DNA from: a virus
Virus record (IMG/VR): IMGVR_UViG_3300044546_001195
Span: 1 to 39,601 of that record
Strand: one strand, 5' to 3'
Length of the DNA stretch: 39,601 bases
Of this stretch, positions 1 through 39,601 are shown in pieces (positions within the stretch are counted from its first letter, which is position 1; every line of letters begins with the position of its first letter). Made by a program: the position numbers and the translations under genes. A model generated the notes under the pieces. The model saw only the letters and a program-made list of their open reading frames with translations. It was not told the origin of the DNA and searched no databases.

Positions 1-1
1 G

Positions 2-511
2 TTAGAGATATACTCTAAAAATCCAGAAGTAAGTCTTGTTATACTATATGATGATAACGGAACTATAGAAGATGGTAAATACGTATCCACAAAGATAAAA
101 GGAAGAGCTATTTTATGGGATTGTAATGTCAACGGAAACGACACACAGTTTATGGATAGAATCTATACATCTCAAGATTCAGATGTAGGTATCTTCAAAC
201 AATTTGCAGAGAAAAACGGATGGTGGTATAAAAAAGAACAATCTATGTCTCCAGACGAAAAACTTACAAACGGAAGTGATGATTTGAGTAGAGCAAACAT
301 TATTTGTAAAGTAAAGTCCGCAAATCCAAGTGGATGCTATCCTTATATGGATACTATGTGTTTCATAAACATAAACGAAAATATCATCGGAAACTCTATG
401 GATGCGGTTGATCCAGATGGACAATACTCAGACGACTACGATGAATACGACGGACCAATCAGAGTAGCTAGATCTACTGAGGGAGATTGGTTTTCGCCAG
501 ACAACTACTAA
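2..511 (+). CDS. Conserved phage protein of unknown function, 5'-truncated
   Basis: The reading frame is open from base 2 to a TAA at 509-511, so the gene starts before the window; the ATG at 152 is internal, because codons upstream of it continue in frame without a stop and look like protein (an LVILYDDNG stretch followed by RAILWDCN). The visible 169 codons contain a segment DSDVGIFKQFAEKNGWWYK and, further on, YPYMDTMCF. I associate this pattern with uncharacterised proteins of large phages, from memory only; no enzymatic motif is visible. A bidirectional terminator follows directly and separates it from the convergent nucleotidase gene. Confidence 0.75.
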   Translation, partial: LEIYSKNPEVSLVILYDDNGTIEDGKYVSTKIKGRAILWDCNVNGNDTQFMDRIYTSQDSDVGIFKQFAEKNGWWYKKEQSMSPDEKLTNGSDDLSRANIICKVKSANPSGCYPYMDTMCFININENIIGNSMDAVDPDGQYSDDYDEYDGPIRVARSTEGDWFSPDNY

Positions 512-520
512 AAAGATATA

Positions 521-553
521 ACAAAAAAAGAGACTCGTTTGAGTCTCTTTTTT
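521..553. terminator. Bidirectional intrinsic terminator
   Basis: A perfect hairpin AGAGACTC-GTTT-GAGTCTCT is flanked by an A-run on the left and a T-run on the right. It sits between two convergent genes, so it can end transcripts from both sides. Confidence 0.85.
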
Positions 554-1035
554 TATTTCATTAAATATTCTACTACTGATTTCCAGTCTGGAAACTTTTC
601 TTGTCCGAAGTGCAGCCATTCTCCTTCAAACTCTTCTTGTCCGAATCCTCCCTGGTCGTCTATAAGATAGTCTCCTTTAACCAAAGATTTGTTTGGTATC
701 AATATAGTCTTCTTAACTACATCTGGTCCCAGATGATCTAAAACCCATTGAACTTTCTCTGTATAGCAGTTTACGTTCTGAAAAGAAGGACGTGTTAAGA
801 TCCATACGTCATACTTTGTTTCAAGTAATCTATATGATTCGACCGCGTCTTTTATCTCTGCTAGTTTAAGGAAGAATCCCCATTGTGATTGCGGATAAGG
901 CTGTAAAGGGTTTACCTCTTTAGCTTTTAGTGATGCCCCATAGAAGTCACAGAGTACTCCATCCATATCTACATATACTTTCTTTTTTGCGTTGTTTCTC
1001 ATGCTTATACGCATACGCATCATATTCTTTTTCAT
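553..1035 (-). CDS. 5'(3')-deoxyribonucleotidase-like HAD hydrolase (NT5C family)
   Basis: The protein (160 residues) has the HAD motif I DMDGVLCDF (nucleophile D23, acid/base D25), a later ILTRPSF stretch fitting motif II, and a lysine plus DYLIDDQ motif IV near the C-terminus. This is the layout of the cytosolic 5'-deoxynucleotidase (NT5C) family, which dephosphorylates deoxynucleoside monophosphates; a role in adjusting the phage dNTP pool is inferred. The start is uncertain: M1, M5, M6, M8 and M12 are all possible. A host-like -7 box lies only 4 bases before the first ATG, so translation from M1 would need a leaderless mRNA, while M5/M6 would leave about a 10-base leader. It shares a strand with the LOG and Nudix genes upstream, both also nucleotide enzymes. 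Confidence 0.8.
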   Translation of the reverse strand: MKKNMMRMRISMRNNAKKKVYVDMDGVLCDFYGASLKAKEVNPLQPYPQSQWGFFLKLAEIKDAVESYRLLETKYDVWILTRPSFQNVNCYTEKVQWVLDHLGPDVVKKTILIPNKSLVKGDYLIDDQGGFGQEEFEGEWLHFGQEKFPDWKSVVEYLMK

Positions 1036-1039
1036 AGAA

Positions 1040-1047
1040 CAAAGATA
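1040..1047 (-). promoter_or_regulatory. Bacteroidetes-type -7 box (TATCTTTG)
   Basis: Reading the minus strand, TATCTTTG matches the Bacteroidetes sigma -7 consensus TAnnTTTG and ends 4 bases before the annotated start of the nucleotidase gene. No TTTG is found 19 bases further upstream, so only half of the promoter is seen. Confidence 0.5.
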
Positions 1048-1710
1048 CTAAAAATTTGGTTTATTCTCTTCTAATTTTGATAAAATATATTCCATTGCTT
1101 CTTCTGCAGTATCTACTACTGCAAATAGGTTTAGATCCTCTTTAGAAACTTTACCGTCTACTAACATAGTTTTTTTGATCCATTCAACCAATCCTTCCCA
1201 ATAATCTTTACCAACTAAAACAATAGGTAATGGTCTTAAATGTTTCGTTTGTATAAGTGTTATAGTTTCAAATAGTTCATCTAAAGTTCCAAATCCACCT
1301 GGAAAAGCAACAAAGGCTTGTGAGTATTTTAAAAAGAAAACTTTTCTTGTAAAGAAGTATCTACACGTAACTAATTCATCAATAAAATTATTAGCACTTG
1401 TTTCAAATGGTAGTTCAATCTGTAATCCAATTGATTTACCATTACCATAAGCACCTGCATTAGCGGCTTCCATTATACCTGGTCCTGCACCAGTTATTAC
1501 ACCGTATCCACTTTTAACAATCAATTTTGATAGTTTAATGGCTTCGTTATAATATTTATCATCTTGTTTTGTTCTTGCGGAACCAAAGACTGATATACAT
1601 GGTGATAAGTTTGATAGTTCGTCAAATCCTTTTATAAATTCTCCTTGAATTCGTAAAACTTGCCAAGCATCTTCTGCTTTTTGATTATATTTCCACTCTT
1701 GATCTTTCAT
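1048..1710 (-). CDS. LOG family (TIGR00730-type) nucleotide phosphoribohydrolase-like protein
   Basis: This 220-residue protein shows the two LOG-family hallmarks: a GAGPGIMEAANAGA loop in the N-terminal half and PGGFGTLDELFE in the C-terminal half, in a Rossmann-like frame of the usual size. Family members (formerly 'lysine decarboxylase-like') cleave nucleoside 5'-monophosphates, releasing the base and ribose 5-phosphate; the substrate here cannot be told from sequence. The gene begins 3 bases after the Nudix stop codon, so the two are probably co-transcribed and translationally coupled. The start is preceded by ATTATATAA-N3-ATG, a variant of the recurring AATATATA start motif of this genome. 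A nucleotide-salvage or defence-related role is inference. Confidence 0.85.
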   Translation of the reverse strand: MKDQEWKYNQKAEDAWQVLRIQGEFIKGFDELSNLSPCISVFGSARTKQDDKYYNEAIKLSKLIVKSGYGVITGAGPGIMEAANAGAYGNGKSIGLQIELPFETSANNFIDELVTCRYFFTRKVFFLKYSQAFVAFPGGFGTLDELFETITLIQTKHLRPLPIVLVGKDYWEGLVEWIKKTMLVDGKVSKEDLNLFAVVDTAEEAMEYILSKLEENKPNF

Positions 1711-1713
1711 TTA

Positions 1714-2106
1714 TTATATAATATTTAAGAACTTCAAATGTTGTTCTAACTTAGTGTTATATTCAGAAAAAGCACCTTGTTTTAAATCTTCGAATGTTAT
1801 CCAAGCAACTATACCAGATTCTTTGGTAGAAACTTCACCATTGTAATCGGTTACTAAATAAACTGCTGCTACAAATTCTCCATCTTCTCTTAAAAAGATT
1901 GGTGCTACAGATTTAACATCTAATCCGGTTTCTTCTTTTACTTCTCGAATTACTCCTTCTGTCATACTTTCTCCTTCGTCTACCTTACCACCGGGTAAGC
2001 CAAATAGTTTAGAGTTGTCTTTTCGAGATACTCCTAGAAGTTTTGTCTTGTCTTCGTTGAAGATAAGTGCCACTGCTGCCAGCTTTGCTTTTTTTGTTTC
2101 TATCAT
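1714..2106 (-). CDS. Nudix hydrolase
   Basis: A complete Nudix box is visible: GGKVDEGESMTEGVIREV followed by KEETGLD, matching GX5EX7REUXEEXGU. The enzyme is expected to hydrolyse a nucleoside diphosphate linked to another moiety; no substrate-specific motif is recognisable. I place the start at the ATG at 2104-2106 (130 residues, beginning MIETKKAK) rather than at an upstream in-frame ATG, because the longer version adds a short hydrophobic stretch foreign to the family and runs through the promoter. AATATATAC lies exactly 3 bases before this ATG and a TATCTTTG -7 box 18 bases before it. The LOG-like gene follows after 3 bases. Confidence 0.85.
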   Translation of the reverse strand: MIETKKAKLAAVALIFNEDKTKLLGVSRKDNSKLFGLPGGKVDEGESMTEGVIREVKEETGLDVKSVAPIFLREDGEFVAAVYLVTDYNGEVSTKESGIVAWITFEDLKQGAFSEYNTKLEQHLKFLNII

Positions 2107-2109
2107 AGA

Positions 2110-2118
2110 GTATATATT
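2110..2118 (-). promoter_or_regulatory. AATATATA-N3-ATG start motif
   Basis: On the minus strand AATATATAC is followed by TCT and then the Nudix ATG. The same motif and 3-base spacing recur at seven other starts in the window. Confidence 0.55.
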
Positions 2119-2124
2119 TACATA

Positions 2125-2132
2125 CAAAGATA
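2125..2132 (-). promoter_or_regulatory. Bacteroidetes-type -7 box (TATCTTTG)
   Basis: TATCTTTG on the minus strand matches TAnnTTTG, 18 bases before the Nudix ATG. No clear -33 TTTG is visible, partly because the dnaK terminator occupies the upstream bases. Confidence 0.5.
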
Positions 2133-2133
2133 C

Positions 2134-2166
2134 AAAAAAAAACCCACTCAATGAGTGGGTTTTGAT
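2134..2166. terminator. Terminator downstream of dnaK
   Basis: CCCACTCA and TGAGTGGG form a compact hairpin with A-runs and T-runs on the two sides. On the minus strand it follows the dnaK stop codon and precedes the Nudix promoter, so it should separate the two transcription units. Confidence 0.75.
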
Positions 2167-2169
2167 TAT

Positions 2170-4062
2170 TTATTTAACTTCTTCAAAATCTGTATCTTCT
2201 ACTTCGCCATTACCACTAGGTTCTGTATTAGTACTTTCGTTTTGAGGTTCTTGAGAGCTTTCTTGATACAATCTAGTACTGATTGCATTCCAGCTTTCGT
2301 TTAACTTTTCAGAAGTTGCATCAATCCTAGCAACATCTTGCTCAGTATATGCAGCTCTTAAAGCATCTAAGTCTGTTTTTAATGTAGACTTATCTTCTTC
2401 TGTAAGTTTTTCGTCAAATTCTTTCATTTGTTTTTCAGTTTGGAAGATTTGAGTATCTGCTTGATTAAGTTTTTCAACTTTCTCTTTTTCAATCTTATCT
2501 GCTTCTGCGTTTAATTCAGCATCAGCTTTCATTTTCTCAATCTCTTCTTTTGTAAGTTGAGATCCACCTTCGATTCTAATCTTGTTTTCTTTACCAGTTG
2601 CTTTGTCTTTAGCAGACACAGACAAGATGCCATTTGCATCTATATCCAAAGTTACCTCAATCTGAGGAACTCCTCTTGGTGCTGACATGATTCCGTCAAG
2701 ATTAAATCTACCTAAAGATCTATTATCTTTTGCCATTGCTCTCTCACCTTGAAGAACGTGAAGCTCTACAGATGGTTGGTTGTCAGAAGCAGTAGAGAAA
2801 GTCTCACTTTTTCTTGTTGGGATTGTACAGTTCGCCTCAATAAGTTTAGTGAATACACCACCCATTGTTTCGATTCCTAATGATAAAGGAGTTACATCTA
2901 ATAAAAGAACGTCAGTGATTCCTCCTGTCAATACAGCACCTTGAATAGCCGCTCCTAAAGCAACAACTTCATCAGGGTTTACTGATTTGTTAGATTTCTT
3001 ACCGATGAACTTCTCGATAGCTTCTTGTACTGCTGGGATTCTTGTAGAACCACCAACTAAGATTACTTCATCAATATCAGATGGTTTTAAGTCTGCATTT
3101 TTTAATGCACTCTTGGCACAAGCAATTGCTCTATCTACTAAAGAAGAAGTCATTTGGTCAAACTTAGACTTAGTCAATTTCTTAACAAAGTGTAAAGGCA
3201 TACCATCTTTCGCAGTGATGTAAGGTAAGTTGATTTCAGATTCACTAGTAGATGATAACTCAATCTTAGCTTTCTCAGCAGCATCTTTCAATCTTTGTAA
3301 AGCCATAGCATCTTTCGCTAAATCCATAGCGTGCTCAGATTTGAACTCGTCAAGCATCCAAGTGATGATTGCGTTGTCAAAGTCGTCTCCTCCTAAGTGA
3401 GTGTCACCGTCAGTAGATTTAACTTCGAATACACCATCACCAATCTCTAATACAGATACGTCATGAGTTCCCCCGCCGCAGTCAAATACTAAGATTTTAG
3501 AGTCTGTGTTCTTTTTGTCTAAGCCATAAGCCAATGCCGCTGCAGTTGGTTCGTTGATGATTCTTTCTACTTTTAAACCAGCGATTTCTCCTGCTTCAAT
3601 AGTAGCTGTTCTTTCTGCATCACCAAAGTATGCAGGAACTGTGATAACCGCTCTTTTAACTTCATGACCTAAATAGTCTTCAGCAGTTTTCTTCATTTTT
3701 TGAAGAATCATTGCAGAAAGTTCTTGTGGAGTATAGTCTCTACCATCGATATTCACTACAGGAACATTTCCAGTTTTTGATTTTTTCACTTCATAAGGAA
3801 CTCTTTTAGTTTCATCAGAACAAGCTGAATAATCTTTTCCAATGAATCTTTTGATAGAGTAGATTGTGTTTTTTGGATTCGTTACAGATTGTCTTTTCGC
3901 AGGATCTCCAATTTTTCTGTCGTTTTCTGTGAATGATACGATAGAAGGTGTTGTTCTTCTTCCTTCTGAGTTACTGATTACGACTGGTTCGCCGCCTTCA
4001 ACGACTGCCACACATGAGTTAGTGGTTCCTAAGTCGATTCCAATAATTACGTCTTTTGCCAT
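2170..4062 (-). CDS. dnaK: Chaperone DnaK (Hsp70)
   Basis: A full-length Hsp70 (630 residues; the E. coli protein has 638). The N-terminus [17 protein letters not shown] is the phosphate-1 ATPase loop; [33 protein letters not shown] and [13 protein letters not shown] are the other ATPase signatures. The substrate-binding domain starts near residue 385 ([14 protein letters not shown]) and is followed by a helical lid and an acidic tail ending DTDFEEVK, as in Bacteroidetes DnaK. It uses ATP to hold and release unfolded clients with DnaJ and GrpE, and both of those co-chaperones are encoded 7-10 kb away here. The gene is monocistronic in appearance, with a terminator after it and a repeat-rich 245-base region before it. 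Acquisition from a Bacteroidetes host is inferred. Confidence 0.97.
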
Positions 4063-4307
4063 ATTGTTTTTTTTATTTTTTTACTTTATACTTTCAAATT
4101 ACGTGCCAAAATATTTTTTATGACATTTTGTCAGGCAATTGTCAGTTTGCTTACAGATTGTTATATAAACAAAGGAAAAAAAGTTTAAAAAATATTCTGT
4201 CTACATGTCTTGCCATTGTTGACATGTTTTTCACAAACCCTTGCCATGGTTGATAAATATCATTTTTTTTGATTTTTTTTTAATATATAATCAAAACTAT
4301 TAAAAAG
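4063..4307. promoter_or_regulatory. Divergent regulatory region between dnaK and the sensor kinase gene
   Basis: This 245-base gap is AT-rich with ordered repeats: a perfect inverted repeat TGACA-TTT-TGTCA (4121-4133), a second inverted repeat ACATGTC-N11-GACATGT (4203-4227), and a direct repeat CTTGCCATnGTTGA at 4209-4222 and 4240-4253, 31 bases apart. TTAATATATAA (4280-4290) lies 17 bases before the kinase ATG and may be its promoter. No convincing host -33/-7 pair for dnaK was found. The arrangement suggests operators for one or both genes; no regulator is identified. Confidence 0.55.
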
Positions 4308-6494
4308 ATGGATAAATATAAAAACAAATCATCTATAAAAGCAAAAATTGCACTTGGACTGGCAATTTTTGTCATGTCTATATTCTTCATCGTGAAGACT
4401 ATGGTATTCATGGAAGAAATTCCATCAACTCCGATGACGAGAGGAATAGAATATGGATGCTTTCTACTATTCATACCAATCTTTGGAGTATTCGCAAAGG
4501 AATTTCTAAAAAGAGGTAAAGAAGATGCCAAGCAAGGAATCTATCTAAAAAAACTAAACAATGTTCTTATAGAACAATCACATAATCATTTATTTTATGA
4601 AGGTGATGTAACTAATGGTGCAAAAGCTTTAGTAAAAGAAGTAACCAATTCAATCGATGCAGATAGATGTTCTATTTGGCTATACAACGAAGACAAGACT
4701 TCTATATTATGTGAACAGCTTTATGTAAAAGCAGAAGATAAGTTCTACCAAAATATAGAACTTTTTGAAAAAGACTTTGGTGGATACTTTGAACATCTTA
4801 CAATAGATCCTATAATAGTCGCAAATGATGCAGAGACACATCCTGCAACAAAATGCTTTACAGAATCTTACTTAAAGCCACTTGGTATAAAGTCTATGCT
4901 AGACGTTCCAATCGTATATAAAGGAAAAGTTATAGGAGTTATCTGTATAGAAAACCTTATACTTAGAGAATGGCAAAAGGTAGAAGTTGACTTTGCACAA
5001 ATGTTATCATCTTTATATTCGTTTGCTTATTCAGTAAGAGAATCAAATATTGTTTCAAATGAACTTATTGAAATGGAGAGATTCATAGATGAGGCAAACA
5101 TTATATCAAAGGCTGATAAAAATGGGAAGATAACATATGTGAATAAAAAATTTACAGAAGTTTCTGGATGGACATTAGAAGAAGCTCTTGGTAAAGACCA
5201 TAATAAAGTAAACTCCGATACATATACTAAAGATTCGGAAGAAGTACCATTTATCGCAATACCGCCAGAATTCTGGAATAACATGTATAATACCGTAATA
5301 AAAGATAAGAAAATCTGGAATGAAGTGGTTACCAACAAGAAAAAAGACGGAAGCCTTTACTATTTAGACACTTATATTAAGGCATCATTTGATAAGAATG
5401 ATGTTCTAAAAGGGTTTACATCTATTAGACAAGATTTAACAGAACTTAAAAATAAAGAAGTTGATATCAGCAACAGGATGAATGCGATAAACAGATCTAA
5501 CGCAGTAATCGAATTTGATATGGAAGGAAACATAATATATGCAAATCATCAGTTCTTAGATACACTTGGATATTCTTTCGATGATATAAAGGGTAAAAAA
5601 CATAAAATATTCTTAGAAGAAGAGTACAAAGACAGTAAAGAGTATAAAGACTTTTGGCAAGTACTTAAAAATGGAGAATATTTTATGGGAGAAATAAGAA
5701 GAGTCAAAAAAGATGGTTCTATAGTATTTCTTCAAGCAACCTACAATCCAATCATTGGAACGGATGGAAAGCCTTACCGAATAATGAAGATTGCAAACGA
5801 TATAACACTTTCTGTAAAACAACAGATTGAGATTGAAAGAAAGAATACTTATTTAGAACACTCAGCTAAGATACTTAGACACGATATGCATAGTGGAATA
5901 AACACTTATATGCCAAGAGGTTTAAACTCATTAGAACGTAGATTGACAGAAGACCAAATAAAAGAGTTAAAGATAGAAGCACCTATCAAAATGATTAAAG
6001 AAGGTCTTAGACATACACAAAAAGTTTATAAAGGTGTTTATGAGTTCACAAACCTTGTTAAGAAAGACGTTGTTTTAAATAAAGCAGAGTGTGATCTTAA
6101 AGCTATTTTAGAAGATTACTTATCAGCAACCGCTTATAAGAACCAAGTAGTGATAGAGGATATTGGAACAGAGAATGTCAATGAAGCTCTTTTTTGTACG
6201 GCACTCGACAATCTTATCAGAAACGGATTGAAGTATAATGATAGTTCAAGTAAGGTTGTAAAGATATACAGAGTTGAAGATGTTCTTTTCGTAGAAGATA
6301 ATGGTAGAGGAATGACTCAAGAAGATTTTAAAGCATTATCAGAACCTTATACACGAAAAGAAGGACAGAAAGAAAGCGGGACCGGTTTAGGTTTAAATAT
6401 ATGTGTAGCAATTTTAGAAGAACATAAGTTCTCTATAACATGTGATAAACTACCTGAAGGTGGAACGCAACTAAAAATAAATATGAAAAAATGA
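4308..6494 (+). CDS. Membrane-anchored sensor histidine kinase (GAF-PAS-PAS-HATPase)
   Basis: A 728-residue sensor kinase. Two N-terminal membrane segments (about 10-33 and 41-62) form a hairpin; a GAF domain follows (about 80-235, including LGIKSMLDVPIVYKGKVIGV), then two PAS domains with PAC-like tails (about 250-375 and 390-510). The dimerisation/phosphoacceptor helix contains LRHDMHSGIN with probable phosphoacceptor H525. The HATPase domain has an N box DNLIRNGLKYND (from 634), a G1 box VEDNGRGMT (from 662) and a G2 box GTGLGLNI near 692, so it looks catalytically intact. Its stop overlaps the response-regulator start (ATGA), implying co-translation and a cognate pair. The stimulus is unknown; a small ligand sensed by GAF or PAS is likely. 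An intact sensor kinase is very unusual in a phage. Confidence 0.92.
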   Translation: MDKYKNKSSIKAKIALGLAIFVMSIFFIVKTMVFMEEIPSTPMTRGIEYGCFLLFIPIFGVFAKEFLKRGKEDAKQGIYLKKLNNVLIEQSHNHLFYEGDVTNGAKALVKEVTNSIDADRCSIWLYNEDKTSILCEQLYVKAEDKFYQNIELFEKDFGGYFEHLTIDPIIVANDAETHPATKCFTESYLKPLGIKSMLDVPIVYKGKVIGVICIENLILREWQKVEVDFAQMLSSLYSFAYSVRESNIVSNELIEMERFIDEANIISKADKNGKITYVNKKFTEVSGWTLEEALGKDHNKVNSDTYTKDSEEVPFIAIPPEFWNNMYNTVIKDKKIWNEVVTNKKKDGSLYYLDTYIKASFDKNDVLKGFTSIRQDLTELKNKEVDISNRMNAINRSNAVIEFDMEGNIIYANHQFLDTLGYSFDDIKGKKHKIFLEEEYKDSKEYKDFWQVLKNGEYFMGEIRRVKKDGSIVFLQATYNPIIGTDGKPYRIMKIANDITLSVKQQIEIERKNTYLEHSAKILRHDMHSGINTYMPRGLNSLERRLTEDQIKELKIEAPIKMIKEGLRHTQKVYKGVYEFTNLVKKDVVLNKAECDLKAILEDYLSATAYKNQVVIEDIGTENVNEALFCTALDNLIRNGLKYNDSSSKVVKIYRVEDVLFVEDNGRGMTQEDFKALSEPYTRKEGQKESGTGLGLNICVAILEEHKFSITCDKLPEGGTQLKINMKK

Positions 6495-6928
6495 TAGATT
6501 CAATTTTATTAGTGGATGACGAAGATTTATTCCACTTAGTATTCGAAGACGCTTGTAGTCTTTTAGATATAACCCTTTCTTTACAAGGACTAAATAGTTC
6601 TGATGAAGCAGAAGGCCTTTTCAAAAAATGGTTTAATGAAGGACCAATCGATGAAAAACCAGAGTGTGTATTCGTTGACTTAAACATTATTGGTTCATCT
6701 TTCGATGGGATTGAACTTATTCGTAAGATAAACTTTGAATATGGTAATCACGTAGTAATCGGAATTATATCTTCTTCTGACGAACCAACAGAACAAGCTA
6801 AAGCTATTTCAGCAGGTGCTCAATTCTGGATAATCAAATCTGACGATATCGAACCAAGACTTGAAGAGTTCAGAAAAGACTATGATGGATATAAAAACAG
6901 AACGAACCCATTCAAGATTTATAAATAA
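6491..6928 (+). CDS. Single-domain response regulator (CheY-like receiver)
   Basis: A 145-residue stand-alone receiver domain. The acidic pair D9-D10 (LLVDDED), phosphoacceptor D63 (VFVDLN), the hydroxyl-residue switch in IISSSDE (S94-S96) and the conserved K116 (FWIIK) are all present. There is no DNA-binding or enzymatic output domain, so it must act by protein contact, as CheY or Spo0F-type regulators do. The ATG overlaps the kinase stop codon. It carries a slightly long loop between helix 2 and strand 3, common in receivers of the Rcp1/CheY subgroup that pair with PAS-rich kinases. The output partner may be the membrane coiled-coil protein encoded 3 bases downstream; that is inference. 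Confidence 0.9.
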   Translation: MIDSILLVDDEDLFHLVFEDACSLLDITLSLQGLNSSDEAEGLFKKWFNEGPIDEKPECVFVDLNIIGSSFDGIELIRKINFEYGNHVVIGIISSSDEPTEQAKAISAGAQFWIIKSDDIEPRLEEFRKDYDGYKNRTNPFKIYK

Positions 6929-6931
6929 GTC

Positions 6932-7612
6932 ATGATAAAAATTGACAAAGCAACGAAAGAGGCATTATTGGATCTATATAAATCCAAAAAGATTGCATTA
7001 GAAGGAAATATCCTAAAGGTTATAGATTCTGATGGTGATTTAGAATTTGATACTTATGTAAAGGATTCGATTGAGAAAGACAAAGAGAATAGAAGAAAAC
7101 GTCTTGATATAACCAAACAGATACAAAATAAAAACAAAGAGCTTTTAGAAGGTGAGGTTGAAAAAGAAAGAGTAAACTTAGAATTGGTTGCAGCTCTTGA
7201 AGAGGCGGAAGAATCTAAAAAAGAAGCAATAAGTGCTAAAGAACAGGCAGAACTTGCCAAAGAAGAAGCTGAAACGGCTAGAGAAGAAGCTGAAGTTGCA
7301 AGAACAGAGGCAGAGAAGTCTAAGATTGAAGCAATAAACGCAAAGAATCTTGCAGAAGGTGATTTAGAACTTATGCAGAAAAGAACTCAGTTTGAGTTGA
7401 TTGGAACTATTGTAAAGGTTGCACTTTGGGTTATCTTAGGAGTTGGTGTAATAACTACATTAGTTTTTATGATAGCACTCTTCGCCGGTAAGGATACCGC
7501 AGTTATTGGATCGACCTGGAGTAATATAATAGGAATACTTCTTACGAACTCATTCAGTATTATAGGAACAATAATGGGTGTCAAATACGCATCCAGTGAT
7601 AAAAAAGAATAA
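6932..7612 (+). CDS. Coiled-coil protein with two C-terminal membrane segments
   Basis: A 226-residue protein of unknown family. Residues about 60-150 form a long charged coiled coil with imperfect heptad repeats rich in E-E-A-E/K-E-A (for example ELAKEEAETAREEAEVAR). Two hydrophobic segments follow, about 153-180 and 190-215, leaving a short charged C-terminal tail. It would be an inner-membrane protein with a large cytoplasmic coiled coil. It is the third gene of the kinase/regulator unit (3-base gap) and is followed by a strong terminator, so it probably belongs to the same pathway, perhaps as the effector. Superinfection exclusion or membrane remodelling are possible roles with no direct support. 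Confidence 0.8.
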   Translation: MIKIDKATKEALLDLYKSKKIALEGNILKVIDSDGDLEFDTYVKDSIEKDKENRRKRLDITKQIQNKNKELLEGEVEKERVNLELVAALEEAEESKKEAISAKEQAELAKEEAETAREEAEVARTEAEKSKIEAINAKNLAEGDLELMQKRTQFELIGTIVKVALWVILGVGVITTLVFMIALFAGKDTAVIGSTWSNIIGILLTNSFSIIGTIMGVKYASSDKKE

Positions 7613-7646
7613 AAAAAAGTGTCAGATTTCTGACACTTTTTTTATT
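7611..7646. terminator. Bidirectional terminator after the two-component cassette
   Basis: A perfect hairpin AGTGTCAG-ATTT-CTGACACT lies between an A-run and a T-run. It separates the forward kinase cassette from the convergent reverse block. Confidence 0.88.
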
Positions 7647-7777
7647 TTAACATCATATCCAGGTGCTGGACTATTCTTATTTGATATAGGAGTCCAAGCA
7701 GTTTCACCATCGGTGAATCTTTTAATACGTACTTTTCCTCGCTTACGATTTATTACACTGAACTTTCTTAACTTCAT
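7622..7777 (-). CDS. Small basic protein of unknown function
   Basis: Starting at the ATG at 7775-7777 this frame encodes 51 residues beginning MKLRKFSVINRKRG, strongly basic in the first half. It overlaps the end of the upstream small gene by 35 bases in another frame. An in-frame ATG much further upstream exists, but it would lie inside that gene, so I prefer the short version. The terminator hairpin covers its last codons. No homology is recognised; the call rests on placement, size and composition. Confidence 0.45.
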   Translation of the reverse strand: MKLRKFSVINRKRGKVRIKRFTDGETAWTPISNKNSPAPGYDVKIKKVSEI

Positions 7778-7979
7778 CTTCCCACTCTTTTTTTGATACA
7801 GACACCGTTGACTTATGAAAGTGTTCGTGTCCGATTCTTTGTGCTTCAGAACCTCTATCGAAGTCCCAAAACCTTGCTTCCGCCGAAGAACATTGTAGTG
7901 TGACCGTTTGTCCACCACCATCTGTCTTGTAAAGGTACTCTCCGCAAAGAGAGCACTTATACTTTTCGATCTTAGTCAT
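7743..7979 (-). CDS. Small cysteine- and histidine-containing protein
   Basis: A 78-residue protein with CSLCGEYLY near the N-terminus and a second cysteine (QCSS) at about residue 30, followed by WDFDRG and GHEHFHKS. The CxxC and the His-rich GHEHFH hint at a metal site, but the set is not a standard zinc finger. It starts 11 bases after the RNA ligase stop codon, with AATATATAG exactly 3 bases before its ATG, so it is probably expressed with the ligase. Function unknown. Confidence 0.65.
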   Translation of the reverse strand: MTKIEKYKCSLCGEYLYKTDGGGQTVTLQCSSAEARFWDFDRGSEAQRIGHEHFHKSTVSVSKKEWEDEVKKVQCNKS

Positions 7980-7982
7980 ATA

Positions 7983-7991
7983 CTATATATT
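7983..7991 (-). promoter_or_regulatory. AATATATA-N3-ATG start motif
   Basis: AATATATAG followed by TAT and the ATG at 7979 on the minus strand. It overlaps the ligase stop codon. Confidence 0.55.
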
Positions 7992-9201
7992 AATCTGCGT
8001 TTTCGTCTTCTGCAACATCTATGAAGAAAAGAGACGCATCTCTTTCTTTCAAGAATTCTCTGGCGACTTTTAACTTTCTTGTTTGGTCTGAAACCCAGTC
8101 TTTAGCTAAGTCATAGACATCAGCATTTCCTTTTGATAAAGACATAACATATCCAAAGTTTCTTTCTTTCTTATATTTCAAAGCGAAAGTCTTTCTCATT
8201 AGTTGTAATCTTAAATCTCCAGTCCAGTCTTTACCTACACCACCTTCTAAAAACAATTCGTAAGAGTTGTTTATATCTTTAACTTTTTCAGACACAGTGT
8301 GTTTTACAACAGCTATTATCTTTTCGATTCTAGCGTGTGCTTCAACTTCTTCTTCTGGTACTTGACCAAGAACGTCGTCTATTTTTTCATCCAAGACATA
8401 TCTAACCAATACGTGTTCTCTGTATAAGTCGTTAGTCAATAAACCATGTCTTTCACAATACCAAGCAGTCTTAACTTTTATGAAAAGTCCGTTGGAGAAT
8501 TCTATGATCCATCCTTCTTTGTCCTCTACTGATTGAGACAAATCAACAAGCTCGTCTAATGAAGCAACATCAGATGGTGCCACTTTCAAAGAACCTATTT
8601 CTTTAGAGAATTTAGACAAGTCTAAGTATTCTCCAGTTTTGTTATCTCTTAATCTCAATAATATCAATTCTTCGTCTAAGTATCTTAAAACGATTCTGTT
8701 GTTTGGTGCAACATATTCGAATACAGCCACATAGTCTTTTTCTAAAGACCAGTCTACAAATCTTTTCAAATCTGCGTTTGATTTATACAATCTGTTCATA
8801 CCGGCTGCTTGGTCAGATTCAAAAGACATTTTAGATTTACCCAACACAGATCCGTTTGGTAATCTTATAAAGGACGCAACAGAACCATCTTCTTTGTTGT
8901 AGATAGATCTTATACCTAAATCAGCAACCAAAGAGTATTGAGACTCTGGAACTTGGTTTAAGTTAAAGAATTTGTGTAGTAATAAATATCTGTTGAACAA
9001 AGAACCATCTTCGTTGAAGACAAAAGTCAAGCCTCTCATTTCGAATGCAGAGTTGTCTATGAAGTCAGAGTACATTGCTAAACGGTAGTTGAAGATAGAT
9101 ACATTATATCCTTCAACCACGAATTTTGATTCGTAGAATGGAGCATCTACACCTAAAGTAAGTGCAACCGCTTCGTCGTATGATAATAAGTATCTTTTCA
9201 T
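7990..9201 (-). CDS. rnlA: RNA ligase 1 (T4 RnlA-like)
   Basis: A 403-residue ATP-dependent RNA ligase of the T4 Rnl1 family (T4 protein 374 residues). Motif I is K103-E-D-G-S, the adenylated lysine. MRGLTFVF lies upstream as in Rnl1, followed by FEYVAPNNRIVL (motif III/IIIa region), EGWIIEF (motif IV) and IKVKTAWY (motif V). In T4 this enzyme reseals tRNA anticodon loops cut by host anticodon nucleases, using ends prepared by a kinase/phosphatase. No polynucleotide kinase is visible here, though a cyclic-phosphate-processing-type receiver protein and a 2H phosphoesterase are encoded elsewhere in the window. A TATCTTTG box with a near-match -33 (ATTG, 19-base spacing) lies upstream, and AATATATAG is 3 bases before the ATG. 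Confidence 0.93.
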   Translation of the reverse strand: MKRYLLSYDEAVALTLGVDAPFYESKFVVEGYNVSIFNYRLAMYSDFIDNSAFEMRGLTFVFNEDGSLFNRYLLLHKFFNLNQVPESQYSLVADLGIRSIYNKEDGSVASFIRLPNGSVLGKSKMSFESDQAAGMNRLYKSNADLKRFVDWSLEKDYVAVFEYVAPNNRIVLRYLDEELILLRLRDNKTGEYLDLSKFSKEIGSLKVAPSDVASLDELVDLSQSVEDKEGWIIEFSNGLFIKVKTAWYCERHGLLTNDLYREHVLVRYVLDEKIDDVLGQVPEEEVEAHARIEKIIAVVKHTVSEKVKDINNSYELFLEGGVGKDWTGDLRLQLMRKTFALKYKKERNFGYVMSLSKGNADVYDLAKDWVSDQTRKLKVAREFLKERDASLFFIDVAEDENAD

Positions 9202-9204
9202 TTT

Positions 9205-9213
9205 CTATATATT
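9205..9213 (-). promoter_or_regulatory. AATATATA-N3-ATG start motif
   Basis: AATATATAG followed by AAA and the RNA ligase ATG on the minus strand. Confidence 0.55.
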
Positions 9214-9222
9214 TTTAATACA

Positions 9223-9253
9223 CAAAGATACGGATAATTTCGATATATACAAT
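9223..9253 (-). promoter_or_regulatory. Host-type promoter of the RNA ligase gene
   Basis: Minus strand: ATTG (one mismatch to TTTG), then 19 bases, then TATCTTTG (TAnnTTTG consensus). The -7 box ends 21 bases before the ligase ATG. Confidence 0.6.
9242..9250 (+). promoter_or_regulatory. AATATATA-N3-ATG start motif (GATATATAC variant)
   Basis: GATATATAC, then AAT, then the ATG at 9254. It lies inside the divergent ligase promoter, so the two signals are interleaved on opposite strands. Confidence 0.5.
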
Positions 9254-9763
9254 ATGAGTAGAAAATCATCAGTAAACAAAATAAAAAGAGATAACTCTAA
9301 GTCAAAAAACATCGAGTCTGCTATGTGTATGTATCTATATGAGAAATCACATTCACCAATCACTACAAGATTCACAGGAATGGGTCTTCAAGAGTGTGAT
9401 GTAATATCTATATCAAAGTCTGACTACATATATGAATATGAGATTAAAACCAGTAGAGCAGATTTCAAAAAGGATTTCATTAAAGAAAAACACACACATA
9501 TAATAAACGAAAAGTACACACGAACTATAAAAGGACAGTTGACATATCTTCTTCCTAACTACTTTAGCTTCGTTACACCAAAGGATTTGATATCTGTCGA
9601 TGAAGTTCCTGAGTATGCTGGTTTAATCTATATGAATGAAGATTCTTCTTTTGAAGTTGTAAAGAAACCAAAGTTATTACATAAGACTAAGGCGAATGAA
9701 GAGTTCATAAGAAAATTAGCACATAATCTAAGTTGTAAACTAATATTCAATAAGATTGCTTAG
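9254..9763 (+). CDS. MmcB-like PD-(D/E)XK nuclease-fold protein
   Basis: A 169-residue protein. After a basic N-terminus it carries QECDVISIS, a short loop, then YEYEIKTSRADFKKDF: D49 followed by E63-I-K65 fits the PD-(D/E)XK nuclease core. The later stretch NYFSFVTPKDLI and VPEYAGLIYM resembles the MmcB/YraN-like DNA repair group as I remember it. A role in cleaving or repairing DNA is therefore inferred; substrate specificity cannot be read. The gene is alone on the forward strand between two reverse blocks, divergent from the ligase gene and overlapping the end of the convergent cytidylyltransferase gene by 4 bases. Confidence 0.7.
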   Translation: MSRKSSVNKIKRDNSKSKNIESAMCMYLYEKSHSPITTRFTGMGLQECDVISISKSDYIYEYEIKTSRADFKKDFIKEKHTHIINEKYTRTIKGQLTYLLPNYFSFVTPKDLISVDEVPEYAGLIYMNEDSSFEVVKKPKLLHKTKANEEFIRKLAHNLSCKLIFNKIA

Positions 9764-10179
9764 GACTTCTTTTCTTTTTCGTATCTATCGATAACTCTTT
9801 TTCTAAGTTCTGTTGTAGAGAATGAATGTCTTCTGGTGTTATAGTACATTTCGATATGTTCTAAATTCTTACCAGTAAAATCTTTGTCTTTATATTCATC
9901 ACCAACAACTCTTATATTTATAGGATAAGTGTATAAAATATCCAATAAATCTTTTTCTGTTGCATAAACAACCACTTCATCTACATACTTACACGAATCC
10001 AATTGTATAAATCTTTCGACAACACTTTGTATTGGTTTATTTTTTTCGGGTCTGTCAATAGTTGGGTCTGTTTGAAGTCCTACTATAAGATAATCGCATT
10101 TTGACTTTGCTTCTTTAAGCATCATTATGTGTCCTGCATGGAATAAATCAAAGCAAGAGCAAGTGAATCCTGTCTTCAT
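9760..10179 (-). CDS. Cytidylyltransferase-like nucleotidyltransferase (TagD/GCT family)
   Basis: A 139-residue HxGH-type nucleotidyltransferase: FDLFHAGHIMMLKEA holds the HAGH signature, VVGDEYKDKDF fits the central substrate loop, and FSTTELRKRV matches the family's C-terminal (I)STTxLR motif. Size and motifs fit glycerol-3-phosphate or sugar-phosphate cytidylyltransferases, which make CDP-activated precursors from CTP. The true substrate is unknown; a link to the glycan cassette at the right end of the window is conceivable. It overlaps the next reverse gene upstream by 4 bases (ATGA type), indicating one operon of four small genes driven from about 10.88 kb. Confidence 0.82.
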   Translation of the reverse strand: MKTGFTCSCFDLFHAGHIMMLKEAKSKCDYLIVGLQTDPTIDRPEKNKPIQSVVERFIQLDSCKYVDEVVVYATEKDLLDILYTYPINIRVVGDEYKDKDFTGKNLEHIEMYYNTRRHSFSTTELRKRVIDRYEKEKKS

Positions 10180-10415
10180 ATATTTAATAGGAATAGATTT
10201 ATCATTCGATCAGTTTTATCGAATTGGTTTCCATCAGCATCTGTGATTTCTATAGTTCCAGTAGAGAAGTTCTCTATCAGAAAATAGTCGTTCAGTATGT
10301 CGTCGCTCTCACACTTCTCGAAAACAACATGTTCTTTGGTCTCCCAGACGTAGGAGATTCCAAGCTGTTCTTTTTGTCGGAACAGATTAGTGTTTGTTAC
10401 CCTTTGTGAAATCAT
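10176..10415 (-). CDS. Small protein of unknown function
   Basis: A 79-residue acidic protein with a middle section rich in aromatic and charged residues (SYVWETKEHVVFEKCESDD). No family recognised. It overlaps both neighbours by 4 bases, which supports it as a real, translationally coupled gene. Confidence 0.65.
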   Translation of the reverse strand: MISQRVTNTNLFRQKEQLGISYVWETKEHVVFEKCESDDILNDYFLIENFSTGTIEITDADGNQFDKTDRMINLFLLNI

Positions 10416-10621
10416 AATATATTGATGTCTTTAGGTATCTGTTTTTCTGTTATTTCGTATTCCTTAACACCTGTTTTTGTGTTGTTTACAACAACAAATC
10501 TAAAAGTGGTTTTGTTCTCATATTTTCTTCGAACATGGTAATACTCTTCTATAGAACTCGGTGTATGTACCGTGCCCAAATGCTTTCTATCTTCTGTATA
10601 ATTCAATGTTTTCATAGTCAT
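10412..10621 (-). CDS. Small protein of unknown function
   Basis: A 69-residue protein; two in-frame ATGs at 10621 and 10615 make the first two residues uncertain. It contains EEYYHVRRKYENK and a C-terminal EITEKQIPKDI. No family recognised. Its stop overlaps the next start by 4 bases and it follows the promoter-proximal gene after 24 bases. Confidence 0.65.
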   Translation of the reverse strand: MTMKTLNYTEDRKHLGTVHTPSSIEEYYHVRRKYENKTTFRFVVVNNTKTGVKEYEITEKQIPKDINIL

Positions 10622-10645
10622 TATATGATAAAATCCAAAAAGGTT

Positions 10646-10834
10646 TTATTCTATTGAAGACTTAGCCGCCTCATATTGCTTATCAGAAAGAACTTTTACG
10701 ACTCTACCATTATGTTCTTCTTTTGTAAGATACTTGCTTGTTTTCAAAGTCTTTTGTAAAGAAAGCACGAAACTATTGTTTCCTTCATACTTTCTTATGA
10801 GCTTATTCATCTCAATTTTTTCTTCTATAGTCAT
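10646..10834 (-). CDS. Small protein of unknown function, first gene of a reverse operon
   Basis: The start is set at the ATG at 10832-10834 (62 residues, beginning MTIEEKIEMNKLIRKY) because a complete host-type promoter ends 16 bases upstream of it; a longer frame from 10876 would begin inside the promoter. The protein is charged and helical in appearance, without a recognised family. It leads a four-gene unit that ends with the cytidylyltransferase. Confidence 0.65.
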   Translation of the reverse strand: MTIEEKIEMNKLIRKYEGNNSFVLSLQKTLKTSKYLTKEEHNGRVVKVLSDKQYEAAKSSIE

Positions 10835-10850
10835 GTTATAGTATTTTCCA

Positions 10851-10881
10851 CAAAAGTATGAATAAACTTTGTACAATCAAA
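10851..10881 (-). promoter_or_regulatory. Complete Bacteroidetes-type promoter
   Basis: Minus strand reads TTTG, exactly 19 bases, then TACTTTTG, matching TTTG-N19-TAnnTTTG at every defined base. The -7 box ends 16 bases before the ATG at 10834. Confidence 0.8.
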
Positions 10882-10911
10882 CCTATATAAGAAGAAAAAA
10901 TAGATTTATTT

Positions 10912-11400
10912 ATGATAATAAAAATACATCCAGAGGATATTATTAAAAGATGCTTATGGGACCATTATGTTTACTACATATTGGGTGGGTCTGACAAAGA
11001 AGCAGAAAAGATTCTGAAGGAAAACGTTGAAGTTGAGGTTTCTGAAAAGGACGCGTTAGTTATCGGACTTTTAAAAGTAATCGAAACAGACAACCTTATA
11101 CACAAGTTCAACGGATACGTAATGGAACTACTTACTAACAAATCTTTAAAAGAAAAGGAACTTCTATTGGTAAGAAAGAAAGCTTTAGATGCTGCATTAG
11201 ACAAGTTTGTAGATAAGTTTCCAGACTATTGGGAGCCGAGCACAGGATACAGAAATGGATTGATAGACTTAGTAGAGTATGTAGAGAAGATTAAAAAGGA
11301 CGTCGAAAAGTTAGAAGTTCATAAAATCGTAGATAAAAACGTTACTTATGAGTTTTACAACTCAAACAACGTAAGAAAATTATTAAAATTCAATTATTAA
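10912..11400 (+). CDS. Phage protein of unknown function, first gene of the grpE-dnaJ operon
   Basis: A 162-residue, mostly helical and charged protein without a recognised domain. It contains WDHYVYYILGGSDKEAEKI near the start and a lysine/glutamate-rich second half. It is 3 bases upstream of grpE, so it is expressed in the same unit; that says nothing firm about function. The start is preceded by an A/T-rich stretch without a Shine-Dalgarno sequence. Confidence 0.72.
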   Translation: MIIKIHPEDIIKRCLWDHYVYYILGGSDKEAEKILKENVEVEVSEKDALVIGLLKVIETDNLIHKFNGYVMELLTNKSLKEKELLLVRKKALDAALDKFVDKFPDYWEPSTGYRNGLIDLVEYVEKIKKDVEKLEVHKIVDKNVTYEFYNSNNVRKLLKFNY

Positions 11401-11403
11401 GAA

Positions 11404-11943
11404 ATGAAAAAGGATAAAGTACAAGAACTAAATACCAAAGAGATGAAAATAGATAGTAATACTATTGGACTTGATTTAACTGGTGAGAATGCTGTTGAGT
11501 TTGTATTAGAAGACAATCCAAGAGCACACGTTTCTGTTTTAGAAGAACAGTTGAAAGAAGAAAAGAATAAATATCTTCTTCTTTATGCAGACTTTGAAAA
11601 CTACAAAAGAAGAGTTCATAAAGAGAAAGAAGAGTTGAAAAACAATACCAAAGTTTCTATGATTACTTCTATCTTGGATATGGACAACGATATCGAACTT
11701 GCAATCAAAAACATCAAAGATGATTCTGCGAGAGATGGTGTTATGCTTATATCGTCAAAAGTTCAGAACTTTTTGAAGACTCATGGTATTGAACCAATAC
11801 AAACTGAAACTTATGACGAAGATCTTCACGAAGTAATCTCTGTTTTAGAGATTGGTGAGAATAAGATTGTCGATGTTGTTAGTAAAGGTTATACTTTAAA
11901 CGAAAAACCTTTCAGATTCCCTAAAATCGTATTAGGAAAGTAA
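11404..11943 (+). CDS. grpE: Nucleotide exchange factor GrpE
   Basis: A 179-residue GrpE. The family core is visible: a long N-terminal helix ending KNKYLLLYADFENYKRRV, a helical middle with ILDMDNDIELAI, and the C-terminal beta domain ending GYTLNEKPFRFPKIVLGK, which aligns with the standard GYxLxDxxxRxAxVxV ending. GrpE releases ADP from DnaK and so resets the chaperone cycle. The dnaK gene is 7.3 kb to the left and dnaJ is four small genes downstream in this same operon. The first 45 residues are not conserved in the family and are acidic, as in many GrpE proteins. Confidence 0.93.
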   Translation: MKKDKVQELNTKEMKIDSNTIGLDLTGENAVEFVLEDNPRAHVSVLEEQLKEEKNKYLLLYADFENYKRRVHKEKEELKNNTKVSMITSILDMDNDIELAIKNIKDDSARDGVMLISSKVQNFLKTHGIEPIQTETYDEDLHEVISVLEIGENKIVDVVSKGYTLNEKPFRFPKIVLGK

Positions 11944-12468
11944 ATGGTTCCAAGAAGTCAGGATAGGAAAAGCATACTTGATCTGAAGAAGGATCCCGAC
12001 TTCAGAAGCATGCTTGTCGACACGCTTTGTCAAGGAATAAGACTTACTTCTGATTTCAGAGATATAGTAGACTATGTAATCGATAATAAGCTACACCTTT
12101 TTGAAACTGATGACTTCTCAGGCTCTTTCTACCCTGAAGATGACGATACACTTGATTTAGTATTTCCTGCAATCAGGAGAGTCTGGGGAAAGGTGTTCGT
12201 TGATCCTCCAAAAATACTTAAAGACAAGAAGCTGGAATTGTTCCAGCTTCTTTTCGATATTGATGACTTTGTTGATTATTTGATTGAAATAATGCCTAAG
12301 GTCAAAACTTCTTTGATAGAATTTGATAAGTTAGATAGAACCGCAGAAACTTTGGTTCTAATCGTCGATAACTATATTGCAGGAATCTTAGAGTCAACTC
12401 GTAATAGAGACGATATACAAATGGAAATAAGGGATTTAAGAATAAGTAAAACTTTGAAGAAATGGTAA
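11944..12468 (+). CDS. Phage protein of unknown function
   Basis: A 174-residue protein whose ATG follows the grpE stop codon immediately. It starts with a basic segment (MVPRSQDRKSILDLKK) and continues with predicted helices rich in D, L and V; no family is recognised. A long perfect hairpin lies within the coding sequence (12226-12252). The last codons overlap the next gene by 7 bases. Confidence 0.75.
   Translation: MVPRSQDRKSILDLKKDPDFRSMLVDTLCQGIRLTSDFRDIVDYVIDNKLHLFETDDFSGSFYPEDDDTLDLVFPAIRRVWGKVFVDPPKILKDKKLELFQLLFDIDDFVDYLIEIMPKVKTSLIEFDKLDRTAETLVLIVDNYIAGILESTRNRDDIQMEIRDLRISKTLKKW
12226..12252. repeat. Perfect 12-bp inverted repeat inside a coding sequence
   Basis: AAGAAGCTGGAA-TTG-TTCCAGCTTCTT, followed by TT. 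It encodes part of KKLELFQLLF. The strength of the stem and the short T-tract resemble an intrinsic terminator, so it might attenuate transcription between grpE and dnaJ. Confidence 0.6.
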
Positions 12469-12806
12469 GTTGGTATATAAAATGTAAAGGGTTTAAGAGT
12501 CAACAATATTTGAAGAAAGTAGAAGAGACTGTCGAACCATTTATGGAATACTTTATAGGTAGAATCTCAGATATTGAAGAATATGACATCGACAAGATAG
12601 AAGAACTTTACAAAGAGATATTCGACGAACTACCAGTTATGAGACTTCGTACAAATAAGGACTATAACTATTCTCCACAATCAAAGGAAATAGAAATATG
12701 GTTAGAATACAACAAAGAAACTGATATCATCTTTGTCGACCCTAAGAAGTCGATAAGAAGAGAGATACAACTAAACAACTTATTTAAGAATGATGAAAAA
12801 ATATGA
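12462..12806 (+). CDS. Small phage protein of unknown function
   Basis: A 114-residue protein overlapping the previous gene by 7 bases and the next by 17. It starts MVSWYIKCKGFKSQQYLKK and is rich in E, I and Y; no recognised motif. Dense overlaps on both sides support it as a genuine member of the operon. Confidence 0.7.
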   Translation: MVSWYIKCKGFKSQQYLKKVEETVEPFMEYFIGRISDIEEYDIDKIEELYKEIFDELPVMRLRTNKDYNYSPQSKEIEIWLEYNKETDIIFVDPKKSIRREIQLNNLFKNDEKI

Positions 12807-13080
12807 TGACTTCAAAAAGGATAAAGAAGCTCTTTATCTTACGAAAGAAGAGATGACTACGGTCAAATGGACCAAATACGTTATCGTGGTACCCACAGAG
12901 GAAGACCGTAATGAACTTATGGAAGCATTTGAACACATTCACTACTCTGACATAGATACAGACAACATAGCGGTCAACCAGCTTGCTCACGAGTATCTGG
13001 ATGATGATAGAGAACCAGGAACCTACAACAATATAGTGGTAGATCCGGCGGCCTATGAAAAACTAAGAGTAAAGAGATGA
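12790..13080 (+). CDS. Small acidic phage protein of unknown function
   Basis: A 96-residue protein beginning MMKKYDDFKKDKEALYLT; the second ATG (12793) is an equally good start. The middle part (YVIVVPTEEDRNELMEAF) suggests a strand-helix fold. It ends with an ATGA overlap with the next gene. No family recognised. Confidence 0.68.
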   Translation: MMKKYDDFKKDKEALYLTKEEMTTVKWTKYVIVVPTEEDRNELMEAFEHIHYSDIDTDNIAVNQLAHEYLDDDREPGTYNNIVVDPAAYEKLRVKR

Positions 13081-13316
13081 TTAGTAGAACTTATACTATA
13101 GATGTTGGTAAAATGAAACCATCTAAAAAGAAATGGTGGCAAATCTGGAGAAAGAATGGAGATTCTGCTGAAGAAATCTTGAAAGATTTAGTTTCAATCT
13201 ATTCCGAAAATATCAATTTCAAATCTTTTGAGAGAAAGAACTCTATACACAGAATATATAATATTGAACCAATACCATTAGATTTTAAAAAAGATTATTG
13301 GTTCCCTAACAGATAA
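13077..13316 (+). CDS. Small phage protein of unknown function
   Basis: A 79-residue basic protein with a tryptophan/lysine cluster [16 protein letters not shown] near residue 14, which could contact membrane or nucleic acid. It overlaps the previous gene by 4 bases and ends 16 bases before dnaJ. No family recognised. Confidence 0.68.
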
Positions 13317-13332
13317 AAAAACAATACAATAT

Positions 13333-14403
13333 ATGAGCAAAGACTACTACAGCGTTTTAGGAGTAGATAGAAACGCAACAGAAGAACAGATCAAAAAAGC
13401 TTATCGAAAGAAAGCGATGGAGTTCCATCCTGATAAAAATCCAGGAAACCCAGCGGCTGAAACAAAATTCAAAGAAGCTGCAGAAGCTTATGATGTACTT
13501 TCAGATGCTGGTAAAAAGTCTAACTACGACAACTTTGGTTCTGCAACAGGAAATCCTTTTGGTGGAGGTGGTGGAAACCCATTCGGTGGTGGAGGTCATG
13601 GATTCAATATGGATGACATCTTTTCACAATTTGGTGACATATTTGGAAACAGAGGTGGTGGAAAACAACAAAGAAGAAAAGCAAGAGGTTCTGATTTAAG
13701 AATCAAAGTTGTTTTGAATATTGATGAGATATTGAAAGGATGTACTAAGAAACTTAGGTATAAAAGACATACTAAATGTGATCCTTGTGCTGGAAAAGGT
13801 GGTACTGACGTAAGAGAATGTTTGGCTTGTAAAGGAAGTGGACATAGAACGGTTGTTCAGAATACACCATTTGGACAAATGAGAACAGAAACAACTTGTC
13901 CTGATTGTAGAGGTACAGGAAGTATAATAAGAAATCAATGTAATCATTGTCATGGAGAAGGAACTCAACTTAAAGAACAGGTTATTGATGTTGAAGTACC
14001 TGTAGGAGTATCAAACGGAATGCAACTTAATATGCAAGGGTATGGTAATGATGTAAGAGATGGTGTTGCTGGCGACCTACATATATTAGTGGAAGAAGCA
14101 CAAGACTTTTCATATAAGAGAGAAGGAAACAATTTGATAGTAGAAAAGACTATATCTGTTATAGATGCAATCTGTGGTGCACACGTCAAAGTATCTACTC
14201 CGCACGGAGAGCAATCTCTGTATATCGAACCAGGAACTGAACATGGTAGAACTGCTAGAATAGGTGGTAAAGGTATTCCAGATATACATTATGGATTGGG
14301 AGATTTGTTTATAAAAATATCAATAAAGATTCCTAGAAACATAGATATGGACGAGCAACACATACTCGAAAAACTAAAAGATTCCAAAAACTTTCAAGTA
14401 TAA
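13333..14403 (+). CDS. dnaJ: Chaperone DnaJ (Hsp40)
   Basis: A complete type-I Hsp40 of 356 residues. The J domain (1-70) has the H32-P33-D34 triad that activates DnaK; a Gly/Phe-rich linker covers about 72-112; the zinc-binding region has all four CxxCxGxG repeats (Cys pairs 149/152, 163/166, 189/192 and 203/206); two C-terminal substrate-binding domains follow. It delivers clients to DnaK. The linker carries three near-copies of NPFGGGG. It closes the operon that also contains grpE and is followed by a strong terminator. With dnaK and grpE it makes a complete set on one phage segment. Confidence 0.96.
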
Positions 14404-14436
14404 GAAAAGCCACTCATTTGAGTGGCTTTCTTTTTT
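14404..14436. terminator. Bidirectional terminator after dnaJ
   Basis: Hairpin GCCACTCA-TT-TGAGTGGC flanked by AAAA and a long T-run, between dnaJ and a convergent small gene. Confidence 0.85.
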
Positions 14437-14611
14437 AGTAAGCTAATGCTTTATGTTTAGGATTTCTGTTATAATCCTTTGCAGATTTATGCACTTTATG
14501 TTTGGCAACCCAACCAGTAGAGTTTTCAAGTTCCATCTCTCTAGATGCTTTCTTGTACACAGTTAAGATTTGATCTTGTGTGATTTTTCCGATTTTGATT
14601 ACTCCTTTCAT
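14435..14611 (-). CDS. Small basic protein (58 residues) of unknown function
   Basis: This short frame encodes 58 residues from ATG (14611) to TAA (14435), beginning MKGVIKIGKITQDQ and ending in a lysine/histidine-rich tail (HKSAKDYNRNPKHKALAY). A perfect host-type promoter lies 29 bases upstream and the dnaJ terminator just downstream, so the gene is an autonomous unit. High basicity suggests nucleic-acid or ribosome binding, which is inference. The monocistronic host-promoter layout is what one expects of an early host-takeover gene. Confidence 0.72.
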   Translation of the reverse strand: MKGVIKIGKITQDQILTVYKKASREMELENSTGWVAKHKVHKSAKDYNRNPKHKALAY

Positions 14612-14640
14612 AGTTTCTCTGTTGTTTGTTGTTTGTCTTA

Positions 14641-14671
14641 CAAAGATACGGACAATATTCTAATATCCAAA
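14641..14671 (-). promoter_or_regulatory. Complete Bacteroidetes-type promoter
   Basis: Minus strand TTTG, exactly 19 bases, then TATCTTTG. It drives the 58-residue gene and lies in the short gap before the end of the giant adhesin gene. Confidence 0.82.
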
Positions 14672-14688
14672 AATATTTTATACATTTT

Positions 14689-17600
14689 CTATTCATACAA
14701 GCTACTTGTACGATAAATATTTCGATGAAAGACAAGACATCCTGTTGGATACGTCGCATATGTTGTCGGGCTCGTCGAGTATGTAGTTCCTACAGTTAGT
14801 AGAGTTGTACTATAGAGAGTATTATTAAAACCGTTGATGAAATTTGAACAACGAATAGCACCACTATTTGAGCTGTAGTATGTTCCGGTTGCTGTAGTCA
14901 AGAATGCCCTTAGATAAACAAAGTGAATTGGGTATGGTGCACCGACAACACCATCCCAAGGAGTTCCTGGTAAAATACCCATAATATTTGGCGTTGTCGT
15001 CTTACCTGAGATGGCATATGCAACCGAATCGGATAAGGTAGGTGTAGTCGATGTAGTCGACCAACAAACTCCAGAGCTCAATACGGTTTCTCCACCATAT
15101 ATCGAATTAGAAAACGTCATAGAAACATATCCCTGTGGTGCAACATAAGCAGAATTTACTGCCTGTTCTGCCATTTGATATACCAACGGTAAAGCGTCAA
15201 TAGATATCGAAGTACGTCTCCAGTCTCTATTATAATCGAAGTCCCACGGACTATATGTTGCCGGCTCCCATTCTCGTTCCCACCAACCACGTCTCCACCA
15301 AGGAGTATATTCTTCATCCCATGTCGTATCCCAGACCCCTACATCTACTGCGTTAGTTGCCAACCTGAAGGCCCTTACTTTTTTGATGCCTGACTTACCA
15401 TCCGACTTTTGATATCCTACAGATGGAACTGATGCCTCTGAGCACGAGTAATAGTATGCAGTGGCTGCGTTTATTTCTGTTGATGTCCAATATGAACCTG
15501 CCAATGAATCAGATCCGAGTACAGTATTTACTATACTCCCAGCGTTGAATGCTTGATTCATTTCAAATACAGATGGTAAATACCAATCTGTGAATCCACC
15601 ACCAGTATAGTTGTCACATAACTTAGCTGCAGAAGTTGTGTGTCCACTTTGTCCGATTATACTTGTCTGATTATTTTCTCCTTTGAAGTCCGAAGTTGCA
15701 TTAGAAACCACTGACGTTATGTTTGACCATTGAGAATTTGCACTTACATCTTCTAAAGACATTATAAGATAGTTGAATATAGTTTTAGGATAATACCACA
15801 TTGCGACTATTATTCCACCACCATATAGCTCCCCGATATATCTATAGTTGTTAGGTCTTGAAAAAATTGAGTTTTTGTCTACCCATTTTGAATATCCAAC
15901 GGAGTTTAGTTTTAATATCTTTTCGTTACTAATCTCACCTATTTCAAGTGATAAGTTTTGTGATATTGAGAATGTGGGATTTCCATTTATCTCATGAGAG
16001 AAGAATTTGTTTGCATCATTAAAGTTGTCAAATCTGAATTTATCAGTATCGTAATTATTTCTTACTTCACCATAACTAATAGATTTGTTATATATCTGAA
16101 TACTTGCCAATGATCCTTTTAGAGGATTTACTGCAGTTGAATATCTACCGACAATAACATCACCGGCAATACCTGTTGCCATTGTGAATGTGGATGGAGC
16201 AGAAGAGTTTATATCAAGTACGGAATCTATATATGTCTTTAGATTTTTAGTTGTATTGTCAAAAGTAGCACAGACATGAGTCCATTTGTTCAAATCTATA
16301 CCTTTTGTACCAACCTTATCAACAATAACAGTTAAGTTTTTTAGTCTTACTCCTATTGTACTCAAAGTAGTTCCTAAAACTTGATAAACTTCCCATGGAC
16401 CACTGGTTGCACCGGTTGTATTCCATCTTACTATTATCGTGGAATTTCTTCTTTCTGTTAATTTTACCCAAAAAGAAACCGAAAGGTTCTGAATAGCTTG
16501 AAAGTCGACAGAGTTTGCCCATGCTAAATATGGATTTGTAGCAATAGTTCCTGGAAAGATTAGTTCTTTTCCATTGTATAAAGTGTTTGTTCTTTGAACT
16601 GCAGGTATTGTTGTAGTACCTGAGATAGTAAGAGTTGCGCTTCTCACATTACCACTTAGGTCGGTAACCGTTCCACTTATTGTTCCATCACCAGAATAAG
16701 AGTTCGTATTGTCGAAGTCTATACTTGTAAAGATATTGTTGTCTAATAACTTAGGTAGAATCTCATATCTTTTCTTCTCTACGCTGTAGTTCTTCATTAT
16801 TTCGTCTTTTGTAAGTGCTCTATTATAAATTCTAAACACAGACATATCCATTGGCATTATATAATTAAGGGCTGCTCTGAAACCACCAATTCTTCCTTGA
16901 CCAGAATTGAAGTTTGCAGTGGTGGCACTTGGTGTTGATGTAGGAAACTGTTGAGAAAGTATCTGCTCGTTTCCATTTATATAAATCTTATTGTTTGATA
17001 AAATATTTGGAGCAGTTCCAAGGGCTGCCCCTGTCTTCATCTCAAAAACATAATGATTCCAGTTATCAACCAGATTAAGTTTAGCTACTTGAGTAGTCGA
17101 TATTCCATATAAATCTGAACTATTTGTATTGAATCCTAAATGTCCGCTCGCGCAATATACATCATATTGATCCCAACCAAATATCATTTTTCCACTATAT
17201 GCAGGTTTTAGTCTTACCCAAGCTTCTACAGTTACGGTAGTCGTGTTTCCAACGGTTGTCTGAAAATCTACATAGGAATTCCCATTAAATCTAATGAATC
17301 CGCTCTCACTTGGTAAGTATACCGGCCCTGTAGGTGGAGTTCCACCAACATTTGTTCTTACATAGATGTTATCTACGCTAGGTCCGGATTTGGTTACCGA
17401 ATCGACATAACTTGCATTTGGTGCTGTTATCTTTATGGATATGTTCTTTCCACTGAATTGACTCAATTGTATGTGCACTGATGCACCAGTACCACTATTG
17501 TTGTTTCCAACGGTATTTGTTATTTGGGTTAGTAGAAAGTATGCTCCAGGTGTTCCTCCCGAATTGATAGAGACATATACGTTTACAGTAGCACTTACAG

Positions 17601-19767
17601 TGCTTTTGACGGTACTTTGGTCGAGAGTATCGAATTGTAGGTAAGCATATGATGACCCTACTGCGAAATAGTTTGAAACCAAAGATGATTCTCCGGTATT
17701 GTTGTATAAAGTTGGAGTAGTCGTTCCGGTTATTTTTGTAAAACCCCAAGCACCGACTAACCTATAAGCCAAGCTATCTAAGTTACCTCCAGTGTTTAGA
17801 TCTGCAAGTATATTTGTAATAGTTCCTCCTGATACCGAATTAGGGAAAGCGGATAGATTGAACAAATATGATGAATTCAATCCACCATTAACCAAATCTT
17901 TCCATTTGGTATATACTCCTAGGTTTAGATAGTCTACATCAGAGAAAGACTTTTTGATTGTAGAATCTAGATTCATTATCAATCCGTCACCTGTATAGAC
18001 AGACTCTTTTCTTACTGCTCTTACTCTTCCAAAGCTTGATTTGTTTTTAAAATAGTAATCAGCACCATTAGGAGTACCGGCAAAAGAATTAAAAGACATT
18101 GCAGCATTTGTGGAATTTGCTCCTCCAGATCCTGGTGGTCGAAAATATTCCGTTGATGTCCAATAATCTTTGATTAGGAAATTAAGACTATCATCCTTTA
18201 AAACTTTATTTATTATAGCTGCATTATTGAAGACTTGGTTTAGTTCGTAGTATGATGGTAGATACCAGTCATCATAACCAGAACCTCTATAATCAGCACA
18301 AACTTTTGCAGCACTATAGATTGTATTTAACGAGTTAGATTGTGCGATTATCACATCACTATTCAAATCTCCGTTATAAAGACTTTGTGCCAAAGCACCT
18401 ACGGTTGTACCCTGTGCTGCACCTGCAGCCCATCTGATATCTTGTATATAGGTCAGAGGTTCATAGTTCAATCCTGTTCCTGTAGAGTCGAACGAAATAT
18501 TTACCACCTCTTGTGCAGCAGGTACGTTCTGACCAACACCTGATGTTATTGGAGTCGTTTCAGAACCGACATAGTCTACATATATTCTGAATACACCCAT
18601 CGTTCCTTGTCCCTGATTGTATAGTATTCGGTAGTTTGCTGCAAGGTATTGAGCATTGGAAGACATCGCAGGATAATAAAAATCTACAGCAACCACACGA
18701 AAGACATTGACGACAGAAGTCGTAGTAGACTTTATTCTAAGCAATCCTTTTTGTACAACATTTGAATAGGTATACCCACCAGGAATGGTAGTAAATGAAC
18801 CAGCACCTGCCGCTTCATTTGGAACTAATCCAGATCCACCACCAGTTCCGTTTAAAGATAGGAAAAAGCCAGCCTGATCTACCAGATTTATATCTAAGTT
18901 GTGTATACATATAATAGCAACATTTTGAAGATTTCCACCACCATATGGACCAGATCCATTTAAATCGTGATAGGTTAAGAATTTATTCGTTGAGGTGGAT
19001 GTTCCAGGATTATCTAAAGTAGCATTAGTACCCATTTTGTATGGAATGGTTGTGATAGTTCCAATCGAGCCCGCACCATCTTCTGTAGTGATGTCCTCGT
19101 TCGATACGATAAGAACTTTTTCATCTTCTGCTTCTTTCCAAACTGCCGCGACTATTCCTCCTCCATATTTCTCTCCTATGTAGTGACCAAATGAGAAAAG
19201 AGACTTTACTGGTTTCCAAGTAGCCAACCCTGAAGAATCGGATGTCAATACTCTTTCAACACCCTCACTTGCATCTCTTATTTGTAAAGGATCGTAGAAT
19301 CCTACCGTAGTATCTGATATATAGTATCCATGTGCATCGGATGCACCGTATGTAGATATAGAAAATTGTGCACCATACTTATTTACATTAGCGGCAAATA
19401 TGTCGTAGTATCCAGAACAATATGCCCTAACATAGTAAGTAGTGTTTGGTAACAGAGTATCTATCTTCACACTATAGTCCCAATTTATTGAAGAAGCAGC
19501 GGCGCTATAAATTTCGGGTTTCATCAAAGAATCAATAACCTGTCCGGATATTGGTACTAAAGTATCAGTAGTGGTTGTATTTGAAATGGATTGTGCAGTT
19601 GTTATTGATATTGGTTGTGTACTATAAATAAAACCTAATCTTATATTAGTAATTCCTGGTCCAAAAGAACTCGGAATAAAAAATCCTGTTCCTTTTGCGA
19701 TTATCGAGCTATCTAATCTATTGGTTAATTCTATAGTTACTGAACCTAATTGTGCTGATGTTGCCAT
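14689..19767 (-). CDS. Giant tail adhesin with lectin-like, LamG and Fn3-like domains
   Basis: A 1692-residue, Ser/Thr/Gly/Asn-rich protein. In order: an Fn3-like region (1-150, with LLPNTTYYVRAY); a module from about 195 (YIGEKYGGGIVAAVW) to about 590 with DWYLPSYYELNQ near 499 and YWTSTE near 539; two LamG/concanavalin-like domains (about 824-1005 and 1066-1242, each ending in an F/I-x-I-Y-N-R/K-x-hydrophobic strand); a second copy of the first module (about 1309-1469, YIGELYGGG, DWYLPSVFEMNQ, YWTSTE, VRAFR); and a C-terminal Fn3-like piece (SSGVCWSTT). The repeated module fits Lcl_C/DUF1566, related to C-type-lectin folds. A receptor-binding role at the tail tip or fibre is inferred. No signal peptide, and the 505-residue relative is 7 bases upstream. 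Confidence 0.85.
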   Translation of the reverse strand: MATSAQLGSVTIELTNRLDSSIIAKGTGFFIPSSFGPGITNIRLGFIYSTQPISITTAQSISNTTTTDTLVPISGQVIDSLMKPEIYSAAASSINWDYSVKIDTLLPNTTYYVRAYCSGYYDIFAANVNKYGAQFSISTYGASDAHGYYISDTTVGFYDPLQIRDASEGVERVLTSDSSGLATWKPVKSLFSFGHYIGEKYGGGIVAAVWKEAEDEKVLIVSNEDITTEDGAGSIGTITTIPYKMGTNATLDNPGTSTSTNKFLTYHDLNGSGPYGGGNLQNVAIICIHNLDINLVDQAGFFLSLNGTGGGSGLVPNEAAGAGSFTTIPGGYTYSNVVQKGLLRIKSTTTSVVNVFRVVAVDFYYPAMSSNAQYLAANYRILYNQGQGTMGVFRIYVDYVGSETTPITSGVGQNVPAAQEVVNISFDSTGTGLNYEPLTYIQDIRWAAGAAQGTTVGALAQSLYNGDLNSDVIIAQSNSLNTIYSAAKVCADYRGSGYDDWYLPSYYELNQVFNNAAIINKVLKDDSLNFLIKDYWTSTEYFRPPGSGGANSTNAAMSFNSFAGTPNGADYYFKNKSSFGRVRAVRKESVYTGDGLIMNLDSTIKKSFSDVDYLNLGVYTKWKDLVNGGLNSSYLFNLSAFPNSVSGGTITNILADLNTGGNLDSLAYRLVGAWGFTKITGTTTPTLYNNTGESSLVSNYFAVGSSYAYLQFDTLDQSTVKSTVSATVNVYVSINSGGTPGAYFLLTQITNTVGNNNSGTGASVHIQLSQFSGKNISIKITAPNASYVDSVTKSGPSVDNIYVRTNVGGTPPTGPVYLPSESGFIRFNGNSYVDFQTTVGNTTTVTVEAWVRLKPAYSGKMIFGWDQYDVYCASGHLGFNTNSSDLYGISTTQVAKLNLVDNWNHYVFEMKTGAALGTAPNILSNNKIYINGNEQILSQQFPTSTPSATTANFNSGQGRIGGFRAALNYIMPMDMSVFRIYNRALTKDEIMKNYSVEKKRYEILPKLLDNNIFTSIDFDNTNSYSGDGTISGTVTDLSGNVRSATLTISGTTTIPAVQRTNTLYNGKELIFPGTIATNPYLAWANSVDFQAIQNLSVSFWVKLTERRNSTIIVRWNTTGATSGPWEVYQVLGTTLSTIGVRLKNLTVIVDKVGTKGIDLNKWTHVCATFDNTTKNLKTYIDSVLDINSSAPSTFTMATGIAGDVIVGRYSTAVNPLKGSLASIQIYNKSISYGEVRNNYDTDKFRFDNFNDANKFFSHEINGNPTFSISQNLSLEIGEISNEKILKLNSVGYSKWVDKNSIFSRPNNYRYIGELYGGGIIVAMWYYPKTIFNYLIMSLEDVSANSQWSNITSVVSNATSDFKGENNQTSIIGQSGHTTSAAKLCDNYTGGGFTDWYLPSVFEMNQAFNAGSIVNTVLGSDSLAGSYWTSTEINAATAYYYSCSEASVPSVGYQKSDGKSGIKKVRAFRLATNAVDVGVWDTTWDEEYTPWWRRGWWEREWEPATYSPWDFDYNRDWRRTSISIDALPLVYQMAEQAVNSAYVAPQGYVSMTFSNSIYGGETVLSSGVCWSTTSTTPTLSDSVAYAISGKTTTPNIMGILPGTPWDGVVGAPYPIHFVYLRAFLTTATGTYYSSNSGAIRCSNFINGFNNTLYSTTLLTVGTTYSTSPTTYATYPTGCLVFHRNIYRTSSLYE

Positions 19768-19774
19768 AATTTAT

Positions 19775-21292
19775 TTAAGATTTATTTAGTATTTGACTTA
19801 CGTTTGCCACAAATTCCTGTGAATAAAACGGTGCTCCTGATCCATAATTGCTCGAAAGAAAGTTGAAATCAAGAACAACAACGATTGCACCTTTTGGTGC
19901 CAAAGACAAAGATCCGGTTTTCCAAACGACTGCGTGCCCTGTTAATGAATCTATTGGATTTTTTGTAATAGGAGTTCCTGTTCCTATCGAAGAAAATCTA
20001 CCGATGGCTGCAAAAGTAACGGTATTTCTGTTGTTTGCGATAAGAAATTCACTTTCTATATTCAATGAATTGTTAATACTTTGATTGGAGGACTGTATGT
20101 TTCCACCACCGAGATTTGTTATGAAACTTGCCAAATCATTATTTCGTGGTGTATAGTTTTGTGCATTCTCACCTAATATGAAAAGACCACCACCCTGTTG
20201 AAGATATGTTGTGTATTTTGTGGCAGCCCCAGTAGGAACCAGTAATGTTTGCACAGCGGCACCACCCTCTTGGACGTTTATATCCCATATATGGTCGTAT
20301 TGTGAAAGATTTGCAGGAATACTAGAATAACTAGTTATAACCGTAACTGTGTTACCAAGCGAAACCTCTGTTGCGGTTATATTAGCAACCATTGAAGTGG
20401 CAAAATATGGCGCTGGTTGATCATAAACTATCAATACCTTGCCGGTTTTGTTTCTATCCTGAACCCAAGTTATTCCGTTCCATCTCTTAACATCTTGTCG
20501 AAATGGTCTTGTAAACTTATAGGAGTTTTTAGAAGCTGTGGCGAACCTAACTCCACCAACAACACCCATATTTAGAAAGTGTGCACTTCCTGCATTATAT
20601 TCCGTCGAAGTCCAATAGCCTGTTGTTAAAATTCCGGCAGATTCATTTGCATTTACGAATAGGTCCATATTCGAAAATGCTCCAGTTGAAATATTTTCAA
20701 TAAGCGATAGTCCTTTATCAGTCGCATATTGAGAAATAACCCTATCGACTATGGCCGCATTGTTTGCCAAACAGTTGAGCTCAAAGGTTGAAGGTAAATA
20801 CCAATCACCATAAACACCCAGACCATAAAGATCCGCATTGATATAGTTTGCACACTTTGAAGCAGCCTTGTCTGCAGGATTAGTTGTACCAAGAGGTAAA
20901 CCTTGATTTATTATAGCTACACTATTGCTGGCACCAAAAGTATTTGATCTTGCAGTAGCTCCAATCGCCAGATTTGCTATGTTAGACCATTGAAAATAAA
21001 AATACTCACCTTCACTATAAGGTTCACTATAGTTCTTTACAGAAGCGATTAGACATATTTCGTAAAGTGTCTCTCTCTGCTCTCTCCAAACCGCGACTAC
21101 TATCCCACCACCATACAACTCTCCGATGAAATGATCCAATGGTTCTTCGTTACTACTATACTGATTAGGATTCTGCCAACTGGTATTACCATAGATGTCA
21201 GAAACGAGTATGTGTCCAGGATTGAAAGTCTTGTCGTCTATAACCAAGTTTTGATTTATCCTAAAACTGGTTCTATTAAGTGAATGTCCCAT
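19775..21292 (-). CDS. Second adhesin with Lcl_C/DUF1566 module and flavodoxin-like C-terminal domain
   Basis: A 505-residue protein whose first half (about 54-262) is a third copy of the module in the giant adhesin: FIGELYGGGIVVAVW, DWYLPSTFELNC, YWTSTEYNAG and RPFRQD. The second half (from about 284) changes character: KVLIVYDQPAPYF, then a DHIWDINVQ strand and YLQQGGGLFILGENAQN, the pattern of a class-I glutamine amidotransferase/flavodoxin-like fold without an obvious catalytic triad. It was probably recruited as a binding or structural domain. The N-terminal 50 residues may attach to the tail. It is the promoter-proximal gene of the adhesin pair, with AATATATAG 3 bases before its ATG. 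Confidence 0.8.
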   Translation of the reverse strand: MGHSLNRTSFRINQNLVIDDKTFNPGHILVSDIYGNTSWQNPNQYSSNEEPLDHFIGELYGGGIVVAVWREQRETLYEICLIASVKNYSEPYSEGEYFYFQWSNIANLAIGATARSNTFGASNSVAIINQGLPLGTTNPADKAASKCANYINADLYGLGVYGDWYLPSTFELNCLANNAAIVDRVISQYATDKGLSLIENISTGAFSNMDLFVNANESAGILTTGYWTSTEYNAGSAHFLNMGVVGGVRFATASKNSYKFTRPFRQDVKRWNGITWVQDRNKTGKVLIVYDQPAPYFATSMVANITATEVSLGNTVTVITSYSSIPANLSQYDHIWDINVQEGGAAVQTLLVPTGAATKYTTYLQQGGGLFILGENAQNYTPRNNDLASFITNLGGGNIQSSNQSINNSLNIESEFLIANNRNTVTFAAIGRFSSIGTGTPITKNPIDSLTGHAVVWKTGSLSLAPKGAIVVVLDFNFLSSNYGSGAPFYSQEFVANVSQILNKS

Positions 21293-21360
21293 AGTCTATA
21301 TATTCAAAAACTAAATCCCGAATTGGTTTTTTAATATATAAAAGAAACTAATATTTCAAT
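21293..21360. promoter_or_regulatory. Divergent promoter region between adhesin and neck genes
   Basis: A 68-base gap. TTAATATATAAA (21331-21342) is near-palindromic and faces both genes; it lies 19 bases before the neck ATG. No TTTG/TAnnTTTG pair is present, consistent with late, phage-controlled transcription of structural genes. Confidence 0.5.
21296..21304 (-). promoter_or_regulatory. AATATATA-N3-ATG start motif
   Basis: AATATATAG followed by ACT and the ATG of the 505-residue adhesin gene on the minus strand. Confidence 0.55.
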
Positions 21361-22143
21361 ATGGCAGATGAATACGTACCATACCAAGGAGGACTTACGA
21401 TAGACGAGTTTATCGATAGTATAAACACTGAGCTTACAATAGGATGTTCACTTCCAAGAACATTACCAGATGCTATGATCAGACAGATAGTAGAGAAAAG
21501 AGCTTTACCTTGGTTCTATAGATCCTACCAATACGCCGTTCAGAAGATGTACTTTCTTGTTAAAAAAGAAGCTTTCTTCTCTGAAGAGTTTACAAAATAC
21601 AACTACGTACAGGTTCCATGTGAGATTCAATCTGTAATCTACTTATACGAAGTAAGAGGTGATAGTCTTTTTCAGTTAGGTATAAATACTCCTAACCTTT
21701 CTGTGAACTTAGGGGTTACTAACCAACCATACTTGTCTTCTTATGTTACAACAATCGGGGAGTTAGGTATGTACAAAACTTTATTAGACAATATGTCTGA
21801 CTTATTGAACCAATTGAACAAATATACTTTGAAGTATCAGTTCAACCAGTTGAACCATAGACTTCACATTTTAACAAATGTTAAATATGATGTGATTATG
21901 GAAGCTTATGCTAATATACCACAGGAAAATCTTTTCAATGACGATTTGTTCTTCAAATATTGTGTTGGGTATGCAAAAACTGCATTAGGAAATATGGTTG
22001 GAAGATATGATTTTACTTTGCCCGGTGGTGTGAAGATAGCATCAGCAGACTTAATCTCACAAGGAAAAGAAGAAGTAAAAGAAGTTGAAGAAGAAGTAAA
22101 AGGACAATCAAACTCAGCATGGTTCTTTATGGTGAAGAAATGA
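21361..22143 (+). CDS. Neck protein, T4 gp14-like
   Basis: A 260-residue virion protein. The C-terminal part, FKYCVGYAKTALGNMVGRYD then LPGGVKI and a run of D/E/K before the end, matches the pattern of the gp14-type neck proteins of T4-like phages (KYxxALxKxxxGxxLxxFxxxxLPGGVxxxGxxI). The N-terminal part, DAMIRQIVEKRALPWFYRSY, is also typical of that family. Neck proteins complete the filled head and join it to the tail. The stop is TGA, and the frame stays open for 22 more codons after it. It is divergent from the adhesin genes and precedes a gene with a capsid-targeting-like N-terminus. Confidence 0.6.
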   Translation: MADEYVPYQGGLTIDEFIDSINTELTIGCSLPRTLPDAMIRQIVEKRALPWFYRSYQYAVQKMYFLVKKEAFFSEEFTKYNYVQVPCEIQSVIYLYEVRGDSLFQLGINTPNLSVNLGVTNQPYLSSYVTTIGELGMYKTLLDNMSDLLNQLNKYTLKYQFNQLNHRLHILTNVKYDVIMEAYANIPQENLFNDDLFFKYCVGYAKTALGNMVGRYDFTLPGGVKIASADLISQGKEEVKEVEEEVKGQSNSAWFFMVKK

Positions 22144-22236
22144 CTTAACCTATTAATAATCAATAAGTTAGTACGTCGTGCTTGGAATAGACAAGAGGTC
22201 CAGACTAAGTAGAGAAGAAATAAAAAACTTAATATC

Positions 22237-22899
22237 ATGAAATACTTAAAGAGATATAACGAAAATTTTAAAGGTTTTGCTAATGTTGATACTAGTCAAG
22301 AAGCTTTCAATAGATGTCAAAACTTATCAGAGGACGAATTATTAAAAATATTAAGAGAAAATTGTAAAAACTTTTCACTTAGTAATGACCTTTTATATAG
22401 AAATAAAGAATATTCTGGTGATTTTCAATTATTTAAACCATATAAAAGAAGAGCAAACCCAGTAACTTTTCCAAAATTCTTTAATAGAATAGAAGACGAT
22501 TCAAACTATCCCGTTAAAAGAAAGTTGTCTTTGATAGGTGGTACGAATCCATCATTCATATCGGATTTGTTCCGGGATAAAATGGCAAGCAATATCAATA
22601 GCGATTCAGATTTTACAGTTTATATAGTTATACCATTTGATAATTCTAAGATTGTTTTTTGTCCAGTTCCGGATTTATTATTTTTAGACGATAGAACAAA
22701 AGAAGAATATGTGAGTGGTGAGCCAGTTAGTGATAAAAACTTTGTGATGGTTGAATATACAAAAGACTTTAAAATTCCTGAGGAAGAGTTAAGTAAACTA
22801 CCCGGTCATAAATCATCTCATTCGGGTTATGAGTTTTTTACATCCAGTAATTGTTTACTAATTCATGAATCATATATAGATATTTTAAACCAAATTTAA
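22237..22899 (+). CDS. Unknown protein with capsid-targeting-like N-terminus; possible ADP-ribosyltransferase fold
   Basis: A 220-residue protein beginning MKYLKRYNENFKGF, one of six in this window with such a start, which recalls the T4 capsid-targeting peptide (MKTYQEFIAE). A possible protease site of the gp21 type (L-S-E) occurs near residue 32. The body contains LLYRNKEYSGDF, KRKLSLIGGTN and YIVIPFDNSKIVFCPVPDLL. A YR near the start followed by a serine-containing strand recalls ADP-ribosyltransferases such as T4 Alt and ModA, but no firm catalytic glutamate can be placed, so this is only a hypothesis. A palindromic terminator ends the gene. Confidence 0.65.
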   Translation: MKYLKRYNENFKGFANVDTSQEAFNRCQNLSEDELLKILRENCKNFSLSNDLLYRNKEYSGDFQLFKPYKRRANPVTFPKFFNRIEDDSNYPVKRKLSLIGGTNPSFISDLFRDKMASNINSDSDFTVYIVIPFDNSKIVFCPVPDLLFLDDRTKEEYVSGEPVSDKNFVMVEYTKDFKIPEEELSKLPGHKSSHSGYEFFTSSNCLLIHESYIDILNQI

Positions 22900-22901
22900 A
22901 T

Positions 22902-22933
22902 TAATAAAACCAGTCAATTGACTGGTTTTATTA
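22902..22933. terminator. Bidirectional terminator, 32-base perfect palindrome
   Basis: TAATAAAACCAGTCAA and its exact reverse complement form an uninterrupted palindrome between convergent genes. The stop codon of the reverse gene is inside it. Confidence 0.88.
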
Positions 22934-23165
22934 TTTCATCTATTCTCATTTCTCTCCATTCGTCTAATGTAACGAAGTAGTTCGAAGCAGGCATGTATCT
23001 TTGTCCTTGATCGTTCATCACATCGACTATACTCATTCTATCAGGACCAAACTGATCCATAAGAACCGTATACTGCTTTCCGTAAGTAAATGTTTCCCAA
23101 TTCTTTGTGATACAGACAATGATGTCGTCTCTTTTTAAGAGTTTAGTAGAAGATGTATTTTTCAT
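22914..23165 (-). CDS. Small protein of unknown function
   Basis: An 83-residue protein: KLLKRDDIIVCITKN, then TYGKQYTVLMDQFG and MSIVDVMNDQGQ. This beta-rich layout resembles small SH3-like or KOW-like barrels but no family is certain. It overlaps the upstream gene by 23 bases. Confidence 0.65.
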   Translation of the reverse strand: MKNTSSTKLLKRDDIIVCITKNWETFTYGKQYTVLMDQFGPDRMSIVDVMNDQGQRYMPASNYFVTLDEWREMRIDEIIKPVN

Positions 23166-23457
23166 CCTCTTTGATACAATAGATTGAGATAGGATAGATT
23201 CTCAAATCGTCGTTGCTTTCGTCAATCATAAATCTCATAGTACCATCTATAATCTCAGGGTTGATTATCTTAACCGTTGCGTTGTGTAGTCCTTTAAGAA
23301 CGGTATAAGAAACTTCATCCATTTCTTCAGTAAGAACCATATAGTTTTCTTTTCCCTGGATCTTTCCAGCCAATCCTTCGATGAAGTAAGACTTCTCGAT
23401 TATTCCTCTGAGTGCATCTGTTGCAGAACACTCTACTTTAATTTCATGCTTTACCAT
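23143..23457 (-). CDS. Small protein of unknown function
   Basis: A 104-residue protein beginning MVKHEIKVECSATDALRG, with alternating strand and helix character and an acidic middle (LTEEMDEVSYTVL). No family recognised. It overlaps the downstream gene by 23 bases. Confidence 0.65.
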   Translation of the reverse strand: MVKHEIKVECSATDALRGIIEKSYFIEGLAGKIQGKENYMVLTEEMDEVSYTVLKGLHNATVKIINPEIIDGTMRFMIDESNDDLRIYPISIYCIKEDEKYIFY

Positions 23458-23505
23458 TTCAAATCTTTTTGTTTATAGTCTTTGTATTGGTAAAATAGGA
23501 AAAGT

Positions 23506-23715
23506 TTACCCGTGATAAATGATGTTTATCGATGTTATCTCAGTATCATCACTTGGATAGATTTCTTTGAAGAGCTCATATCCTTCGTGTAAAGAATAGT
23601 TGTCAAATCCTTTGTTTATCTTTTTGATGATTGGGATAAGAGAATTTATCTGCGTGTGTGTCACCTCAATCTTTTCACGACTCTCTTCTGTGTCTATTAC
23701 TAAAAAACCTCTCAT
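23506..23715 (-). CDS. Small acidic protein of unknown function
   Basis: A 69-residue protein starting MRGFLVIDTEESREKIEV. Its start is preceded by the palindrome CTTATATATAAG, close to the A/T signals seen before other genes. No family recognised. Confidence 0.6.
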   Translation of the reverse strand: MRGFLVIDTEESREKIEVTHTQINSLIPIIKKINKGFDNYSLHEGYELFKEIYPSDDTEITSINIIYHG

Positions 23716-23751
23716 ATAAGTTCTTATTTTTACTTATATATAAGTTTTTTC

Positions 23752-24129
23752 TTACACCAATAGATTTTTTATTTCTTCAGAACCATCAGGATTCGCTGAA
23801 TGTATTACGTATTCTGGGAATTTAATTTTTCTTTCATTACAATAACTTAGCAAAAACTTAGCACAGTCTAATCCAGTATAAACACGATTCTCGTCAAGAT
23901 TAAACCATTCTTCAAATGGTAGACTTTCTTTAAGTTCTACAACATCTGCTAAGTCATAATCAAATGTTACCAAATCTGGAACACCATTATCTTCTATCCA
24001 TTTTATGAATTGACCATATGAACGAACTATTTCCCATTCTTCATGGAATATACGACAATCTGCCCTATGATACATATAAGTAGCACAATCTCTGGGAATA
24101 CGCCAATCGTCTAAAAATAATCGTTTCAT
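23752..24129 (-). CDS. Cyclic-phosphate-processing receiver (cREC)-type protein
   Basis: A 125-residue protein with a receiver-like pattern but not a canonical receiver: RLFLDDWRIP at the start, PDLVTFDYDLAD in the middle, a TGLDCAKFLL helix and VIHSANPDGSEEI near the end. The L-x-DD-x-R-x-P, FDxDL and HSxN motifs are those of the 'cyclic-phosphate processing receiver' group, predicted in the literature to act on cyclic phosphate ends of RNA or nucleotides. A role beside the phage RNA ligase is inferred. The ATG is only 4 bases after a TAnnTTTG box, so the mRNA may be leaderless. Confidence 0.72.
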   Translation of the reverse strand: MKRLFLDDWRIPRDCATYMYHRADCRIFHEEWEIVRSYGQFIKWIEDNGVPDLVTFDYDLADVVELKESLPFEEWFNLDENRVYTGLDCAKFLLSYCNERKIKFPEYVIHSANPDGSEEIKNLLV

Positions 24130-24133
24130 AGTG

Positions 24134-24141
24134 CAAACATA
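24134..24141 (-). promoter_or_regulatory. Bacteroidetes-type -7 box (TATGTTTG)
   Basis: TATGTTTG on the minus strand, 4 bases before the ATG of the receiver-type gene. No -33 TTTG at 19 bases. Confidence 0.42.
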
Positions 24142-24164
24142 AGGATAAATTTTAATATATATAT

Positions 24165-24256
24165 TATGATCCGACTTAGGACCGGAATAGTTAGAAGCCC
24201 CAACGGGTAAACTATTGAAACCACTGAATTCGCTCCTCAGTGGTTTCGTTTTTTAA
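24165..24256 (+). ncRNA. Candidate phage small RNA upstream of nrdB
   Basis: This segment stands out from the flanking A/T-rich DNA by higher G+C and ordered pairing: a small TCCG/CGGA stem (about 24170-24185), a stem AATAGTT/AACTATT (24186-24192 with 24210-24216) enclosing a CCC-CAAC-GGG hairpin, and then an intrinsic terminator. An A/T-rich TTTTAATATATATA lies just upstream. A 14-codon frame (ATG at 24166, ending TAA at 24208) also fits, so a leader peptide is the alternative. No known riboswitch consensus was recognised. Confidence 0.5.
24217..24256 (+). terminator. Intrinsic terminator of the candidate small RNA
   Basis: An 11-bp perfect stem GAAACCACTGA/TCAGTGGTTTC with a 9-base loop, followed by a G and then six T. 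It lies upstream of nrdB rather than after a gene, so it must end a separate short transcript or act as an attenuator. Confidence 0.8.
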
Positions 24257-24318
24257 TAAACTTTTTTTATTTAAACTTTAATAAAAATAATATATAAAAC
24301 AAATAATAAAAAACAATT

Positions 24319-25284
24319 ATGGAAAATACAGAACATATTTTAAAAGAAAACCCGGGAAGATTTGTACTTTTCCCGCTTAAGTACCACGATATCTGGGAGA
24401 TGTATAAGACTGCTGAGCATTCATTTTGGACGGCCGAAGAGATTGACCTAGCACAAGACTTAACTGACTGGGATGAAAAGTTGAATGACGATGAAAGACA
24501 CTACATCAAAAATGTCCTTGCTTTCTTCGCAGCATCTGATGGTATCGTAAACGAAAACTTAGCAGAGAACTTTGTGAAAGAAGTTCAATATCCAGAAGCG
24601 AAAAGCTTTTATGGTTTTCAAATCGCAATGGAGAACGTACACTCTGAGACTTACTCTCTTTTGATTGATACTTATATCAAAGACGAAAAAGAAAAGGATC
24701 ATTTGTTTAACGCAATCGATACGGTTCCTTCTGTAAAGAAGAAAGCTGATTGGGCTTTAAAATGGATCGATTCAGAATCATTTGCAGAACGTTTAGTAGC
24801 TTTTGCTGCAGTAGAAGGTATCTTCTTCTCAGGATCATTCTGTTCTATCTTCTGGTTAAAGAAAAGAGGTTTAATGCCTGGTTTAGCTTTCTCTAATGAG
24901 TTGATTTCAAGAGATGAAGGTTTGCATTGCGAGTTTGCTTGTTTGTTACACAACAAACACATCACAAACAAAGTAAGTCAAGAAAGAATCACAGAGATTA
25001 TTACTGAAGCTGTTGAGATTGAAAAAGAGTTTGTAACAGATTCTTTACCTGTATCTCTTATTGGAATGAATGCAAAGTTGATGCAACAATATATTGAGTT
25101 CGTTGCTGACTATTGGTTAAGTGAACTTGGTTGTAAAAAATTCTATAACGCTGAAAATCCTTTCGACTTTATGGATATGCTTTCTTTACAAAACAAATCA
25201 AACTTCTTTGAGAAAAGAGTGTCTGAATATCAAAAAGCATCTGACAAGAATATCGACTTCGATAACATGGACGATGACTTCTAA
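24319..25284 (+). CDS. nrdB: Class I ribonucleotide reductase small subunit (NrdB/R2)
   Basis: A 321-residue R2 protein. The di-iron ligands are all present: D74 ([10 protein letters not shown]), E105 and H108 (MENVHSE), E166 (AAVEGIFF), E200 and H203 ([10 protein letters not shown]); the radical tyrosine is Y112. Sequence is closest in style to the eukaryote-like R2 group also found in Bacteroidetes ([22 protein letters not shown]). The C-terminal tail FDNMDDDF ends in the residues that dock on the large subunit. It supplies the tyrosyl radical for deoxynucleotide synthesis. No large subunit is in the window, so it either lies elsewhere in the phage or the host NrdA is used. A possible attenuator or small RNA precedes it. 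Confidence 0.96.
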
Positions 25285-25303
25285 ATATAAAGAAAATATA
25301 AAA

Positions 25304-25336
25304 TGCCTGCTTATATAAAGAGCAGGTATTTTTGTT
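25304..25336 (+). terminator. Intrinsic terminator after nrdB
   Basis: TGCCTGCT and AGCAGGTA pair (one wobble) around a 9-base loop, followed by TTTTTG. Confidence 0.75.
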
Positions 25337-25385
25337 TAAACATATTATGTTGTTTTTAATATAATATAAAAAATAATAAATGTAA

Positions 25386-26696
25386 ATGACAGAAAAAGTA
25401 AACGAACGTGTGAGCTACAAAGTTAAAGACATCTCTCTTGCAGAATTTGGAAGAAAAGAGATTAGACTTGCAGAGGCGGAGATGCCAGGATTGATGGCAA
25501 TACGTAAAGAATACGAAGAAAAACTTCCTTTAAAAGGAGCTAGAATCGCAGGATGTCTACATATGACTATCCAAACTGCAGTTCTGATTGAAACTCTTGT
25601 AGAATTAGGTGCAGAAGTATCTTGGAGTTCTTGTAATATTTTCTCTACACAAGATCACGCTGCGGCAGCAATCGCAGAAGCTGGAGTTCCAGTATATGCT
25701 TGGAAAGGAATGAATGAAGAAGAGTTTGATTGGTGTATCGAACAAACAATCAACGCATTCGAAGGTGGTAAATACCTTAATATGATTTTAGATGACGGTG
25801 GTGATTTAACAAACTTAGTTTTTGACAAATATCCACATTTAGCAGAAGATATTAAAGGTTTATCTGAAGAAACTACAACAGGAGTTCACAGACTTTATGA
25901 AAGAATGAAAAACGGAACTCTTTTATTACCAGCAATCAATGTAAACGATTCTGTTACTAAATCTAAGTTTGACAACAAATACGGATGTAAAGAATCTTTA
26001 GTAGACTCTATTCGTAGAGCAACTGACGTTATGATGGCAGGTAAAGTTTCTGTTGTATGTGGATATGGTGATGTAGGAAAAGGTTCGGCGGCTTCTTTAC
26101 AAGGTGCAGGTGCAAGAGTTATTGTTACTGAGATTGATCCTATTTGTGCTTTACAAGCAGCAATGGATGGATTTGAAGTAAAAAAACTTGACAATGTAAT
26201 CCATTTAGCAGACATCGTAGTTACTGCAACAGGAAACAAAGACATTATTAAAGGTAGACACTTTCTTGCGATGAAAGATAAGACTATCGTTTGTAATATT
26301 GGACACTTTGACAATGAGATTGATATGACTTGGTTAAATAAAAGCTATTCTAAGATTGAAGTTAAACCACAAGTTGATATCTATGATGTAGAAGGAAAAG
26401 ACGTTATCGTATTGGCAGAAGGAAGACTTGTGAACTTAGGTTGTGCTACAGGACATCCATCATTCGTAATGTCAAACTCTTTCACAAACCAAGTTCTTGC
26501 ACAGTTAGAACTTTGGAATAACTCTGATAAATATGAGAATAAAGTTTATACTTTACCTAAACATTTAGATGAGAAAGTAGCCAGACTTCACTTAGAGAAG
26601 ATTGGTGTAGAATTAGATGAACTTTCTAAAGAACAGGCTGATTATATTGGTGTTGCAGTAGAAGGACCATACAAAAACGACGAATACAGATACTAA
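25386..26696 (+). CDS. ahcY: S-adenosylhomocysteine hydrolase
   Basis: A full-length, 436-residue SAH hydrolase. Visible family blocks: [38 protein letters not shown], the NAD-binding loop [24 protein letters not shown] and the conserved C-terminus ending PYKNDEYRY with the penultimate-region lysine and tyrosine that close the cofactor site of the neighbouring subunit. It splits SAH into adenosine and homocysteine and so removes the product inhibitor of methyltransferases. The DNA cytosine methyltransferase starts one base after its stop codon, which suggests it supports DNA methylation during infection. SAH hydrolase is very rare in phages; acquisition from a Bacteroidetes host is inferred. 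Confidence 0.96.
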
Positions 26697-26697
26697 G

Positions 26698-27543
26698 ATG
26701 AACGTTCTTTCTTTATTTGATGGTATGTCTTGTGGACACATTGCTTTAGAAAAGCTTGGTATTGAAGTTGATCAATACTTTGCATCTGAGATAGAAGAAG
26801 CTTCTATTAAAGTAACTATGACAAACTATCCAAATACTATTCAAATAGGAGACGTTACTAAAGTGAATGGAAAAGATCTTCCAAAAATCGACTTGTTGAT
26901 TGGAGGAAGTCCTTGTCAATCACTATCCAATGCTGGAAATGGCTCTGGTTTTGACGGTAAGAGTGGGTTGTTCTATGAATGGGTAAGACTTTTGAAAGAA
27001 TGCCAACCAAAATACTTTATGCTTGAGAATGTAAAGATGAAGAAAGAATGGCAGGCGGTTATTACTGATATCTTAGGTGTAGAACCAATTCTTATCAATA
27101 GTAATCTTTTTTCCGCTCAGAATCGTCAGAGACTTTATTGGACTAATATTCCAATGAATACTTTACCTGATGATAAAGAGATTTACATCGAAGACATATT
27201 AGAAAGTGGATTTGATAAAAAGTATTGGTTACCTGAAAAGAACGCTGGATTGCTGAGCAAGAAAGTTGATATAACTGGTGCACCCGATATCTGTTGTATA
27301 GATGTTTACAACAAACGATATAAGAAGGATAGAAAAAGTCCTACTTTAACACATCCTTGTCATAACTCTTTAAGACTTTTACAAGATGGTAAGTTCAGAA
27401 AGCTAACGCCCATTGAATGTGAGCGACTTCAAACTGTTCCGGATGGATACACTAAAGGAGTTTCAGACACACATCGATATGCGATGCTTGGAAACGGCTG
27501 GACTGTAGATGTTATAGCACACATATTTAAAAACCTCGTTTAA
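26698..27543 (+). CDS. DNA (cytosine-5) methyltransferase
   Basis: A 281-residue C5-cytosine methyltransferase. Motif I LSLFDGMSCG binds SAM; GGSPCQSLSNAG is motif IV with catalytic C73; MLENVKM is motif VI (ENV); QNRQRLYWTN is motif VIII; and RKLTPIECERLQTVPDGY followed by AMLGNGWTV form motifs IX-X. The target-recognition region is short. The overall pattern is near the Dnmt3-like/phage 'orphan' group. No restriction partner lies beside it, so it probably protects phage DNA from host restriction. It begins one base after the SAH hydrolase stop codon and its last codons form a terminator stem. Confidence 0.95.
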   Translation: MNVLSLFDGMSCGHIALEKLGIEVDQYFASEIEEASIKVTMTNYPNTIQIGDVTKVNGKDLPKIDLLIGGSPCQSLSNAGNGSGFDGKSGLFYEWVRLLKECQPKYFMLENVKMKKEWQAVITDILGVEPILINSNLFSAQNRQRLYWTNIPMNTLPDDKEIYIEDILESGFDKKYWLPEKNAGLLSKKVDITGAPDICCIDVYNKRYKKDRKSPTLTHPCHNSLRLLQDGKFRKLTPIECERLQTVPDGYTKGVSDTHRYAMLGNGWTVDVIAHIFKNLV

Positions 27544-27560
27544 GACGAGGTTTTTTTGTT
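27531..27560 (+). terminator. Terminator overlapping the methyltransferase stop codon
   Basis: AAACCTCGT-TTAAG-ACGAGGTTT with a following T-run; the TAA stop is in the loop. Confidence 0.85.
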
Positions 27561-27570
27561 TTTATAAAAT

Positions 27571-27579
27571 AATATATAA
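27571..27579 (+). promoter_or_regulatory. AATATATA-N3-ATG start motif
   Basis: AATATATAA followed by CGT and the ATG at 27583. Confidence 0.55.
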
Positions 27580-27582
27580 CGT

Positions 27583-27873
27583 ATGAAGATATTAAGATTT
27601 GAAGAGTTTGAAATAAACGAATCTCTACCTAATAAGAAAACGGTAAATCAGTTGAAAAAGGTTATGAAGCAGTCTGCTAAAACAGATATTGGAAATCGTA
27701 TTTCGGACATGAACAAACAGGGAGCAAACCTACACTATATGCAAAATCCTATCGAGACTGGCATTGAATCGAAAGAAGACTATGACGAACACAACAAGAA
27801 ATTCGTTTCTTCTTGGAACCTAAAAGGTATGTTAGGACCATTCAAAGGAGAAGACAATAAACAAAACAAATAA
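27583..27873 (+). CDS. Small protein with capsid-targeting-like N-terminus
   Basis: A 96-residue basic protein beginning MKILRFEEFEINESLP. The first 13 residues match the family of related N-termini in this window and end in I11-N12-E13, a fit to the T4 prohead-protease (gp21) rule of cleavage after L/I-x-E. The rest (lysine-rich with NIGxR-like helix and a WNLKGMLGPFKG stretch) has no recognised domain. If packaged and processed it would be an internal head protein of about 83 residues. First of five consecutive genes carrying the peptide. Confidence 0.72.
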   Translation: MKILRFEEFEINESLPNKKTVNQLKKVMKQSAKTDIGNRISDMNKQGANLHYMQNPIETGIESKEDYDEHNKKFVSSWNLKGMLGPFKGEDNKQNK

Positions 27874-27883
27874 ATATTTAAAA

Positions 27884-28645
27884 GTGATTTATTTAGAAAA
27901 ATATTTGGATTTTATGAGTAAAGGAATATTAATACCTATTGGTGGGGCCGAAAGTAAAGGATCTAAAGTAGATATAGATAATAGTATTCTATCAGAAGTT
28001 ATAAAAGTTTCTAAATTTGGAACGGATTCAAATATTATAATAATTCCAACCGCATCATCTTATCAAAATGAAATAGATTCTGAATATAGAACTACTTTTG
28101 AAAGATTTGGATGTAAAAATATAAAAACATTATTCATATCATCAAAAGATGAAGTAGATTCTGCTGATAATTTGGATCTATTAAACAATTCAAATATTTT
28201 AATGTTTTCAGGTGGTAATCAATCAAAAATAAGTGAATGTTTTTTAGGTACTAAATTTTTAGAATGTTTAAAAAATAAATTTAACTCAGAACACTTTGTT
28301 TTGGTGGGTACATCAGCAGGAGCAATGTGTATGTCAGAAAACATGATAACTGGCGGTGATAAAAATGTTAAATGTGGAATAGGTCTTTCTTTAATACCCG
28401 AATTTATAATTGATAGTCACTTTATCGAAAGAGATAGACTCGGTAGACTAGTTGAGGCAATTTCTATTTATCCAAATAGAATTGGTGTTGGTTTGGCAGA
28501 AGATACAGCAATCATAATAAAGAATGGTAAATTTAGGGTTATAGGATCTGGCAATGTTACCGTTTTCGATTCCAATGATTTGAAAAATGATTTAGAGTTT
28601 AGCGTTTTATCGTCAGGTGATACATTTAATATTAAAAATATATAA
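27884..28645 (+). CDS. Cyanophycinase-like serine peptidase (family S51)
   Basis: A 253-residue S51 peptidase. It shows ILIPIGGAESKGS, IIIIPTASS, LMFSGGNQSKI, the nucleophile elbow VGTSAGAMCM (S144), IIDSHFIERDRLGRLVEA (H179) and GVGLAEDTAIII, the full cyanophycinase-type order. Those enzymes hydrolyse beta-Asp-Arg storage polymers; relatives cleave Asp-X dipeptides, so the substrate is open. I use the GTG at 27884 rather than the ATG at 27914: the extra ten residues (MIYLEKYLDF) match the shared N-terminal peptide of neighbouring genes, though no L/I-x-E site follows closely. With the ATG, the protein would start exactly at the enzyme core. Confidence 0.85.
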   Translation: MIYLEKYLDFMSKGILIPIGGAESKGSKVDIDNSILSEVIKVSKFGTDSNIIIIPTASSYQNEIDSEYRTTFERFGCKNIKTLFISSKDEVDSADNLDLLNNSNILMFSGGNQSKISECFLGTKFLECLKNKFNSEHFVLVGTSAGAMCMSENMITGGDKNVKCGIGLSLIPEFIIDSHFIERDRLGRLVEAISIYPNRIGVGLAEDTAIIIKNGKFRVIGSGNVTVFDSNDLKNDLEFSVLSSGDTFNIKNI

Positions 28646-28650
28646 ATAAT

Positions 28651-29535
28651 ATGAAATATCTAAGCAAATACGAAAGTTTTTTAAATATCATAAAAGAGGC
28701 GGTATCCAATAGAAAGTTGATTCTTCTATCAGGACCTAGTGCTTCCGGAAAGTCATATCTGGCGGAAAAAACTTTAGGTGCAAAAAATTGGTACGAAGGA
28801 GATACTTCTGTAGCTTTGATTGGAACCGACAACTTTGGTGGTGAATCGAAGAAGACATTTCCAATGTTCTCAAAGTTGTTGAAGGAATTTGGTTGTCCGG
28901 AACTGGCTAAGTTTAAAGGAGACTGGTATTGGCTTATAGAGCTTTACAAAGATGACTACAAGAAATGGCAAGAAGTTGCATCAGATGAAGAGAAGAAGAA
29001 ATACGAAGAACTAAAAAGAAAGCTTCCTTTTGAGAAGTCACAAGACGAAAGTAAAAACTTTCCACACTACGGAAAGGATGGTAGGATTTGTGGAATGGCT
29101 TGGACAGCACACCTGTTACCAGAATCAGTAACCACCATTATATTCGACGACATATCAACAGGAATAGAAAACTATTTCAAAGTGCAAGACATTCTTGCTT
29201 TCACTCCATTGGATTGGATGATGAAGAACATCAAGTCTAGGGAAATCAATGTGAACGAAGAAGGAACTACCTTATATCAATATTGTGATTGGTTTATGGC
29301 AACAGACAAACCAGACTTAGATAATAAGATGTATACCGCAGAAATACTGACTGAGCTTTTAACAGAAGCAGGTCATGACAATCCAAAAGAAATACTAATC
29401 AGATTAGGAGTAAAAGGAGAGTTAGAGAATGAATTTTATATAACAACAAAACCAGGAGTTAAACCTGAAATTATTGTAAACACAAGAGACAAATCTACAG
29501 GAAGAGCAATCGGAATAGATGACTTATCGATATAA
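28651..29535 (+). CDS. P-loop kinase-like protein with capsid-targeting-like N-terminus
   Basis: A 294-residue protein. Residues 1-16 (MKYLSKYESFLNIIKE) match the shared N-terminal peptide and end in I-K-E, a possible prohead-protease site. Immediately after, KLILLSGPSASGKSYLAEK is a strand plus Walker A loop. TTIIFDDIST near residue 170 fits a Walker B strand. The rest does not match a kinase I can name; nucleotide, polynucleotide or zeta-toxin-like kinases are possible. Placement of the P-loop only a few residues beyond the peptide suggests the peptide is an add-on to a complete enzyme. AATATATAA lies 5 bases before the ATG. Confidence 0.78.
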   Translation: MKYLSKYESFLNIIKEAVSNRKLILLSGPSASGKSYLAEKTLGAKNWYEGDTSVALIGTDNFGGESKKTFPMFSKLLKEFGCPELAKFKGDWYWLIELYKDDYKKWQEVASDEEKKKYEELKRKLPFEKSQDESKNFPHYGKDGRICGMAWTAHLLPESVTTIIFDDISTGIENYFKVQDILAFTPLDWMMKNIKSREINVNEEGTTLYQYCDWFMATDKPDLDNKMYTAEILTELLTEAGHDNPKEILIRLGVKGELENEFYITTKPGVKPEIIVNTRDKSTGRAIGIDDLSI

Positions 29536-29541
29536 AAAATT

Positions 29542-29550
29542 AATATATAA
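29542..29550 (+). promoter_or_regulatory. AATATATA-N3-ATG start motif
   Basis: AATATATAA followed by ACT and the ATG at 29554; extended on the left to TTAATATATAA. Confidence 0.55.
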
Positions 29551-29553
29551 ACT

Positions 29554-29841
29554 ATGAAATATTTAAAAACATTTGAAGGCTACAACGATAAGAGTTTAGC
29601 AAGAGAGATTGCAGAAGACTTACTTCCACAACTACAAAAGATTAGAGACGAAAAAGGAATCTTTACCGTAAGTATGTTCGACAACTTCATGGAAGAAAGA
29701 AAAGGAGATATGAAATTGACTGACGAAGTTATTTCAGAACTTGTTGATTTAGGATTCCAATTCGACTATGATGATTCAGAAGACGAATATGACAGAGATC
29801 CTTTTGAAGGATACCCAGGAATGGAATACAGCTTAAACTAA
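29554..29841 (+). CDS. Small acidic protein with capsid-targeting-like N-terminus
   Basis: A 95-residue protein beginning MKYLKTFEGYNDKS, with I19-A20-E21 as a possible cleavage site. The rest is helical and then strongly acidic (YDDSEDEYDRDPFEG near the C-terminus). No family recognised. A hairpin terminator follows the stop codon. Confidence 0.72.
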   Translation: MKYLKTFEGYNDKSLAREIAEDLLPQLQKIRDEKGIFTVSMFDNFMEERKGDMKLTDEVISELVDLGFQFDYDDSEDEYDRDPFEGYPGMEYSLN

Positions 29842-29844
29842 ATA

Positions 29845-29874
29845 AAAAAGAGACTCAACTGAGTCTCTTTTGTT
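29845..29874. terminator. Bidirectional terminator
   Basis: AAAAGAGACTCA-AC-TGAGTCTCTTTT, between convergent genes. The stem is almost the same as that of the terminator at 521-553. Confidence 0.85.
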
Positions 29875-30043
29875 ATTTTAAAACCATATATTTTACACCA
29901 TCAACAATCTTAACGACATATTTACCAGTGTCTTTTTTCTCGACTTTTTTAGTAGCACGCTTAGACGCAGTTGCACCTTTAACACTTTTTTCAGCCTCAC
30001 CAAATTTGTTTTTTAAAACTTCCCTCATTGAATATCTTTCCAT
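29873..30043 (-). CDS. Small lysine-rich protein (56 residues)
   Basis: ATG at 30041-30043 to TAA at 29873-29875 encodes 56 residues: MERYSMREVLKNKFGEAEKS, then a basic linker (ASKRATKKVEKK) and a short beta-like tail ending VKYMVLK. A TATCTTTG box lies 25 bases before the start and a terminator at the end, making a stand-alone unit like the 58-residue gene near 14.5 kb. Not recognised; early, nucleic-acid-binding function is a guess from composition and promoter type. Confidence 0.65.
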   Translation of the reverse strand: MERYSMREVLKNKFGEAEKSVKGATASKRATKKVEKKDTGKYVVKIVDGVKYMVLK

Positions 30044-30068
30044 AGCTTTTCGTTTTTAGATTGTCTTA

Positions 30069-30076
30069 CAAAGATA
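30069..30076 (-). promoter_or_regulatory. Bacteroidetes-type -7 box (TATCTTTG)
   Basis: TATCTTTG on the minus strand, 25 bases before the 56-residue gene. No TTTG at the -33 position. Confidence 0.5.
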
Positions 30077-30102
30077 AGAATCTTTTTGAATGTGGTCACT
30101 AT

Positions 30103-30111
30103 AATATATAG
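30103..30111 (+). promoter_or_regulatory. AATATATA-N3-ATG start motif
   Basis: AATATATAG followed by AAT and the ATG at 30115. Confidence 0.55.
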
Positions 30112-30114
30112 AAT

Positions 30115-30645
30115 ATGAAAATAAAGAAATATACACAGTTTTTAAACGAATCAAGTGGGTTTAGTCTTGGTTGTGTTATGATAGAAGTTCCGGTATCAAA
30201 CTGGGAAGAAATAACATCATCTATTACAGAAGAAGATCTTTATACAGATGAAGGAAAGCCAGGTATTCAAGATAATCCTCATGTTACTATTCTTTATGGA
30301 TTACACGAAGAAGTTTCTTTGAATCAAATAAAATCTGTATTTGAAGGACTAAATGAGCGTATAGATATAAAGATAGAAGGAATAGGAGTATTTGAAAATG
30401 AAAACTTTGATGTAGTAAAATTCAATGTTGTTCCAATCGGTACTTTACAAAGTCTACACGACAAACTTTCCGAATTTCCAAACTCTAATGAGTATCCAGA
30501 ATACGAACCACATATAACTATAGCTTATGTTAAAAAAGGAAGTGGTAAGAAATACGAAGACTTAGAATACAGACATAGTGTTGATAATGTTAATGAAGTA
30601 TGTTATTCAATACCAGGTGGTTCCAAAGAATATTTCAAAATCTAA
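30115..30645 (+). CDS. 2H phosphoesterase (LigT/2'-5' RNA ligase-like) with capsid-targeting-like N-terminus
   Basis: A 176-residue 2H-superfamily protein with both signature motifs: H56-V-T58 (NPHVTILYG) and H133-I-T135 (EPHITIAYV). These enzymes open or cleave cyclic phosphates and 2'-5' or 3'-5' linkages. The N-terminus MKIKKYTQFLNE matches the shared peptide and ends with L10-N11-E12, a clean fit to the T4 gp21 cleavage rule. Two roles are plausible: RNA end healing alongside the RNA ligase, or degradation of cyclic oligonucleotide alarm signals as done by the phage anti-CBASS protein Acb1, which is also a 2H enzyme. Delivery with the genome would suit the second. Last gene of the five-gene peptide-bearing run. 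Confidence 0.87.
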   Translation: MKIKKYTQFLNESSGFSLGCVMIEVPVSNWEEITSSITEEDLYTDEGKPGIQDNPHVTILYGLHEEVSLNQIKSVFEGLNERIDIKIEGIGVFENENFDVVKFNVVPIGTLQSLHDKLSEFPNSNEYPEYEPHITIAYVKKGSGKKYEDLEYRHSVDNVNEVCYSIPGGSKEYFKI

Positions 30646-30684
30646 TAAACTTATACATCAAATATTTATAGAAAATAAAAAATG

Positions 30685-30715
30685 ATTGAAAGTATTTTGT
30701 ATCGTGTTATTTTTG
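30685..30715 (+). promoter_or_regulatory. Candidate host-type promoter of the gp32-like gene
   Basis: ATTG (one mismatch to TTTG), exactly 19 bases, then TATTTTTG (TAnnTTTG). It would give a leader of about 105 bases containing the hairpin at 30783-30801. Confidence 0.5.
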
Positions 30716-30782
30716 GCCGAAAATATATGAAAAAAAATCGAAATAACCTAAACTTTTAATCACATTTTTAATATAAATAATA

Positions 30783-30801
30783 ACTAAACAGAGAGTTTAG
30801 T
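30783..30801 (+). promoter_or_regulatory. Leader hairpin upstream of the gp32-like gene
   Basis: ACTAAAC-AGAGA-GTTTAGT forms a 7-bp stem ending 26 bases before the ATG, in an otherwise unstructured A-rich leader. In T4, gp32 represses its own translation by binding a pseudoknot plus A/U-rich leader; the same layout is suggested here, but no pseudoknot partner was found. Confidence 0.5.
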
Positions 30802-30827
30802 ATTAAAAACAAATAAAAAGCAATATT

Positions 30828-31793
30828 ATGGCAAATGAAATGGATGACCTATTTAATGGAGGTTTAGACAGCAAAATGGACTTCTTAAATGAAGTAAAAT
30901 CAGGTAACAACAACGACGGAATCTACAGAGTGGATCTTAAATTGGCAAAAGACGAAAAACGTGGATGGAGATCTGTAGTAAGATTTTTACCTAACTTAAC
31001 ACAAGAAGGAAAGATTGGACAATCTGCGATTGAAAAAATCTCTCACTATGTAGACATCAAATCTGCGAAAGAATTAAGTGGATGGTTTGACTCAGCGAAA
31101 AACTTCAATGAGAAATGTGCATTGACAGATTTGTATTACCAAATGCAAAACTCTAAAAATGCAGTATTGATTGAGAAATCAAAACAGTTAAAGTTTTCTA
31201 AAAAATACTACTCTTACGTTTTAGTATTAGAAGATGAGCAACAACCAGAATTAGTTGGTAAGATCATGGTTTTCCAATACGGTAAAACTATTAAAGACAA
31301 AATCATGGCTGAGAAAAACGGAGAAATCTCTGGAGTACCTTGTAATGTTTTTGACTTATCAGCTGGTAAAGAATTCGTTCTTGTTGTTAAGAAAATCCAA
31401 ACTGGTGATGAAACATACCCAGATTACAAAGCAAGTATGTTTAGAGGTGAAACAACTTCATTACCAATCTTCAAAGGTGGTGTTTTCAAAAACGCTCCAT
31501 TAGAAAATGGTAAGATTGCACCAAACGTACAAGGTGTTGTTAAAAACTTCTTGTTAGAAAGAACTGTTGAGTTAGAAGATTTCGCTCCAAAGAAATTATC
31601 TGAAGAACAACAAGTTAAAATCACAGAGATTAGTAACTTCTTAACTGGAAAAGCTAGTTCTTCTTTTTCAAGTGCGAAAGCTGAATCTAAGCCATCATCT
31701 GATGACTTCTCTTTTGAAGAAAACTTCTCAGAAAAAACACCAGCTACATCTACAGCATCTGCAGATGAAGATGATTTTTTCGCAGACATTTAA
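30828..31793 (+). CDS. Single-stranded DNA-binding protein, T4 gp32-like
   Basis: A 321-residue SSB (T4 gp32 has 301). The core aligns in pattern with gp32: GWRSVVRFLP, LTDLYYQMQNSK, KYYSYVLVLEDEQQPELVGKI, QYGKTIKDKI and the VFDLSAGKEFVLVVKK strand, followed by a Ser/Glu-rich linker and an acidic tail ending DEDDFFADI, which recruits replication proteins. It coats ssDNA in replication, recombination and repair. The zinc-ribbon cysteines of T4 gp32 (C-x-x-C) are missing: only one cysteine lies in that region, so the metal site has been lost or replaced. Transcription probably starts near 30.72 kb, with a hairpin in the leader. Confidence 0.9.
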   Translation: MANEMDDLFNGGLDSKMDFLNEVKSGNNNDGIYRVDLKLAKDEKRGWRSVVRFLPNLTQEGKIGQSAIEKISHYVDIKSAKELSGWFDSAKNFNEKCALTDLYYQMQNSKNAVLIEKSKQLKFSKKYYSYVLVLEDEQQPELVGKIMVFQYGKTIKDKIMAEKNGEISGVPCNVFDLSAGKEFVLVVKKIQTGDETYPDYKASMFRGETTSLPIFKGGVFKNAPLENGKIAPNVQGVVKNFLLERTVELEDFAPKKLSEEQQVKITEISNFLTGKASSSFSSAKAESKPSSDDFSFEENFSEKTPATSTASADEDDFFADI

Positions 31794-31812
31794 TATTTTA
31801 AATATTGATATA

Positions 31813-31846
31813 AAAATCCTTGGCAAAAAGTCAAGGATTTTTTTTT
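31813..31846 (+). terminator. Intrinsic terminator after the gp32-like gene
   Basis: AAAATCCTTG-GCAAAAAGT-CAAGGATTTT followed by a T-run. Confidence 0.85.
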
Positions 31847-31908
31847 ATACCTAAACAAAAGGAATATCAAACTATATAATAGATAGTAAAAAATATAATC
31901 ATATTATT

Positions 31909-32907
31909 ATGAGCTTTAACAACAGGACATTTAAAGACAACAGAACAGGAGAAGTGGTAAAAGTAATCGATTCGTTCGAAAACATCGCTATTCTTGAAAA
32001 CAAAACTAAAATTGATACAAGACGACTTATGGACCCAAATCATTTTACGGAGCAAGTTGATCCATCTGCATTTTTTAACACACAAAACGCATACAATGAT
32101 TTATTTGAAAAAATAAAAACTATTCCGTCAGAAAACATTCCAGATGAGAATGGTGAGGTTAGACCAAACGTAAATATCGACAACAACTATAGACCTCCTG
32201 TGGAAGATGATAGTGCTGTGATATATGGTAGTATCGATGATGAGAAAGAAGAGTTGGCTAGAAAATATGGAATAAATCCAGACAACACACAATCAGTTGC
32301 TAGACAGAATGAAGCATTTGCAAAGATATTAGAAGATAGTGAAGAACTTGATGAACTACCAACTATACCTGAACCAAGAAAGATTGTCAATGATGAACCA
32401 CCGGTTCAAAGAGTTGAAATTGATAGAGATAATGGAACAGTTGTAGTAAATGGACAAAATTCAGAACCAGTCTATACAAAACCTAAAGAAGATCCTATCT
32501 ATACAATGTTTAGAGGTGTAAAAAGATCTGTTGAGTTTAGCTTAGACCTAAAACTAGAAAACAAAATACCTAGATTAGACTTTATAGAAATGATGGAAGA
32601 CTCTTATGAGAAAAGCATCATTGACTTTTTAGCAGACGAATTTATGTCAGAGCTTTTTAAAGATCCTAAGTCTTTAAAAGAAAGTATCAAGGTAAAAATA
32701 AAAGATATGGTTTATGGAAAACCAGTAGCTAAGAGATCTACTACCAAAAAACCTGTTGCTAAAAAACCTGTCGCTAAACCTGTCGCTAAACGAACAACAC
32801 CTAAAACGGATATATCAGAAACGCCAACAGACAACATGCCTGGACATAGAAATCCACCGGCAGCACCTAAAAAAACTAGGGTAAAAAAAGAAACAGAACA
32901 GCAATGA
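31909..32907 (+). CDS. Phage protein of unknown function with Lys/Pro/Ala repeat tail
   Basis: A 332-residue protein. The first 50 residues (NRTFKDNRTGEVVKVIDSFE) look like a small beta domain; an acidic, proline-containing linker follows; a helical domain near 195-265 (FRGVKRSVEFSLDLKLENKI) is the most ordered part; the C-terminus has tandem KKPVAKKPVAKPVAKR repeats and a basic tail. No family is recognised. It lies between the gp32-like gene and virion genes and overlaps the next gene by 4 bases. A structural or assembly role is inferred only from location. Confidence 0.72.
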   Translation: MSFNNRTFKDNRTGEVVKVIDSFENIAILENKTKIDTRRLMDPNHFTEQVDPSAFFNTQNAYNDLFEKIKTIPSENIPDENGEVRPNVNIDNNYRPPVEDDSAVIYGSIDDEKEELARKYGINPDNTQSVARQNEAFAKILEDSEELDELPTIPEPRKIVNDEPPVQRVEIDRDNGTVVVNGQNSEPVYTKPKEDPIYTMFRGVKRSVEFSLDLKLENKIPRLDFIEMMEDSYEKSIIDFLADEFMSELFKDPKSLKESIKVKIKDMVYGKPVAKRSTTKKPVAKKPVAKPVAKRTTPKTDISETPTDNMPGHRNPPAAPKKTRVKKETEQQ

Positions 32908-33314
32908 TAGAAGAAAAATTCCTTGTGGCTGCGGTCAATATTAAAAGAAGTTATTTAAAGCTGACCTCAAACTTAGATTTCTATAAAAGAAGAGCAGAAC
33001 AAACTTTAGAAAAACTACAAGACGCATATAATCAGGTAGAAGATCTAGAAGGTGAAATAGCCGAATTGAAAAAGAAAAAAGATACAAACGTAGATCCAAA
33101 CCTGACATCAAAGGTTTTGGATATATTGGCAGAGATAGAACGAGAAGGAAATAAGATTGAAAAGTTTGTCGAACCTCTAAACAAAGAGATAGAAAAACTT
33201 GCGATGGAAGAACAAGAGCTTTATCGAGTAATAGTCGAATCACATCCGAATCTATCAGAAGAACAGATTGTGGAATCTGTAGGACTTAGATTGAAAAAAG
33301 AAGGCCTCTCATAA
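32904..33314 (+). CDS. Coiled-coil phage protein of unknown function
   Basis: A 136-residue protein that is almost entirely predicted coiled coil (LEKLQDAYNQVEDLEGEIAE, then EIEKLAMEEQELYRV). Its ATG overlaps the previous stop codon (ATGA). The last codons form part of a terminator hairpin. Tail or head assembly chaperone and scaffold proteins have this look, but nothing identifies it. Confidence 0.72.
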   Translation: MIEEKFLVAAVNIKRSYLKLTSNLDFYKRRAEQTLEKLQDAYNQVEDLEGEIAELKKKKDTNVDPNLTSKVLDILAEIEREGNKIEKFVEPLNKEIEKLAMEEQELYRVIVESHPNLSEEQIVESVGLRLKKEGLS

Positions 33315-33337
33315 TAATGAGAGGTTTTCTTTTTTTA
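33304..33337 (+). terminator. Intrinsic terminator
   Basis: CCTCTCAT-AATA-ATGAGAGG followed by TTTTC and a run of seven T; starts within the last codons of the coiled-coil gene. Confidence 0.8.
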
Positions 33338-33365
33338 TATATAACAAAAAGATTTCAATTCTCAA

Positions 33366-35354
33366 ATGGCTAAAATTTCAAAGTATGTAAAGTTAGATAA
33401 AGACATCTTATTGGAGTACATATACAACGATGGAAACATGATCGGTGATCAGTATAAAATACTCGTGGATTCTAGAGACAACAGAAGGTCTTATATTGCA
33501 GGAGATTTAAGTTCTACAGGAAATACAAACATCAAAGGTCAGGAAAACCAGTTATTTAGATTGGATCAAGTATCAGGAAGATACGGTATTGTAAACCCAG
33601 AATATTACTCTTATCTACAATACAAAGAATTTTCAGCGAGTATTCCGGTAAGACACGATACAATAAAGGTTCATATACCGATAAACTGGACGTTTGGTGA
33701 ACATTTAGGATTCTATATAAGAGTATATGGACTTGATGAGACGAACACAAACCCATTTGAGATATCCAACTTTTACTTTGACATGACTAACGTGTCTCAG
33801 CAGTATCTTTTAAACTATTCTGCACCACCACTTCTTTTTCAGGAAAAACTTTGGGGTAAAAATATACAGATAGAAGTTCCTGCGATAAACGAACTCGCGG
33901 CACAAAAGACAGATGGTCTACCTAAAGAAAATAGTATAAACTCAAATCTTTCTAATGGTATAGGATTAAGTATAACTGCACCTATATTCATAGACTTCTA
34001 TTTTATCGATGGTATCCAGAAAGTAAACGGAATAACCAGTTATATACTTGCAGGAAAAGTAACGACTACTATTCCACAAGCACCAGAGTTTGAAAGATTG
34101 GCACTTATGGTACAACATTCAACTCAAGGAGACTTCTTTGAGATATACGGAACATACAACGACAACATAGCAGAGTTCAAAAAGTTCATAGATGATTCTG
34201 TGAAGATGGGACATAGATACTACGTTCAATACAACATAACAACATACGAACAAAACATTAGGGGTAAGACTACTACAGTTACAGTTCATGATGGATTCAA
34301 CGAATCTATCGAGTATAGACCTATTATAAAGTTCTCTACAACGACAGCCATAATAGATGTCGAGATGAGACTTGTAGACTCTGTGGACGACTCTTACATA
34401 CTTAGAAGAGCATCTTATGGTATGTTACAAGATGAAGTTTCTAAATATAGTACTAACATGCTTAAAATAAATCTTGTGAATGCATCTAAACCTAAAGTTT
34501 ATAATGTTAAGAATGCAATCGATGCTTCTTTATTAGGTGTTACAAATGCAATGGGTAGAACTACAAAACCAAGAGGAAGAATAAACCAAACAACATCAAG
34601 TGGTGCAGGTTTCAATGTAGGAATTGCAGTGAATAAAGGTGATTTTGGTAGTGGAAATGGATTTGGTGCTGGAGTAGGTGCTAATGGTGGTGCTGGATTT
34701 GGTGGTAATGGAAGTGGAAATGGTAACGGAAATGGTAACGGAAATGGTTTAGGTGGACAAGTTAAGATAGAGACTATAAAAGTTCCATATCCAGTTCTTA
34801 TAGACAGAGCAAATATAATCGGTAAGTCTGATAACTCTATATTTAATAACAATGTTTTCTACGGAAACGCAAAGATGCAAATAAAGATTTATCCATATGA
34901 CAACATAATCAAATTCATAATAGCATCTGGTGATCCACTAAAACCTGACTATTTAGATATGACAGGATTGGGAGAAATAAAGATGACATTTAGAAACGAT
35001 AATACTACAGAAGAGTTTACTCTTTTGGCAGAATCTACTGATATAAACTTAAAATTAGGTCAGGTTGTATTTAAAGTACCACAATCTAAAGTGATATCTA
35101 TAAAGAAAATATACGAATCAGGAGTAAATCTATTCTATATCATAGCGAGTAGTCAAGAAAACGTTTCTGTAGTATATACAGGACTATTCCAGATATTCGA
35201 CAATCTTGCAAATGTTTCTACTCTTAATAAAGATTCTGTTACAGAAGGAAACAAACCATCTATTAACCAAGATCCTAATTTACCGAAAGAAACTGCGGTT
35301 GTTACTAGAAAACTTATTACTGGAGAAACAGTACCAACTAAAAAGGGAGGATAA
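33366..35354 (+). CDS. Virion structural protein, probably tail/baseplate
   Basis: A 662-residue protein. The N-terminal part (KYVKLDKDILLEYIYNDGN, FRLDQVSGRYG, PVRHDTIKVHIPINWTFGEH, LGFYIRVYGLD, PPLLFQEKLWGK) is a beta-rich pattern I associate with structural proteins of T4-like marine and Bacteroidetes phages, from memory. Residues about 411-464 form a Gly/Asn-rich low-complexity linker with GNGNGN repeats that separates two folded halves. It is followed after 15 bases by a tube-like gene, so a tail or baseplate position is likely. No enzymatic motif is visible. Confidence 0.6.
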   Translation: MAKISKYVKLDKDILLEYIYNDGNMIGDQYKILVDSRDNRRSYIAGDLSSTGNTNIKGQENQLFRLDQVSGRYGIVNPEYYSYLQYKEFSASIPVRHDTIKVHIPINWTFGEHLGFYIRVYGLDETNTNPFEISNFYFDMTNVSQQYLLNYSAPPLLFQEKLWGKNIQIEVPAINELAAQKTDGLPKENSINSNLSNGIGLSITAPIFIDFYFIDGIQKVNGITSYILAGKVTTTIPQAPEFERLALMVQHSTQGDFFEIYGTYNDNIAEFKKFIDDSVKMGHRYYVQYNITTYEQNIRGKTTTVTVHDGFNESIEYRPIIKFSTTTAIIDVEMRLVDSVDDSYILRRASYGMLQDEVSKYSTNMLKINLVNASKPKVYNVKNAIDASLLGVTNAMGRTTKPRGRINQTTSSGAGFNVGIAVNKGDFGSGNGFGAGVGANGGAGFGGNGSGNGNGNGNGNGLGGQVKIETIKVPYPVLIDRANIIGKSDNSIFNNNVFYGNAKMQIKIYPYDNIIKFIIASGDPLKPDYLDMTGLGEIKMTFRNDNTTEEFTLLAESTDINLKLGQVVFKVPQSKVISIKKIYESGVNLFYIIASSQENVSVVYTGLFQIFDNLANVSTLNKDSVTEGNKPSINQDPNLPKETAVVTRKLITGETVPTKKGG

Positions 35355-35369
35355 AAATAATAAAAAACG

Positions 35370-35969
35370 ATGAGATTAAGTAGTCAGAATAGTCAGTTCA
35401 TATTCAACCTTCCTGGTGATTTTATAAAACCAGAAACGATAAACACGTATCAACCAATTTTGGAGAAGAACTGGGTTCAGTACGAAAATGTCATCGATTA
35501 TCTAAATTCGACAATCAAATCTGTTAACTTTCCAGGTATGTCATTTGAGATGCCGAAGCAGATTTTGATGAGAGGTAAGGAACGTCAGTTTAAGCCAGCA
35601 AAGAATGTTCAAGATATTACGACAACACACGATTTAACGATTACTTTTAGATCTGTGGATTCCGATTTGAACTATTGGCTTATGTTTGATTTACTTTCTA
35701 AGCATTATATGGACGTAGAAAACTCGTTCTTGAACCCATTCACAATAACGTGTGTGGATATACACAGAGATGCTTTGTATGTGATAAGATTCTATGAGAT
35801 AATATTGAAGTCTTTGTCAGAAAACACATTTAACTATTCTTCACAAAAAGTAACAAGTAAAGACTTCACTCTTGCCTTCCATTTTAACTTCTATGATATA
35901 GAGTTTATGTTAGACAAAAGTAAAGTTCTGGAACTTGGTGCGTTGCCACAGATTATTCAACGTCTTTAA
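35370..35969 (+). CDS. Tail tube- or tube-initiator-like virion protein
   Basis: A 199-residue protein. The layout HDLTITFRSVDSDLNYWLMF, then FTITCVDIHRDALYVIRFYE and DFTLAFHFNFYDIEF is the alternating strand/helix pattern of the T4 gp19/gp54 tail-tube fold (a central helix followed by two long hairpins). Relationship is by pattern, not by a signature motif, so it could instead be another baseplate protein of the same fold. It is the last forward gene before the reverse glycan-type cassette, with which it overlaps by 17 bases. Confidence 0.5.
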   Translation: MRLSSQNSQFIFNLPGDFIKPETINTYQPILEKNWVQYENVIDYLNSTIKSVNFPGMSFEMPKQILMRGKERQFKPAKNVQDITTTHDLTITFRSVDSDLNYWLMFDLLSKHYMDVENSFLNPFTITCVDIHRDALYVIRFYEIILKSLSENTFNYSSQKVTSKDFTLAFHFNFYDIEFMLDKSKVLELGALPQIIQRL

Positions 35970-36132
35970 TCTTTGGATAAAGCTTGTCGATAGAGTTCTT
36001 TCTTTTCCAAGATTTTGACAAGACGTAGTTTTTAAGGTTATTACCTATTTCTAAATCTATGCTTTTAGAAATCTCTTGTGAAAGTATCTTCATAAGCTCG
36101 TCTTCTGCGTTTATACTATTTTTATTTTTCAT
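35953..36132 (-). CDS. Small helical protein of unknown function
   Basis: A 59-residue protein from the ATG at 36130-36132: MKNKNSINAEDELMKILSQE and a basic C-terminal half. The ATG overlaps the upstream methyltransferase stop as TAATG, so reinitiation is likely; a start at 36159 is possible but would lie inside that gene. The peptide encoded across this junction in the same frame (NLVALMKNK) reappears at the end of the truncated gene at the window edge. No family recognised. Confidence 0.55.
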   Translation of the reverse strand: MKNKNSINAEDELMKILSQEISKSIDLEIGNNLKNYVLSKSWKRKNSIDKLYPKIKDVE

Positions 36133-36147
36133 TAGAGCCACCAAATT
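36119..36147. repeat. 29-base repeat, copy 1
   Basis: A segment containing CATTAGAGCCACCAAATT, preceded by T5-A-T5, is identical to 39459-39487. It spans the stop codon of the methyltransferase-like gene and the start of the next. Confidence 0.85.
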
Positions 36148-36698
36148 GCAGTCTTCCAATATTCACGTTCTGGGTGTTCATATACTTCTCCTTTATATTT
36201 AGAATTGAAATAGTCTTTGTTTGGTAAATCTGGATATCCTGATGTATCTTGACAATAATTGTCAAAAATAATTATTCCACCTTTTTTTACAAACTCTTCG
36301 GATATCTGTAGAGCATCTGCTCTATATGATCCATCGACTATTATACAATCCCACTTTTTATTCAGAGTTCTAATATAATTCAAATAGTTTTCTTTATTAG
36401 GATGTGCTTGTGTGGCGGAAAGTGGACATTGTACAACCTGCATTGTATAGTTTTTCTTCTGATTTTCATTCAGATATTCTATTATTTCATCTGCCCAAAC
36501 AGAGTCATTTTCTAATGTATCAACACTCTTACAATTATAAGAATACCAAACCGTTGAGCAACCGCCTCCCCATTCGAATACATCCCAGTTTTTATAGTTC
36601 ATTTTTAATAATACATCAAGACAAGGCTTGGTATACCAAGGTAAAATTAGACCACAACTCTGGTCTACAAACTGAATTTCATTAGGATTTTTAAACAT
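36132..36698 (-). CDS. Class I SAM-dependent methyltransferase-like protein
   Basis: A 188-residue protein with DVFEWGGGCSTVWYS as a glycine-rich SAM loop, KSVDTLENDSVW as the following acidic strand, WDCIIVDGSYR as the motif IV-like strand and GGIIIFDNYCQD as the next. This is the plain Rossmann methyltransferase order found in many polysaccharide clusters. Neighbours (a second methyltransferase-like gene, NeuD-like and DegT-like genes) point to methylation of a sugar or small molecule rather than DNA. The stop is within a 29-base repeat shared with the right edge of the cassette. Confidence 0.75.
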   Translation of the reverse strand: MFKNPNEIQFVDQSCGLILPWYTKPCLDVLLKMNYKNWDVFEWGGGCSTVWYSYNCKSVDTLENDSVWADEIIEYLNENQKKNYTMQVVQCPLSATQAHPNKENYLNYIRTLNKKWDCIIVDGSYRADALQISEEFVKKGGIIIFDNYCQDTSGYPDLPNKDYFNSKYKGEVYEHPEREYWKTAIWWL

Positions 36699-36707
36699 TT
36701 TTAAATA

Positions 36708-37349
36708 TTATTTTTTTTGAAATAACGAGAAGCCATTCCTTAAATTTAGATTATCATAAAGTGTATTGTAACAACCACTTTCAATTATCTCTTTTCTTAT
36801 TTTGGAACATTTGAGAATAGAGCTATCATCCAACGCCACAATTCTTGTTCTGTCTTTAAGTTTTATCCATTCCGGGTAAGTAGTATATTCACCACCATCT
36901 AAAATTAAAAAATCGATTTGTTCTGGCAATTCGGATAATACTTTTTTTGAAATCTTTAGTAGTGAAAGGTCTTTATCATACCATAATCGTGCATGCTCAT
37001 CTATGTTAAAATCTATTTCACTATGATTGAACCAAAAAACATCCTCAAAGTCTATTATAGAACCATTTAGTAATGTTACATAGTCGGATAATTGTTTATT
37101 CTGTCCTGATTTGTTTAAAACATTTACCGAGTTCAAATTTGCCAATGCGGTATTATACATATCTTCATACATCTCTATAGAGATAAAGTTTTTATTCTCA
37201 TTACTTTCTATGATTGCTCTTATAACACAATTTGTAGAACCTAATCCATTCCATGTACCAATCTCTACAATGTTTTTAACATCATCTCTTTTTGAAACTT
37301 CGAAAATTAAGTCTCCTGCAATATCACCTAAATTTATTTGACCACTCAT
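36708..37349 (-). CDS. Class I SAM-dependent methyltransferase-like protein (CmcI-like)
   Basis: A 213-residue protein. NIVEIGTWNGLGST is the SAM-binding loop, NFISIEMYEDMY the acidic strand 2, and IDFLILDGGEYTTYPEW the motif IV-like strand; DDSS follows near IVALDDSS. The order fits small CmcI/Mtf-type O-methyltransferases of glycan clusters. The start sequence MSGQINL and the bases before it reappear, shortened by small deletions, in the truncated gene at the window edge. It begins 22 bases after the acyltransferase stop codon. Confidence 0.72.
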   Translation of the reverse strand: MSGQINLGDIAGDLIFEVSKRDDVKNIVEIGTWNGLGSTNCVIRAIIESNENKNFISIEMYEDMYNTALANLNSVNVLNKSGQNKQLSDYVTLLNGSIIDFEDVFWFNHSEIDFNIDEHARLWYDKDLSLLKISKKVLSELPEQIDFLILDGGEYTTYPEWIKLKDRTRIVALDDSSILKCSKIRKEIIESGCYNTLYDNLNLRNGFSLFQKK

Positions 37350-37376
37350 TATTTATTTTTTATTTTTTTGTCTATT
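37331..37376. repeat. Repeat partner B of the chimeric junction at 39484-39519
   Basis: AATTTATTTGACCA...ATTATTTATTTTT...TTTTTTTGTCTATTT is shared with 39484-39519, with gaps of 3 and 7-8 bases. It covers the start of the CmcI-like gene. Confidence 0.7.
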
Positions 37377-37947
37377 TGATTCTTTTTGCAGGAACTCCTA
37401 CATAAGTACCGCTTTCTGTTATGTTTTTAACAACACCACTGTTTAGTCCTACGATTATATCGTCTGTTATTTTAGTTTTTTCTCTTACTGAACTATTTGA
37501 TCCTAAATACACAGAGTCTCCTATTTTGCAATTTCCGGATATAATCGAACCAGGCATGGCACTGAAGAAGTCGCCTATAACAGAATCATGTCCAATTTGT
37601 ACTCCTCTGTTAAGAATACAATGACTTCCCAATTTTATGTTTGTTGTTAAAATAGAATATGGTCCAATATAGGTTCCTTCTCCTATTACTATATCGTCGG
37701 ATATAATTGCGGTCGGATGCACAAACGAAAAGTATTTTGTATTCTTAGGAAGACTTTCTTTGACCTTTCTTCTTAAATTTGACTCTCCCAAACAAATCAT
37801 CATTTCATATTTATCTGGATTAAAATCGCTTATAGGCTTTAAAAAATCGTTGCTGAAATCATCATCAACAAATATATCGACTTCCTCTTTCAAGAACAGA
37901 ATCACTTCGCGCGCATGACCACCATATCCAAATATTGCTTTTTTCAT
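37372..37947 (-). CDS. NeuD/PglD-like sugar O- or N-acyltransferase
   Basis: A 191-residue protein. The N-terminus KKAIFGYGGHAREVILFL is the Rossmann-like nucleotide-sugar domain of the NeuD/PglD family; the C-terminal half is a left-handed beta-helix of hexapeptide repeats (for example VIGEGTYIGPYSIL), with CILNRGVQIGHDSVIGDF carrying the likely catalytic histidine, and the family ending YVGVPAKRIK. Such enzymes acetylate sugars from acetyl-CoA in surface glycan synthesis. It overlaps the aminotransferase-like gene by one base; the two activities, amination then acylation, are consecutive steps in amino-sugar pathways such as PglE-PglD. Confidence 0.88.
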   Translation of the reverse strand: MKKAIFGYGGHAREVILFLKEEVDIFVDDDFSNDFLKPISDFNPDKYEMMICLGESNLRRKVKESLPKNTKYFSFVHPTAIISDDIVIGEGTYIGPYSILTTNIKLGSHCILNRGVQIGHDSVIGDFFSAMPGSIISGNCKIGDSVYLGSNSSVREKTKITDDIIVGLNSGVVKNITESGTYVGVPAKRIK

Positions 37948-38582
37948 TATCTTTCTTTTGTGTATATTTCAAATTTTGATAAATCAGGGTATGGTAATTC
38001 CAAATCTTCATTCTTTTTAGGAGTTCCATCAGTATTGTAAAATTGACCCATCAATAACATACCTCTCGCCGCAAGCTCTGGCATCATATAGAAGTTCCAA
38101 CCTAGCATATCAAGATTGTCATCATGATAAGAACATTCTCTCCTACCACTATAGCGCGCTCTTTTGAACCAGTGATATGCCTCTAGGCTATCGGTTAGTA
38201 TTGCACCACCCTTACTCAGTTTAAAGTGCTTGTAAGGACCTGTAAATGATATACACATATGTGTTCCTTTTTTGTACATATTCGATGTAAATGATAGAGC
38301 GGAGTCCCAAACATTTGTTGGTTCTAATTGATATGCACCTTTTATTGTTTTACCCTTAACTTCTTTGAACTTTACCTTAGCACCTGCGTGTATTATCTCA
38401 CAAGGAACTGAAGGATATGTTCTTGAAGGAATTGTTATATCAATTCCTTTAACATTTTCATACATTAATGCTAAGAATAATGCATTACTTTGATTATCGA
38501 CTGTTACCACATAGGGTGCACCCGTGTAGATACTTAGAGCCTTTTCGAAATCTTCTGTTATTTTATAAACACCGTTTGACAT
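37947..38582 (-). CDS. Short DegT/DnrJ/EryC1/StrS-like aminotransferase
   Basis: A 211-residue protein aligned in pattern to the first half of sugar aminotransferases of the DegT family: TVDNQSNALFLAL near 28-40, VWDSALSF with PLP-nitrogen contact D93, and SFTGPYKHFKLSKGGAILTD with K118 at the position of the PLP lysine (SxHxxKxLxxGEGG pattern). The usual histidine after SF is replaced by threonine. Typical members have 360-400 residues and a C-terminal domain; here it stops after about 211, before most of that domain, with no sign of a frameshift in the visible frame. It may be a compact active form, half of a split enzyme, or a non-catalytic remnant. NeuD-like downstream gene supports an amino-sugar role. 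Confidence 0.75.
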   Translation of the reverse strand: MSNGVYKITEDFEKALSIYTGAPYVVTVDNQSNALFLALMYENVKGIDITIPSRTYPSVPCEIIHAGAKVKFKEVKGKTIKGAYQLEPTNVWDSALSFTSNMYKKGTHMCISFTGPYKHFKLSKGGAILTDSLEAYHWFKRARYSGRRECSYHDDNLDMLGWNFYMMPELAARGMLLMGQFYNTDGTPKKNEDLELPYPDLSKFEIYTKER

Positions 38583-38603
38583 ATATTTTTATTTTTATTT
38601 TTA

Positions 38604-39452
38604 TTACCAATAACAACCACCATCCATTAGGTTATGACCAGTCGGTATTTCATCTATAGATCTAGTCCAATGTTCGTTATAGTATTTATTTACTCTTTCC
38701 CAGTTATCCCATCGCGATCCTTTTATACCAAAAAGTATCTGAAGTTCCCCACCTACATAGATTGCCGATTTATTTAGACTATCTTTTATAAAAGAAACTA
38801 AAGGAATACCATAGTGTGAACATCCAAGAAGTGCAATATCAAAATCCAACTCTGCAATTTCAGACTTCATAAAATCTAAAGATTCTTTCCAAGAAGAGTG
38901 AGGTCTATTTCCACCCAAAGTCCAAACCGGCTTATATGTTATAAGTTCAAAGTCTGGTAATTTTCCATCAGCCCATATAAGATTTCTTTTTTCATATTGC
39001 ATTTTAATTGTTTCTTCAAAAGGGTAAATAACAAGAACTTTTTTACCTGCTAAACTTTTTGACCAAAAATCATTATGTCTAAATGAATAAAGTGACTCAC
39101 AATCTATCTTAATAGATTCTGGAGATAGTGTATCAAAAATATTTTTTTGTTCGTCATAGACTAAATTAGATTCATCATCATTGAACCAAAATACCTGTAA
39201 GTCTGCATTAGATATACCATTACAGAATTCTTTGAAGAACTCTTCACCACATTGACCATAAACTCCACCTTGTTCTATTATAGAAGCTAAAGTATTACCA
39301 TTAATAGTATAGTTTAATCCATGTTTTAAATACCAATCAACCCATCTAACTTCTGCAAGTCCTATTCTGGTAAGTGCAAATGGTTTGTCATTTTTGATAT
39401 GTTCTTTTATCAAAACATTCCCCGCAATTCCTTTATTTTTTAAATATTTCAT
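38604..39452 (-). CDS. Putative GT-D-type glycosyltransferase
   Basis: A 282-residue protein. DKPFALTRIGLAEVRWVDW near residue 22 resembles the R-x-G-x-x-E start of GT-D-fold glycosyltransferases of bacterial polysaccharide loci; later IALLGCSHYGIPLVSFIKD and AIYVGGELQILFGIKGSRW fit the C-terminal core, where I would expect nucleotide-sugar binding. The assignment rests on this pattern and the neighbours, so it is moderate. Its ATG overlaps the upstream truncated gene stop (ATGA). Although it starts MKYLKNKG, it lacks the F-x-x-F/E part of the capsid-targeting-like peptide. Confidence 0.55.
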   Translation of the reverse strand: MKYLKNKGIAGNVLIKEHIKNDKPFALTRIGLAEVRWVDWYLKHGLNYTINGNTLASIIEQGGVYGQCGEEFFKEFCNGISNADLQVFWFNDDESNLVYDEQKNIFDTLSPESIKIDCESLYSFRHNDFWSKSLAGKKVLVIYPFEETIKMQYEKRNLIWADGKLPDFELITYKPVWTLGGNRPHSSWKESLDFMKSEIAELDFDIALLGCSHYGIPLVSFIKDSLNKSAIYVGGELQILFGIKGSRWDNWERVNKYYNEHWTRSIDEIPTGHNLMDGGCYW

Positions 39453-39601
39453 ATTGTTTTTTTATTTTTCATTAGAGCCACCAAATTTATTTGACCATTA
39501 TTTATTTTTTTGTCTATTTCTTTTATAGTATCAAGAAGCAATTGTTTATATTCATATCCACATTTGTTGGATTCTAAATAGTATTCCTTTCTTTTGTCAT
39601 A
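39449..39601 (-). CDS. Truncated gene at the window edge (C-terminal 50 residues)
   Basis: An open frame on the minus strand runs from the window end to a TGA at 39449-39451. It reads YDKRKEYYLESNKCGYEYKQ, then an amphipathic helix, then INNGQINLVALMKNKKTI. The last part is encoded by DNA shared with two other gene junctions of this cassette (36119-36147 and 37331-37376), so the C-terminus may have been created or replaced by recombination. Function unknown. Confidence 0.6.
   Translation of the reverse strand, partial: YDKRKEYYLESNKCGYEYKQLLLDTIKEIDKKINNGQINLVALMKNKKTI
39459..39487. repeat. 29-base repeat, copy 2, joined to repeat B
   Basis: Identical to 36119-36147; at its AAATT end it passes directly into a sequence matching 37331-37376. 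The join is a microhomology-type junction. Confidence 0.85.

What the first reader, a model, noticed from the sequence alone, without database searches (positions are those of the whole stretch)
27583..30645. Five consecutive genes share a capsid-targeting-like N-terminal peptide: a possible injected-effector cassette
Proteins starting at 27583, 27884, 28651, 29554 and 30115 begin MKILRFEEFEINE, MIYLEKYLDF, MKYLSKYESFLN, MKYLKTFEGYND and MKIKKYTQFLNE; a sixth at 22237 begins MKYLKRYNENF. The bodies are unrelated (S51 peptidase, P-loop protein, 2H phosphoesterase, small unknowns). The peptide resembles the T4 internal-protein capsid-targeting sequence MKTYQEFIAE, which is removed by gp21 protease after L/I-x-E. 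L-N-E, I-N-E, I-K-E and I-A-E occur at residues 12, 13, 16 and 21 of four of the proteins. The inference is a set of enzymes packed in the head and delivered with the DNA to disarm the host at the first moment of infection.
Basis: partly seen in the sequence, partly recalled or inferred. Interest (0 to 1): 0.9.

Follow-up and report, generated by a model that had tools for sequence, protein, structure and literature searches.

The report
Huge-phage tag for packing proteins into heads
The five genes carry a short N-terminal tag that matches the signal phage T4 uses to load proteins into its head, and in this group of huge phages about one gene in seven carries it, which suggests that each virion ships a large kit of ready-made enzymes into the next host cell.

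Summary
A tag model built from other huge phages scores four cassette proteins (27583, 28651, 29554, 30115) at p<=0.0003; 22237 is weaker (p=0.003), and the S51 protein (27884) carries the tag only from a GTG start. The tag, M-[KRI]-x2-5-[YF]-x-x-[FY], marks about 14% of genes in relatives, including 91/637 in a 476-kb and 137/1011 in a 735-kb genome (about 1% expected). Its conserved positions are the mapped T4 capsid-targeting determinants (Y4, F7; cleavage I8-x-E10). The model, never shown T4, ranks T4's three internal proteins in its top four. Prohead-protease-like L/I-x-E sites follow the tag in 50% of tagged versus 7-8% of untagged proteins. The clade's protease-scaffold fusion consists of YSEY[IL]AEN repeats, the same core, and its gp23 has a matching HSINE|N site. 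Tagged genes carry the late promoter of the head genes (77% vs 29%); core replication genes lack tag and promoter. RNA ligase is tagged and late in some relatives, untagged with a host-like early promoter in others. Best reading: an expanded T4-type capsid-targeting system. Presence in virions, cleavage and injection are inferred; host disarming is untested.

The parts
27583..27621 (+). tag MKILRFEEFEINE of the 96-aa protein; predicted cut after E13 (INE|S)
   Evidence: p=0.0001; in relatives homology starts at the site while what precedes it changes: E|SLP or E|ALP in fusion proteins
27583..27873 (+). 96-aa tagged protein of unknown function; body also occurs as C-terminal module of larger proteins
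   Evidence: no Pfam match
27571..27578 (+). late-promoter element AATATATA, ATATATA starting 11 nt before the ATG
27532..27556 (+). terminator-like hairpin (AACCTCGT/ACGAGGTT plus T run) just before the cassette
   Evidence: sequence read
27884..27913 (+). tag-like MIYLEKYLDF in front of the cyanophycinase start Met; GTG start; no cleavage site
   Evidence: tag score 9.2 from the GTG; PDB cyanophycinase 7uqv aligns from residue 11; relative L028 has the tag with ATG start
27884..28645 (+). S51 peptidase, cyanophycinase-like
   Evidence: PF03575 E=2e-21; 7uqv E=6.8e-36
28637..28644 (+). late-promoter element AATATATA before 28651
28651..28698 (+). tag MKYLSKYESFLNIIKE; predicted cut after E16 (IKE|A), just before the P-loop domain
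   Evidence: p=0.0003
28651..29535 (+). P-loop protein, weakly like zeta toxin/polynucleotide-kinase NTPases
   Evidence: phrog_2071 ATPase E=7e-4; Zeta_toxin E=0.008, below cut-off
29542..29549 (+). late-promoter element AATATATA before 29554
29554..29616 (+). tag MKYLKTFEGYNDKSLAREIAE; predicted cut after E21 (IAE|D)
   Evidence: p=0.0003; M[KR][YH]LKTFE kept in most relatives with bodies 41-88% identical
29554..29841 (+). 95-aa tagged protein of unknown function
   Evidence: no Pfam match
30103..30110 (+). late-promoter element AATATATA before 30115
30115..30150 (+). tag MKIKKYTQFLNE; predicted cut after E12 (LNE|S)
   Evidence: p=0.0001; kept in 9 relatives; short low-confidence helix outside the fold in the model
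30115..30645 (+). 2H phosphoesterase (LigT/Usb1/Acb1 superfamily), both HxT motifs present
   Evidence: PF13563 E=6e-10, Acb1 E=9e-7; invariant H56/T58 and H133/T135; Foldseek Usb1, LigT, Acb1
22237..22269 (+). weaker tag MKYLKRYNENF, no site
   Evidence: p=0.003; homologue in G006 has the full tag MRYLKKYKVFENYNKF, score 14.6, with late promoter
22237..22899 (+). 220-aa tagged protein of unknown function
   Evidence: no Pfam match

Best explanation
The peptide is a capsid-targeting sequence of the T4 kind, used on a much larger scale. Shown by sequence: a tag with two aromatics three residues apart, usually followed by [LI]-x-E, at the start of 10-20% of genes; a scaffold built of tandem YSEY[IL]AEN repeats with the same core, fused to the gp21-type prohead protease; a matching predicted site in gp23; late-gene promoters on tagged genes. 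Inferred: during late infection the tag helix joins the scaffold core like one more scaffold repeat, so the cargo is enclosed in the prohead; the prohead protease cuts scaffold, gp23 and tags at the same E| motif, freeing the cargo inside the head; the cargo enters the next host with the DNA and acts before any phage gene is expressed. In the window the predicted cargo is a 2H phosphoesterase, a cyanophycinase-like peptidase, a P-loop protein and three unknown proteins.
For: Excess over internal-Met and shuffled controls in every relative. Cross-validated: a model blind to residues after the second aromatic, trained on one genome set, finds tags in 13.6-13.8% of genes of the other set, with E-sites at residues 9-16 in 45-50% of tagged versus 7.6-8.5% of untagged (p=1e-24 and 7e-53). 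Site enrichment stops after residue 24. [quoted passage not shown] The mapped T4 determinants (Y4/F7 targeting, I8/E10 processing; PMC9026906) coincide with the conserved tag positions. Core motif [YF]xx[YF][ILV]xE away from N-termini: 11 of 50 occurrences in G004, 11 of 21 in G015 and 14 of 55 in LR756501 lie in the protease-scaffold fusion, 0.2-0.5 expected by length. gp23 of the clade has HSINE|N where T4 gp23 has SFLTE|A. Late promoter AATATATA: 77.5% tagged versus 29.3% untagged, p=3e-25; carried by most gp17/18/20/23/25/4 homologues and not by gp32/41/43/44/46/47. RNA ligase, 66-69% identical: tagged and late versus untagged with host-like promoter. Fusions keep the E| site at module joints (2H-exonuclease ESLNE|NKMWYK, versus separate MKILKYSELINE|NKMWYK). 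Untagged 2H homologues in other phages start after the tag.
Against: No virion proteomics for this clade was found; the window and its 150-kb extension hold no recognisable gp21 or gp23, so protease, scaffold and gp23 come from relatives. About half of tagged proteins lack a canonical site near the tag. The S51 and 22237 members have none. At the 1% threshold roughly one tagged call in ten to fourteen is false; the ribosomal L12 of LR756501 is one. The full tag model does not score the scaffold repeats; only the shorter core matches, and that core was chosen after seeing the T4 CTS. Late expression fits any late product. Injection is not tested.
Confidence: 0.83

Rival explanations
1. The tag loads proteins into the prohead core, but they serve head assembly or DNA condensation there, or stay in the head, and are not injected as effectors.
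For: T4 IPIII affects head morphology and IPs co-purify with gp22 (PMC9026906); most tagged bodies have no known enzyme domain.
Against: Cargo bodies are extremely diverse (5% mean column identity) and include enzymes with no plausible assembly role: RNA ligase, tRNA nucleotidyltransferase, NUDIX, PPK2, methyltransferases, cyanophycinase.
Confidence: 0.15
2. The tag sends late proteins to another late structure (tail, membrane, docking site) and the resemblance to the T4 signal is convergent.
For: No direct virion data; half the tagged proteins lack a clear protease site.
Against: Site placement, scaffold repeats with the same core, gp23 site, blind recovery of T4 internal proteins, tagged genes inside or beside head gene blocks in MA9V-2, G015 and (as a variant MKTLxxLYEA) PAU.
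Confidence: 0.06
3. The shared start is compositional bias of AT-rich genes or a translation-start effect.
For: Genomes are about 30% GC and K, I, Y, F are common.
Against: Shuffled N-termini and internal Met sites in the same proteomes give about 1% versus about 14%; core replication genes lack it and PTm1 shows no expansion; it is kept across synonymous changes.
Confidence: 0.01

Closest known systems
T4 capsid targeting sequence of internal proteins IPI, IPII, IPIII (MKTYQEFIAE, MKTFKEF...)
   Same: Position at the N-terminus, two aromatics three apart, [IL]-x-E cut site, unrelated bodies behind it, gp21-type protease and gp22-type scaffold in the clade.
   Different: About 14% of all genes instead of three proteins; lysine-rich lead-in of 2-5 residues; enzyme cargo; polyprotein cargo with internal sites; protease and scaffold fused, the scaffold made of repeats of the tag core.
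phiKZ/SPN3US ejection and inner-body proteins
   Same: Many head proteins cut by a gp21-like protease after E and delivered into the cell (PMC9026906, PMC13282480).
   Different: From general knowledge those use other, often long propeptides; here the tag is 10-16 residues with a T4-type motif and the phages are T4-like (gp23, gp32).
Sphingomonas phage PAU head-block proteins gp149, 150, 152, 153, 154 (MKTLxxLYEA)
   Same: Shared short N-terminal peptide ending in L-x-E on unrelated small proteins between portal and gp23 genes.
   Different: Different motif; about 14 genes; not annotated as a targeting signal in the record.

Membership tests
T4-type capsid targeting sequence | short N-terminal peptide, about 10 residues, shared by unrelated proteins | tested here: met
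T4-type capsid targeting sequence | aromatic residues at the two mapped targeting positions (Y4, F7, spacing three) | tested here: met
   [YF]xx[FY] conserved; T4 ipI-III recovered by a model not trained on T4
T4-type capsid targeting sequence | [LI]-x-E processing site at or soon after the peptide | tested here: met
   50% versus 7-8%; four of six window proteins; actual cutting not shown
T4-type capsid targeting sequence | same phage encodes a gp21-type prohead protease and a scaffold core | tested here: met
   in relatives G004, G015, LR756502, LR756501; not in the window or its 150-kb extension, which are fragments
T4-type capsid targeting sequence | major capsid protein has a propeptide ending in the same kind of site | tested here: met
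   HSINE|N in the clade's gp23, placed by comparison with T4 SFLTE|A
T4-type capsid targeting sequence | protein present inside the virion, tag removed | not testable with these tools
   needs virion proteomics; no dataset found
T4-type capsid targeting sequence | proteins enter the host with the DNA | not testable with these tools
   experiment needed
Acb1 anti-CBASS nuclease (30115) | 2H fold with two HxT motifs | tested here: met
Acb1 anti-CBASS nuclease (30115) | closer to Acb1 than to LigT/Usb1; cleaves cyclic nucleotides | tested here: inconclusive
   Pfam and Foldseek favour 2'-5' RNA ligase, Usb1 and LigT slightly; activity not tested

The most novel reading that the evidence does not exclude
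The largest phages known ship a toolbox: roughly 50 to 140 different proteins per genome are addressed into the head by a peptide that copies one repeat of the scaffold, some as polyproteins that the prohead protease cuts into several cargoes, and the same enzyme switches between 'made early in the cell' and 'made late and shipped' by gaining or losing tag plus promoter.
Probability: 0.6. Interest if true: 0.9.

Novelty: new variant of a known kind. Interest (0 to 1): 0.82.

Why it matters
Most genes of huge phages have no known function. A readable address tag would sort about one in seven of them into 'packed in the head and active at the start of the next infection', a class that cannot be guessed from homology, and would list candidate early effectors. 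It also offers a testable answer to how the T4 capsid targeting sequence works (by resembling a scaffold repeat), predicts an unrecognised T4 head protein (gp61.1, MKTFKEFIKED), and gives a possible natural system for loading enzymes into large phage heads.

Tried and rejected
T4 late promoter TATAAATA: not enriched before tagged genes; the clade uses AATATATA instead. Ribosomal S21 and L12 as cargo: S21 untagged in the copies that could be read; L12 of LR756501 is a model false positive. Full tag model on scaffold repeats: no hits, only the core motif matches. Tenacibaculum phage PTm1: no tag expansion, so the system is not universal in related phages. Cellular homologues of the 2H enzyme in genome contigs: none confirmed. 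AlphaFold of the P-loop protein failed for lack of relatives (pLDDT 48), so its function stays open. Published virion proteomics for MA9V-1/2: only a gel or nothing. A search of held papers found no description of such an expansion, but most subscription journals are not held.
Full report
What was checked. The six N-termini are in the sequence as described. The window is a 39.6-kb virus fragment with a T4-type gp32; 29 related viral contigs were found by gp32 and many read whole: G004 476 kb, G008 263 kb, G002 150 kb (99.97% identical to the whole window) and others. gp23 of the relatives is 70% identical to that of LR756502 (642 kb) and 50% to LR756501 (735 kb), lengths that match genomes of the Mahaphage clade, predicted to infect Bacteroidetes (PMC7162821). 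LR756501, T4 and three cultured phages were also read whole.

The tag is a genome-wide feature. A pattern at called starts occurs in 6-14% of genes against about 1% after shuffling residues 2-16 and 0-0.7% at internal Met. A position-specific model gives 105/637 (6.4 expected), 48/299, 49/241 and 23/204 in relatives and 160/1011 in LR756501 (12.5 expected); at a stricter cut 91 and 137 in the two largest. Two models trained on disjoint genome sets, both blind to everything after the second aromatic, agree: 13.8% and 13.6% of genes tagged. In the window four cassette genes have p <= 0.0003 and 22237 has p=0.003. Bodies behind the tag are unrelated: 82 tagged proteins of G004 share only MKxxKxYxxF at the start of their alignment, mean column identity 5%.

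It matches the T4 signal in the places that matter. In T4 IPIII the targeting determinants are residues 4 and 7 (Y, F) and the processing determinants 8 and 10 (I, E) (PMC9026906). Those are the conserved tag positions. Without ever seeing T4 the models place ipI, ipII and ipIII in the top four of 256 T4 genes, with gp61.1 as the fourth.

The cut site. [LIVMF]-x-E followed by S/A/N/G/D/H/Q lies at residues 9-16 in 51% of tagged and 7% of untagged proteins, at 17-24 in 14% versus 7%, and is level beyond; the result holds under cross-validation. Homology boundaries agree: the 27583 body continues after E| while the part before changes from tag to unrelated domain; one relative has an internal tag (KILNFVDYVNE|SLP), and a 2H-exonuclease fusion keeps ESLNE|NKMWYK at the joint where the separate exonuclease gene of G004 reads MKILKYSELINE|NKMWYK. 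Other internal tags with sites exist.

The packing machinery. In G004, G015, LR756502 and LR756501 the gp21-type protease is fused to a scaffold made of 11-residue-type repeats such as NIAYSEYIAENLDK. The core [YF]xx[YF][ILV]xE, counted away from N-termini, is concentrated there: 11 of 50, 11 of 21 and 14 of 55 occurrences in G004, G015 and LR756501, against 0.2-0.5 expected. gp23 has HSINE|N at the place of T4 SFLTE|A. In G015 the tagged cassette sits just upstream of gp32, protease-scaffold and gp23 on one strand. In MA9V-2 tagged genes flank the portal gene, and gp23 itself carries WSEFINE|A; in PAU five head-block proteins share MKT[LI]xxL[YF]E. Inference: the tag is a stand-alone copy of a scaffold repeat.

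Timing. AATATATA lies upstream of 77.5% of tagged versus 29.3% of untagged genes with an intergenic start (p=3e-25), and the host-like TATTTG is depleted (5.4% versus 15.5%). Homologues of T4 late genes (gp4, 17, 18, 20, 23, 25) mostly carry a late element, while gp32, 41, 43, 44, 46 and 47 do not; nrdA and uvsX sometimes do. Four window cassette genes have the element with ATATATA starting 11-13 nt before the ATG. RNA ligase is the natural experiment: G004, G006 and G008 copies are tagged with the late element; G010 and G014 copies are untagged with a host-like element.

Tag as an add-on. PDB cyanophycinase aligns from residue 11 of the S51 protein. 2H homologues in Maribacter phage Molly, Microbacterium phage Magritte and LR756508 start without it. 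The AlphaFold model of 30115 places the tag as a short low-confidence helix outside a well-predicted 2H domain that starts at residue 19.

Cargo. Known domains among tagged proteins: RNA ligase, tRNA nucleotidyltransferase, 2H phosphoesterase, RNase T-type exonuclease, NUDIX, ClpP-like protease, zeta/kinase-type P-loop, methyltransferases, PPK2, CoaE, pyrimidine-dimer glycosylase, GNAT; most have none. Several fit repair of cut tRNA and fast takeover, but the function in infection is untested.

Limits. No protein has been seen in a virion; the window lacks its own head genes; about one tag call in ten to fourteen is false; the S51 start is uncertain; the comparison of tag and scaffold rests on a short core motif.

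Noticed in passing
L232:967-1131 (T4 18966-19130, gene 61.1): T4 gp61.1 (MKTFKEFIKEDM) scores with or above the known internal proteins ipI-III; it may be an unrecognised T4 head protein.
   Followed up: partly
L142:11953-12411 (T4 gene 57B): T4 57B (MMEFKDFS..., annotated RNA ligase, next to ipI; Acb1 by memory) ranks sixth or seventh of 256 T4 genes for the tag model when residues after the second aromatic are ignored; possible short or decayed tag.
   Followed up: no
window 27571-27578, 28637-28644, 29542-29549, 30103-30110: Late-promoter element in two position classes: about -30 (gp20, gp23) and -8 to -17 (58% of tagged genes with a free upstream). The near class would leave almost no leader on the mRNA.
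   Followed up: partly
window 2170-4062, 11404-11943, 13333-14403: Phage-encoded DnaK, GrpE and DnaJ, a complete Hsp70 set.
   Followed up: partly
window 4308-6928: Adjacent GAF/PAS sensor histidine kinase and response-regulator-like receiver (the latter just below the Pfam cut-off), a two-component pair in a phage.
   Followed up: partly
window 25386-27543: S-adenosylhomocysteine hydrolase directly followed by a C5-cytosine DNA methylase.
   Followed up: no
window 7990-9201: T4-type RNA ligase with a weak tag score (p=0.02) and both late and host-like promoter elements upstream; tagged and late in G004, G006 and G008.
   Followed up: partly
L144:1007-4023: Sphingomonas phage PAU has its own shared N-terminal peptide MKT[LI]xxL[YF]E, in about 14 genes genome-wide, five of them in the head block.
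   Followed up: partly
window 29873-30043: Small lysine-rich 56-aa ORF on the minus strand inside the cassette, with a host-like promoter element upstream.
   Followed up: no
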